From positions 186,001 through 250,000 of the forward strand of contig JALBUN010000016.1 of assembly GCA_025174535.1 (NCBI GenBank): a DNA stretch of 64,000 nucleotides, read 5' to 3'. Positions 1 through 64,000 of this stretch are shown here, piece by piece. Source of the stretch: Cantharellus purpuraceus. Taxonomy: Eukaryota > Basidiomycota > Agaricomycetes > Cantharellales > Hydnaceae. The notes under the pieces are model-generated. The model saw only the letters and a program-made list of their open reading frames with translations. It was not told the DNA's origin and searched no databases. Position numbers and translations under genes: made by a program. The stretch's first letter is position 1. Each line of letters starts with the position of its first letter.

Positions 1-2255
1 GTAGGGCGGTTTTGGAAGCTCTTTTGGTAGAATTTCAAGCGACATTAATTCTGCAAGCAGGCTTCCAGCCTTGACAGGTGCATCACGTTTCCTTAGAAGA
101 GAGTGTAGTGAATTCAAGTGATTGGACAAGACGATGAGTATCCACAGATCAGGAAGGTGTCCAATTGAGCGACCGACGCCTCCTGTGCGTCCGCAGGCAT
201 GCCGCTAAGAATATCTACTTACCAGAGACTGCTGTCCCTTTTTGTCCGCCCTATATGAGTGCACGGTGGCTTCAACCCGGGCTTCCTCCTCAGAGCAGAT
301 CCTCTAAGTTATGAAACGGGCGGCGGTGGAAACTCTCCATCCACGAAAACGCGCACAGGTATCGCAAATTAATGCAGCCCAGCGGACATGTCAGTCCAAT
401 CACAGTCTGTTTGTTCCATTACTCTCGACTACCTTCGCGCCCTTCCGCCCGGGTAGAATGTTCTGCATCTATTCAGTTTTTCTCAAATGTCGCTGGAAAC
501 CGCGGGAGATGATCGCCCATAGATCGTCAACAAACAATGCCACATCATCTTAGATTGGGAGGGGGTGCCATTTCCTTGTCGACACCTCCCGCGATGGACC
601 TGTTTCCGTCCCATCTTGGTTGGAAGAGTGTGCCGCTGATGCAACCCGTGATGGTCCTGAAGTGCCAAATTCAGTCTGGGAGGTGTGCCGCATCTGTCGG
701 TCAAAGTGCCATCGGAGACTGCAGGATCCAATTCTATCTAAAAGGGTTGAAGTTAGAGATCCTACACTGTTGTATCACCCAATTTGACAGCTGTATGGCG
801 CAGAATGTCAGTGTTCGATGTAGACTGCACCCTCCTTGATGATTTACAGCACTCTCGAGGACAATCAAGAAACGGCGTAATGCTACTCACTTGACATTCG
901 AGATTATGTTATCGCAGTGATATGCATTGAATACTTGTGCCATCTTTGAACCCGATATATGAAAGTAAGGTGAACTTACATCTTACGCATATATTGCTCT
1001 CCAGATTAGTCTCCCAGGCGTCATAGGCTACAAATCGTGCAAACTGTTACCTCGCGTTTTTATACACGTTTAAATTTATGTGTTCCGTCGACACACGGAA
1101 CAGTGTGTCGGATCCAAAGTCTGCAGCGGGTCATCGTCTTGCAGGAAGTTGACCAAACATCTCAGCTGAAGCCCTATTTCTGTTGCTTTCGCTTGGAACG
1201 CGTTGCGTTTTCCGGCTTGGGACATCTGTCGGCATCTTCTTCCGTTCTACAGGAGCGTGGGCAGGAGTAGTGCCCGTAAAACAATGGCAGCTGGCTGCTG
1301 GCATCCATGTACAACGCCACTGTTTCAAAGAACATGGTGTCGCCGCCCATGTATCGACGACGCCTTCCGCAACGGCAGCGATTCCATCCTGAAATGTGTA
1401 AACACGACTACTTTCGGCCAATAAGTCGCTCAAATGCTGAAGCGTTGCATAAAAAGGAGATGTTAGTGGTAGCCCCCGAATGTTGATAATGGGTCCAATC
1501 CATGGACTCGCCCCGATATTGGAAATAGGTGCTATTGGTCGTAATTGAGACCCTCATTCAACCACCACTGATTGATCACAACTTGAAAAAGAACTTACGC
1601 TGAGTCACGAACCGATATGTCTGAGCATCTCAGAGTATCGCTTCGATTCCCGATACCACATCGTTCGAGATGCGTTCTTGTCGTAAAAGAAATCACACAG
1701 CTTACAATGACACAAAGTTTGCTCGGAGTTCTGCGACTACGTAACAGGCCTCAAATTTCCTTTGAACCCGCTCCTCCCACCAAGAACTATATAATTGCAG
1801 TGAGCAAATGAAATCTCCTTTCTGAAAAATAGAAAACCGTGATCTTGCCGTTTTATGCAATGGATCAAACCCGGGCACTATCTCCAGGTGTCAACCAACT
1901 AGACGGGGTGTCCGGCAATGAAACGGCGAGGGGAGACACCCGCTAGTGCATCTTCTCGTTAAGATCGCCTGGGCCTTTATTTTCCTTTGTAACAATAATT
2001 ACTGCATAGAACAGGAATAATCAACGACTTGGAGACGTTCATGCGGAAGAGGTGGTTGTTGTTCCTGCAGTGGCGATCATTCTTACCTTAAAAGCTAGTT
2101 GCGATGTGGCTTTCGCAAAACGCCCTATCAGCTATTTTTGCGGCGTCATCTGACTATTACTTAGTTGTGGCTTTTGAAGGTCCGCCATTGTGTACCAGTG
2201 GCAAAACTAGAGATGGCATCCTGGACTCTCGTGCCACCAGGTCCTTTCAACCACC
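1..2255. other. Stretch without a confident gene
   Basis: No complete gene was resolved. On the minus strand, 1130-1440 has two overlapping open frames that look more protein-like than the surroundings, one reading ...FQDGIAAVAEGVVDTW and the other ...LYMDASSQLPLFYGHYSC. This suggests exons of an unrecognised spliced gene or a decayed one. I could not connect them through splice sites with consistent phase and do not recognise a family. Confidence 0.3.
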
Positions 2256-3120
2256 ATGTCTACCCAAACTCAAGCTGAACTTCTTGTCATTTCTCTTGTT
2301 CTTGATTCACTCTATCCTACCCATCCAACTGGAGTCACCGATGGCAGTTTATTCTACAAGACATCGATCTATGGCACGCTATCGTCGAAAAAGGACACAA
2401 ACGTGCCAGCCACGTCCGCCGTGCCAGACATCTCAACTTTGAGGCTGGATCAATCAGAATGTCGCCTACCTCTCAATGATACCATCTCTCGTGGTGCTCT
2501 TGGAACCGTTCATCATGCATCCTTTGAGGGCGCTCGTGCTAGATCGACATCAGCCTCATCGTTCCCATCGGTGCCACTGGTTATCAAACTGGTGGTAGGT
2601 GAAGACAAGCTTGCACTCCTCAGACACGAGGCTATCATCTATCAATATGTCAAACTTCTCCAGGGCAGTGTCTTGCCACGCAACTATGGCTACTACGAAG
2701 ATGAGAAACACAAGGCTGCCTTTCTTCTCCTCGAAGATTGTGGAAGCCCCTATGGTCAATCATTCGAGGCTCTTTCTGATGGGTCCAAGTCTGTCGCCCG
2801 TCCTTCCGCATGGGATTGGTCTATACTTAACTCTCATATTTGATCATTTTAGGCTGGCACTTATGCAAGCTCTCAAACAGCTGCACGATGCTGGAATCGA
2901 ACACGGCGACTTGCAACCATGGAATGTTCTCAATCACCAAGGATCCCCTCGCATTGTCGATTGGCATCTCGCTATGGTCCATGAGTGTCCGGCGGTGAAC
3001 CAAGTCATGACTGAGGAGTACTGTTGTCGTGAAGGAATCTCTGAGCTCACATGTGAGGAACTGGTCTCCGTCGGAGAACGAATGATATTTAGATCGCAGG
3101 ACGAGATTTTGTTCGGGTGA
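2256..3120 (+). CDS. Protein-kinase-like (APH/RIO-fold) protein
   Basis: Two exons, 2256-2818 and 2853-3120, joined by a 34-nt GT-AG intron with matching phase, give 276 residues. The ATG sits in a good context (accATGt). The N-lobe shows a glycine-poor start and LVIKLVV, a likely beta-3 lysine. The C-lobe carries HGDLQPWNVL (residues about 205-214), the HxDxxxxN catalytic-loop signature, followed by IVDWHLA in the place of DFG. This arrangement is typical of the small kinase-like or aminoglycoside-phosphotransferase-like proteins that are expanded in Agaricomycetes. Substrates of that family are largely unknown, so protein-kinase activity is inference. The gene converges on the F-box gene that ends at 3322, leaving about 200 bp between them. 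Confidence 0.75.
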
Positions 3121-3321
3121 GCCCTGCCATCTTGAATATTCACATCGAACGATCTCCTTCTGCACCGCTTTCTGTACCTCGAAAAACTAGCAATTCGCTG
3201 CCCTGTTACCGACTATAGTGACACCAACATGTAATGGTATACGTCCACTTGCGGCGCTCCTCTTTGACCACGTAGTCGTACAATATGAATGCAATCCTCC
3301 CCGCATTTGTGTTTTTCCATG

Positions 3322-5390
3322 CTACATTTCCAGCGACCCGATGACCTGAGTCTTAGATATATGGAACCAGCCATACCCTCCAGGTATATCTTCCCTAATG
3401 GATGACATTCTCCAATCTCCCACAAAGTCCGTTTCCGCATGAAGGTGACCGACAAAGACCAATGTTCCCTCATCTTCTAACAGTGGTTCTATCTATTCAA
3501 ATAATGTGATGGTTAGGAGCAGTGCCTTTGGTGCAGAAGCACATATACAATTACCGGAGTTCTGACAAGGACGACGGTCCCATCTCTAGCTCGGACGCGG
3601 CCATGAAAGCCATATACGCCAAATTGCGCGAATGATGGGTGAGTCTGCGCGGAGATAAGGTGATCGGACAAATTTTCCAGAGATCTGACTCTAAACCCTC
3701 TCACCTCTCCTACGAGAATTGTATCATGGACTGCTGGAACTTCTTTGCCTTGGGAAGGTGGTTGATGCCCATTGCAGATGCTAGATTTAAAATCTACTTA
3801 CCAGATAATGCGGATGAATACCATGAATAGGTTTTATAATGTAATGATCGACTTAGAGAAGGATCGTGGATTCTGAGTGATGTCTGTTACTTTCAAAGCT
3901 CGGTGAGAGAACAACAGCACAGCAGTTATCCACTGACTGCTTCCTCATAGAGCTTGATATCTTCAGGAAACCAAGCTCGAGCTAAAGCGTCTCCTTCTCT
4001 GTGTTCGTTTTCTTCGACAAACTGAATGGATTCATCGGCAAACATCGAATGATACTCCCGAAGGCAACATTGCATAAATCTGGAGCTTGTGAAAAAATTG
4101 GAACTGTCCGGTGTAAAATGTGTTATCTGCACGAAATTGGTTTGTGTGTCAGGAACCAGTCATCCAAACTCCTGCCTGTGCGAAAACACCTTAAAAAAAA
4201 AAAATACTCACAAAGAAGGCACCTTCGAATATTCCTTCGAATTGACCAATGGTGTACGCGTTTCCGGTGAGGATATTCTCAGATGATGGCGAACCAAGAA
4301 TTGACACCATTCGAAACCAATCCACGTCAAATCTCGTGCTTGAGCTTGACGCCCTGAGCTTGAAGCCTCCCCCAGTCCATGAGCTACAACACGGTGAAAG
4401 TAAAGTCATAATCAATCACCGAAATGGAGCAGAGCTCACTTGTTCTTAGCAGCATTGTACCTGTCCACACTGCATAATCGAGCTAGTTGCATGAGGGAGG
4501 GTGTCCTGACGTTTAGGCTGTAGCCGAAATAGCGACTTGGCATCCGTGAATATGTTTCATCGAGCACGTTCTTGAACTCCTTTGCCGGCTAGAAAAGCGA
4601 AGAGAAGAGGTGCGTATTTATATATATTTGGAAGGAAGCCAGTAGAAGTCGAAGCATCGGATATACCTCATATGCGCGCAGCATAAGGGGCTCCAAGAAG
4701 TCCAGAATAGCAGCTCGGCGATCCGGATCTTCGTGTGCCAGAGAGTCTTGGGTAGAAAAATCATCATAGGATCTGTGGTATGTAGAATGAAAGAGTAGAC
4801 TAACCTTGGGAGCTCAGCATCCACATGAGAGAAAAAGTTAAAGCCATGCTTGGCTGACGAGACGGCGGCGTCGAGTCCAGACCGAAGCGAAGCAACTGGG
4901 TGACAAGAGCGTCGGAAACTTGCATAATACCAGAGCTTGTGAGTTGGTAGCAGTTTTTCTCTTCGTTCTCGGTCATGATAAGCAGCATCTTGCGTACGTA
5001 GGAGTTGCCATGTCGGCTCCAATCATCACGATGCTGGGTACTGTCCCAATACCCAGCTTCCGAAGCCGCTTTGATGCGTAGCAACACTCTAATGCGTGGG
5101 GTAAATTCTCTTGCAAGAGCAGAAGATACAACAGCGGCTGATCCCAGACGTCTTTGGATAGCGGTGATGTCGAACATTAGTCGGAATACGGTGGCATATA
5201 AGCTTGGGTTGGAACTAAGGGATAGAGCGTCGTTGATTGCGCGGCAGGTGAAGACGAGAGACAACATGGCTGTGAGGTCTTCAATAGTTGGTATGTCGCG
5301 GGAGAGCAAAACAGATTCGAGAGCGATGCGGGTAAGAATGTCAGGGGGTAATGTTGCAAAGGATACACTGGGAACAGCATCCGCAGCCAT
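3322..5390 (-). CDS. F-box domain protein, ten exons
   Basis: The model complement(join(3322..3492,3555..3644,3705..3748,3802..3883,3938..4126,4212..4383,4440..4588,4667..4772,4805..4895,4931..5390)) keeps phase throughout and gives 517 residues. The N-terminus has an F-box-like motif, TLPPDILTRIALESVL. The C-terminus ends in a module with VFVGHLHAETDFVGDWR and GGYGWFHISK, which I recall as common at the end of Agaricomycete F-box proteins. Such proteins are expected to be substrate receptors of SCF ubiquitin ligases; the target is unknown. It is clearly paralogous to the gene at 14374-16451, sharing exon order and most intron positions. Two introns are very short (4896-4930, 35 nt; 4773-4804, 32 nt). 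Confidence 0.85.
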
Positions 5391-5691
5391 GAAGTAAAGG
5401 TGTGGCAGTGGTGTCGTCCTTTCAAGGGTCTGAGGTCAATTGCAAGTGAAGTAAACATGGGGTTTTATCTTACCAGATCCCTGTACAGAGCCGACAGGTC
5501 CATATCGGGACAGTCTGATACCAGAAAGACAACTCGTCCCTGATGCGTTGATGCAGCCTTACGTATTCATCGCTGTTCAATCACATTGATTGAGCTCGGT
5601 ACGAGTGCTGGGCTGCTAATGAATGCAAACAAAAAATATGTCTGGTAGTTGGATCCTGGCATGAGAAACCGGGACAGCAGGTGTGTGGATT

Positions 5692-6081
5692 TTATCCCAA
5701 CTTCATCATCCGGGATGCCCTGAGAACTTCTTTTAACAAGAGGCTGCAGCTATCTGGACGTCTCATTTGATAGTAAACCTCGATAGGAGCACAGAAGGAT
5801 GTTCCTGTTCCCAGAAAAGGATAATATACATCTGACGTCGCATACCATTATCAGATGCAAATATCAGTGACGCATTGAGATCCGACGTATCCACAAGACG
5901 ATGGAATTTCATATACAGACCGTTTCGGAGCATTGACAAGAAGTCCGCTTCGCTTGAAATAGATAATGGACAGGCGGCTCTCACTCGAGGAAAGGAAGCT
6001 GGGAGACTTTGATCGCCGGGATAAGACAGTGGGGAACTTGCTGGTAGAGCAATCCACGTTTAAGTAGTAGTGCGAGTCGTG
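5692..6081 (-). CDS. Putative small spliced gene, function unknown
   Basis: Three minus-strand exons, 5985-6081, 5846-5952 and 5692-5804, join in phase through introns of 32 and 41 nt and end in TAA. They give about 105 residues that read naturally, for example LALLLKRGLLYQQV and IEVYYQMRRPDSCSLLLK. The first exon and start codon are not resolved. A frame beginning with an ATG at 6405 may belong, but the joining intron would be about 270 nt. No family was recognised. Continuity across three exons with correct phase is the only support, so chance cannot be excluded. Confidence 0.38.
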
Positions 6082-9000
6082 CTATCGAAGTAGATGCGTT
6101 AGCGTGGTTTCATGATTAGTAACCGAGTAAACAAGCAGGGACTAGGTAAGAAGCACATGAACATGAGTTGTGAGATGTACAAGATGATGAGCGTGTACCA
6201 CCGGTGAACGAATTAACTGGCATCAAGATGGGCGGCGGCCGCGCGCCATTGGAAAGAGTATCTCCTTACAAGTGGATTTCATTTTAGGCATGGAAAAGCC
6301 ACGTGAGAAGCTTGCGACAACTCCACGTACCATGGGAGATTGGATGTTACCGAGTCCGAGTTTTCGTGCTGGCGCTAAAGGGAACCAGTAGTGTGAATAT
6401 AGCAAAGAAGTCCGTCCGGGTATGACTGATGCACGTTTATTTCAAGTCTTCGCCGAGATGGAAAGGGTGATGTATTCGGGTGGCGCAGTGACTGGAAGGG
6501 TATGCGCGGTTGATACCAGAACGAGGTTGCGTCAGCTCATGGACGTAGGTCGAGGGAAAACAAGTGGGATGTTCACACCCTCCATGTCCTGACTTGGTAT
6601 AACCTGGGCTAATAAAGTGGTGGTTGCGTGTTGATACTTCGAACTCCAGTGTTACTCCAGTGTTAAGAGCGCAAGGGATTAGCGGCTAATGACCAACATC
6701 ATATGATCTCCAAACTCCAAACAGGGATCCCGGTTTCCCATCAAGAAGGCGTATTCTGAGGTCATACGAGCCGTGGGACAGATAAATTGAACGCCGCTGA
6801 TTTTCCCAAGAGCGTATCCTGCCGGGTCGATAACGGCTTTTCCGTTTGTCGACATCAAACGGGTAGGAAAATGTGTGACGGGGGAACTAGTGAAGCGCTG
6901 ATAGCGATATGGAAGCGACCACCAACAGATACATAACAGAGTTGTGAAACTGATCTGTATGCGGAAAGATCGCCAAGTGCCGACATGGATCAACGCGTGA
7001 TCATTATGGTGCTGCGGCAGAAACTTTGGTAATGGGCACTCGCAAAAGTGAGTGACATGATTTGCCCTTGTCCGAGTTAAATACATGTGCCGTTGGGTCT
7101 GTTTGGGTATGATATGACATCTGTAAATTCGCGTATGACTTGACATGACAAATTCACGAAAACAATGCTCGAACCTGATAGACTTGAGGTTGACCTTCGG
7201 GATTAATCTGTTCCTCTACACAGACTGACAAGAGGCAGAAAAAGCTGCTGGACTTCTTATAGAAAGGTAAACTTGAGAGATGGAGAATCAAAGGGGCGGG
7301 TCCCAGGACGAGGGCCCAGTTTTTAAGGGGATGAGGAACTCCGCCTTATCGGTGCCACAATCACGGTTGATTGTTTGGGAGGTCGCCATGAAAGGCAACC
7401 TAATCTCAGAAAAGATGGGATGTGACTCTTGTACTCAAACTATAAGCGGTTAAGAACACCCTTCGTCTGTGTTTTAATCAATTTACTCGCTTACCAGGAG
7501 TACCGTTTCATTGGAATTCGTGGGATGCGTAGCATATAAGATTGTCATGATTTACCTGCACAGCAGTTGTTGGTCTGAGCAGCCAAAACCTTCCAACAAG
7601 GGAAGACGTTGAAACATGTTCTAACTTCTGGGTGCTGCTTTGGAGGTACACAAAAGATCAAAAGGCTCAGAACCACAGCTAGATGTTCGAAGTTAGCTTG
7701 GGTCATTAAGGCGTATATGGAACCAGCTTACGCTGAAAACCCATCTTTTTGATGCTCCACCACAGTCTGAACTTAACCCGACGTTAGTCCAAAGTGGAGC
7801 AACGGTCCAGGCCTGGACCGGCAGCTTGTCAGACCGCCGAATGCAAGCCGAACGGCATGGCATCCCTTTGTAAGAGCGACTTGCGATGGACAACCATGGC
7901 CAGTGTTCATGAACCCCTCCTTGTGCTCCTGGCCACTACTGCTGTGCTTCCCAAACCACCACCCCGGTTGTCATAATCTTCTGCTCTGGTAGCTTCGCAT
8001 CGGCGTGGTACTGAGATTTGACACTCTTTTTGAACGGAGCGTCAAAGCGGCATGTGTGGAGCAACTGTGGTGCTTCACCGGAGCCTTGCAAACTCTCAGC
8101 TGTAGCTTTGCCTACCGCTACCATACGAAACTCAGCTGAAGCTGGCTCCATATACGCCCTTATATGAGTCTGCCGCCGAATTGCCTTTGGCATCTAGGAA
8201 ATTGTCACGCTGTCACTGGTCGTGACAGGCAGTGACACTTGCAATGTACGCAACCTCTAGCTACAAGTCAAAGTACAGTACGTTCCTTCGCTACACTTCA
8301 ACATCTAAAACTTTTTGGTTTCGTGTGTTCGATGGTCTTTCTCCACCAATTTTGGTCCTCCACATGTTTGGTACTCCTCCGCTGAGCCGTGCAATTTCGA
8401 ATCTACGCGAGCTCTCGAGTCAATGTGAGATCCCCTGAAAACACACGGAACATGCGGCAGATGTATCAAGTGTTGGTTATTTTTCGCAATCGCTGTCCGC
8501 TTACTGGCGAGGCATCGAACTGTAGGCAACTGCCTGTCTTTTCGCAATCGAGCTGTATCTCTTCTGCCTAGCGCTTCGAGCACCTTAATTGATTGCCCTC
8601 TCTCTCTGTCCCCCTCATCTGCGAACGGATGTTGTTTACGATCTGATTTGTGTCCTACGGGTATGGCAGCATCTTTTTCGAGGTCTTTTCTCCCCTATCC
8701 TGCCTACACGACAATTGAAGGCACTTATACCCAGACTAGGATATTAAACCTTTCGGGCACTTTGTGGAAAGCCTCAAAACGAGACACTATTTTTTCGAGA
8801 CAGATCTGGTCTTGGAGTTACATGCCCGAGGTAAGGCGCGATACTAGTATACGTATGCCAGGGTCGAGCAATGTGAGACGTGCTGTGAGTGTCAAATATC
8901 CTGTCTTCTGGTTTCTCCGCAGCGATAACGAACGCCAAGAGGACACTCAGCCATATTTGGCTTCATGCTCCTGCCCTCGAGACATCCTACAGAGGAATCG

Positions 9001-10029
9001 CCATGGGACTCACTGTGCCAACGACGTGTCACGATGACCTGAGAACCAAATGTTCATAAGGATTGTTTTGCTTGCATATGGGTTCTAACAGAACCCCTTA
9101 TTTGTGCAATTCAGTCGTGGCGACGTCGTTTTAAACTGACTGACCCTGCAGTTGGGTGGCGAGACCCCATCTTCTACCCACCACCATCCGACCATCGTAG
9201 CTCCGAAAGATACAATGCCAGCCACCCAGGCTCGAAGATGAAGACTAGTTTATTTTTCCGCAGACGTGGAGCATCTTCGATGTCTGCCGGGCAACTAACG
9301 ATGGATGTCTTGAAGCCTTCTGACGATCATCGCAGCAACAAGAACGAGGACTATACATGTATACACAGATGGTTGATTGCTCCCTGGCAAGAAGTTTCCC
9401 ATCCAGTTGCATGATGCTCCACCTAGCGCTGCTCGATGAACGGGAAGTGTCCTTCATTTGACCAAATCCGATTCCAAGCAGCCACATGCGCAGGGAGAGG
9501 GCGCTCTTAACCCTAAAGTAGCTTTCTCATGTTCATAGGCCGCCTCACGGAAACCCTGGGGTGTACAAGGGCCTGGAAACCAAGGGGTTCAAGCTTCAGT
9601 GTACAATGACAACTGGGTAGTTAACACCCGGGTACAATTTTTGAACAGTCATACTAGACACAGGACATGTAGTCAGCCACATCGCTTATTGAAGAGTGAC
9701 ACTACGCAGAGTACACGCCTTAGCACGCATTTAGAATTAGACATGGAAATGGCATAATGGCTTCTGCTGTTTGACTCATTCTGCTTCTATGAATACCCAT
9801 ACCTCCTCGCTTGTTACTGCCGCTTAATTAGAAGATGGCTAAGTACAAACCCTCGAACCTTATGCAATTTCTCCTGGCGCTTCTACTCCAAGATGAAGGC
9901 GAGCTTACAGCCTTTGTAATAACGATCAACCCCATCTTCCTGTGAGCCGTCATACAATCACGAGTCCGCGCAGCAAGGGTTGAATAAGTCTAATACAAAC
10001 AAAATAGTATATTCGGGTGACGGATCTCT
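6082..10029. other. Long stretch without a confident gene
   Basis: The longest open frame is a 155-codon minus-strand ATG frame at 6679-7146 with no recognised motif. A minus-strand frame at 7936-8193 (reading MVAVGKATAESLQG) looks somewhat protein-like but is not joined to anything. A roughly 29-bp segment near 7707-7735 recurs in inverted, imperfect form near 8135-8163. I see no RNA gene here. Confidence 0.3.
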
Positions 10030-11498
10030 CTAATATCTGTCTCCCCTATCACGCGAATACCGGTCCTTTTCGTCGCGCTTATAGTCCTTCTCCTTTCGGC
10101 TCCGTTCGTCTCGCTCTCGGTCATGTCTGTGATCCTTTCGGCGCTCTTTATCGCCTCGTTCTCTGCGACGATCACGGCCGAGGTCCCTGTCCGAGTCGCG
10201 ACCTGATCTGCTGTGACTAGCTTCGTCACGACCACTGTCGTGGTTCCCTGGACGGCGTCGTCGGTCCGCATTGTAGTCACCAGAGTAAGGCGATGCAGAC
10301 TTGGAGGAAGGCACTCTCGACACAGTTCGAGACCGGGGTGAGCGTGATCTAGACCGGGAGGGAGGTGGAAGCTCAGAACCCTGAAGGTTTTATCAGCGGG
10401 GGTTGCATATGAATAGCGAAATAATTTCCACACCTCTCGTTGTATCTTCACGACCGGTACATAGCGCTTCTCGGGTCGCTTGCTTACAATATTACCATTT
10501 CCAGTGGAGGGGGTATCTTCCTGAGGCCTCTCCTTGGCACCAATGCCAAGTAGAGCTGGACGAGACGGCGGAAGCCATGGTTCAACGAGACCTGGGCGTG
10601 TACGACTCGCAGCAGTGCCTTCCTTCCAACCCATCCCGCGTAAGAGAGCGGCACCAAACTGAGACACAGGAACCCGCTCATAATCGGCAAGGGTGGCCTG
10701 TGAGTTTGACGAAATAAATAAATCCAATCTGGCGTGTAATGGTGTTTAAATGATACCCACTGAATCGGGTCGCGTAACCACGTCCTGCTTGTACGCGTCC
10801 GTCTCGTTGGCGGGGGAGGGATAATGTTCACCGCTGACTGGAATGGCATCGATCGTTATGCCATCTACCTCACCGCCAGCTAAACCTGCCAGTAATGCTC
10901 GACGCGCACGTTCATCTTCACTGTCTTCTAGCTTTTCCACTGTTTCCGTTGACGCTTCTTGATACTCGGCCTTCACAGGATCTTCCTCTATATCCCCACG
11001 AGCATCATCTTTCTTGCGCATCACAAGACCACTGGCCTGTGGACCGGAATTGATAGAGTCTCTAGTACCAAGCCCTCCTTGACTGCCATCCGTGCCCGTC
11101 ATAACAGCAGCTCCATCTGGAATAAACTTGTTCTGTTTCCGAAGACGAGCGATAGCGCGCCAGTCGCGGTTAGCGAGCGCAGGAATAACAAGTGGCCCAG
11201 AGGGCTTCGGCTTCTCATGCAATCTAGGGTAAAGCAGCCGTCGTTCCGACGCTACTGTGAGATCGGATCGTGCGCTTGATTGTGGGAAGGAAATAACGCA
11301 CCGCTGTGCCCCAGATTGGTCAAACGCAGTGACAGCTTCTATGGCGCCTTCGTCCTCATCCTCGTCGCTAGAGTCGGCGGCATGAGGTATAAAAGTGGTG
11401 CGTCGCTGCGTGAATTTCCGAGTATTACTTTCTGAGTTCATTGAGGGTCTTGAGGAAGTTGTTGGCGGTCGAATGGTGAACGACACTTTCGAGGTCAT
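10030..11498 (-). CDS. spp2: Pre-mRNA-splicing factor Spp2 (G-patch protein)
   Basis: Three exons, complement(join(10030..10380,10434..10697,10761..11498)), are in phase and give 450 residues. The start at 11498 lies in an ideal context (gccaccATGa). Exon 2 begins with YERVPVSQFGAALLRGMGW, the Spp2/MOS2-type G-patch core, followed by PGLVEPWLPPSRPALLGIG, which also matches that family. The N-terminal 246 residues are acidic and disordered, with SSDEDEDE. The C-terminus is rich in RS, RD and RE. In yeast Spp2 activates the DEAH ATPase Prp2 during the first step of spliceosome remodelling, so a nuclear spliceosomal role is expected. The 53-nt and 63-nt introns have GTGTGG and GTGGGT donors. The basic tail is much longer than in yeast Spp2. 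Confidence 0.9.
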
Positions 11499-14373
11499 GG
11501 TGGCAGTCAATAGTGGTCGGAGTGTTGGGGCTACTAACTCCGACTCAAAGGCTCAACAAAGGCAGTGACTCGAACACCTGTAACCTGGAGTCATATAAGC
11601 ATGACCGCATGAACCTTGGGCGACACTTTCAGGCCTATGCGTTATTGATGGTTGCGATTATTGCTGTTAGCTGTCTAGCACACCTCTCTGCGCCTGATGT
11701 AGCTTGCTATAGCCTGCTGTACGGTCAAAAGTTTATCAACTCTTATGGAGTGGTATTGGTCCCGGTAAGCTAAGGAGATGTGATGGAAATAGTTGCGTAA
11801 ATAATTGGCTTACATTCTCTGGTACATAGATACGATTCTTCTTAGATCAGAAAGTTCCCGAAAGGAGTAACTTCTGTCGGATTACATGCCAGTGGGCTGG
11901 TTTAATCACCCTTCTAACGTCTGCCGATATCATTCGTTTCGGGAAGCTGGAAGAGTGTGATCATCGAGGAAGTGGTCAACACACTCGCGATAATTTATTA
12001 ACTCGCCATGGCTTGGCAAGAAGGTACCTTTTTGGCAGTGGTGGCGCTTCTCCAACAAGTAAAATTTCCTTGGTATACAAAGTCCAAAAGACCATCGTGG
12101 AAACTATGGCGTGTGCTCTGCCTTTTTCATGCAGATGGTGATTTCGCTTCTTGCTTTCGCTCTGCCACTGCTGCATCCCACTTGCCACTAGCGCCGCATA
12201 CTGACGCTAGTGCAATTTAATTTGGACATTCAAATTCTTCTAGCCTAGGGTCCTGCCTTGTGTCATGGCATTCCCTTCATAGTTTTCGGCTCTGCTATAG
12301 CATCACCATTCGTTCCGATAAAATGCATTTTGAAGAAGCCACCGATGCCTCATATTTGTGACGAGGTCTGCCCTACTGCCCCTTTCAAGCCAGGCCACAA
12401 GGAGGATCCAAATCACACGCCACCTTGAAGGGAATTCCGCCTCACTTCACAGCGCAGTATTCCCACTTCTCCTTTCCCAAATCGATTAGCGCGTCATGTC
12501 ACTCGGATCACCAAATCTATATTCGTCCGCCACGCCTGTCCCTGTGCTGGATTTGCTCAGGGTGCAGGATTTGAAACACCTGATAACCCATCCTGGAGAG
12601 CGGGCTGTCACTCATCTCGGCAACCCTCATGAAAATTTCGAAACTCATGGTTTTGCCACTTGATTAGTGTCCTAGTTGGCAGGGAACGGCAATCATGTCA
12701 CGCGCTAGCAGATATGCCCACGGGTTTTGAAGTACTTTCTCACCCGTTACTGAAAGACCGGCAAGTTCTTCCATTCTCCCATATCTTGATTCCCTCATGA
12801 CATCCTGCCTATACAATCGGTTTAGTGCACAATTATTTCGCTGTCGCCCTGATGTCAAAGGAGCATATTTGCTTCACTTTACCCAATAATAACCGTTGGC
12901 GTTCTCGAACATTCTTCAGATTGACATGGTCCAATGCGAAGCCATTCATGGTGTACAATAGCAGCCTGTTTATCGCACACAATTCCCATACTCGGTTCCT
13001 GTAGTTCTTGGGGTTCGGTTTATGCTCGTGATCGCACACACAAGCTCTATTATATCACCCAGGCAATCGTCTAGCGCAAATTTGGCGCAGGTGCCTCAAA
13101 ACACCGGAGCGTAACGAACACCGTTCCTGTCAGTGTTTGACGTACTTGTTTAGCGTGTGCTCCCAAATCGGTATTTTACATATGGGTCTATGCCTTCTTC
13201 GTGGTTTTGCTAATTATGACATATGATGGGACAATAGAAAACCGTCTTCTTTGAAGCGCTGTATTACATCTCACTTCATCTCCGTTCAACAATCAAGTGT
13301 GTTCCGACCATTCCGCGTGCCACATTCGGATGTATTAAGATCTCAAGTCACAGTCATAGGCAAACGAAATGGCCTTGCAATTACCTGCCAGAGGTCTCAG
13401 CTCAGGCTTAGCGAACCCTTGCTCTGCAATGAAGTTCTACGGAGTCCATTTTTATACTCACAAGACACTACTGATGTCATACGAGTCGGTGCTGAGACTT
13501 CAAACTAGAGAGCTTCGCATCGGCCTAAATTCCATCTACATGAAGATTCACTTCCCTCCACCAACCACGAGTTGCGTCGACGGGGTGGCATGACGTGATG
13601 GACTTATGGCCACGGGTTTTGCATTTGCACTACTTGTTCCCGCGAAGCTTCTCTCGTGCCGCTTGTGGCTCATGCTGCGCCAGGCACAAAGTCGAGACGC
13701 ATCTAGACAGCCGATAAAGGTGACGGCCATAGTCCACTGTTCAACTACCAACAGCGGTAGCCCTTAGTGGTTGGAAAGAAATGAATCAACATTTAAGTCT
13801 TTCGGTCTGTCAGGCATTCATTCGTTGGACAAGGTGGCCAACCCGAACCTGGCAACTCACGGCTACCCCCTCAGCGATGGTGGTACGTAAGAGAAGTCAA
13901 CTTGTCGTACGCTTTGACAAAATTGTGCTCCAGGGCTCTCCGACCTTTGTCTCTCAGGCACTTTCACTAGCGCCACCATCCTACGCGCAACCCCACACGT
14001 GCTGCACCGGAGAACACAGTATGGCTATTTCTGATTATGGAGGGCGAAGACGCCAAATGAAGACGCCAGACAGGTGGGACCGTCTGTTAACAGCACGGTT
14101 GCAAGTAATCAAGGGTAATGGGTCCCTTGCCAGTCATTTGATCGCCGCTGGAAGGGTGTACAATATCCAGAATCATAACTCGAGTGACAACTCTCCTGAC
14201 GGTGTTTCCCTATGCGGCTGCGGGGATTACGCTATCCAACTTGAATCCAGCCTCTTAGTCATGGTCATCTGAAGACCTCCACGCCACAGCCGCACGTAGA
14301 GTTGCCATTCTAATAAAATGACTTCACGGACAAAGTTAACTCTTAACACTCAATGTACTGAACCATCTGCGTC
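11499..14373. other. Stretch without a confident gene
   Basis: The longest frame is a 163-codon plus-strand one at 13781-14272 with no recognised domain or signal. The first part, next to the Spp2 start, probably holds the Spp2 promoter. No repeat or RNA gene was recognised. Confidence 0.3.
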
Positions 14374-16451
14374 ATGACTCTTGTACGTTCCTCGTTCACG
14401 CTCATAGCTATGCCACCCGATGTGATTTGCCACATTGCTCTCGCAAGTCTTCGTTCTTCTCATACCCCAACCCCTATGGAGCTCAAACCCATCATCTCGC
14501 TGGTTTTTACTTGTCGCTATTTCAATCACGTTCTGTCGATAACCCATAATCCTGACCTTTATGCCCAAATTTTTCGGCTCATGTTCGACATAGATGCTGT
14601 GGAAAGGAGAATGGGAACAGACGCCACCAGATCTTCCGCTCTGGCATTGGAGTTAAAGCAACGTCTGGAAGCCATGAAGGCTATCAGGGCCGGCTTCGAC
14701 CATGACTGTGGGCTAGTCAGGGATGACCGTGCCCTCCTGAGGAGTCTTAACCGGATTTACCCTATGATGACCGAAGACGACGGGAAGAATCTCTATCAGC
14801 TTCTCGAACTAGCAGAGGCATGCCGTATACCAGCTCTTCTTGGGAGCGCCACTGCCTTTGGAGAAGAAGTTGGTCATGGCATGCAGCATCCCGGTCTCCC
14901 CTCCCTTGCATTATTTGTGACACTGCTAGAGATGGGCAGCACCCGCGGTATGTTCTTCATCGCAATAAATCATTGATTGGTGTTCAGCCTGATTCGATGT
15001 TAACCACGAATTCAGATACTCTCATCAAAGAAAATCATGGGCGCCGCACAGCCATCTTGGATCTTTTGGAGCCCTTTGTGCTCTCTCATCTAGTCAGCAC
15101 CTCCACTCACTCACAACCATTCCCTCATTTATGTTTACTCTGCTCTCCTCGCCATACACATGAAACGATCAGTCTCCTTCCTCGTCTATCCAGGATGGCG
15201 GAGCTTACGTGCCCATCAGATTCTTCGGTATTCCCTGTTTATACCGTCCACCATCGCTGATATTGTTGGCCCGCATGTGCACGTTGGCTCGATATAATGC
15301 GCTAAAGCCTGCGTAGGACCTTTGTGTTCAGTTTCAACCTGGTTTTTCTGATGTTATTCGCTTTGAATCAGGGCGGCTATATCCACAGAATGTGTGTCGA
15401 CACCCAGCCTTGGATTTGACAATGACTGGTCCTATCACGTACAAGCCAACCTTTTTCCAACCACAGCGGGAAAGATACGTTCAGTGCTTGATCCACTCGG
15501 TATATTTGAAGGGTCCTGGGAGGGCGCCATATTTGTGGGTCTCTCTTCCTGGTGCCAACGGCATATGCCGGATCTTCGACGCAATGTGCTCACTATGCCT
15601 GGCATCAGATCTCAACCCCTCTGGGGCCACCTCCCCAAAGAATCACATGTACCCAGTTGTTGCAAGCGGAGCTTCGGGAGTATATTATATGTGAAGGAGA
15701 GGAAGCGGTCTCATTGGTCAATCGGCAAGGGCACGAGGAAGAGCATGGTTTTGCAAGAGCATGGCTTCCGCTAGGTATGAAATTCAGAGAGACTGGAGTA
15801 AGTGGGGTCCAGGATATGCGCGTGATGCCCTTGCAATGGCATTGATGGTTGTTAATGGAGGCTAATGCGACTATTGCATTTCAAGTCGGCGCTGCGGATC
15901 TATGACCCCTTGAAGGCTCGATGGTTAGTCTATAAATCTGCCTCAGAGGTTGTCAGATTTCCTCGTACGTTCCTCCCATATGCTTAGGAACATATTCCCG
16001 TGAGTTCTTATTCATAATTATAGATGACAAGAGCAAGCGCAAGGCAATCCTTGATACTATTATTATAGGCGAGGTCAGGATATCTGTCGACTCATTGCTA
16101 TGTCTTGCATCGCATATCAGTCTTACTCTCCTTGTACAGACTGAACCCTCCTATGGGTCGAGATATGGCGAGTATACCTTCTTGGGCCGCACAAACCATT
16201 CCGATGGACGAACCGCTATTGTTCGGACTCCTGTACGCATGGTTTTTTGTCCAACTCCACAACCCCATTCATCCACACGACGCCCCTAGGCTGATCCGCG
16301 GATGGAATACTTGGGAAAATGGGTCTTTTATGGGCAGGCTCATAGCAGGACATCTTTCATCGGGGACTGGAGAGCTGCGTCAGGAGCAAACCACATTGCT
16401 GCAGGACAAGGCTGGTTCCATTTATCGAAGGTGCGCGACCCCCTTATATGA
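14374..16451 (+). CDS. F-box domain protein, paralogue of the 3322-5390 gene
   Basis: Exon 1 starts at ATG 14374 and encodes MPPDVICHIALASLR, a divergent F-box, then SLVFTCRYFNHVL and LYAQIFRLMFD, matching its paralogue almost residue for residue. Later exons are recognisable by homology: DTLIKENHGRRTAILDLLEP (about 15020-15078), PPSLILLARMC (about 15260-15290), GFDNDWSYH (ending in a GTGGGT donor near 15536), the exon ending at 15797 before a GTAAGT donor, GEYTFLGRT (about 16165-16190), and the last exon with KWVFYGQAHSRTSFIGDWR and TGA at 16449-16451. Splicing between 14790 and 14990 is not resolved; none of the candidate donors gives an obvious in-phase join, so a small lesion there is possible. 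The expected role is SCF substrate recognition. Confidence 0.75.
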
Positions 16452-17851
16452 TATACGAACGCACCGTGTATTCCCCAAGGATGACATGATGCCCCATAAC
16501 TTCAATGCTTTGCGATACATGGTTGTGTTCTCTTGTGGGTGTAGCCTTGAGTCCCTAAGCCACATGATCAACAGCTATCGATGGCATGGTTAACGCTATC
16601 TTAGAGTCCCATATCCACTGGCAGCAGACTCCACTTTCCCTCATCAGCCTCTCGGCCATGTGGCATAACGGATTTCTAGTCAGAAACAAGATCACCAAGC
16701 TCAGCGTCAGGGACGCTGCGAGCGCAGCTCTGATTATCTGCAGTTGTTCAGTTGAAGGTGGGTCATAACCACAGGAAACTTTCGTCCCAGATGCAATATC
16801 TGGAATCCGGCACACCGATCTTCAAAAGGAGGGACACTGATCATATGCTCAAGTGCTGCGACCGAGGAAAAGACGTCCCTGACATCCACGAGCCGTTCTA
16901 GCGCGAAACTTTGAGCTGCTACAGTGTTTCTCCATGCCAGAGAAACCCGTCATAGTGAGCCTTCTACGAGCCTTCATAATAGTACAATGCATTTCAAATC
17001 ACGAGTGGCGAGACGCTCGTCAGAGCTGGATATCACACGAAGAAGTCTGTATAAGTATGACGCGGCGGTATTTCGGGTTTGTTCAAAACCGAGTGTGAAA
17101 GAAACCAATTTTGGGTCTAGTCACCAAGCTGACGAGTGTGATAGAGAATATGACTGATCTGAGATTGGAGACAAGTGGTGCTACATTCTGCGAGGTAGCT
17201 TCAGGCCCTGCGCTGCCTCGTCTGGACAAGGTCATCCCGACTTCGTTCTGGATCTTTGACGCGAGGTCCCACACCATGCATGTCTCGTTCCTTCGGATTT
17301 CTCGTCTCTCTACTCAATACTACGTACGCTATGTTATCGACTGCTTCTAAAAATCACTCTTTCACACGTCTTCTGATTGAACTTGTCCATGCAAGTTGAA
17401 CCACTGTCTGTAGTTCACAGGCATTCTATAATGCAGCTTTCGTCAGTGCTCCCATTACTTCCTGATGCAAACTCTGCCTTATATCCCCAAATATGTTCGC
17501 TGGATCACTGGGGATGCATAGTAAACTTTTCTCGTCGACGTCGGCAGCTGGAGAAACTTATTCACCCCTCACAAAGGGATATTGTGACTAGTGTCGCCAG
17601 TAAGATAGGTGAGCGTGCAAGATCGTCGAAACATACACAGCTTCGTCTCCAATCATTAAAATGCATAAGTCTAAACACTGCTTCGCGAAAATGAACTCGA
17701 CGACTAATGAGGAAGTCCTAAGCTGCCACTGTCTCATCCTATCGTTTCGCAATCCGTATGTGACATGGTGGAGATCCTTCGCTGTGATGTGTGGCACTTC
17801 TTGCTGCTGAGGAACACAGCACACTCTGAGGTGGCACGGCGGAGTCAGTGA
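16452..17851. other. Stretch without a confident gene
   Basis: Only frames shorter than about 105 codons are present, none with a recognised motif. No repeat or RNA gene was seen. Confidence 0.3.
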
Positions 17852-19012
17852 TTATGGATATGCTTTCGCCTCGTTGGCCACATGAACACCGAGCACAAGA
17901 GCTGCCACAAATGGCTATATAATGATAAAGTACTCCACATGAGTTTAGAGGAAAGTGAATTAAGCGAACACACGTACGTTCATAAAAAGGCCGAGTGTCC
18001 CGCCGAAAACGGCCTTGATAATTTCTGGTGTCCATGTCCCGCGCATATCAACGCCACCAAACAGAGCTGTAATAAGTGTTAAAAGGGAGAATGTGAGTGA
18101 AGTAAGCACTTACGAGCAATGATAGCAATGGCTATCGGCCAGAATATGAAAAAGTAGAGGGCGGAGATTAGAAACCCTAGGGTTTCTGCCGCTCAGTTCC
18201 AATTAGCGAGCAGTAACATAAATGAACCTCGAAGGAGTATGATTCCTAATGTCTTGGCGAAACTTGAACCACCGTGACGGAAGGAAAGTGGTTGTTTCGG
18301 CGAAAGAAACGATAGCACTGAGAGAAACCAATTCTATCAAGGGCATTTTTGAGTGCCTAATTTCATTCACCTGCCGCAATACGTTTTTTCCACCAACTTT
18401 GGCTCACAGACTTGTTCTGCCACCAAGTGACGTCGGGCCAAGCAAACGAAAATGGCTCAATCCGTTTCGCGAGTACGTCTCTACGTACCACTTCACCCGC
18501 AATCAGAGTAGTTAATATGCCTTGAATTATGACAGTGACGCTGAGAATCATGAGATTGGTAAGTGAGATGTGGAGTGATGGACGGACCCCATGTCACCCG
18601 CAATTGTATGCTCTGACAGGCACATGAAAACAGACAAATTTGAAGAAAGATGAAAGTGTACTGTTTAATGGCCATAAGCGAATCTCACGCCGAGTAGTCC
18701 GATACATCGCACAGGCTAAACAGTGACTGTTTAGTATGACAAGAAAAGTATACACACCTCTTACCAATAGCGAAATTACATGTTGCGTCAATAATAGCAG
18801 CTCCAAAACCTTGAGGAATGAAAACATAACTTCACACCAGCCAATGTGAGAATAAGCAAATCAAGTTCTAACAAGATAGCTTAAACATACAATAGTTGCC
18901 TGTGGGACAATCGTCTTTGGACACGCCCATTCTCAACAGATACAGTGGCAGGTGTTTGGTCATTCTGGGGGAAGATTGGCTGCTCCTGAACGTCCGATGA
19001 AGGGGAACACAT
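17852..19012 (-). CDS. Fungal multi-pass membrane protein of unknown function
   Basis: Nine exons in phase, complement(join(17852..17914,17978..18066,18114..18185,18228..18333,18408..18540,18588..18612,18662..18715,18765..18829,18891..19012)), give 242 residues starting MCSPSSDVQEQ. No single open frame shows this gene; one exon is only 25 nt. Hydrophobic segments include FIPQGFGAAIIDATCNFAIA, VTVIIQGILTTLIAG, ETLGFLISALYFFIFWPIA and GGTLGLFMNPFVAALVLG, about four membrane spans. The motif order (GFGAAIIDA, RLWPLN, AGDMGVTVIIQG) matches my memory of an uncharacterised fungal membrane family, perhaps DUF2456; that name is from memory and should be checked. A double E-box palindrome lies about 230 bp upstream. 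Confidence 0.8.
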
Positions 19013-19240
19013 GGCCGAGGTTGATAGGACGTGAGGAAGTGAAAGCTGAAGTCAATTCCGCTCCCAAGGGATGAGGTGAAGGGTGAGGTGCAACGTAGAC
19101 CGCTGTGCTGTTCAGGAAACGGCTCAGTAAAGTCGCTTGCAGCGTTGTTAGTCGTTCTCGACGCTAAGCAAAGTCGCACGATTTTTTGACACATAGCCGT
19201 GAGTTACTACAGCAGGGAATGATCCGACAGGTTGCAATGT

Positions 19241-19261
19241 CACGTGACTAATAGTCACGTG
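19241..19261. promoter_or_regulatory. Palindrome with two CACGTG E-boxes
   Basis: Arms CACGTGACT and AGTCACGTG are exact reverse complements around a 3-bp centre. This places two E-boxes 15 bp apart, start to start, about 230 bp upstream of the membrane-protein ATG at 19012. CACGTG is bound by bHLH factors such as Cbf1 and Pho4 types. Use by this gene is inference. Confidence 0.45.
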
Positions 19262-19288
19262 TCCTTAAAAAAAGGATCTGCATAGCCT

Positions 19289-20426
19289 ATTATTGTCCCA
19301 CCACATCAGGTTTCGGTCCCTGAGATTCAATTTCTGTCTCATCCACGTGTTTATGTCCCATGTATCCACACATTTCTGTCTCCGCAATGGACGTTTTTGG
19401 TCCCATCCACATTCCATTTATGTCCCCTAGTCCACCCATTTTCATCCCCATAACAAAGCATATCTGCCATGACTTTTGCTAGCTCATCAACCGCTGCACC
19501 AAATGCTATGAATAATAGCTCGTTTTCTTCATCTGGCCGAGGTGGTTTTGAAGAAATTTCAGATTCGCCAACGAGGTCAGCACCTGCCAGCATACTATCA
19601 CACACCTGCACGATGAATGCTAATCCTCGATGTCCAGGACATGTTTTGTCCATCTGTGGGCTCCTGGGGACCCTGGAAACATCCTAATATGTTGTATTAT
19701 CCTGTTGTATTTATCAACACATACTTGAACAACTGCATGGCAACACTTCATTGGTTAGAACCAATGCTGGTAGCTCAAGTGGTGACACAGCACAGCAGTG
19801 GAGAAGGATGACCCATTGACGAGCTTTACACCTGGGGGTGGCACAATCCCGTTTTTAGCTGAGGGCATGCTCAGTCAACGAGACATGGCCGATGGACGAA
19901 CGGGCAAGCGTAAAGCACCGGAACTCAAGGAAAACATAGAGATGGATTGGGGGCGACGCCTCCATCCTCGAAGGAGATTTTTCTTATTATTTTTGCATTA
20001 TTAGAAGGTCAAATTGCATATATAGAGTTACAGAACATAAATACATTTGTTGTGTTACCTCGGAAAGAGAGGGAGCCGCTGCTTGAAACCTCCTGACGGC
20101 ATGCCACATGAAACTATGCTAGCCTTCCACTTATACACATAGATATATTAAGTGCAGGATGTAATTCGTGGGGATTAATGTACTATTCGTATGACGGGAC
20201 CCACATGAAAGCCTCCGGACGCTGATGTGGGGGAAGAAGGTGGCTAAAGTATGAATAGAATGAGTGACTCACTCGACCAACAATTTCACTCAAATCTCCA
20301 CACCTGTAGCTTCTAAACGCATCTCGGTTGATGGAATAGTAGTAGCTAAAAGTTGGGATGAGTCGGCGATGCCGTGACACAGACGCGGCATGTCGGGGAC
20401 CGAAATGAAATGTGTGGGACATTATT
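19289..20426. repeat. Candidate non-autonomous TIR element with 22-bp repeats
   Basis: From about 19310 to 19455 a degenerate unit of about 22 bp recurs roughly six times (consensus like ATTTATGTCCCATCCAC). The outer left end, 19289-19320, resembles the reverse complement of 20395-20426: both contain GGGACCGAAA and TGTGGG/GTGTGGGACA on the matching strand. Inverted ends bearing subterminal repeats over 1.1 kb suggest a small DNA transposon. No transposase was recognised inside and no target duplication was identified. Confidence 0.4.
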
Positions 20427-22302
20427 CATTTTTGCAAAGGATTTTGCCTCGCACGTGTGCACATCTCACAGCAAATGATATGCATTATGTCATCATCTCA
20501 CACGCAGCAGGTAGCATCACAATTCTCGGCTCTTCCAAGCAGCCACTGTGGCACTCTTTACCTTCAAGTTGGCAAATGCTTCTCTTCAAGTTACAGGATC
20601 CACCCCCATCTTGTCTTCCACCTTCATGTCTCCTTGTTGCACCACCCAACTTCGGTTGCTTTGATTTTTCAGAACCTGCTCATAATAATGATTCATGGGA
20701 ATGCATCAACGGCAATCCTAGGCACAGGATGTATGCTGCCTTTCAGCGTCTTCACTTATCTTCCCCGCTCAACATTTATGTAATGGGAAGCATATGGGTA
20801 CAAGCAGAATTGCGACGGATCTTCTCGCGTCCTAAGCTCCTGTCTGTGGTGTATTCAGTGATTGTGGTGCCAATATCAACTTAGCGCTTCAGAGTTCAGT
20901 GTCATGCTATCTCATGAATCATGACTGTCAAGCACCATCTCCCCACGTCCATTGTTTTGGCTCTAGATTGACACACACCTACAGTCTGGGATTTGCTGCT
21001 GACGTGTCGTATACCAACCTGTATGATGCTCCTGCTAACCTCATCTACCACGTCATTGCTACTGGATAGCCAAAAGTTGCCGTCCAGGCTAGTAAACTAG
21101 GCCTGCCGCATCCAAGTCTGATGAAAATTCCCACCCATATCATCGAACTGTCTTTCCCTTGTTTTGGACCCACGTCATCTGCTCACCCTCCCACTGTAGG
21201 TGACCGAAGTTTTGGATTCTACCAGACTACAAGTTGCCAGCGCGATACAGTCCGAGGCTTCACGATACCCTCATTCGTTCAAGCGAAGTCACGGGTAATT
21301 GAGCAGCACATAAAGCTGATACTCAAGTCAACCGATATCTTGTGCTGTGTGGATGGTCCAGAAATAAGCTATATGGACGATTCAATGTTGGAGCACTGGG
21401 AACGGAAAACTCTGATGACACGACATGGAACCGTAGTTGCGCACGCCATCTTTACCATTGTACCACTCGGACATGCAACGTAACGGTATAACCATGATGT
21501 GAGTGTTACTACCGCGTGCTACATTATATCGTTCGTAAACTCCTGAAGCTCTGAGTATTCATCAAATGACAAAGCAAGCGAAATCAACAACCGGTTCTTC
21601 ATCGTGATGCAGGAATTATGTGAGAAGTGGGACGCAGGTGAACAATCTCCTCCACGATAAGTGCGAGTACTAATGGCGACAATCTGAAGGCGACATTTAA
21701 TGCACCAGGATAGCCCTTGCAACTGCTCATCTTCTCAGGAAGCTACCCCACCGTGTGGGCCCTTTGGAAGACGTGTTATAGAAGTCAACCCCATACAGAT
21801 TTTGTGGACTGCTAAACGCACAAGCCTATCAATCCACGTTCAAGCTAAGTCCCAAGACAAGACCTACGTACAATGCATTTAGCCATGAAAGAAGAGCCAA
21901 GTAAGATCATCTTACCACTACTGCGTGAGAGTCATATCATGGACATATTTGGCAGAATACGCCCACGCTCGTGTCGGTGGTTTTCGTAACTTGCATGCAT
22001 ACGGTCTGTCAGGGCAAACTTTCAGCTACTTTGCCACATGGTTGAGGCCCCACCCTCCTTGTGGAACGCAGGTACGGTCGTAGCCTGCTTCTTGGAATTT
22101 ACTTGCGGTAGTATTCAACATACTCCTCATGTTCAACTTACTCCTCATGCTCCTTCTATACCGACGATGCTCCGTGTCACGGTAATTGGAGTCCGGTATT
22201 GGCTTCAACACACCTGGTATAAAGTGGTTGGTATCTGCAATTGTGTCAGTCGTCTAAGAAAACTGTGCTCCCCCTATTGACTGATTATACCCTCCCGTCA
22301 AC
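20427..22302. other. Stretch without a confident gene
   Basis: A 164-codon frame at 20390-20884 and a 120-codon frame at 21121-21483 show no recognised domain. The last few hundred bases should contain the promoter of the GH6 gene. Confidence 0.3.
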
Positions 22303-23999
22303 ATGAAATTCATAGGGCTAGCAGCTCTTGTTGCTGTGTTTCCCGCATTTGTCAATGCTGCCGGAGGAGGCAATCCATTCAGTGGCGCTACAATGTTCCT
22401 TATTCCAGAATATGTCGATGAAGTAAAGGCGGCGGTCACCAAGTTTGTCCCAGTCTTTTTCGCATAACGTCTATGTTGACTCGTTTGACTTAGTATTACC
22501 AACTCCACTCTCGCGGCTCAGGCTGCACAAGTGAAGGAGATACCTGTATTCTTCTGGATGGATGTGGTGGCTAAGGTTGACACATTCGGATCATATCTGG
22601 CTGCTGCCAACGCTGCTGGTTCGAATCAGCTGGTTCAGGCAGTCATTTATGACTTGCCTGACCGAGACTGTGCGGCTGAGTCGTCAGCGGGAGAGTTCTC
22701 TATCGCTGATGGAGGTCAGTACAGCGTCATTATAAGATAAATGATTAGAAAACGTCATATTTCTCAGGGGCCGCTCTTTACCAGGACTATGTCGACAAAA
22801 TTGCAGCACAGGTTGAAAGTCAGTTCCCTCAGCTTTTGCATCAATTTTACGGCCTGATTTCTTTTAAAGAATACCCGAAAGTACGCGTTATATTTGTTGT
22901 CGAACCCGACGGTCTGGCAAACCTTGTCACCAACTTGAGTGTACCCAAATGCGCCAATGCAGAGTCTACATACATTGTGAGTAAATTTTTGAGCCTCTAG
23001 GAGACTTACTTCAATTGTTTTCAGGAATTGATATCGTATGCTATCTCCAAGCTGCAGCAAGATAATGTCTGGCTGTACCTCGATGCCGGCCACTCTGGAT
23101 GGCTTGGCTGGCCTGCGAACATCACACCAGCGGCGGAATTGTTTGCAGAAGTCCTTGCGAATGCGGGGTGCAACGCAACAGTTCGAGGTCTTGCCACAGA
23201 TGTGTCCAATTACAATCTGCTGCGAGGTGCAGAGGATCCAGTTCAGGCGCCAAACCCAAACTATGACGAAGAGCTTTATATCGATGCTATCGCACCTCTC
23301 CTTACGCAAAATAATTTCCCGGCGCATTTCATCGTTGATCGTGAGTTCTTTGTTCATTGGACCACTAGCCGGACGTCATGGATTTTATAGAGTCCCGCTC
23401 GGGTGTTTCGGGAGTCCGCACAGCCGAAAGTAGTTGGTGTAACGTCTTGGGTGCGTATTACCGAGCAGATCCACATTTGCATAGCTCAGCTGTCTAAATA
23501 GGAGCTGGACTTGGTATGCGACCGACCACGAACACTGGTAATAACTTGATCGATGCGTTAGTTATTTCACGTTTCTAATAATGAACGACTTACATATTTA
23601 TTTGGGTGTAGCATTGTGGTCAGTCCTTTCGTCACGTACAATTATTTCTCTGACAGATATCTTTTGCCGGAACCCACTATCGCTCGTCACCTGCCAATTC
23701 CTTCCCTGGCATGTAGTGGGTGAGACACCCAAATGGCTTTATATGGTAAATTGCTTGCTCATGAACATACAGGTCAAGCCACCTGGTGAGAGTGATGGAA
23801 CATCGAATTCCACGGCCACCCGCTTCGATAGTCGTAAGTTTTTTACTACATGCTTGAGGATTTACTTCTAGTTTATTACCAAACAATCCCAGATTGTGCA
23901 CAGTTGGACGCAGCCCAGCCTGCGCCAGAAGCAGGCGCCTGGTTCCAGAGTTACTTTGAGACTCTGGTGCAAAATGCCAACCCACCGCTCTCACTGTGA
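22303..23999 (+). CDS. GH6 cellobiohydrolase (cellulase), no CBM1
   Basis: Exons: 22303-22442, 22494-22714, 22768-22818, 22870-22976, 23025-23340, 23391-23450, 23502-23556, then microexons near 23612-23618 and perhaps 23717-23719, then 23773-23833 and 23893-23999; about 375 residues. A signal peptide (MKFIGLAALVAVFPAFVNA) is followed directly by the catalytic domain, so the CBM1 and linker of many cellobiohydrolases are absent. GH6 hallmarks are VFFWMDVV, YDLPDRDC (D105, equivalent to the catalytic acid of Trichoderma Cel6A), VVEPDGLANLVTNL (D151), LDAGHSGWLGWP, MRPTTNTG, VKPPGESDGTS and QPAPEAGAWF. It would release cellobiose from the non-reducing ends of cellulose outside the cell. The exon structure between 23556 and 23773 is inferred from the family motif VWVKP. 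Confidence 0.88.
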
Positions 24000-24292
24000 G
24001 TTCACTAACATATTGCACGGATTTCACCTTGTAAGTAGTGAACGGCCTGGTTTTCCACTAATGAGGTAGGGGTTTTGGAAACATAACGGATACCGGAACC
24101 ATATTCAAAGACACGTGTCAGTGATCGTATTTTGATCAATGCCCACGAGCAGATGGCGAGCGAGTCGGCTAGACGTTGATAATATGAATATTAAATCACC
24201 TCGATTATCTCAGTTCAGAGCAATTTCGTTCCATATAACTTGGTCCTAGGATTCAATTTCTTCATCCCAAGTCAATTGTTCTAGACTTTCGG

Positions 24293-25768
24293 ATGGCGGA
24301 GAGTGAACTAGAGCCGGATACCGTGAGAGTGCCACGTAACTTTATTACTTTGCAATCGCCCCAAGGGCATCAGCGATGATCACAGCAGCTCTCGAGTGAG
24401 TATCATGCAATAATTGTTATGTGTCAGCGGCATAAACCCTTTGTAAGCCCAGGAATCAGGTAATCTGCCCATCAGGCTAGTGCAGATTTTCGTGCAGGTT
24501 TTGACCCCAAAATTGCACCAAACTAGGCCAGACGATCTTCCTGCGAAACCCCTGATCACCTCGCAAGACATAATCTTGCAGGTTTTTACTCATCGAAGTG
24601 TCTTTGCGCGACCAACCCATGTCTTTGAAGATGCCCCAGGAGATCCAGCGTGCTGTTATCTTTTTTGTTGTCTGTCAAGCAACACTCACCCAGGATTTGT
24701 AGTCCCGACAATGAAACGTCAGCTTCATGTGCCTCTAGGGAGATTCCTAGCGTGTTCTTACGTATCTTGCCATCAGGCTCGAACACCTGGGTGATTCTGT
24801 TATCGGGCTGTGTGTGACCGCTTTGATCAGGGAGATGTATCCATGCCTTCGCGTAGGGCCAGCAACTGTGAGTAAGTTTCATGTTTTGAAAGCCCCTCAC
24901 CTTAATGTTATTGTTTAGAAAATCCGCGCAATCGTAGTTGGTAATCCAACGTTAGCTATCATGTAGGCGATGGTTATATATTAGACAATAACTTGAATTA
25001 GTATGAACTGTCGTGGGTTATAGCTCGACATATTACAGATTACCCGAGTCTCTACGCCTGCATCCAGCACAGGCTATAACTCTACGAGCATCCACTAACA
25101 TTCAAGGTGCGTGACAACGTTACGAATTGCCGTGAATGTAATGCTTATTCATTCGTTCAAATTATTTATGCTCATTCGTAGCTGACGTTTTTGAGGTGAC
25201 AATTAACATTGACTAGCCATTTTCAAGCGACTAATGCCTGCCGGCGGAACCTTTGTAGTCTTATGTTGCAGGAGTATATGTCACCCAGGGTCTTGAGGTT
25301 GTGCAGCAATGGCTCTCGCTCCTTTTTCGACCGTATGTTACTCTTGCATATCGCAACATCCGCGCCGAATATGGCTTTCCTCCGGAGCCTTTACCAGTAT
25401 TCCCTGGGCCTGAAAATACGTCTTCACCACTGTCCACCGTCCAATACCAGGCGCTGCCTGCTAGTTATTCTTCAGCGCCGGCGGGTATGACAACGGGCCA
25501 TTTGAGCCTGTTTAACCAATACCTTCAGCAGAAGGGAAAATTTGTCGAGTGGGTTTGGACAGAGTCAGACGTTAGCAATGGGAAGGCGACACCTGTATGG
25601 GCAGTACGCGCGATGATCGATCAGGAGTGCGTGGGGAGAGGAAGAGCTACCACCAAGAAGGCAGCTAAGAACGAGGCGGCCACGCAAGCTCTACAATTTT
25701 TAGGCATACACGTAAGTCCTTCCATGCAATTTTGGAGTTGATAGACCCACGCAGACATGCCAGGCATA
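24293..25768 (+). CDS. Ribonuclease III with C-terminal dsRNA-binding domain
   Basis: Exons joined in phase: one ending 24649, then 24703-24717, 24777-24867, 24919-24962, 25039-25106, 25182-25195, 25259-25711 and 25754-25768. The RNase III domain shows ITSQDIILQVFTHRSVFA, PDNETLEHLGDSVIG (signature with the metal-binding Glu and Asp), LRVGPATKIRAIVVGNPTLA, LHPAQAITLRAS and ADVFESYVAG (second D-x-x-E pair). The dsRBD follows: LSLFNQYLQQKGKFVEW to RATTKKAAKNEAATQALQFL. It would cleave double-stranded RNA. The start is tentative: ATG 24293 opens a short frame with a GTGAGA donor, and the exon or exons between it and 24500 are unresolved. A short block before LPESLR also looks missing or lies in an unrecognised microexon between 24963 and 25038. 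Confidence 0.8.
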
Positions 25769-26583
25769 ATTTCGGAAGGAAAGGACCTCTCGCAATGTTT
25801 CTGCAGGCTTAGGCGCGGGTTTTGGAAAGATGGGGACATCTGGACTCGCGCCTAAATGTGCAGGGGCCTTGCTGAGTCGTACGGATTTTGTGGGACTCCT
25901 CAGGCTTGATGATGCTGAAGTAGAAATTACTCCGTTCTTGTTGGCACTATTTTGGATCACAATTCTTCAGTATGATGGTACTTGGAAATTATGGACAGCA
26001 ATTACATATACACCAACATCAACTTCCGAAACTTCGTGGTTCATTGAGGTGTTTTGCTCACGGTCAATGATCCCAGGCCTTTGCATCGCCTTGACATGGC
26101 AGCACTCTTCAATAGTTCACTTTGCATAATTTGCAAGTTGACCATTACTGTAGCAGCACTATCTCAGACCATGCAGAGGTCAAACGTTAGAAGACCGTAG
26201 GTATGTGTTCAAGCAGAGGCCCATCGAGGATCAATGATATTCGAGTCAAGATTTGACTGTTACATAGACTCCCAACTCATGAGAGACTCTCGTTTTGGCA
26301 ACTTACGCTCGATGGGCTGGTGTGATAACACCTCAGTGAGATAAGTATATATTGAACTGTTTACCTAGCGTGATAACTAATGCGGGTCAATACTAGTCTA
26401 ACACAAGGGAAGTGACTACATATCACCTCAGTGAGATTCCTTCACCGAGGTGGAGTAAAATTCTCTGTCCGCTTATATCCCTTGCCAAGCGACAGGCACT
26501 AAACGCACGGACTTTCTTTCGGGTTTACGCAAGGGCCGTATTTCCAACACTCGTCTCCATAGTTCGGAGCCGCAATCAAGAAA
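25769..26583. other. Intergenic stretch
   Basis: No gene, repeat or RNA gene recognised. The last 50 bp share a leader motif (ATAGTT..., GCAATCAA just before ATG) with the two downstream hydrolase copies. Confidence 0.4.
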
Positions 26584-28869
26584 ATGCTGCCCCATTCTAC
26601 CACATTGCTAGCCGTGGTGCTGTCTGTTCTTCAAACGCTCACATTGAGTGCTGGAGACCAGTCCGTCTTCAAGTTACAGAATGGACCCGATGACAGTAGA
26701 TATGCCCCCATCCTTGATGATGAGTTCGCCGCATGGCTCGAGGAAACGGGAAACCTTCGGGGAATGAAGGGCGTTGCGATCACCGTTACTCGTAAGAACA
26801 AAAATGACGACGGATGGACCACCGAAACCAAAGGCTTCGGGGTAGCCAACCGCTGGGGAACCCCAGGACGACGAGGCAAATTCCTCGAAGCAATGTTGCT
26901 CTCGGAAGCACATATTGACACGGGTTGTTAGACATTGTTTGCCATTGCGTCTAACTCAAAGCTCTTCACTGCACTTGGCATCGGCCTACTTACGGCAAAT
27001 GAAAGCATCCCCATAGATTGGGACACAAAGATCAAGGACATTCTCCCTAAATCTCTCTGGGCACTTCAAGATCCAATCGCTCAAGACCAAGCGGATCTTG
27101 TAGATATCCTCAGTCATAGAACTGGCCTGCCCAGGCATGATCTGAGTTACAGCCTAACCGATACTCCCGAAAGTGCCGTGAGTGGTAGTCACAATTCTCA
27201 GCTATACCCCCGCGATATGGATGTTAGTATTTTGTCAAGAGTTGACTGAACGCATTTATAGATCTCCAAGCTGCGCTATCTTCGGCCATCGGCCGAGTTC
27301 CGACAAACGTGAGTAATTCTAGGATACTGGCAGCACGATACACCAGGCACTGATCCTGGCACGCAGTCACCAGTACAATAATCGTGTGAAATTTCATATT
27401 CTTGACCATATGTTCTTGTTCATTCACTTACAGAAATGTTTGTCTTGAGTGCCTACATCATTTCGCACGCGACAGGAACTCCCTTCCATACATTTATAAC
27501 AGACAACATTATTTCGCCCCTTGGTCTAACCTGGACGACATACAACAGCTCTAAAGCTGAACAGTCAGGAAAGCTTGCCGATGGGTTCCTGGACACTAGC
27601 GTCATAAGGCATGGAGCGATAATAGGAAGCCACGGTTCAAGCCGATTCCTGGCTGGAACCAGATCAGTAGCGACGATCTAAATGCAGGACCAGGCGGCGT
27701 AATATCCAATGCTAAAGAGTTGGCACGTACACTCAACTACACATCTCTTAGGATTTCACGTAATCTTAATATGTTGTACTCCAGGCGACATGGTTGCAGG
27801 CGCTCCTATTATCTGGAAGGTCGCCGGCTACAAATGATACAGTTATTCCTCCCTCTGTTGTTGACAGGGTAACGGATGGGGTAACAATCAGCGTTCCTCG
27901 AGCTCCAGAGCCTGAACTTAGCCCTCAAGTCTATGGAATGGGTCAGAGAAGATATACATACCAGGGTCACGAGGTTTGTGGTCACGCCGAGATATACCCA
28001 ATCCATACTGCTGACACCTGGCGTTGTATGCTGTGTTGGACTGGTTCCCGTATCATCTAGTTCATCGAGCACTCTGGCGCAACGATTGGACATTTTTCAG
28101 TAGTGACTCGCTCAGCGCATGACGGTCTCGGGATTGCTGTACTCATCAACTCTATGTATGACCCCGCGTTTTTGGATATAATCAAATGGAGACTCATGGA
28201 CAAATCCTTGGGACTCAAACAAATAGATTGGAATACACGGTGAGCCTCTGTAAGGTAGCAGAAATTGTTGGTCTGTTGGGCTGATTGTCACAATCCAGGT
28301 ATCCCAAACAGGAAGAAATTGGTCACCAACACAATGCCACGGCACGCTTTCCACTAGCGCATCTTGCAGATGAGCTTCCATCAACGTTACCTCACCATGA
28401 ACTGGCTGGTGTATATTTCAACCCTGCATACAGGACACTTACCCTATGTCCTTATCCTCCGTCTAAGCTATTTGAGCCGCCACTCAGAGAATGTGATGGT
28501 ATCATCTCCGAAGCACTCCAAGCGCTATTGAATCAATCTGCTCCAGCTCTACTTGCAGCTTGGCCCAAAGAATGGTCCACGCATGTGTTCCTTTTTCAAG
28601 TTTCTGGCAACAAATTTGACGTTACGACTGTACTGACGTTCCCCGCACCATTCCCTGACGCACCGAGAAGCGATGATGATAGCCATCCTTTTGCGGTGCC
28701 GGCCGGAAGAGCTTCCGCAGAGTTCGTCTTTGGTACGCGTGCAGGGGAAGACACGAAATATGTAGAAGGTATAGCATTGAGGGGGTTGTGGGGCGCTGGA
28801 TTTGATGTCAAAGAACCAAAGGGGGACGGTAGGGAAGGGGCAGAGGTCTGGTTTGACCGAGTGGTTTGA
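26584..28869 (+). pseudogene. Beta-lactamase-like serine hydrolase, copy A, broken
   Basis: All eight exons of the intact copies can be aligned: 26584-26875, 26932-27177, 27262-27308, 27367-27383, 27434-27722, 27785-27973, 28061-28239 and 28299-28869. Exon 1 is 2 nt short near 26866 (GTPVDDE in the sisters) and its donor is GC instead of GT. Exon 5 is 289 nt instead of 290, with the frame break near 27600. The two shifts do not rescue each other. The catalytic motifs SNSK, YNN and HSG remain readable in their own frames. It is either a recent pseudogene or carries two assembly errors. Confidence 0.8.
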
Positions 28870-29668
28870 TATCACCAGTAGGGAGAACACGTCTTTTGAT
28901 CCAATGATGCAAGGTTACTATAAGATTTGAAATGTATGCTGGTGTTAAGAAATGTTGCATGCGGTCTTGCACAGGTGGAGCCGCTGGAGAGACAACCATT
29001 GAAGGCATAGAACGGCTCTGGCCGTGATACCCTTTTCCCGAATTCAATTACTAAACTCAGGGAAACATGTCACTAGCTGGAGGCTGCGTAACGTGAACGC
29101 AAGAACTATCAGAACAGAAAATATTTAGAAAAAGGCCGGTGAGGAAAACTGACTGAAATACTTGTTACCAGGAAATTTGATGGAACTAAGCATTTCATGG
29201 TGACTTTTCGTGGAAATAAACCAACCATGAGATTCTTAGGTTTTTTTTTGTCTTGCTGTGCATATCACCATAAAATTCTTGGTTTATGGAAGCCCATTTA
29301 CTTGAGCGCGACTGGTGGTGCACGTCCAAACAAAGACGTGAAATAATGGGGCCACATGTTTAGGGAGGTGAAAAGAAAAGGCTACCTATGATGGAGTTCC
29401 CCGGCCTGATGAAGTCTGTGTTAGGAAGAGCATTCACTCAACGTCAGTATTTGTAATTGTAGTTTAGTCGGAGCAGAGATACGGAATAAGAGTTTTACAA
29501 GTTGTCTCATAACCACCACCTTGCCTATAGCCTCTGACAATAGTCTGATGCCAAGTGACTACTCAGAGGCGTTTGTGGCTTCACGTTGTACACGCATCAT
29601 AAGCACCTTGCTAATTATGTAAGCAGTAAATGATTGAGTCTATCCATAGTTGAACGGCAATCAAAGAG
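28870..29668. other. Intergenic stretch within the tandem array
   Basis: No gene recognised. It separates copies A and B and should contain the promoter of copy B; the last 35 bp resemble the leader of the other copies. Confidence 0.4.
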
Positions 29669-31916
29669 ATGCTGCTCCCTTCCACCACCTTTCTAACCTT
29701 GATCCTACATGTCCTACACACTCTCGCCTTGAATGCTGAAGGCCAGTCCGTGTTCAAGTCACAGAACGAAAAGACTTTTGGTAGTGATTACCCCCCTGTT
29801 CTTGATGACGAATTTGCTGTATGGCTGAAGGAGACCGGGATGGCTCGAGGAATGATGGGCGTTGCGATCTCTGTGACACGTAAAAGAACAGGTTGTGACG
29901 GATGGATCACCGAAACCAAAGGCTTTGGGGTGGCCGACCGCTGGGGAACCCCAGTAGACGACGAGGTGAATCGTTTTGAGACCAAGGCCTTGATTTCGCA
30001 AATGGCACATTCATGTAATTTGCAGACATTGTTCTCCATTGCATCGAACTCGAAGCTCTTCACTGCACTTGGTATCGGCTTACTCACGGTAAATGAAAGC
30101 ATCCCCATAGATTGGGACACAAAGATCAAGGACATTCTCCCTAAATCTCTCTGGGCACTTCAAGATCCAATCGCTCAAGACCAAGCGGATCTCGTAGATA
30201 TCCTCAGTCATAGAACTAGCCTGCCCCGGCATGATCTGAGTTACAGCCTAACCGATACTCCCGAAAATACCGTGAGTGGCAGCCACAACTTATCTACACC
30301 CCCGTAATGTGGATGTCTTTTAGAGAAATAACCAAACGTTCTAATAGATATCCAAGCTGCGACCATCGGCTGAATTCCGACAAACGTGAGTGATTGTAAG
30401 ATACTGGCAGCACGATACACTAGGCACTGATACTAATATTCAGTATGCAATACAACAATAGTACTTGTTGCTGATCTGTTATCATGCACTTTCTAACCTC
30501 CTCACAGTGATGTATACTTTGGGTGCTCATATCATCTCGCATGTGACAGGAACACCCTTTCAAACATATATGGTTCATAACATTATATCCCTTCTCGGTC
30601 TAAATTCGACAACATACAACCGTTATAAAGCCGAACAGGGGAGACTTGCTGATGGGTTTGTGGACACTGGGGGAGCCCAAGGGGCACGAACAAGGGATAG
30701 GAAAATAAGGTTCAAACCTATCGCTTCTCGTAACACAATAGGTGGTGACGACATAGTTGCTGGACCGGGCGGCATCATTTCGAATGCCAAAGATACGGCA
30801 CGTGTCTTGAACCACCTCTTGTTTGCGAACTCACTCAGTCTGGAGGCATTCTACTTCTGCAGGTGACGTGGTTGCAGGCGCTCCTTCTATTGGGGAGGTC
30901 TCCGGTTACAAATGACTCCGTTATTCCACCTTCTGTTGTTGAAAGAGTAACGAATGGAGTGTCAGTTTTTGTACCTCGAGCTCGAGAACCTGAAATTAGC
31001 CCTCTCGTCTATGGAATGGGTCAGATAAGATACACATATCAGGGTCATGAGGTTTGTAGTCACGCCAACGTCTTTCAGCGTACTATTTACATATGGTTAT
31101 TCTCCATTTCATGTTCTACACGGATCTCGGTTCATCTAGTTCATTGAACATAGCGGTAACACGATTGGACATTACTCAATTGTTACTCGCTCGTCGCATG
31201 ACGGTCTCGGAATTTCTGTGCCCACCAACTCGATGGCCGATCCGGCATTTCTAGAACTGATTAAGTGGAGAGTCATTGAGAAGTCGCTGGGACTAAAGCA
31301 TATTGACTGGAATGCACGGTAGGCCTATATATATCGCAGGTCTTTGCTGAGCTGGTGTAGGTATCCCATACAGGAGGAACTCAGCAATGCCACCGAAGGC
31401 TATCCACGTCCTTCAGATGGAACTCCAACAACGCTACCTCACCATGAACTGGCTGGTGTATATTTCAACCCTGCATACGGGACACTTACTCTATGTCCTT
31501 ACCCTCCGTCCAAGCCATTTGAACCAACACGCAGAGAATGCGATGGTGTTGTCTCAGAAGCACTTCAGCCGCTATTGAACCAATCTACACCCACACTGCT
31601 TGCAGCCTGGTCCAAACCATTGTCCACGCATGTGCTGCTTTACCATGTCTCTGGCGACATATTTGACGTCACAACGGTATTGACGTTCCCCGCACCATTC
31701 CCTGACGCATCGAGAAGCGACGATGATAGCCATCCTTTTGCGGTGCCAGCTAGAAGAGCTTCCGCAGATATCGTCTTTGGTACGCGTGCAGGGGAAGACA
31801 CGAAGTATGTAGAAGGTATGGCATTGGGGGGATTGTGGGGTGCTGGATTTGATGCCAAAGAGTCAAAGGGGGGCGGTAGGGAAGGAGCGGAAGTCTGGTT
31901 TGACCGAGTGGCCTGA
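29669..31916 (+). CDS. Secreted beta-lactamase-like (class C/S12) serine hydrolase, copy B
   Basis: Eight exons in phase: 29669-29965, 30026-30271, 30348-30385, 30444-30460, 30508-30797, 30863-31051, 31140-31318 and 31361-31916; 603 residues. A signal peptide (MLLPSTTFLTLILHVLHTLA) starts it. Motifs of the penicillin-binding/class C fold are present: SxxK as SNSK (106-109), YxN as YNN (197-199) and HxG as HSG (363-365). The family covers esterases, peptidases and LACTB-like proteins, so the substrate is unknown and true beta-lactam hydrolysis is unlikely. The intron after exon 5 has a GC donor (GCACGT). Exon 3 lacks three codons present in A and C. The first intron is a multiple of three without a stop, so retention would keep the frame. 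Confidence 0.83.
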
Positions 31917-32393
31917 AGTTCAACAAGAATTCACTTATTTCACTCCCATCATGCTGTCGCAAGCTGCCACCCCAGATATCCATCTCTGAGATCTCTGCAG
32001 ATCACGAGTCTCGCATCTTAAACGACATTTATAGTGTCGACTTCGTCATTCATTCCCCCTGCAAGTGCCCATATCGTGAGCTCTTCTCATCAGTCTTATC
32101 ACGTGGCTTTGCTGCTTACACGATCCCCTGATTGAGGCAAAGGCAAGGAACCTATACAAGCTCCGAATTATGATGACAGTCGATACCAGTTCACAAATTC
32201 GAGGTGGTCCTGTGCAAATTTGTCGAAGATTGTATTTTCTGCCATGGACACGCGCGAGGAACAGGGCATAGGATGGGATGGTTTACTGTAACAGGCTAAC
32301 AGCGCCATGGTCATTTCCTGATGTTATAGTACTCCATTTCGAGCTCCGATGATTGACCTAATCACTCCGTAGTTGCACCGCAGTCAAAAAGAA
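31917..32393. other. Intergenic stretch within the tandem array
   Basis: No gene recognised between copies B and C; it presumably contains the promoter of copy C. Confidence 0.4.
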
Positions 32394-34615
32394 ATGTTGC
32401 CCTCCTCCACCACTTTGCTGATTTTAGTACTGTCTGTGTTGAAGACTCTCGCTCTGGGGGCAAGGGACCAGTTTGTCGTGCAGAAAGATAGTGACCACTC
32501 TCCTGAAGTTGTCCTTGATGAAGAATTCTCTGCGTGGCTCGAAGAAACGGGGAATATCCGAGGGATGAAAGGCGTGGCAATCGCCGTGACGCGTAAGAAC
32601 AAAGATGGTGACGGATGGACTACCGAAACCAAAGGCTTTGGGGTGGCCGACCGCTGGGGAGCCCCAGTAGACGACGAGGTAAATTCATCTGGATTCAAAA
32701 ACGAATTCTGACCGCGTTCTATAGACCTTGTTTGCTATTGGATCCAACTCGAAACTTTTCACGGCGCTCGGTATTGGCCTGCTCACAACCAATGACAGCA
32801 TCCCAATAGATTGGGATACAAAGATCAAGGATATTCTCCCTAAATCTCTCTGGGCTCTTCAGGACCCAATTGCCCAGGACCATGCGGATCTTGTAGACAT
32901 TCTCAGTCACAGGACCGGCTTGCCTCGGCATGACCTGAGCTACAGCCTAACTGATACTCAACAGAGTGCTGTGAGCAAACATCTTATCATTGAAGTTTAA
33001 AGTAATAGGCTACTCTTATAGGTAGCAAAGCTGCGGTATTTGCGACCATCTTCTGAGTTTCGACAAACGTGAGTCATATAGCACCTTTGCGAACACAGTA
33101 CATCAAGGGCTAATCTTGGCGTACAGGTCCCAATACAACAATCGTGAGACGATTTTCCAATGATTCCTGCAAATATTTGCTCACTTCTCGCAGACATGTA
33201 TATCGTGGGTGCCCAAATTATCTCGCACGTGACCGGAACACCCTTTCAGACATATATAACTCACAATATCATATCTCCTCTTGGTCTAAATTGGACGACA
33301 TACGACGTCTCCGAAGCGGAACAGTCCGGGAAACTTGCCGAAGGGTTTTTGGACATCGGTGGAGTGCAATCGCGGAGCGCAGATGGGAAGATACAGTTCA
33401 AACCTATTCCTTTCTGGAGTAAGAAAGGTGGTAAAGATTTAATTGCGGGGGCAGGAGGAGTTATTTCTAATGCCAAGGACATGGTACGTGTTCCACGTTT
33501 GAGACCTAATCTATCTTGATGCATTCCGCTTTCCTCAGGCAATATGGTTGCAGGCGCTCCTTTTAACAGGAAGGTCTCCTATTACAAACGACCCCGTTAT
33601 TCCTCCTTCTGTTGTTGAAAGAGTAACGGATGGCGTATCCGCCTTCGGATCTCGAGCCCCGGCACCTGAACTTAGTCCTTACGTCTATGGAATGGGCCAA
33701 GTAAGATACACATACCAGGGTCATGAGGTTTGTGGTCACGCCAACATCTGTCGGAGTCCACACTATTTACATATGGCGTTCTGAATTTCATATTGCACAC
33801 AACGCTCGGACCATCTAGTTCATTGAGCATAACGGCGGAACGATTGGACATTACTCAGTTGTCACTCGCTCGGCCCACGACGGGCTCGGGATTTCTGTAC
33901 TCATCAACTCGATGGCCGATCCGGAATTTCTGGAGCTGATTAAGTGGAGAGTCATTGAGAAGTCGCTGGGACTAAAACATATTGATTGGAATGCACGGTG
34001 AGCCTATATATAAAGTTGCAGGTCTTTGTTGAACTGCTGTCAACATTTAGGTATCCCACACGAGAAGAACTCCGTGAGCGACGCAATGCTACCGAAGGCT
34101 ATCTACGTCCTTCAGATGGAACTCCAACAACGCTACCTCACCACGAACTGGCTGGTGTATATTTCAACCCTGCATACGGAACACTTACTCTATGCCCTTA
34201 CCCTCCGTCCAAGCCATTTGAACCAACACGCAGAGAATGTGATGGTATTGTCTCAGAAGCACTTCAGCCGCTATTGAACCAGTCTGCACCTGCGCTGCTT
34301 GCAGCCTGGTCCAAAGTTTGGTCCACACATGTCCTTCTCTACCATGTTTCTGGTAACAAATTTGACGTCACAGCGGTATTGACGTTCCCCGCACCATTCC
34401 CTGACGCACCGAGAAGCGACGATGATAGCCATCCTTTTGCGGTGCCGGCCGGAAGAGCTTCCGCAGAGTTCGTCTTTGGTACGCGTGCAGGGGATGACAG
34501 GAAGCATGTAGAAGGCATAGCATGCAGAGGTGCATGGGGCGCTGGATTTGATGTCAAAGAGCCAAAGGGGGACGGTAGGGAAGGGGCAGAAGTCTGGTTT
34601 GACCGAGTGGCTTGA
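32394..34615 (+). CDS. Secreted beta-lactamase-like (class C/S12) serine hydrolase, copy C
   Basis: Eight exons in phase: 32394-32678, 32725-32970, 33022-33068, 33127-33143, 33194-33483, 33539-33727, 33819-33997 and 34051-34615; 605 residues, all introns GT-AG. It has a signal peptide (MLPSSTTLLILVLSVLKTLA), SxxK as SNSK (102-105), YNN (196-198) and HNG (362-364). The C-terminal third (LPHHELAGVYFNPAYGTL and on) is a beta-rich extension typical of these fungal proteins. It is the third copy of a head-to-tail array with start codons about 2.7-3.1 kb apart, and the only copy in which every splice donor is canonical. The role is extracellular hydrolysis of an unknown ester or amide. Confidence 0.85.
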
Positions 34616-35417
34616 CGTTCGGAGGGACAGGAAGTACTTGTTTGTCAGCGGCGTGTACACAGAAGAGGTCGATATCCCCTTGCAGATACTTTCTTGGGTT
34701 ACAGTAACATGGCGTGGGTGTTGTAGCAGAGATGATAAGCAGACGTCAATCAAGCCGTTCCCAATGATGATTAAACGTCTGGCACAATGATTGATTTTCT
34801 GAAGATCCTCCCAACCAACCTTACACGTCATGTAAATTTGGTGAGCCGCTCATGTATCATGGCTTCCCATGTCAGTAGCCATCGGCAAGTTGTGTGTATC
34901 TGTCAAGCGCTTGCATCGCTTAAATGATGCTGTACGGTGGCAACCTGCGGGTCCTGTTCGTTCACGTCTCAGGCTTCACACACGATGCGCTCGTACGCGT
35001 CGTTTTGAGCAATGGCATCTCTGAGATATCATCCAATCTTCCTCCTCTAGAGTAGAAGATCATTAGAGAGAGTTACTTCTTGACCAGTGCCATTCAGTCA
35101 CTGTAACCACGACTGTTGCGACTGATCTGGCATCACGAACCCCGCCGAGCCAACACCTCGACTCTCACATAATCATACTACGCATCAGAAGCTGTCGTCT
35201 TTCCTCTCAGAGCCACTCTCGCTTCAGCTTGTACACTTCCCTCCGCTCTTTCGACCCCACACTCTTTTTCGTTCAACACTTTGGCTCCTTGAGTATCGAC
35301 CATTACTTTCGACGCCGGCGGGAATATCGAGCAGGTGCTAACAATCCTGAACAGGGGTGAGTTCATCAGTTAGTCTGAGTTTCTGCCTCGTCAGCTTGTG
35401 GTCCCAGCAGGAACGCA
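34616..35417. other. Intergenic stretch
   Basis: No confident gene. A plus-strand frame without a stop runs from about 35070 to 35350, just upstream of the membrane-protein gene, and could be 5' UTR or a missed first exon. Confidence 0.3.
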
Positions 35418-36751
35418 ATGCACCCGCGACTGATACACCGTCGGTCGACCGCTCCAGCTTTCGACGTCATAAGTGCTAGCACCGTCGTCAGCGCGAGTTT
35501 TGCAGATGCCAGCCCAAGCGGCGCCATTACTTTCACCTTTAGTAATGCTTCATCTCTCACCTTTGATACAGGTCTTGGTGCACCGACTCCCGTGTTTCCA
35601 TTGACGGGGGACTCGACGAGTCTTTCTGACGCATCACCTGAGACTGTTGTTGTAACCGTTTCGGCCACTTCGCCTTTGCCCACTTCTTCTACTATACCCC
35701 AGTCTTCATCAGCCCCACTAAGTCCCACAAGTCTGGCTACTTCAACTGTGTACCAATCTACAGAAACAATCACTATGACAACACAACTTCCACAGCGCAA
35801 CCAGTCCCCCCTATCCTCCTCAACACCTGCATCTCTGGCACTCACGTCTAGGGATGGGATCGTCATCCTAACATTAGCCGTCGTGGCCGGGATCCTGACT
35901 ATCCTCTGTGCTTACGTCATCTGGCGACGTTGCAGACGACGCGACCAGCAGGAAGCCCTGGAATATCAAGTAGACCCCATCTCATTCCATCAAAGCAATG
36001 GAAAGACCGACTCGTTCATTCCCCCCACAAATTTGCACCTCGAAGCCCTCTCACCCTTGGAATTCAAAAACAGAGTATGGGAACGTGACACTCCGAGTTA
36101 CATGATCGGCCGTGATAGTGCACCTAGTTCAGCGATCTCCCCCACACGAAACACTGGTGGGTCTTCCAAATCTCGTCTGTGTTCCTATGGCTCAATACCC
36201 GATTTTCCTTAGCCCGCTTTTCACCTACTCCGGACGCTTTTGATTCACGTTGGCCGGGCCGGCTCGTTCCACTCATCCCATCAGAGCGGGTGTCTAGTCA
36301 GGCTGTGAATAGCCCGCAAGCTGTTGGCGTATCCGGTGACCCATCAATGCGGAGTGACATTGGCTCAGGGTTACAGGCGGCTTCCACCACTACCTCTAAT
36401 CTTCACCTAGCAAGGCTGGACAGCGGCAACGCCCCCAGCGGTTCTATCCCCCTTATGGCAACAGATGCCGTACAGGAAAAAAGGGAGCTTGAGAGGAGGA
36501 TACGTCTGCAGGAGGCCAATGCTGATGGAGAAATGTGGGACGAACCTCCGCCAGAAAGCGAGAAGGCAGAGAGCATGAAAGATGGTCCACCTGCGTACTC
36601 GCCGGGCTCGAAAAGTCTCACACACACAATACCCCCGTTACCTCTAAACGATGACCGTCCCTTACCGGATTCCCCTACCATGGGCAACTGGAGAAATAGC
36701 ACCGACCCAAGCCGAAGACGCTTCTCTGCGTTCCGAATATCACTACACTGA
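35418..36751 (+). CDS. Single-pass membrane protein, Ser/Thr-rich ectodomain
   Basis: Two exons, 35418-36156 and 36213-36751, joined in phase through a 56-nt intron, give 425 residues. The first 150 residues are Ser/Thr/Pro-rich, like an O-glycosylated ectodomain. One membrane segment, IVILTLAVVAGILTILCAYV, is followed by the stop-transfer sequence WRRCRRR. The cytoplasmic part is disordered, with PPAYSPGSK and a proline-rich tail. No signal peptide is visible at the predicted start, so a short upstream exon carrying one may be missing. The layout resembles fungal Mid2/Wsc-like sensors, but no sequence motif proves that. Function unknown. Confidence 0.7.
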
Positions 36752-38117
36752 ACGCGTCAAATGTGCTTCTTGCAGTTCTTTGTCTCTTTCAATGCGTAGA
36801 ACGATAGAAGTTTGATCACCGAACCTGCGGCACGGACAGTCCAGGATTATCAGGGTCACGATGTGAGGCTGAGTTTGTGTCTTGGAGAAATAGAGGCATG
36901 GACAGCCTGGATTCTAGGCTTCTTTTTTCAGGAATGTTAGTTCTTCCCAGCAGCAACCACGCAACACTCAGGACTCGATCCCTCCTTGCGAACTTCTCCC
37001 ATATCTCGTTACTATGAGTGTTGCCTCACTAGCAGATGTCATCAGGACACAAAGGGACTGTGTAGTGTTATACCGCCGATTAAAAATACGCTTACAGTAA
37101 CTGTACTACCCACTTTTCAAATGATCGGCTTTTGTACCTTTTGCCAGTCGTGTCATCTGTTCATCTTCTAGCCAACAAAAAGAATTTCTGGACTTCTGTG
37201 TCGAATACAATACATTCAAAGGAGCGAAGATTTGAGTACACCAGCTGTCATATTTTCACCCGCCATCAGACGACTAAGTCCGTTTCAACCCGCTCACGAG
37301 AGGGCAAAAATCGCATTGTACATCGGTCAGAAATTATATGGGGTGCAGAGGCAAATAGAAAGAGAACACTGCTGTTCACCAGCGTTGACAACAAGTTGTG
37401 CACACTCTTCAGCAGCTGACAATTCTGAAGGCGAAGGCTAATCAATATTGTTCATGGCATAATACGTTACCGTTAATGTCTTCAGACTAACAAAGGTGGT
37501 GAAAAGCCTCGGAATAAACCCTCGCTATCATTTTCATCGACGTCTTGTCATACATCATTGCTTACCGCCGTCACTCACATTGCACGAGTATGTTCGATAA
37601 CTCATCAGCAGCAGCAAGTTGGATATTGGTGCCAAAAACGAGCCCATATCACTGTACCAGTAAACTCAACGCTCATTGTTCTTTGGCCTGTTGGAATTAT
37701 GGATATGTTTATAGATAGTAGGCTTGTAAAGATACTGGGGGTCCTTACGTCGTTGGGTTGTTTGGATCTGTAAGTTGCAGTAATGTCAGGTGGCGTGTTG
37801 AAATACCCTATTCGAAAAACACCGTGCTACCTCATCAGCAACACCACAAATTATTGCGCCAATTCCACTCACCTGCCTGGAATTGAGAGCAGATGAATAC
37901 AGCCAAAGGGATTAGTGACCTGGGATGCGGGACCTGCTGTTTGGCAACAGACGGAGGAGGGAACTTGACTTGGCGACGGGGCTTGTGAATTATGCATTGG
38001 TACACCTAGAGAAGCGGTAGTAATAGATCGTCTCAGGGTGGAGGTGTTGATCTGTGTATGTCATATTGTGAAGGGGTTCCGGAATCAACAATGTCGTTGA
38101 GAGCTGCATCTGAGGCA
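36752..38117. other. Stretch without a gene
   Basis: Only frames below about 95 codons. It ends at the target-site duplication of the retrotransposon nest. Confidence 0.4.
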
Positions 38118-38122
38118 ATAAC

Positions 38123-38297
38123 TGTTGAGTGTTGAGGATCGCTGAGAGACCATGACAACCTCAGCCTGCCAACACATCAGACCGATGGCCGCGATGGTTG
38201 CTTGGAAACGCGCACTGGATTACTATGTAGAGATCTTTATGTTTACTATAGGTACATGCATATTAGAATACACAATAATCATCGTACTATCTCTATA
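38123..38297 (+). repeat. Copia 5' LTR
   Basis: 175 bp starting TGTTGAGTGTTGAGG and ending CTCTATA, about 90% identical to 54366-54532 by eye, with a PBS-like sequence directly after it. Confidence 0.8.
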
Positions 38298-38352
38298 GGT
38301 TATGAGCCCCGCTGCCTAACCTTGTACCCGCACCCAGCACTGAATCAAATCC

Positions 38353-38391
38353 ATGGCGGAACACACTAATGTCTATCGCATCGACCCGCTT
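38353..38391 (+). pseudogene. Copia gag, first 13 codons only
   Basis: ATG then AEHTNVYRIDPL, a plausible Copia Gag start, cut off where the 297-bp inverted repeat begins. Confidence 0.5.
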
Positions 38392-38688
38392 TGTATGGGA
38401 ACCACCTTTTCCCTATCAAATCCTATTTATGCAGCACCAATGTGCTATACTTTGCTTTTCCATTCCTAAATATCAGCATATATTTGATGCTTGTACCTGG
38501 AATGGACTTATTCAAATATTCTCTATTTTTCCATATTTTTTTCAGGAATATTCCATGCAGAACTCAGCCCAGAATGATTTATTTCTGCTGTGCTACAGTT
38601 GTGGACCCATAGGCGCCTACAAACCTTCACCCAGCCAGCTCTCCACCTTTGGACCAGGCATTCAGCCTGAATTCAAGCTCAGATGTCT
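38392..38688 (+). repeat. 297-bp inverted repeat, left copy
   Basis: It is the reverse complement of 53948-54244 over 297 bp without a gap. By eye about four positions differ, all transitions. The outer ends start TGTATGGGAACC and abut Copia sequence on both sides. Confidence 0.85.
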
Positions 38689-39802
38689 CTGATCAATAAA
38701 TATTGACAACCACAGCCTCTCAGGGCACTATTTTCCATGGAGATCATCACCTGAGATGTGGCTATCCATGGCTGTCCAAACCAGTGCAGAAAACAGGGTG
38801 GACACCCTTCTTTTTGCCTGATCAGTGCCTAGTTCAGGGATCAAATCAGCTGATGGGTGATCAAATCAGGTGATTGCCTTGGAATATTCTACCCCTTTCC
38901 ATAACATTCTAGCTGTTTCCTTCTATTATTAGATAGAACTTTCCAGAACCATTATTCAGCTCCTGATCAGTGTTAGTCCAGTGATCAGAACCTGTGATTG
39001 GCTTGGAATATTCTACCCCTTTCTTCCACATTCCACAACCTTCCAGTAGCTTCCATCTATTAATAGGTAGAATATTCCAGAACCATTACTCAGCCCCTGT
39101 AAATACAATATATAAGGAGGCCATTCTGCCTCTGAAATAAACATATCCATCATATTCTACCCATCTTCTGCACATCAGTGTGACTAGAGTGACATACAGT
39201 GTCATCCTCTATCTCAGTAACTGTTGATTACCAGTTCAAGGATCTTTTACAGTTGTGTAACTGTACTTGATTGCACTCGAAGTAGTGATATTCCTGCTTA
39301 TCTGCCTCACGTGACTACAAATCTACAGGGTGAGATTGTCTGTTGATAGTCCTGCCATTAGTGCTCTTGTTTAAGTTACTAGTGTGTACTGCCTTTGCAG
39401 AGCATTAGAAGCTTGAACTTGTGTGAAGCAGTTGCTAGACTACTTCACACATTGCTGTTACCCGCTTCTGAGTGCCACTGGTTGGACGGTTGGATTCATC
39501 CGCCTACTTCCTTTAGCCTCTAAGTGCATTCCCATTTTTTCAGAATATCTGGACCCCTAAGCGTCCGTGAACTCTAGACTCTGGAAGTCTTATTCATTTC
39601 TTGCTGCTAAGAAATGTATTACCTTTCTGCGTATAGTCTGCATTGACCAATACAAAGGATTGTAACCAAAGTACAAATGTTAAATTGTTTCTGGAGTTGT
39701 GCTGCAGCAGGGTTTGATATTCTTCTCAGCTGTTCATTCACGGAATTGTGGTGATTTAGAGTTTGCCCTAACACCATAATTTTGCGGGTTCCAAAACACA
39801 TA
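38689..39802 (+). repeat. LTR-like repeat sequence continuing from the left inverted repeat
   Basis: No coding sequence. It has two imperfect copies of a unit of about 125 bp (around 38875-38995 and 39000-39105, both with TTGGAATATTCTACCCC), then a TATA-like TATAAGG at 39111 and AATAAA soon after, a layout typical of an LTR promoter region. It ends where the G1 5' LTR begins. Confidence 0.5.
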
Positions 39803-40317
39803 TGTTATGACTATATTCATTAACGTCCAGATCCCCATCTGATCCACTCAGATCCCCACGCATATGAAATCTATACTCCATTTGGAAACTGCCATCTCCA
39901 TCTACCTGTCCGATTGTCACCGCTCATTCCGCCCATCTGTCTCCGGTTCCGATTGATGCATCAGCATCACCATAGGAACCTGGACGTCCATCCCCATTGG
40001 ACTCGGACATACTCATGTAAGGCCGTCGGCCTCGGGGACCCATCACCGGAGTAATTATTATTAGATTTCAAAATATGTATTTAAGTTGCCCGACTGGGGA
40101 CTTCATTCCCCAGTTTGAATATCAAATCACACCTAGTTCCTAAGTCCGATCCTAACTCTCTAAGTTGTACTCCATCTCTGAAATCTCAGACACCGGTATT
40201 AGTGAGGGCGCAGCACATAAGCTGAAGCCAAGTCCGTTCCGACCCCCACGACGTACTCTGACTCTGACCAAAACTCCAACCCAATCTCTGACTCCCAATC
40301 GGACCTAGTGCATAACA
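39803..40317 (+). repeat. G1 5' LTR
   Basis: 515 bp, TG...CA ends, with TATTTAAG at 40078 and an inferred transcript start near 40112. Confidence 0.85.
40078..40122 (+). promoter_or_regulatory. G1 promoter: TATA box and inferred transcript start
   Basis: TATTTAAG at 40078-40085; 34 bp after its first base is AGTTTGAATAT (40112-40122), which nearly complements the putative primer-binding site. The start site is inferred, not observed. Confidence 0.45.
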
Positions 40318-40319
40318 GT

Positions 40320-40330
40320 ATATTTGAACT
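40320..40330 (+). other. G1 putative self-priming primer-binding site
   Basis: ATATTTGAACT lies 2 nt after the 5' LTR. It pairs with AGTTTGAATAT at the inferred mRNA 5' end at 9 of 11 positions. The two mismatches are adjacent and fit decay of one ancestral CpG on opposite strands. No match to a tRNA 3' end (TGG start) is visible. Confidence 0.45.
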
Positions 40331-40349
40331 GCCATACTCACTCCTACCA

Positions 40350-40401
40350 ATGCCACGATCCACTGCCAATTCTGAATGCGCATGAACCGTTGAGGTGCCT
40401 G
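40350..40401 (+). pseudogene. G1 gag, first codons upstream of the G2 insertion
   Basis: ATG at 40350 opens a frame that, with G2 and one GCCTG copy removed, runs into the G1 gag at 46830. Codon 12 (40383-40385) is TGA. Confidence 0.55.
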
Positions 40402-40763
40402 TGTCAGGGTTCAAATAAGTCATATTCTATTTTTAGTATTTTCTCTTGACACCCCTATCAGCACAGCCTGTCAGGGTGCATCTCCCCTATTTCATTGCCC
40501 CTATCACTTCCCCTATCTTTCCTCCCCTATCTTGGTTCTCCTATCCGTCTCCATCATTTAGTATAAAGACTTGCCTTGGTGCAGTGTGATCCCCTCAGCT
40601 TGATCTCTGAGGATATCCGCTGTACCAGGTAAGTCCCATGTATTTATCAGAAACAGCTGTATAGACTGAGGATATCCGCTGTACCAGCTGGCATTATTTC
40701 TTATCGGCTCTCACTTATTGAGTATCTTGTTGTTGTGGCCTCGTCATCAGCATCGCCCTCACA
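40402..40763 (+). repeat. G2 5' LTR
   Basis: 362 bp, preceded by GCCTG. It contains a tandem repeat of the segment TGAGGATATCCGCTGTACCAG. Confidence 0.9.
40562..40606 (+). promoter_or_regulatory. G2 promoter: TATA box and inferred transcript start
   Basis: TATAAAG at 40562-40568; 35 bp after its first base is AGCTTGATCT (40597-40606), the exact complement of the primer-binding site at 40766-40775. Confidence 0.5.
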
Positions 40764-40765
40764 GA

Positions 40766-40775
40766 AGATCAAGCT
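40766..40775 (+). other. G2 self-priming primer-binding site
   Basis: AGATCAAGCT lies 2 nt after the 5' LTR and is the exact reverse complement of AGCTTGATCT at the inferred mRNA 5' end. This is the arrangement known from Tf1/sushi-type elements, which prime reverse transcription from their own RNA end. Confidence 0.55.
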
Positions 40776-40831
40776 CATAAGACGACCCCACACCTCATAA
40801 CACTTTCCCTATTAACTACTTCACCGATACC

Positions 40832-41974
40832 ATGACCGATCAGCTCCCTGAAGCCTACTGGGACACTCTAGGTGAAAGTGGTGGCTTTCTGCGAGCGTTG
40901 TTCAACACCCAGGCGCAGCAGCTCCAGCAGCTGCAACTCCAGAACCAGCACCTCCAAAGCCAGTTCACCAATGTCCAGAACAACCTAGCAGATGCTGCCA
41001 CTGCTGCTGCCATCGCTGCAGCACAGACCATCTCCCAGACCACCTCATTTCCCACACCTTCTCCTACATCGTCATCCGTTCGCCCAATAAGGGCAGCTGA
41101 ACCAGCCAAATTCAATGGAGATCGTGCAGAGACGGAAGGTTTCATTCGCTCTATCAGGCTTGCCATTGCAGTCCAGCCTACATCTTTCCCAGATGAGCGG
41201 ACCAAGATCCTCTATGCCCTCTCTTTTATGACAGGAGGTTCTGCTGAAGTATGGGCGCACAATGAGACACAGGCAGTCATTGACAGGACCTCACCGCTCT
41301 CCACCTTGGAGGAATTCATTAAGCAAGTGGAGAACGCTTTTGGGGACCCTGACCGCTCTCGAACAGCACGAACAAAGCTACACGATCTTAGGATGACACC
41401 TGGCATGTCAGCGGATGAATACACGGCACAGTTTGAGATACTAGCAGGAAGGACTGGGTTTAATGATGCAGCACTGGAAGATGCCTATGCCCGAGGGCTC
41501 CCTGCAATGATTCTTGACAAGATCCATGCACAGCCATCCCTCCCGTCCAATCTCAAGGCATGGAAGGAAGCGGCCTGTCAAATTGACTGCAACCACCGTC
41601 ATCTTCTAGAAGTGAGACGTGCTCAGACTTCCCTCACTCCTGCCCGCTCTACCCCATCCCACCCTCACAGCACTCCGGTCATCTCTGTACCAACTACCTT
41701 GGCAACCTCTAATGGTGCTGCACCTATGGATATTGACTCCAACCGCCATCGCATTGAGACTCAGACGTGCTATAACTGTGGAAAGCGTGGCCATATATCC
41801 CCAGCATGCCCTGAACCACGCAAGGAACGTATCCAAGCTGATCTCACACAAACAGCAATTGCAGGCATGATATCAGAGTCAGTAGCAGCTGCACTGAAGG
41901 CCAAGGAAGAAGCGCAGAAGGCAGTAATTCCAAAGCAAGAGGAGAAGCAGGATTTTCAGGCCAGTCAGCAGTGA
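40832..41974 (+). CDS. G2 Gag
   Basis: 380 residues, intact. Glutamine-rich start (QAQQLQQLQLQNQHLQ), a capsid-like region (FIRSIRLAIAVQPTSFPDE, ALSFMTGGSAEVWAHN), and one CCHC zinc knuckle, CYNCGKRGHISPAC, at about residues 313-326. Gag packages the element RNA. The following pol frame overlaps its end in the -1 frame, as in G1. It is the only full-length canonical protein left in G2. Confidence 0.85.
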   Translation: MTDQLPEAYWDTLGESGGFLRALFNTQAQQLQQLQLQNQHLQSQFTNVQNNLADAATAAAIAAAQTISQTTSFPTPSPTSSSVRPIRAAEPAKFNGDRAETEGFIRSIRLAIAVQPTSFPDERTKILYALSFMTGGSAEVWAHNETQAVIDRTSPLSTLEEFIKQVENAFGDPDRSRTARTKLHDLRMTPGMSADEYTAQFEILAGRTGFNDAALEDAYARGLPAMILDKIHAQPSLPSNLKAWKEAACQIDCNHRHLLEVRRAQTSLTPARSTPSHPHSTPVISVPTTLATSNGAAPMDIDSNRHRIETQTCYNCGKRGHISPACPEPRKERIQADLTQTAIAGMISESVAAALKAKEEAQKAVIPKQEEKQDFQASQQ

Positions 41975-44900
41975 AGAGCATGCCCTGCCTGACAAACCGG
42001 TTTTCAGTTCTTGAATCATGTACTGTAGGGCTCACAAGCGATATGTTACATGCACACTCCCTTGTCCATCAGACTGAAACCAAAACAGCCATGCCTGAAA
42101 CCCCTTCTCAACTTCCAGCTAAACATGATGACCCTCCTCGTCTCTACCTTCGATCTGCAGACATCCGTCGATGTACAAGAATTCCCATGAAAATCCATTC
42201 GGTAGACACTGGATACCCTCTAGCCGTGGATGCACTCCTCGATAGTGGTGCTACAGGAATGTTCATTGATGCAGAATATGTCAAAGCAGAGAAACTTCGA
42301 ACACGCCCTCTACCACGTGCCATACCTGTTTATAACATTGATGGGACCCCAAATGAAGCAGGTTCAATCAAGGAAGAAGTCGATCTCATCTGCACATATG
42401 GGACCCATACCGAACGTGCCACATTTTCAGTCACAAGCCTGGGAACCTTTGGCATAATTGTTGGGCACACCTGGCTTGTGAAGCACAACCCAGAGGTAGA
42501 CTGGCGTACAGGAAAGGTACAGATGACTCGCTGCCCTGATTCATGTGGAGAAGTACCAGAACACAAAGAGCATTCGCTTGGTACAACTCCTTCAAATGGC
42601 AAGAACTCACACGGGCAACCCCAATACGAGGGAGACTGAACATTTGTTATCTTTGTAGAAGAAGACTTGGAGAATATCTATGCTGGTTCAACAGTTTCTC
42701 AACAGCTCGCACAGAAGGCTGCAGAATCTACTCCAGTCAAAACCTTTGAGGAGATTGTCCCAAAGGCGTACTGGGGATTTAAGGATGTTTTTGCAAAGGA
42801 GTCCTTTGACCAACTTCCACCTCGAAAACTGTGGGACCACGCTATTGAACTCACTCCAGGAGCGCAACCCTTCAGCACAAAGGTCTATCCAATGTCCCCA
42901 AATGAGCAGAAGGAGTTGGACGCATTCCTTGAGGAGAACCTACGGAATCATCGTATATGTCCTTCCAAGTCACCCATGGCATCCCCTGTCTTTTTTGTGA
43001 AGAAGAAGGACGGTAATCTTCGTTTTGTGCAAGACTACTGCAAGCTGAATGATATCACAATCAAGAACGCCTACCCACTACCCCTGGTACCAGACATCAT
43101 GAATAAAATTGCTGCAGCCAATGCCAAGTACTTTACCAAGCTTGACATCCGATGGGGATATAACAATGTGCGTATTAAAGAGGGCGATGAGTGGAAGGCA
43201 GCCTTTCGAACCAATCGTGGTCTATTTGAACCCCTGGTCATGTTCTTTGGTCTCACAAACAGCCCAGCAACCTTTCAGACAATGATGAATGGCATTTTCA
43301 AGGAGCTCATTGATGATGGCACTATGGTAGTGTTCATGGACAACATCCTCATTTTCACTGAATCCCTAGGACAACACCACACGATCGTGCAATCTGTCCT
43401 TGAAATTCTTCGGGCCAACCACCTGTACCTCAAACCAGAGAAATGCCTTTTCTCGCAACAGAAGGTAGATTATCTTGGATTGATTCTCTCACAGGGACAG
43501 GTAGCTATGGACCCAGTTAAGGTGGCCGGAGTCAGGGACTGGCCCACACCACGCAATGTGACAGAAGTCAAATCCTTCCTGGGTTTCATCAATTTCTATC
43601 GTTGCTTCATTGAGGACTTCTCACATATCGCAAAGCCTCTGAATCGGTTAACAAAGGCAGATACACAGTGGTCTTGGATACCTGATGGCCCAGAACAAGA
43701 AGCCTTTGATAAACTCAAGCAGCTTGTCACGTCAACTCCAATCCTTGTCCTCCCAGATCAAACCAAGCATTTTCAACTAGAGACAGATGCTTCAGCATAT
43801 GCAACAGGTGCTGTTCTATCTCAACTCTGTGACGATGAGAAATGGAGGCCGGTAGGTTTTGTATCCAAGAGCCTTTCAGATGCAGAGCACAACTATGCCA
43901 TCCATGATAAGGAATTGCTCTCAGTCATCCGTGGACTAGAAGAATGGCGCCACATCTTGGAAGGGACCAAATACAAGATTGAAATCCTTAACGACCATCA
44001 AAACCTCACATATTTCCGTACAGCTCAGAATCTCAATCGTCGACAAGCTCGCTGGTCACTATACCTTTCTCGTTTTGACTTTGAATTGATCCACCGTCCT
44101 GGACGACATTCAGCCAAACCTGATGCCCTCTCACGACGTGTAGATCATAAGCGGGGGGAGGAAGATAACCAGAACCAGGTTCTTCTTGGCCCTGAGCTGT
44201 TCCACATCGATGCGACATCCACCTATCCAGGGCCAGAAGCTCAAATGATCACAGGAGAAGGAGACATATTCCTGGAACGTGTGCGGAACTGCACCAACAG
44301 AGATGAAAAGGTTGTAAAGGCTCTTAAGGAACTTGGTCCCTCTCGGAATTTACGAGGACAGGAATGGACCGAGGAGAATGGACTCGTCCTCTATCGTGGC
44401 AAGGTATATGTCCCTCTTGACCCAAAATTGCGCCATGACATTGTAAGGGCACACCACGATACTCACATTACAGGTCACCCTGGTCGCTGGAGAACAACAG
44501 AACTTGTATCCCACAGCTACTGGTGGCCTGGATTTGGACGATACATTGCCAAATACATCAAGGGATGTGACCTCTGCAATCGGACAAAAACTTTCCCTGC
44601 TCCTCCTATGGGTAAACTCCTGCCTAATCGTGTCCCAGATCGGAGGTGGCAAGTGATATCTGTTGACCTTATTGTAGAACTACCCATCAGCCATGGCTAT
44701 GATGCACTCCTTGTCGTTGTGGACCGTCTTTCCAAATGAGCACATGTTATCCCTACCACCTCTGACATCAACTCCATAGGAGTTGCACGACTTTTCCGAG
44801 ACCATGTGTGGAAACACCACGGCCTTCCTGAGGAGATCATCAGTGACCGTGGCACCCAGTTTGTCTCTCAATTTATGCGCGAGTAAGCTTCTGGGGATCA

Positions 44901-45865
44901 GGGTTGCAGCATCCACAGCATATCATCCACAAACCGATGGTCAGACGGAAAGGGTCAATCAAGAAATTGAACAATACTTGAGGCTTTTCGTCAATCAGCG
45001 CCAGGATGACTGGATTGAGTGGGTTCCTCTTGCCGAATTCACATACAACAACCGCATCCACTCCTCCACGCAATCAACCCCCTTCATGCTTGATATAGGC
45101 CAACACCCAAGGCTTGGGCTAGAGCCAATCCGAGAGACACGACTTGAAGCACTGGAAGAATTCACTGAGCGTATGGAGACGGCCACCACTGAGGCTCGCT
45201 CTGCCCTGGAAAAGGCAGCAGATGATATGGCATGATTCTATGATGCCCATCGGCAAGCAGCCCCAGTATACAAACTTGGTGACAAGGTCTGGCTCAATGC
45301 ACAAAATATCACCACCACCCGTCCAACCAAGAAACTTGATCACAAATGGTTAGGACCGTATGTGATTAATAAGGTGGTCTCACGAAATGCCTATGGCCTA
45401 CGACTTCCCCCAATCTTTGGCCGCACTCATCCAGTGTTCTCTGTTGTCTTACTCCGTCCTTATGAAAAGGATCCCATCCCTGAACGCCAGTCATCTCCTC
45501 CACCACCTCCAGTCATTCGAGATGGAGTACAGGAATACGAAGTTGAGAAGATCCTTGACAGCAGAGTTTTCCGAGGAAGACTGGAATACCTGGTGCGTTG
45601 GAAGGGCTATGGAGCTGCTGACGACCTCTGGATCCCAGCTAAGGATGCCAGTGGGGCTAGAAGGCGCATTGCAGACTTCCATCGGGAAAATCCTGAAGCC
45701 CCAAGGCATATTTCGGCAGCCACCTATGCAGCTCTTCCCTTCAGACGCTTTGAGAACTTCACAGAACCTCCCAAACAGGTCCTCTTTGATTGGACAGCTG
45801 GCAGGAACCCAACACGTGGTATTGGACACATTTCAGAGCCGCAGAATAGGCACAGTGAAGCTTAG
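41971..45865 (+). pseudogene. G2 Pol: protease, RT, RNase H, integrase, chromodomain
   Basis: Protease with LLDSGATGMFID; RT with FVKKKDGNLRFVQDYCKLN and FMDN in place of Y/FMDD; RNase H (LETDASAYATGAVLSQ); integrase with an HHCC zinc site (ending GCDLCNRTK), VVVDRLSK, ISDRGTQF and HPQTDGQTERVN; chromodomain EYEVEKILDSRVFRGRLEYL to KGYGAADDLW. Breaks: TGA at 42637, 44737 and 45233, each where the family has Arg, and a small deletion with frameshift near 44884. The Asp-to-Asn change in the RT active site would by itself kill polymerase activity. Confidence 0.85.
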
Positions 45866-45971
45866 TGCTCACCAAATTCATCCATGCCGAAATTCCACTA
45901 ACTGTATATAAGCCAGTGAATCCACTTCCCCTTCCTCAGTAAAACCATCATCGTTCACTACCCAACCCACC

Positions 45972-46409
45972 ATGCCTTACCAGTCTGAATCCACCCCTCT
46001 ACGCTCACTCCATTCCTACCCATCAATCACTTGGTCAGTTGACTCAAGGGATACTGCACGTGCTGTAGAGGATTATAACCTCCCATCTCCACCTCCACAA
46101 GTTCATTTCCCCTTCTGGCATCGTAATCCATCCAGACGCCAGACATACTACATCGGGGACCCTCTATTCATCGGCAACTATGACATACCATACGCCTTCC
46201 AAGGGCTCGCCGGTAAAGTCACCTATGAGGGAGGGGAGATGATACTTGGGGCAGTTTTCAGCACGAACAATCCCATATCCCCTGGAGAGTTCACCATCCC
46301 ACTTTACCCCAAGGCAGAGAAGAGTCACCATCAACACTCGTCATGGGCTCTACTTTGGCAGAGAGTGAGAAGGGACCTTGCAGAGTGCTTCAGGGTGTGT
46401 CTCTCTTGA
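45972..46409 (+). CDS. G2 extra sense ORF between pol and 3' LTR, unknown
   Basis: An intact 145-codon ATG frame in a good context (caccATGc), 106 bp after the end of pol. It is rich in Pro, Ser, Tyr and His, with PQVHFPFWHRNPSRRQTYYI and FQGLAGKVTYEGGEM. No membrane segment or signal peptide is seen, so it is not an envelope-like protein. No family recognised. An extra frame at this place is known in several LTR elements, but its role here is unknown. Confidence 0.55.
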   Translation: MPYQSESTPLRSLHSYPSITWSVDSRDTARAVEDYNLPSPPPQVHFPFWHRNPSRRQTYYIGDPLFIGNYDIPYAFQGLAGKVTYEGGEMILGAVFSTNNPISPGEFTIPLYPKAEKSHHQHSSWALLWQRVRRDLAECFRVCLS

Positions 46410-46462
46410 GATGAATGGGACGATAGTGCATATCAAGACGACATGCATTAAGAGGGAGGTGA

Positions 46463-46824
46463 TGTCAGGGTTCAAATAAGTCATATTCTATTTTTAGTAT
46501 TTTCTCTTGACACCCCTATCAGCACAGCCTGTCAGGGTGCATCTCCCCTATTTCATTGCCCCTATCACTTCCCCTATCTTTCCTCCCCTATCTTGGTTCT
46601 CCTATCCATCTCCATCATTTAGTATAAAGACTTGCCTTGGTGCAGTGTGATCCCCTCAGCTTGATCTCTGAGGATATCCGCTGTACCAGGTAAGTCCCAT
46701 GTATTTATCAGAAACAGCTGTATAGACTGAGGATATCCGCTGTACCAGCTGGCATTATTTCTTATCGGCTCTCACTTATTGAGTATCTTGTTGTTGTGGC
46801 CTCGTCATCAGCGTCGCCCTCACA
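46463..46824 (+). repeat. G2 3' LTR
   Basis: 362 bp, followed by the target duplication GCCTG. It differs from the 5' LTR at about two positions, both G/A changes at a CpG site. Confidence 0.9.
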
Positions 46825-46829
46825 GCCTG

Positions 46830-47920
46830 CTCCCAGCATTGACACCATCCCCGAGGTTGTCGAAGAACCGACGGACTACATAGAGGCTGTCAATGAAGAA
46901 GACGACACCCCGCCCTCTCCAAATCTGGCACAAGCCATCTCCCTGCTTGCCAGCAGCATCCGTAACCCACAAGCTCCTAAGTCCTGGACCAAGGTCCAAG
47001 AACCCAACCCATTCAATGGCTCCAATCCACGAAAGCTCCAGCCATTCTTGGTGCAATGCTGGTTGAATTTCCACAACCGCCCTGATGTGTTCACATCCAA
47101 TTGGGTGAAGGTCACCTTTGCCATGTCCTATCTCAAGGGCACCGCACTGGACTATTTTGAGCCAGCACTCATGGACGACTCTGATGACCCGATATGGTCA
47201 GAGGACTACTCTGACTTCATCTCCAAATTTCGGACCAATTTCGGACCTTACAACCCCGAGGCCAATGCCGAGAATGAACTCAATCAACTTCGAATGAAGG
47301 AAAATCACAAAATCACAAAATACATTGTGAGTTTCCAGCAGCTAGCCCCAAAAGTCCAATGGGGCAACACCACACTCCGATGCCAATTTTACATTGGACT
47401 CCCATCCTGCATCAAGGACGAGATATCACGCATCGGTAAGCCGGATACTTTGGTTAACCTCTGCAAACTCGCCCAATCCATTGACACCCATTATTGGGAA
47501 TGTCAATCTGAGGTCTCCCGCAAAAATTTGGCTAACAACAAATCGGACAAATCATCGGACAAGACCCCAAAGTCCAACAAGGGGTCCGATAAGAGGACCA
47601 CCGCCAACTCAGGCCAGAAGTCAAACACTGGTAACGCTGCCGCTTCCGGTTCCGGTCAGAATAACTCCGGAACCAGCAATAACTCTGGAGCTCGCAAGAG
47701 TACTCCAGACCTCTCCACCAAGCTGGGGAAGGATGGAAAACTTACCCAGCAGGAATGCCAGTGCCGCATGGACAACAACCTCTGTCTGTTCTGCGGAAAG
47801 CCTGGCCACCAAGCCAAGGATTGCAACAAGGCAACCTTGTCCGCAGCAAAGGCAAAGGGCCGTGCCGCCAACGCCACAACAGACAAGTCCAACGCAAAAG
47901 CGACGGACCCAAAAAAATAG
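46830..47920 (+). pseudogene. G1 Gag, main part
   Basis: An open frame of about 364 codons after the G2 insertion point. It has a capsid-like region (LKGTALDYFEPALMDD, FRTNFGPYNPEANAENELNQ), a long Ser/Asn/Lys-rich linker and a CCHC knuckle, CLFCGKPGHQAKDC. It lost its start region to G2 and has a TGA in the separated 5' piece, so it cannot make normal Gag. pol overlaps it in the -1 frame. Confidence 0.85.
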
Positions 47921-50900
47921 TAAGCAGTCCTATGGCCTCCGTACGGGCTGAGGGCTGCATTGGTACTCCCTGTACAACAAACGAGGTCTGCCTGAATGCA
48001 TCCACTCTTTCCCACTCCAACTCCCTTACCCTCCTCGTCTACTCCAACTCCATTCCCGATACCGCTATTCAAGCATTAATTGAGTCTGGTTCTACTCACT
48101 GTTTCCTTGATTCCTCTTTTTCTGATTTACATAAACTCCATACATACACCATAACTCCAATATCACTCCAATTATTTGATGGCACTACTAATGCTGTTAT
48201 TTCACAAGCTATAGATCTGTCTATCCGTTTTTCTGTCAGAGAAATCCAGAACCTTACATTCTATGTTACTCCGCTTGACTCCAGCTGTTCTGTGGTTCTT
48301 GGACATAACTGGCTCACCCGCTACAATCCGTTGATTGACTGGGCATTGGGCCATATCACATTCTGTTCTCCAGTACAGGCTGTGTCATCCCCAACGTCAC
48401 CAGCAACTTTAGGTGCAAAACTATCTTCCACCTCCACTGACTCCGCTCCGATAGATACTCCGTCTGCCCCACCGTTTATATCACTGGTGGACACTATGGT
48501 CTTTGCCAGACTAAGCAAACTGGATGGCTCTCACACATTCCAGGTCCACCTCTCCGATCCAATATTCCTCGCTGCTCGTTCCACCTGATCAACTCCACCG
48601 GACCTATCTATGGTTCCTAAGGAGTATCATGAGTTTGCTGACGTGTTCAGCAAGTCTAAAGCCGACTCCCTAGCAGAACACTGACCATACGATCTCAAGA
48701 TCGAACTGGATGACAACTCCACCCCTCCGCTTGGCCCTATCTACTCACTATCCCAAAAAGAGCTACTGGCTCTCCAAACATTCATAGATGAGAACTTGGC
48801 CACAGGCTTCATCCGCCCATCCCTATCTCCCCATGGAGCTCCAGTCCTATTTGTCCACAAAAAGGATGGATCACTCCGTCTATGCATCGACTTCCATGGA
48901 CTCAACAAGATCACCAAGAAAGACCGATACCCAATACCCCGCACCGCAGACCTACTTGAAAGTCCTTGAAAGGCTAAGATCTATTCCAAAATAGATCTCC
49001 GACATGCCTACCATCTAGTCCACATCTGAGAAGGCAACGAATGGAAAATGACCTTCCACACATGATATGGATCTTTCGAGTGGTGCGTCATGCCCTTCAG
49101 ACTAACCAATGCTCCGGCCGCCTTCCAGAGGTTCATGAATGATACCTTCGCCAACCTCCTTGATGTGACTGTCCTCATTTACTTAGATGACATTTTGGTA
49201 TATTCAGACAATGAGGAAGAACATCGGACACATGTCCGAGAGGTACTCCGATGTCTCCAAAAACATGGCCTCTTCGCCCACACTGACAAATGCGAATTCC
49301 ACTCCAACTCGGTCGAATACCTAGGCTATATCCTCTCCCCAGCAGGATTGACAATGTCCAACAACAAAATCAAAGCCATACAGGAATGGCCAGAACCCTG
49401 GAAAGTCAAGGACATACAGTCCTTCCTAGGGTTCACCAACTTCTACCGCCGCTTCATTCATGGCTACTCCGATATCACCGTTCTGCTCACCCAACTCACT
49501 AGGAAGGGTATCCAATGGAATTTCACTGACGAATGTAGACAGAGCTTTGAGACCTTGAAAAAGGCTTTTACTTCCACTCCGATACTGACTCATTGGGTTC
49601 CAGACGTTCCTATCCTATTAGAGACCAATGCCTCTGACTATGCACTTGCCGCGATCCTGTCCATCATCTCTCCGGACGATGGACAAGTCCATCTGATCCC
49701 TTTTCACTCGCATACATTTACACCCCCCGAACTGAACTATGATGTCCATGACAAAGAGCTCCTTGCCATATATGAAGGCTTCCAGATATGGAGACACTAC
49801 CTTGAAGGCCCCTCTGATCTGGTGGACGTCATAACTGACCACAAGAACTTGGAATACTTCTCCACAACAAAACTGCTCACCCAGAGACAAGTCCGATGGT
49901 CCTAATACTTATCTCAGTTCAATCTCATTATCCGTTTCTGTCCAGGTTGACTCGGAGCAAAGCCTGACACTTTAACTAGACAATGGGATGTCTACCCTAA
50001 AGAGGGGAATAGTGACTATGCCACTGTAAACCCACACAACTTTTGTCCTGTGTTTACTGCTGGCATTGTCCCTATGAGCATCCACCCTCATGACTCCCAC
50101 CCTCCGAGCTGTCACCATTATGGACATCAACCAACTCTGCTCCAACATCTGCTCATCACTCCAATCCGATCCTGTTGCAGTTATACACTTGGGCAACCCT
50201 TCTGATCCGAAATGGTCACTTGACCCCGAAGGACACCTCCTACACAACAACTGGATATACGTCCCTGATGCCAATGGTCTCTGACTCCGAGTTTTGCAGT
50301 ATTACCATGATCACCTGATCTTGGGCCACTTCGGGCAAAATCGCACACAAGGATTAATCCGACGGGACTACGTATGGCCTAAAATGCGAGAATACATTCA
50401 ACACTACTGTAACTCCTGCACCACGTGTATGCACTCAAAATCGCAAAGGCACAAACCCTATAGAACGCTTAAGCAACTTCCAGTCCTGGAGCAACCATGG
50501 AACTCCATCTCCATGGATTTCATAGAGAAGCTCCCCCCATCGCTCAGATACGACACCATACTCGTGATTGTCGACAGGTTCACTAAACAGTCACTATTCA
50601 TTCCAATGCATGAAACTTCACTTCACCTCTGGATACCATCCTGAAGGAGACGGACAAACGGAACGAATGAATCAGTCCCTGGAACAATATCTCCAAGTCT
50701 ATTGTAACTATCAACAAGACAACTGGGCTGATCTACTTCCAATAGCAGGGTTTGTCTACAACAACACTCTGAACGCGACTACTGGCATCTCTCCGTTCTT
50801 TGCTAATAAAGGCTATCATCCGAACATCTCCGTCCACCCTGAGAGAGAACTTGCCTCCACCAAAGCCCACCAATTTGTAACCGACCTTGATCAACTACAC

Positions 50901-51449
50901 CAACATCTCCAAGAAACCATCTCCGATGCCCAGAAACAATGTCAAGTCTCCACAGACCAATGCCGCATTCCAGCTCTGGACCTGCAAATCGGAGACAAAG
51001 TATTTGTTAAGGCCGAACACTTCCGGACCACCCGCCCATCAAAGAAACTCTCCGAGAAATACTTAGGTCCTTATGAGGTCATTGCTCGTGCAGGCAGCAG
51101 GTCCTTCACCCTCTGCCTCCTGGACCACTTCTGAGCAGTTCATCTGGTCTTCCATATATCAATGCTCAAACCCACTACCACGAACGAGATCTCTGGTTGC
51201 ACACAACCTCCACCTCCCCCGACCATCATCAAAGGAGACAATGAATATGAGATATCTGAGATCCTGGACTTGAAGATTGACCGTCGACACAAGTGCAAGC
51301 TCCAGTACCTAGTTAAATGGACTGGATACGAAGGCACCAATGAAGAGTCTTCATGGATCTCCGCGTCCGAACTCGATCATGCATCCAAATCCATCTCCGA
51401 CTTTCACTCCGCTTATCCAGACAAACCTGGCCCTCTTATGAATCTTTAA
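47921..51449 (+). pseudogene. G1 Pol: protease, RT, RNase H, integrase, chromodomain
   Basis: Protease reads ALIESGSTHCFLD, with Glu where retropepsins have the catalytic Asp. RT keeps VLIYLDDILVY; RNase H and integrase (VIVDRFTK, GYHPEGDGQTERMNQ) are recognisable; the end is a chromodomain (EYEISEILDLKIDRR to VKWTGYEG). In-frame stops: TGA at 48586, 48682, 48967, 49027, 49063, 49948, 50282 and 51132, and TAA at 49903. A frameshift lies between 49950 and 50090. Near 50606-50620 the integrase core jumps from FIPMHE to KLHFTSGYHP, losing the segment with the second catalytic Asp. Confidence 0.85.
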
Positions 51450-51604
51450 GTTCAATTACTAATGCTAATTCTATTATTTTGCATCATCATTTTATTACAA
51501 GTCACAAGGGAAATTACCAGCCTGCCCAAAAAACTCCGAAGGAATATCACTCCGACTCATTTTTCTCCGCTCCGAAAATTATAATCATTTTCATTTTTTT
51601 ATTT

Positions 51605-53302
51605 TTATACATTGCGTTTCCTTTTTCCCTTCCCCTTATCTACCTCAGGCTCCATCTCCGACTCATCATCACTCTCTACATCCGACACCCAATCTTTCTC
51701 ATCCCCCATGTCCAAATCCTCATCCAAATGGGCCATGAACTTCCACAACCGACGTAACTCAGCTGTCCACCGACCCTCCAGAACCTCCTTCCGTTTCATC
51801 GTCTTCACCAAGTCCACTAGCAACCCCTCCGTCCGCCGGAGGTGCTCCGACTGAAGGTTAACCAGCTGGATAAGCTGGCCCATGGTACTATTGGGCACAG
51901 AGACATGCCCCGTACCTGCACCAGTCGTTGCCCCTTCCGATCCAACACCGCTACCCCCGGCTGCCACAGCACCTGTCTCCGTCCACCGCTTTTTGGTTGG
52001 ATGACCTTCCGATTCTTTCTCTGCCCCTCCTTGTACCACTAGTTGGGGCTTGATGCTCTGACTCTGGGGATTGAACTTTCCATCAATCCTACACCCTCCT
52101 TTCTGACCCTGACAACGATTGCAGGACCGAAGGTGGTGAGTTGGGCTGGTAGGCCACACGCACTCCATGCCCACATCACGACACAAGTCGCAAGTTATGC
52201 TGGGCCCACCAAATGGCTCCGCTGGAGCCAGAGCCTTGGGTGGTCTGCCCCTTCTCGCTGCGGCCTCCAAGTGTTCCCTCTCCTCCTCCTTGTCCTGCTG
52301 TTCTGCCACTGCCTTCTCCATCTCACGCTTGTGAAGCTGGATTGCCAACCTCACAACACACAGCTCCTTCTTATGGGTCACCAACACGTGACTCTCTGCC
52401 TTGCACCATATGACCCTCCGATCTGCCTCCCGCTTCTCCGTATCAGCACTTGGGTACACCTTCAATGAAAAGACCGTGACGTCAAGATTCTTCTTAGTGG
52501 TAGCGGCATAGAGCTCCACTCTTTTGCAAGCCTCAACCGCGGCTACCCAAGCCATCTCCTCATAACAATTTGAAGTTGGATCCGGCTCTGCATCCGTCCC
52601 AACATCCACACCCGCCTCAGGCTCCGCATTTGCGTTGAGCCCCATGTTGGCATCAGGATCCACCTCCACCTCCGCCCTCTCCACCTCCGCCACTTCATCT
52701 TCCTCAGCCACACCCAACCCAAATAATGGCCGTACCCATGGACATAACAGCGAGTCCTCCGCAGTGACAGTTTTCGGACGAGTTGTCTCTGTCCGTGTAA
52801 CAGAGATGATGGCAACTTCAGGGGTCCCTGTCCATATAGGCACACTTGGACTTCCTGGACTGGTTGCCCCTGCCCTGGTCACCTCCTCCTCTACCTCCAT
52901 GGTGGCTTCTAGCTCGTGCGCCTGCTCCTCCACTTCCTTCAGTCTTGTGGCTTCCATCACGGCCACAAGTTCCTTGACCCTGCGGGCTCTCTCGGCCTTT
53001 GCTTCCTCCTCTTTCCTTCTCCATTCCATCTCCACCGCCTCTTTCCGCCTCTGCTCTTCCTCCTCCTTCCATCTCCATTCTGCCTCCTCCTCCTCCTTCC
53101 ATCTCCGTTCCACCTCCTCCTCCTCCTTCCGTCTCCATTCCACCTCCTCCTCCTCCTTCCATCTCTGTTCTGCTTCCTCCTCCTCTTTCTGTTTCCACTC
53201 CTCTTCCTCTTCCTTTCGTCGGGCCAAGAGCAATTGCTCAAGCTCGGCCACGCTCATGCTTGCCAAAGGGTTTGACATCGTTGAGGATAAGACCTCAATC
53301 AT
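51605..53302 (-). CDS. Antisense ORF of G1: coiled-coil, Zn(II)2Cys6-type protein
   Basis: An uninterrupted antisense frame of 565 residues from the first ATG at 53302 (an alternative ATG at 53278 begins MSNPLASMSVAELEQLL). It lies between the chromodomain and the 3' LTR. The N-terminal third is a charged coiled coil built partly of 10-residue repeats such as EWRRKEEEEV (30-bp units, about 53060-53195). Near 52085-52200 it encodes CDLCRDVGMEC and CNRCQGQKGGC, two CX2CX6C halves separated by 12 residues, the spacing of a Zn(II)2Cys6 cluster. The C-terminus is acidic and ends in the basic string KGKGKRKRN, a possible nuclear signal. It stays open while sense pol has nine stops. A DNA-binding regulatory role is inference. 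Confidence 0.65.
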   Translation of the reverse strand: MIEVLSSTMSNPLASMSVAELEQLLLARRKEEEEEWKQKEEEEAEQRWKEEEEVEWRRKEEEEVERRWKEEEEAEWRWKEEEEQRRKEAVEMEWRRKEEEAKAERARRVKELVAVMEATRLKEVEEQAHELEATMEVEEEVTRAGATSPGSPSVPIWTGTPEVAIISVTRTETTRPKTVTAEDSLLCPWVRPLFGLGVAEEDEVAEVERAEVEVDPDANMGLNANAEPEAGVDVGTDAEPDPTSNCYEEMAWVAAVEACKRVELYAATTKKNLDVTVFSLKVYPSADTEKREADRRVIWCKAESHVLVTHKKELCVVRLAIQLHKREMEKAVAEQQDKEEEREHLEAAARRGRPPKALAPAEPFGGPSITCDLCRDVGMECVWPTSPTHHLRSCNRCQGQKGGCRIDGKFNPQSQSIKPQLVVQGGAEKESEGHPTKKRWTETGAVAAGGSGVGSEGATTGAGTGHVSVPNSTMGQLIQLVNLQSEHLRRTEGLLVDLVKTMKRKEVLEGRWTAELRRLWKFMAHLDEDLDMGDEKDWVSDVESDDESEMEPEVDKGKGKRKRNV

Positions 53303-53419
53303 GCCCCTCCTTTTATATGTCTCCCAACCCCCAGTATAACTCCGACTGCACCCCACCGTCTCACCTATTCAATCCGCAGACATGAGGCCTCAGGGGCTTG
53401 GCCTTAAATGGAGAGATAC

Positions 53420-53947
53420 TGTTATGACTATATTCATTAATGACCAGATCCCCATCTGATCCACTCAGATCCCCGTGCATATGAAATCTATACTCCATTT
53501 GGAAACCACCATGTCTCCATCTACCTGTCTGATTGTCACCGCCGATTCCACCCATCCATGTCTGGTTCTGATTGATGCATCACCATCACCATCGGAACCC
53601 GGACATCCGTCCCCATCGGACTTGGACATACTCATGTAAGGCCATCGGCCTTGGAGACCCATCACCAGAGTAATTTTATTAGATTTCAAAATATGTATTT
53701 AAGTTGCCCGACTGGGGACTTCATTCCCCAGTTTGAATATTGAATCACGCCTAGTTCCTAAGCCTGATCCTAACTCTCTAAGTTGTACTCCGTCTCTGAA
53801 ATCTTGGACACCGGTATTAGTGAGGGCACAGCACATAAGCTGAAGCCAAGTCTGTTCCGACCCCCATGACATTCTCCGACTCCGACTCAACCTCTGACCC
53901 AACCTCCGACCCAATCTCCAACTCCCAATTGGACCTAGTGCATAACA
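53420..53947 (+). repeat. G1 3' LTR
   Basis: 528 bp, directly repeated with respect to the 5' LTR. The element-side flank AAATGGAGAGATAC is a weak polypurine tract. Its outer edge abuts the right 297-bp inverted repeat exactly. Confidence 0.85.
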
Positions 53948-54244
53948 AGACATCTGAGCTTGAATTCAGGCTGAATGCCTGGTCCAAAGGTGGAGAGCTG
54001 GCTGGGTGAAGGTTTGTAGGCGCCTATGGGTCCACAACTGTAGCACAGCAGAAATAAATCATTCTGGGCCAAGTTCTGCATGGAATATTCCTGAAAAAAA
54101 TATGGAAAAATAGAGAATATTTGAATAAGTCCATTCCAGGTACAGGCACCAAATATATGCTGATATTTAGGAATGGAAAAGCAAAGTATAGCACATTGGT
54201 GCTGCATAAATAGGATTTGATAGGGAAAAGGTGGTTCCCATACA
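53948..54244 (-). repeat. 297-bp inverted repeat, right copy
   Basis: Reverse complement of 38392-38688. Its inner edge is exactly the end of the G1 3' LTR and its outer edge abuts the Copia pol remnant. Confidence 0.85.
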
Positions 54245-54371
54245 GAAGTTATGGCAATACTGCACTACCAATGACAATCTCACTGATGTATTCACCAAGT
54301 CACTGCCACAACCAAAGCATGAAGACCTAGTCACTCGAGTTGGCATATGCAAGGTTGAGGGGGAGTGTTGA
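54243..54371 (+). pseudogene. Copia RNase H C-terminus remnant
   Basis: The frame reads TNDNLTDVFTKSLPQPKHED, then a stop overlapping the right LTR. This is the typical end of Copia polyproteins (D-x-FTK-x-LP). Confidence 0.75.
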
Positions 54372-54532
54372 GTGTTGAGGATCACTGAGAGACCATGACA
54401 ACCTCAGCCTGCATCAGACCAATGGCCACAATGGTTGCTTGGAACATGCACTGGATTACTATATAGAGATCTTTATGTTTACTATAAGTACATGCATATT
54501 AGAATACACAATAATATTGTACTATCTCTATA
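54366..54532 (+). repeat. Copia 3' LTR
   Basis: 167 bp starting TGTTGAGTGTTGAGG, preceded by the polypurine tract GAGGGGGAG and followed by the target duplication ATAAC. Confidence 0.8.
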
Positions 54533-54537
54533 ATAAC

Positions 54538-57500
54538 AAAGCTCTCACACACAGAGACGCTCTAGTCAAGGAGAAGAGGGGTGCTACTAGGGTTTGAAGA
54601 GGATAACTGTGCACATCCACAGGACAAGGGTTGGAAAAGGTGTCTCAATGCTGTTGTAAATTGTGTGTATAAGCTTATTCTGTCCCCACCAACATACGTG
54701 ACCACTCATTCATCTCTCATCACAAGCTCCATATCACATTCCAAATACTATGCTTCATCCAATCACCAGTCACAAGGCTAGATCATATTATCATCGCCTA
54801 CACAAACAACTGCCCGTATGATATATCCCTGCATATGGTCAGGAGTTATGGATCCATATGCCAAGTCTTTTATCTTTGTAACTAGCTATTTAATTTTATC
54901 TCCTATTTCTCGTTCATGTTGATTATCACCCCCTCTACGTCTAATATCACCTGATCCTCATATCCAATCCTCATCGCTTTTATATCTCCTATTCCCTGAT
55001 CATATACAAAACACAGTCTATTTTCTATTCTATTTTACTCATGTGATATAGATACTTCATGTATGATCCAGATGCCAAGATCATTTTCACATGTATAAGT
55101 ATACGTATATGTATTTCTCTAGCCAATCCGAGTTATTGTACTCACTGACTACATTTGTCTCATTGCAAATCCAGTTATATACTGGTACACTCGCTCTCGT
55201 TCTATCTTCTACTTAATCTTACAACAGATGCTACAGAGTAACTGCAGTTTATGCCAGCTGTCCAAACAAAGAGGGCCAGTGGAAATGAAGTGAACATTGA
55301 TGTAATAGAGGTGCATGTAAAGCTGCAGTGAGATTAGTACGAGTTCTCTTGTATGGAACATCACATTAGTATTATGGATTCATGCACAAAACACCCTGCA
55401 ATTAAAATGTCTATTTGGGCTGGAAAACTCACGTTTCTAAAGTCGCCCTCATAGAAGGTGGTGCTTGGTGCTCGTTGGCAAAGGGCGGGGCGGTTTAGCG
55501 CTTACTGAATGCGCGAACATGACGCGTGTATTGAAAGGCTAACGCGGAGGGGCGTCAATTGCGAAGGAGAAGACTCTACTTGGATTGTAAGAAAGGATAC
55601 CAGCTATATTACATTTTTGTGAGACAAGGCGAAAAACTTCTCCGTTTTCAGTAGGAGTTATTCCCGCTCTTTTGCCTATACGCGTTCATCAACCACGCGT
55701 AGGCTCGATACCCCTACAGCGTGAATCTCGTGAACTAATCAGTACTGGTTAGTATTCGTTGCTTTCTAGACGCGTGGAAGCCCGCATTCCGAAGTGATCC
55801 TCGAAGGGCGACCTGTAAGCAAGATTCTGGCCAAAAGGGCTTGCATTGCGCGGATTGTGTTCGAATGCGTGCACGCCGAGTATAGCAGCGATGCGTGCGG
55901 GCTGGAGACTACGAAACGCTCCTGTCATAATGCTCATGGTTAACTCGCTCGAGATCGTCTAAGAAAGCGTTCAGAATTTCGGACTCCTACTCCCTTTTGA
56001 GTATCGAGGATTGATATCGTACGCGTTGAGTACCGATCAGGTGAACCGAGTGGCCCGTGACGTGCTGGATGTATGTACATTGTACATGTTTATCATTAAC
56101 AATTACAGTTATGGATTGCATTTGACCATCCGACTAGATTCCGACGACAGGTTACGGCAAATACACCAGGCCTGGTTACCGGTCCGCTAGAGAGTACGCA
56201 TCACGTGTGCCAAGCCAGGCACCTCCCGAGAACACGGTCTACAAGCTGACTCGCGGTGGCATAGCATGACTCTATGGAAGAGCTGAATATTTGAGCCGCG
56301 CCTCAACCTCACTTTCGAATCGTCATGTCACATTGTGAAAGGAAGAGTGGGTTCAGACCCGTTTCCACGTGTTGAGCTGTACGTGCATATGCTTTATGGA
56401 TTCTGTTGTTAGACCTGGCACTATAAAACCCTACCTGAAGCAACGTCCTAAATGAAGAGCGGGTCCACAAAACACAATCGGAACGAACACATCCGAAATA
56501 TTTTCGGCGTTACCAATCATGATGAGAACATCCTGTCACCGGCTTGTGGAAGCCATACCTATGCAATGATCTCCTGGTATTGAAAAAAGTACTCGAGCCC
56601 TGTAGCGTGAGGTGGAATGTCGGGGCTTCAAGCGATTGTAGTATAGACTTGCAAGCTGTAAGTTGGAAGCGCTGGATGGCAGTCAGATCAGGGAGTGCAA
56701 TTCGGAAAGGGGTAACGGGAGCTGGTGCGTGAAGGTTATGTGCTTCGGACAAGTAATGGGTGACCACAAGAGAAGAAGTTTTACAATACATTGGCCAAAA
56801 GTATGACCACCGGCGTCGAGTGAAGAGCTTGAATCTGCTTACGGACAGGATTATGAAAATGAACGGTCAAGGATTGGGAATGAGGTGGCATCCGCAAATA
56901 ACAGTTATGGGCACAACATCATACACGCACAAATCCAAATTGGGGAATGTGTGTCAACCACATTGTCGCTGTCATGCACACGATTCAAGAGGTAGCGGTG
57001 GGCATACAAGAGAGGTACAAATTTTGTAAGATGAATGCCATGGTGGGATTCTCATGCTCATTTGTTAATCCAGATGTACTTGATGGTTATCAGCTTCGTT
57101 TGAGGCATTTTGAAAGATGTTGGGGGTATAACCTGGAAAACTGACAGTGGAAGTCGGAAAGCGAATGAGCCCAGAAAGCAAAAGATCGTCAACCGATGGT
57201 ATGGAGCAGAGACTGGGGGAGAAAGGTTTCAGAGGGTTTGCTTGAGCAGGGAGATGACAGATATGGTGTTTAACAATTGAGGTAAGGAACTAGGAAGTAA
57301 GACCTGGGATTGTGGTCAAAGTGGGGTTAGGTAGATGTTGATGAGACATTTCAAAGCAGAAGCCGATATCACCTGTCGACCGTGCTTGAAAGAAGAATTG
57401 CTCGTGTGCACCATGGAGGAGATGGCATGGATGCGGGACTCGGGATCATTCCCACAATGTAGTTGCTGCAAAAGACGTTCATTGGGGAATGGGCATATCA

Positions 57501-58163
57501 CCGGGAGATGCAGAGATCCTCTGAAGAGCCCCAGTTCAAAGACTAATGGTTTCGTTTATCACGGACCCGGAGTACGCAGTTTATGTTTCGCACAAATTCG
57601 CGTCCGCGGGGAAAATAACCATGGCAGAGCAGCCATTAGTCAGCGGTCTGGACTCTCGTCATGTGACGCGGTCATGTGAGCAAAGGCGGTCTTTGTGACG
57701 TCATGCACCCATCACTCCCACCACCAAGCACTTAGGTAACCCGAAGTCTCGCGCTCAGTTGTCAATCCTTAAGGGTTACAAAGGTGCAATCGGTCATACT
57801 CACAGTGGATCTAGAGTCACACTCCAGTCTCCATCACCCCACAATCCACTGCAACACGCCATAACACGTACATAACTAACGACACGCACTGTCGGTTGAC
57901 TACTACATGCGCTACTATCAGTTCTAGTTTGCACCATGAAGAAAATGCAAAGTCAATGCAAGGCTTTAAATGCCGGATGAGAGATAAGTAAAGAAAGAGT
58001 TTATCAACGGATATGGCTCGAAGATCCGGGTACTGTGAATGACATAATGTCGCATGCGACGGCAACGATAGTGAGGGAGAAGACAGTGTTGGTACGCTTG
58101 TGGCAATTGCAAGAACGATGGCAGTGATGGTGAGTGCGTGCAGCACAACCTAGACAATCACCT
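54538..58163. other. Long stretch without a confident gene
   Basis: 54540-55400 is AT-rich with no frame of note. Later frames (for example 55749-55937 minus, 56760-57029 plus, 57335-57679 plus) are short and unrecognised. A minus-strand frame at 57817-58146 starts with a hydrophobic stretch but lacks an ATG. A partial copy of the foldback element lies at 57743-57775. Confidence 0.3.
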
Positions 58164-58253
58164 GATGTGCTAGTCACACCCTTAAGTATTTACAACTGAG
58201 CTGAACTGAAGTCTTGCGCTCAGTTGTAAATTTAAGGGCGTGACTAGCACATC
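58164..58253. repeat. Foldback/MITE-like element
   Basis: 90 bp with inverted arms of about 35 bp: GATGTGCTAGTCACACCC at the left end is matched in reverse complement by GGGCGTGACTAGCACATC at the right end. The inner arm GCGCTCAGTTGTAAA recurs, mutated, at about 57751-57765. Confidence 0.55.
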
Positions 58254-60992
58254 GCGAATTTGTCGGCGCTGCTCCGTCATTTATTCTCCTTCAACCACTG
58301 TTGGTATCACCAGCGCCCCCAACTGTGCTGTCGGTGGAAGTTCGATGGCCCCGTGAATTCTGGCTCCAAGAGTGTGATCACATTCTCCTATGCCATGTAC
58401 ACACGTTAACTAACTAGATGCCATACTGCTACTGTTTCAACTCACCTCCGCCACATCCATGCACAGCTATCTGTAGTGTTACACCGCTTGACTGGGTAGC
58501 CCTACACCATCCTATCTTCACTCAGAACCTGTGTTGGCGAATTGTAAGCGCATTGTTTTTCTGAGCGTCTAAGTCCCTGCATCGCGAACTTCTGCTCTTT
58601 CTTTCTGTTACATAGAATGTTCTAGGCCCCGTGTTGAAGAAGTTCATCAGCTAATTAGTGGAGACATTCGCGCCCGCCCTGTACATTTTGACAGATAGCC
58701 ATGCGGGCTTTGAAATGGAAATTGAGCGACGATGGTGGTGTTTTACATGAGTCTCAATAGTTGCAATGCCGACGTGAATGCGGATGTTTTCTACCCGACA
58801 CTCTATTCCATGTCTGCATGCCGATACCTCATACCGCTTTACACGCTGTCCCGGGCGTGACGCCAAGCTATGAGGTCCCTGGCATTGCGCTTACTATACT
58901 TCTTTGATGTAGTCAAATACACTACCTGCGCCAATCCTTCCCACCAACGACAATGAATCCCCTGCCCCCCTGAAGACACGTGTAGTCTATTGCTCGATAT
59001 TAGCTGGCATCTCGCCTTCCTTCAACAGAGAAATTCCTCCGCTGTCTCTACTGCAAGTCTCTATTTCACCAGCATCAGCGATTACAAAATTGCAATTGCA
59101 TCTAAGCGTAGTATATCTATTGACATCCAGGAGTGTCGCAGCAACAAGTGGAGGGGATGCGGGAGGCAGCGGGTGCTTTAGAATGTCCAATGAGTTGACA
59201 ATGTCGATCTTTGATTCGATTTAGGAAGGCACCTCTTCCTTCTCCTTGACGCAGAACAGTCAAAGCAGGTGCCTTTGTCTAAGCGATTCGAAGCCACCAG
59301 TGAGCGTCATTTAGTTTATACCACGATGATCTTACAGTAATATCCCCATTCAAATATTTATAATGCAATTGGATGTATTGCTCACCGTAAGATGCGTAAG
59401 AGCATTTTTCATATCAGCCCAGATGTGCCGGAAGTATGTCAGACAAACAGGTACCAATGTTGAACTGAAGAAGGCAGTTGACTCAGTTACGGGATGCCTG
59501 GCAATCAATCTCTCCTGAGATATCATATATGACCCACGGATACCTGGCTTCACTCTGGTTTGAAATTTAGCAAAGCATTATTGGAAATACATGTTCCATA
59601 GCTGGCCAGCAGACCCAGGCACACTAAACTGACTTTAAAACTCATGGCAGAATCGTCACATGTCTTGCACATGATACATTGATGCATGATGTCCAAGTAT
59701 TTTCGAAAAATAGTCTCAGCTGTGCTCCGACTTGAACGTAAGACCTATTTGCAAATTCTCAAGTCCTGTACAAACACATACATAGTGTTAGGGGTCGGTT
59801 TTTACTGAGACTGGGGAATGCTCCAAAGTATGCCAGCAAGGCATATGAGGGCAAACGGAAGACTTCGGACCACGTAGTTAATTTGCAAATTTCGCGCACA
59901 TGCCCCGTGGTCCAGCCCTGAATATTGATGCGACAGTGTTGAACAGTGGAGCTAGCCATGGTTAGGCAGGAACTCAGCCCGGCCGAAGTCAGACTTCCTG
60001 GCCGTGAAGTGCATGCAAACACGTACCGGGCGTCAGGTTGCACATACTTTACTATTAGCCAACAGCGGCATGTGAACGATCGCCTAAGCGTGACTCCACC
60101 ATATATACCTTGGGTTGAGACGCCCTGAACCTGCAAGGCCAATTATGCTAGGGGAACGTGTATGATGGAAAATTGATTCTAGTCTGGTTGACGTTCTTGA
60201 GTCTTTCCATGCCAGAAGTCCGCCACTAACCCGTAAGGAGTCTACGGACTTCTGCACATTGATTGGTTCAGACTGTTTGAAGCTCCGTCGGAACGGAAGC
60301 ACGGCCTATGACGCGTGGCTAAACACTAAGGGCTAAACGTTAAACGTTAAACACTTGGCTAAACGCTGGTCATCGACTCCGATGCCGAGCTCTGGTGACT
60401 TGAGTGCCCCCCGAGTGGAAAGATCCGTAAATTCACTCACTCTCAAATTGCTCGAACCACTTTGAACGACAGGCTGAGCGTTCCGCCACGACAGGTCGAA
60501 GAAGGTCGAAGAACCACCGTTCTCTTCATTTACTTTACTGTAAATCGGCTGTAAGGCAAAGTCGTTCCTCGATCAAGGGATGGTGGCACCGCCTTACGCC
60601 CTTCCTTCCGGGAGTTCGTTTGCTCTAGTGAGCTGTGAAGAGACACCGCTTTCATACCCATTTTTGGTCTTGTGATTATTCATAGAGAATCTAGGGGAAA
60701 CAGCAACCAGAAATGAGTGCCGACTCACATTTTCCTGCAACGTGATGCAGATGAACAGTTGGCAGCGCTAGCGTATGTTTCTGGAATTCCCCGAGAAGTT
60801 AATGATATTTCGATTTGATGGTGTTTCATACTCCCTTAGAGCCTAGTAGTGCCCCCGGTGCCTCTGGGGTCCTTTCAGATGGTACAGTGTTCCCGTGAGA
60901 GGTACGCAGAACCCGCGCTTCCCGAAACATTTATAAATCTACTCCAAGCAACATTCTTTTTTGTCGCCCCACCCAGCTTTCATTCACTGGCC
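58254..60992. other. Stretch without a confident gene
   Basis: Only short unrecognised frames; the longest is 127 codons, minus, 59759-60142. A cluster of TAAAC/CTAAACG repeats lies at about 60320-60365. The last few hundred bases should hold the promoter of the lectin gene. Confidence 0.3.
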
Positions 60993-61685
60993 ATGTTCGC
61001 CAACATCTTGCTCGGAGCTCTCTTTGCATCTGTTGCTCTTGCCGCTAGCAATGCTACTAGCTTTCAGATTCACCCCAATGGCAACAATGCCAAGTGCTTG
61101 GATGTCAAGGGTGACATCCTGGCTAACGGGACAGCTGTGCAAATGTGGGTTTTTGCTCAAGCTTACTTGTCGTACATAGCTTCGTATTATTAACCCAATT
61201 TACATCGTGAAGCTTTGATTGCAACGGCACGGGAGCTCAAAAATGGTTGATCAACGCCAACAACACCAAGGTTCAGCTTGCAGGCACCAATTTCTGCTTG
61301 GACGCTGGTACTGGTGAGCCTTGAGATTCCGCACCCGTCTCCCCGTCTCTTCGGAAGATTTCTGACTGGAAGGCTTGTTCTAGTTCCTGCCAACAACGTT
61401 GCAATGAAGATCTGGACATGCTTCGACAATCTGCCTGCCCAGGCTTGGTTCTACACGGCGGATTTAAGGATTGCTGTCACTGGGAAGGGCGAGTATCTTG
61501 GTTTTTTGTTGTTAGACTCCGTTCGCTGGTTTCTGACTGCCATTCTCTCCATAGGACAGTGCCTCGACTTGACAAATGGTGATCTCACAAACGGAAACCC
61601 TGTGCAAACGTTCCAATGCACCACGGGAAATACTAATCAGATTTGGACAACGACCCCGACCCCGTCGTCGTGCACTTGCACTTGA
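60993..61685 (+). CDS. Small secreted ricin-B-type (beta-trefoil) lectin-like protein
   Basis: Four exons, 60993-61144, 61213-61313, 61384-61488 and 61555-61685, are in phase and give 162 residues. A signal peptide (MFANILLGALFASVALA) is followed by a beta-trefoil domain with the QxW repeats typical of ricin-B/CBM13 folds: QKWLIN, QAWFYT and QIWTTT, plus CLDVKG, FCLDAGT and QCLDLTNG. Such modules bind galactose- or xylan-type sugars. There is no attached enzyme or toxic chain, so it is a stand-alone lectin-like protein. The third intron appears to use a GC donor (61489), because only that keeps the frame. Confidence 0.82.
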
Positions 61686-62704
61686 GGTATTGGACTGGTC
61701 ATACCGAACATTGACACTCGGACACCTGGACAATAGTTACGTTGGACACAGCTTATGAAACCATATTTGTCGTCGTTTCCTATTGTTTAGTGCTTTTTCA
61801 ATAGTCTCTCTTGTGCCTCTTTCGGACAAATCGTTCAGAATACGTTCAGAATACGCGCTTTGGATTGTTTGTCTTCTTTTTTCTACTTGAAAATCTGACG
61901 TGCCCTTAAACTTGGAATTAACATGTGGTTTACCCACTGCAAATGGCAAATTGATCTGTATGTCTAAAATAAGTGCCCATAGTACTTCGATTCCAGCGAG
62001 ATTTAGGAATAATCAATATGGCCGGATGCTATCAAACATCAAGAACTATAGAACTTCATTGATGACGCCCACACCCCATAACCTCACTCCTTAGATGCAC
62101 CGACTTGCTGTACAAGCACATGGGAGCTCTTTAGTGCCGCCTCCATAATCTATTTATATGCGAAGGTAGATACCGGTATGCATGCGACATGTGTTGCACT
62201 GTTGTCGTGATAAAGGAGGAGCAGCGGATTGGTCAAATCAATTAAGCTGCCTCACAAACACATGGATCGCCGAGAACTCGCAACGTGCATGCCAATATCT
62301 CACATTTGCAAATCGGAGTGTCCATCAGACCACCGCAGAGTTGGTAACATATCTTGGGAATAGCGCGCCCATTGTCCATGAAAGGATCAGAGCACGTTAG
62401 GCAACCACCATGACCTATCGAACAGTTTCTCTTCTCACTGAAAGCCGTCGAGGCGGGAAAGGTCAGAGTGAATCGCAGATGACAGCTCAACATCAATACA
62501 AGGCGAGAATGTTACTCAGCTTGCCCTGACAATGTACGACGGGAAATGATGTGAATGCTTGTTTCTCTTGCATATGCCACTTGAAACTAGGAATACATGC
62601 TATGTGATTTGTTGAATTTGACAGAACAAATTACTGTTGTCGAACATGATCCCTGCATAAGGTGACTCCCATAAACAACATTACCTCGTTTACTCTATTG
62701 TAGG
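61686..62704. other. Stretch without a gene
   Basis: Nothing recognised. Confidence 0.4.
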
Positions 62705-63082
62705 ATGATCCAGATTGGGAGTGTTGTGAGTCCCATCATCTCAGCTTGGTCCGTGAGACACTTAGCTACCTGTTTCATACGTGTCCCACTCGGAAGCCTA
62801 CAGCAAACCACGATGTCTACTGGTGGTGTAAGACCGCTACAATGTAGTACATATCCTCAGGATAGCCTTGGTGGTCTGATGGAAATGTACTCACTATCCT
62901 TTCTACTGGGAGCAGGCCACGGTAATTCACTGTTCTCGTCTAATTCAGTGACAGCGGCCAGTCGATACGGAGCTGATGACCGAGAGCTTGAAGAACTGAA
63001 CGAAGATTTTGGGGAGCGTTTGCCTCGAGTTTGGTACGAGAGAAGCGTGCCAAATGGGGTGTCAGGCAGAGTAGACATATGA
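62705..63082 (+). CDS. Doubtful small ORF
   Basis: A 125-codon ATG frame whose last third (YGADDRELEELNEDFGERLP) looks more protein-like than its start. A possible 30-nt GT-AG intron within 62922-62951 would keep a different join. No family recognised. It may be the end of a spliced gene. Confidence 0.25.
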   Translation: MIQIGSVVSPIISAWSVRHLATCFIRVPLGSLQQTTMSTGGVRPLQCSTYPQDSLGGLMEMYSLSFLLGAGHGNSLFSSNSVTAASRYGADDRELEELNEDFGERLPRVWYERSVPNGVSGRVDI

Positions 63083-63144
63083 AGTCGTGTCCTCAAACTT
63101 AGCCGCTGTCACTCCATATCCAAACCGGATAGCAATAAAATATC

Positions 63145-63612
63145 TCACTGTCTAAAGCCCATCATTTCTTCGATTCGGAAGCGGAGAACGTCTGAGGGCA
63201 TATGGTGTAATGACTCGATGCGTAGAGCACGGGGAAGTTTTTGATTAAGTTCTCTGGCGACACGTAAGAGCTCGGCGCGAGACATGACAGATAGTTCTTC
63301 TTGGCAACAAAACGGCTTCCTGTCAAGCCTTTGCAGATGCTCCAGTGCAAGCATAGAATGAAACTGATAGACGACTTACGATGTACTTTGCGAACAACAT
63401 GATGAGTTTTAGGAAGATGACTCAGACTAGGATGCTTACATGACAATATCCTCACCATCTACAACAAACAGCGTACGAGCCGCCAATTCAGTCTTGATGG
63501 CTTGGATACGCGTATTTATTGCACGCCGTTTGAGAATAGCAGGAAGTGAGATTAACTTCTTTGGAGTGAAAATTTTCTTTGTGCTGTTACGGGAGCGCTG
63601 TACACGGTACAT
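63145..63612 (-). CDS. Small basic protein(s), splicing unresolved
   Basis: Two convincing coding blocks on the minus strand. From ATG 63612: a basic segment with PAILKRRAINTRIQAIKTEL and AARTLFVVDGEDIV, ending in a GTAAGC donor near 63436. From about 63354 to the stop at 63145: MSRAELLRVARELNQKLP and PSDVLRFRIEEMMGF. I found no join with matching phase, so an intermediate exon is missing or these are two genes. No family recognised. Confidence 0.45.
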
Positions 63613-64000
63613 CTTTTTTTGTTGACTTGACAAGGTCGTCTCAGGTCGTGAAAGGTCGTAAGGAAGTCTTAAGGAGCACGTGACATGTTGACGAAGAAAC
63701 CCCGAGGTCCAAGCTGATCACGCCAATTAGTCGGGTTTTCCGACCAACCTTCCCATATAGGACAGGATACAAGGCACCCCCACTTTACACGCAGCAGACG
63801 CGATTGGCTTATTCTATTTATCATTTTACGAGCTTTGTTGATCATCAATGCTGTGCAACGCAAGATTGCCTCGAAGCTGCACGGCCAGTGCACGATGGAT
63901 GTGATCGGTGCTTCCGTTCGTTTCGAATATATTAGACGGAATGTGTGTGTTAATGGCGACTGGAATTCAAACACATTGCTAATAAGCAATGTCATTTCAC
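63613..64000. other. Window end, no confident gene
   Basis: A minus-strand frame of 108 codons (63669-63995) shows no recognised motif and may continue beyond the window. Confidence 0.25.

What the first reader, a model, noticed from the sequence alone, without database searches (positions are those of the whole stretch)
51605..53302. Long intact antisense gene inside a dead chromovirus, coding for a coiled-coil Zn(II)2Cys6-type protein
Between the chromodomain and the 3' LTR of G1, on the opposite strand, a frame of 565 codons is open while the sense pol carries nine stops. It joins a repeat-built coiled coil to two CX2CX6C halves 12 residues apart, the spacing of fungal zinc-cluster DNA-binding domains, and ends in a basic string. 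An antisense, LTR-proximal regulator carried by a Ty3/gypsy element would be a distinct strategy: it could be made from the 3' LTR and act on host or element transcription. It could also explain some zinc-cluster proteins annotated as host genes in mushrooms.
Basis: partly seen in the sequence, partly recalled or inferred. Interest (0 to 1): 0.82.

Follow-up and report, generated by a model that had tools for sequence, protein, structure and literature searches.

The report
Antisense cysteine-cluster gene in fungal retrotransposon
A retrotransposon family in what looks like a mushroom-type fungal genome carries an extra gene written backwards between its last enzyme domain and its end repeat; comparison of copies shows that natural selection kept this protein intact, so it is a real element gene, probably a DNA- or RNA-binding helper or regulator.

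Summary
The 565-codon minus-strand frame (51605-53302) is real. It lies between the chromodomain and 3' LTR of an old Ty3/gypsy chromovirus, G1. The family is abundant (113 matching rows in this 40-Mb genome). The frame sits antisense at the same place in 20 of 20 copies chosen by itself and, whole or in part, in 11 of 12 chosen by integrase. Its dN/dS (0.31; 0.36 integrase-chosen) equals that of gag, RT and integrase; four of the other five frames give 0.76-1.06, the mirror frame 0.43-0.48. Six cysteines persist in 36-37 of 37 copies and in 12 of 13 distant metagenome homologues. TATA and AATAAA motifs flank the gene outside the LTR. It is therefore a genuine accessory gene. But its openness beside dead pol reflects few CGA codons, the arrangement has plant and Botrytis precedents, and Zn(II)2Cys6 membership is unproven: Pfam scores stay below cut-off. 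Most likely it is a coiled-coil, nucleic-acid-binding accessory protein; regulation of the element is inferred.

The parts
39803..40330 (+). 5' LTR of G1 (approximate)
   Evidence: blastn of the 3' LTR, 88%; direct repeats D3, D5, D7; K2P to the 3' LTR 0.106
40402..46762 (+). Nested chromovirus G2 that splits G1; LTRs 40402-40701 and 46463-46762; no match to the antisense protein inside
   Evidence: 300-nt LTR pair with 1 difference; gag and chromodomain by Pfam; in the tblastn the only antisense-protein match of 60 or more residues in 39000-55000 is the frame itself
46796..47920 (+). G1 gag (capsid and zinc knuckle)
   Evidence: Pfam PF03732, PF00098
47932..51134 (+). G1 pol remnants (PR, RT, INT), three frames, about nine in-frame stops
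51162..51449 (+). G1 chromodomain, end of pol
   Evidence: Pfam PF00385 E 1.1e-9
51491..51496 (-). AATAAA, candidate poly(A) signal of the antisense gene, about 110 nt after its stop
   Evidence: kept in 34 of 36 copies; function inferred
51605..53302 (-). Antisense accessory gene, 565 codons as first read; likely start Met9 at 53278
   Evidence: dN/dS; copies
51716..51886 (-). C-terminal helix (residues 473-529), includes the conserved TxGQLxxLV..QSEH segment
   Evidence: AlphaFold2 model, pLDDT about 56-70; homologue alignment
52091..52192 (-). Six-cysteine cluster CX2CX6C-X12-CX2CX6C (residues 371-404)
   Evidence: Pfam Zn_clus below cut-off
52250..52564 (-). Predicted helical hairpin (residues 247-351)
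   Evidence: AlphaFold2, pLDDT blocks 75-90; same in homologue P0005, 89-96
52871..53251 (-). N-terminal long helix (residues 18-144) with Glu-rich 10-residue repeats
   Evidence: tandem repeats of period 30; AlphaFold2
53311..53317 (-). TATAAAA, candidate TATA box of the antisense gene, outside the LTR
   Evidence: 27 of 28 copies; 39 nt before Met9; function inferred
53420..53947 (+). 3' LTR of G1 (approximate end)

Best explanation
The frame is an antisense accessory gene of a high-copy Ty3/gypsy chromovirus, probably of a basidiomycete (host not tested). It looks like a complete gene unit placed head-on to gag-pol: its own TATA box just inside the 3' LTR, start at Met9, an uninterrupted ORF, and an AATAAA before the chromodomain stop (motifs shown in sequence; their use inferred). 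It makes a protein with an N-terminal coiled coil, a helical hairpin, a conserved six-cysteine cluster spaced like fungal zinc clusters, and a C-terminal helix. Selection kept the protein intact while the elements were active, as strongly as gag and pol (shown); the copies then decayed, largely by CpG transitions (shown). Most likely the protein oligomerises through its coiled coils and uses the cluster to bind nucleic acid in the nucleus, and so tunes the element's own cycle, first of all transcription from the LTR (inferred). My odds: real element gene under protein selection 0.97; zinc-binding and nucleic-acid-binding 0.6; acting on element transcription 0.4.
For: Position: 20 of 20 loci chosen by the frame. 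From 135 integrase-chosen places 20 were drawn at random and the first 12 fetched: the antisense sequence follows the chromodomain region in 11 of 12, with 399 or more of 465 codons in 6, partial in 5, absent in 1. Selection: dN/dS 0.313 (bootstrap 0.293-0.339, 28 copies) and 0.363 (0.321-0.412, 11 integrase-chosen copies), against gag 0.306, RT 0.262, INT 0.306, PR 0.430, chromodomain 0.219; the two other same-strand frames give 0.92 and 0.81, LTR pseudo-frames 0.59-0.71; CpG-masked 0.25. The ratio falls from 0.45 to 0.27 from the closest to the deepest fifth of pairs, regression slope 0.14, as expected if selection acted before, and decay after, insertion. Cysteines: 37 of 37 at five sites, 36 of 37 at the sixth; of 20 homologues aligned (25 found), 13 span the cluster and 12 of 13 keep all six. 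TATAAAA in 27 of 28 and AATAAA in 34 of 36 copies. Three homologues (P0005, P0012, P0021) read Val-Tyr-Lys at the same 13-residue spacing before the start Met, which fits a TATA box there. Distances of the frame track those of gag, RT and INT (r 0.48-0.52) and less well the LTR (0.25), each with 0 of 500 permutations as high.
Against: No transcript or protein evidence. Full-length P0001 and five homologues give no Zn_clus match. Of 12 fragments spanning both halves, 8 match Zn_clus, all below its cut-off of 21 bits (best 16.3), and 4 do not; 0 of 4 single-half fragments match; in two of the eight another weak family (DUF7685, XPA_N) scores better. The cluster is poorly modelled (pLDDT 37-53; 56-74). 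The highest dN/dS of nine segments, 0.67, lies at residues 376-420, which hold most of the cluster; many of its arginine codons vary as CpG decay would give, but strength of selection there is not shown by that number. Conservation of the TATA 7-mer is not exceptional within its block (57 of 153 7-mers as high or higher), and 12 of 40 copies did not cover that block. Foldseek gave no match at E <= 0.001, and its best rows are mostly helical hairpins and coiled coils. G2, in the same window, has no such gene.
Confidence: 0.55

Rival explanations
1. Accessory protein acting outside transcription: in particle assembly, nuclear entry of the pre-integration complex or integration targeting, with the cysteine cluster as a protein or RNA contact.
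For: Mostly long helices and a helical hairpin; selected at the same strength as gag and integrase; no match above cut-off to a DNA-binding family.
Against: A separate antisense gene unit with its own motifs would uncouple it from gag-pol levels, which suits a regulator better than a particle part (inference).
Confidence: 0.3
2. The antisense RNA itself is the effector (dsRNA or interference with genomic RNA); the protein is incidental.
For: The review, of which I read passages and one section (PMC7264820), keeps this option open for plant elements; the gene is convergent with gag-pol.
Against: dN/dS in the protein frame equals that of gag-pol, with stops at 1.1-1.2 per 1000 codons against 38-46 in the other same-strand frames and 13-29 on the opposite strand; cysteines kept at about 33-41% protein identity. 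An RNA-only role would not keep amino acids. Both roles may coexist.
Confidence: 0.06
3. A host zinc-cluster gene captured once as a passenger, without use to the element.
For: Zn(II)2Cys6 clusters are a fungal speciality (recalled); 8 of 12 two-half fragments lean to Zn_clus.
Against: Protein-level selection and fixed place and orientation in 31 of 32 loci from two differently chosen sets. Capture as the origin remains possible; 'without use' does not.
Confidence: 0.05
4. Chance open frame, or shadow of a sense-strand gene.
For: The mirror sense frame also shows dN/dS 0.43-0.48.
Against: The mirror frame carries 12.6-14.0 stops per 1000 codons, and RT's own mirror frame shows the same kind of shadow (0.33); 0 of 1000 shuffles reach 565 codons.
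Confidence: 0.01

Closest known systems
Boty-like elements with antisense gene brtn (Botrytis cinerea, Sclerotinia sclerotiorum; Zhao et al. 2011, not read; seen as cited in passages of PMC7264820, PMC8365987 and PMC4227169)
   Same: Fungal gypsy-type element whose gag-pol product ends in a CHROMO domain, with an extra antisense gene; the review lists it among genes between pol and the 3' LTR.
   Different: Ascomycete; I could not compare the protein sequences, so homology is unknown; no statement on a zinc cluster was seen in the passages read.
Plant antisense aORF-3R genes: Grande gene23, RIRE2, Retand (TRP28 domain), PvRetro13 (passages and section 5 of PMC7264820; passages of PMC11963269)
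   Same: [quoted passage not shown] Grande's has its own promoter and a nuclear product; Retand's domain is predicted to bind DNA; function unknown.
   Different: Plant elements (Retand is stated to be non-chromovirus); TRP28 or SMC domains rather than a six-Cys cluster.
HTLV-1 HBZ (passages of PMC7264820 and PMC11963269; bZIP nature recalled)
   Same: Antisense gene at the 3' end of an LTR element, with a nuclear product.
   Different: Retrovirus; promoter inside the 3' LTR; bZIP rather than a cysteine cluster; no homology implied.
Fungal Zn(II)2Cys6 proteins (Pfam PF00172)
   Same: Six-Cys spacing CX2CX6C-X12-CX2CX6C lies within the family's range (range recalled).
   Different: Below the Pfam cut-off; half order looks swapped in 6 of 8 weak matches; cluster sits late in the protein; no fungal transcription-factor middle domain reported for P0001 by Pfam.

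Membership tests
Antisense accessory gene between pol and 3' LTR (aORF-3R) | Antisense to gag-pol, between pol and 3' LTR | tested here: met
   20 of 20 loci; 11 of 12 integrase-chosen loci hold it antisense, whole or in part
Antisense accessory gene between pol and 3' LTR (aORF-3R) | Present in most copies with conservation like the other element proteins | tested here: met
   dN/dS like gag, RT, INT
Antisense accessory gene between pol and 3' LTR (aORF-3R) | Antisense transcript from its own promoter | not testable with these tools
   TATA motif in 27 of 28 copies only
Fungal Zn(II)2Cys6 binuclear cluster (PF00172) | Six Cys with C-X2-C-X6-C-X5-12-C-X2-C-X6-8-C spacing (recalled) | tested here: met
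Fungal Zn(II)2Cys6 binuclear cluster (PF00172) | Score above the Pfam cut-off (21 bits) | tested here: not met
   best 16.3 among 12 two-half fragments, 4 of 12 no match; none for full-length P0001 and 5 homologues
Fungal Zn(II)2Cys6 binuclear cluster (PF00172) | Halves in the order of Gal4-type clusters, basic half first (recalled) | tested here: inconclusive
   Best stretch aligns in swapped order in 6 of 8 weak matches, in normal order in 2 of 8
Fungal Zn(II)2Cys6 binuclear cluster (PF00172) | Binds two zinc ions and DNA | not testable with these tools
   needs purified protein
Ty3/gypsy chromovirus (carrier element) | gag with zinc knuckle, PR-RT-INT order, chromodomain after integrase, LTR pair | tested here: met
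Boty brtn | Sequence homology to brtn | not tested

The most novel reading that the evidence does not exclude
Fungal chromoviruses encode their own sequence-specific, antisense-expressed zinc-cluster regulator, with a half-swapped version of the fungal Zn(II)2Cys6 cluster, that binds the LTR or host promoters and controls copy number or targeting; such genes would be a source of some 'host' zinc-cluster proteins.
Probability: 0.25. Interest if true: 0.8.

Novelty: new variant of a known kind. Interest (0 to 1): 0.58.

Why it matters
Antisense 3' genes of LTR elements are described mainly from plants, with no known function (PMC7264820, passages). Here is one with protein-level selection as strong as that on gag-pol, a recognisable candidate metal-binding domain, and about a hundred or more copies in one compact genome. 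That makes the question 'what do antisense accessory genes do for a retrotransposon' testable. It also warns annotators that zinc-cluster-like proteins in such genomes may belong to transposons.

Tried and rejected
Chance frame and sense-strand shadow: rejected. Post-insertion selection as cause of the open frame: rejected, since CGA codons appear as TGA about as often as in gag-pol pieces but are rarer. The first counts of place, stops and dN/dS used copies ranked by the frame's own score or a homologue's, which is biased; I repeated them with 12 integrase-chosen loci. No relatives in IMG/VR by two scans. No sign of a second family of the gene in this genome: distant homologues as queries gave places at 37-46% identity without a distinct closer set, but only 113 of 708 and 88 of 909 candidates were scored. 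Protein searches scored only the 7991-7997 candidates sharing most words, so absence of other relatives is not shown. Fold comparison uninformative, PDB sequence searches likewise, NCBIfam nothing useful. Seven literature searches (up to 25 rows listed each) showed me no basidiomycete or zinc-cluster precedent; I saw listings only, except for four papers read by passages, one of them also by one section. One search failed on a search term and was followed with other terms. Rows dropped: matches under 80-100 nt when chaining; pairs under 60 shared codons, 300 for the depth bins, 150 for the gene slopes, 15 for segments. The Glu-rich N-terminal 100 residues were left out of dN/dS.

Full report
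What is there. Window 51605-53302 on the minus strand is a 565-codon open frame. A composition-matched null gave no such frame in 1000 draws. It sits between the chromodomain of a Ty3/gypsy chromovirus, G1, and its 3' LTR. G1 is about 7.8 kb without its insert; its 5' LTR lies near 39803-40330, because a younger chromovirus, G2 (40402-46762, LTRs differing at 1 of 300 sites), is nested inside it. G1's LTRs differ by K2P 0.106: 42 of 51 differences are transitions and 28 of 51 lie at CpG sites; eleven other LTR pairs give 0.031-0.129.

It belongs to the element. Searching the window's own 40.15-Mb genome with the protein gave 105 matching rows, which I count as 77 places including the window, the other places 78-87% identical in their main stretch; 36 of these 77 (my count) have no stop in the main stretch, some of them with stops in a separate N-terminal row. 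A distant homologue used as query gave 113 rows. The tool calls such counts lower bounds. In 20 of 20 fetched 10-kb loci the frame is antisense, beside the chromodomain, with an LTR beyond its start; two of these (L015, L017) are close duplicates. That set was ranked by the frame itself. I therefore drew 20 of 135 integrase-chosen places at random and could fetch 12: the antisense sequence is there in 11 of 12, with 399 or more of 465 codons in six, partial in five, and absent in one, where only LTR sequence was found.

It is a protein gene. Pairwise Nei-Gojobori dN/dS over residues 101-565 is 0.313 (bootstrap 0.293-0.339; 28 copies, 378 pairs) and 0.363 (0.321-0.412; 11 integrase-chosen copies, 55 pairs). 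Five pieces of the element's known genes give 0.219-0.430 by the same method. Of the other five frames of the same DNA, four give 0.81-1.06 in the first set and 0.76-0.90 in the second; the mirror frame gives 0.43 and 0.48, as RT's own mirror frame does (0.33). LTR pseudo-frames give 0.59-0.71, so the neutral level under this mutation pattern is nearer 0.65 than 1. Masking CpG changes gives 0.25. The ratio falls with depth from 0.45 to 0.27, the pattern expected when selection acted on the active lineage and copies decayed freely after insertion. Pairwise distances of the frame follow those of gag, RT and INT (r 0.48-0.52), and the LTR less closely (0.25).

Why it looks intact. In-frame stops are 1.1-1.3 per 1000 codons in the antisense frame against 1.6-7.1 in gag-pol pieces. 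Most stops are TGA. The share of TGA among CGA+TGA codons is 0.25 in the frame and 0.19-0.40 in the others, while the number of such codons is 4.0 per 1000 against 5.9-18.7.

Gene signals. Of 40 copies, 28 cover the block from LTR edge to start. TATAAAA lies at 53317 minus in 27 of 28, 39 nt before Met9; Met1 is 15 nt from it and is GTG in two copies, so Met9 (53278; ATG in 27 of 28, gap in one) or Met16 (28 of 28) is the likelier start. AATAAA at 51496 minus is kept in 34 of 36 copies covering it. The TATA 7-mer is not more conserved than much of its block (all). Three metagenome homologues whose predicted frame runs upstream read Val-Tyr-Lys at the same spacing before their start Met. These are sequence motifs; use is inferred. 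The candidate promoter is thus outside the LTR; Grande gene23 too is reported to have its promoter upstream of the gene (passage of PMC7264820).

The protein. AlphaFold2 predicts a long N-terminal helix over Glu-rich repeats, a helical hairpin, a weakly modelled cluster and a C-terminal helix; the same plan appears in homologue P0005. PDB fold matches are none at E <= 0.001, mostly helical hairpins and coiled coils below that. Six cysteines are kept in 37 of 37 copies at five sites and 36 of 37 at one; four of the window copy's five other cysteines are not conserved. Three protein searches found only JGI metagenome relatives: 1, 12 and 22 rows (lists overlap, and the last two include their own query rows), 25 distinct. 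Of 20 of these aligned, 13 span the cluster and 12 of 13 keep all six cysteines. Pfam Zn_clus is the most frequent weak family: 8 of 12 two-half fragments, all below cut-off, 0 of 4 single halves; best stretch in swapped half order in 6 of 8 and in normal order in 2 of 8; DUF7685 and XPA_N each outscore it once. I read this as a zinc-cluster-like domain whose halves may be swapped; membership is not claimed.

What it most likely does. An element-borne, probably separately transcribed, coiled-coil protein with a candidate metal cluster, kept by selection, most resembles the antisense accessory genes of plant LTR elements and brtn of Botrytis Boty, and in plan HBZ of HTLV-1. I think it binds nucleic acid in the nucleus and tunes the element's cycle. 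A role in particles or integration is the main rival.

Novelty. The arrangement is known. A chromovirus of this kind with a conserved six-Cys cluster and measured protein-level selection was not among the papers listed by seven searches of the open library; subscription papers such as Zhao et al. 2011 were not seen.

Noticed in passing
window 40402-46762: A second, young chromovirus (G2) with LTRs differing at 1 of 300 sites, gag, a 690-aa pol frame and chromodomain, nested in G1; RT about 41% identical to G1's, and no match to the antisense protein.
   Followed up: partly
L009-L028, L037-L048: CpG-type decay (transitions, TGA stops, Arg to Cys/His/Trp/Gln) in the copies compared, suggesting methylation-driven mutation of this family.
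   Followed up: partly
window 53004-53214 and copies: The Glu-rich coiled-coil repeats (period 30 nt) seem to differ in number between copies; open-frame lengths around the matches vary.
   Followed up: no
window 48586: One of the pol stops is shared by 7 of the 14 copies covering the site, more than the other eight (1-5 copies).
   Followed up: partly
window 9990-10727 (minus): ORF with a G-patch_2 domain (E 7.5e-21), probably a host gene exon.
   Followed up: no
window 29669-30307: ORF with a match to the Beta-lactamase family PF00144 (E 1.2e-8), perhaps a host serine hydrolase.
   Followed up: no
L047: Integrase-chosen place followed by LTR sequence without the antisense gene: a possible deletion derivative.
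   Followed up: no
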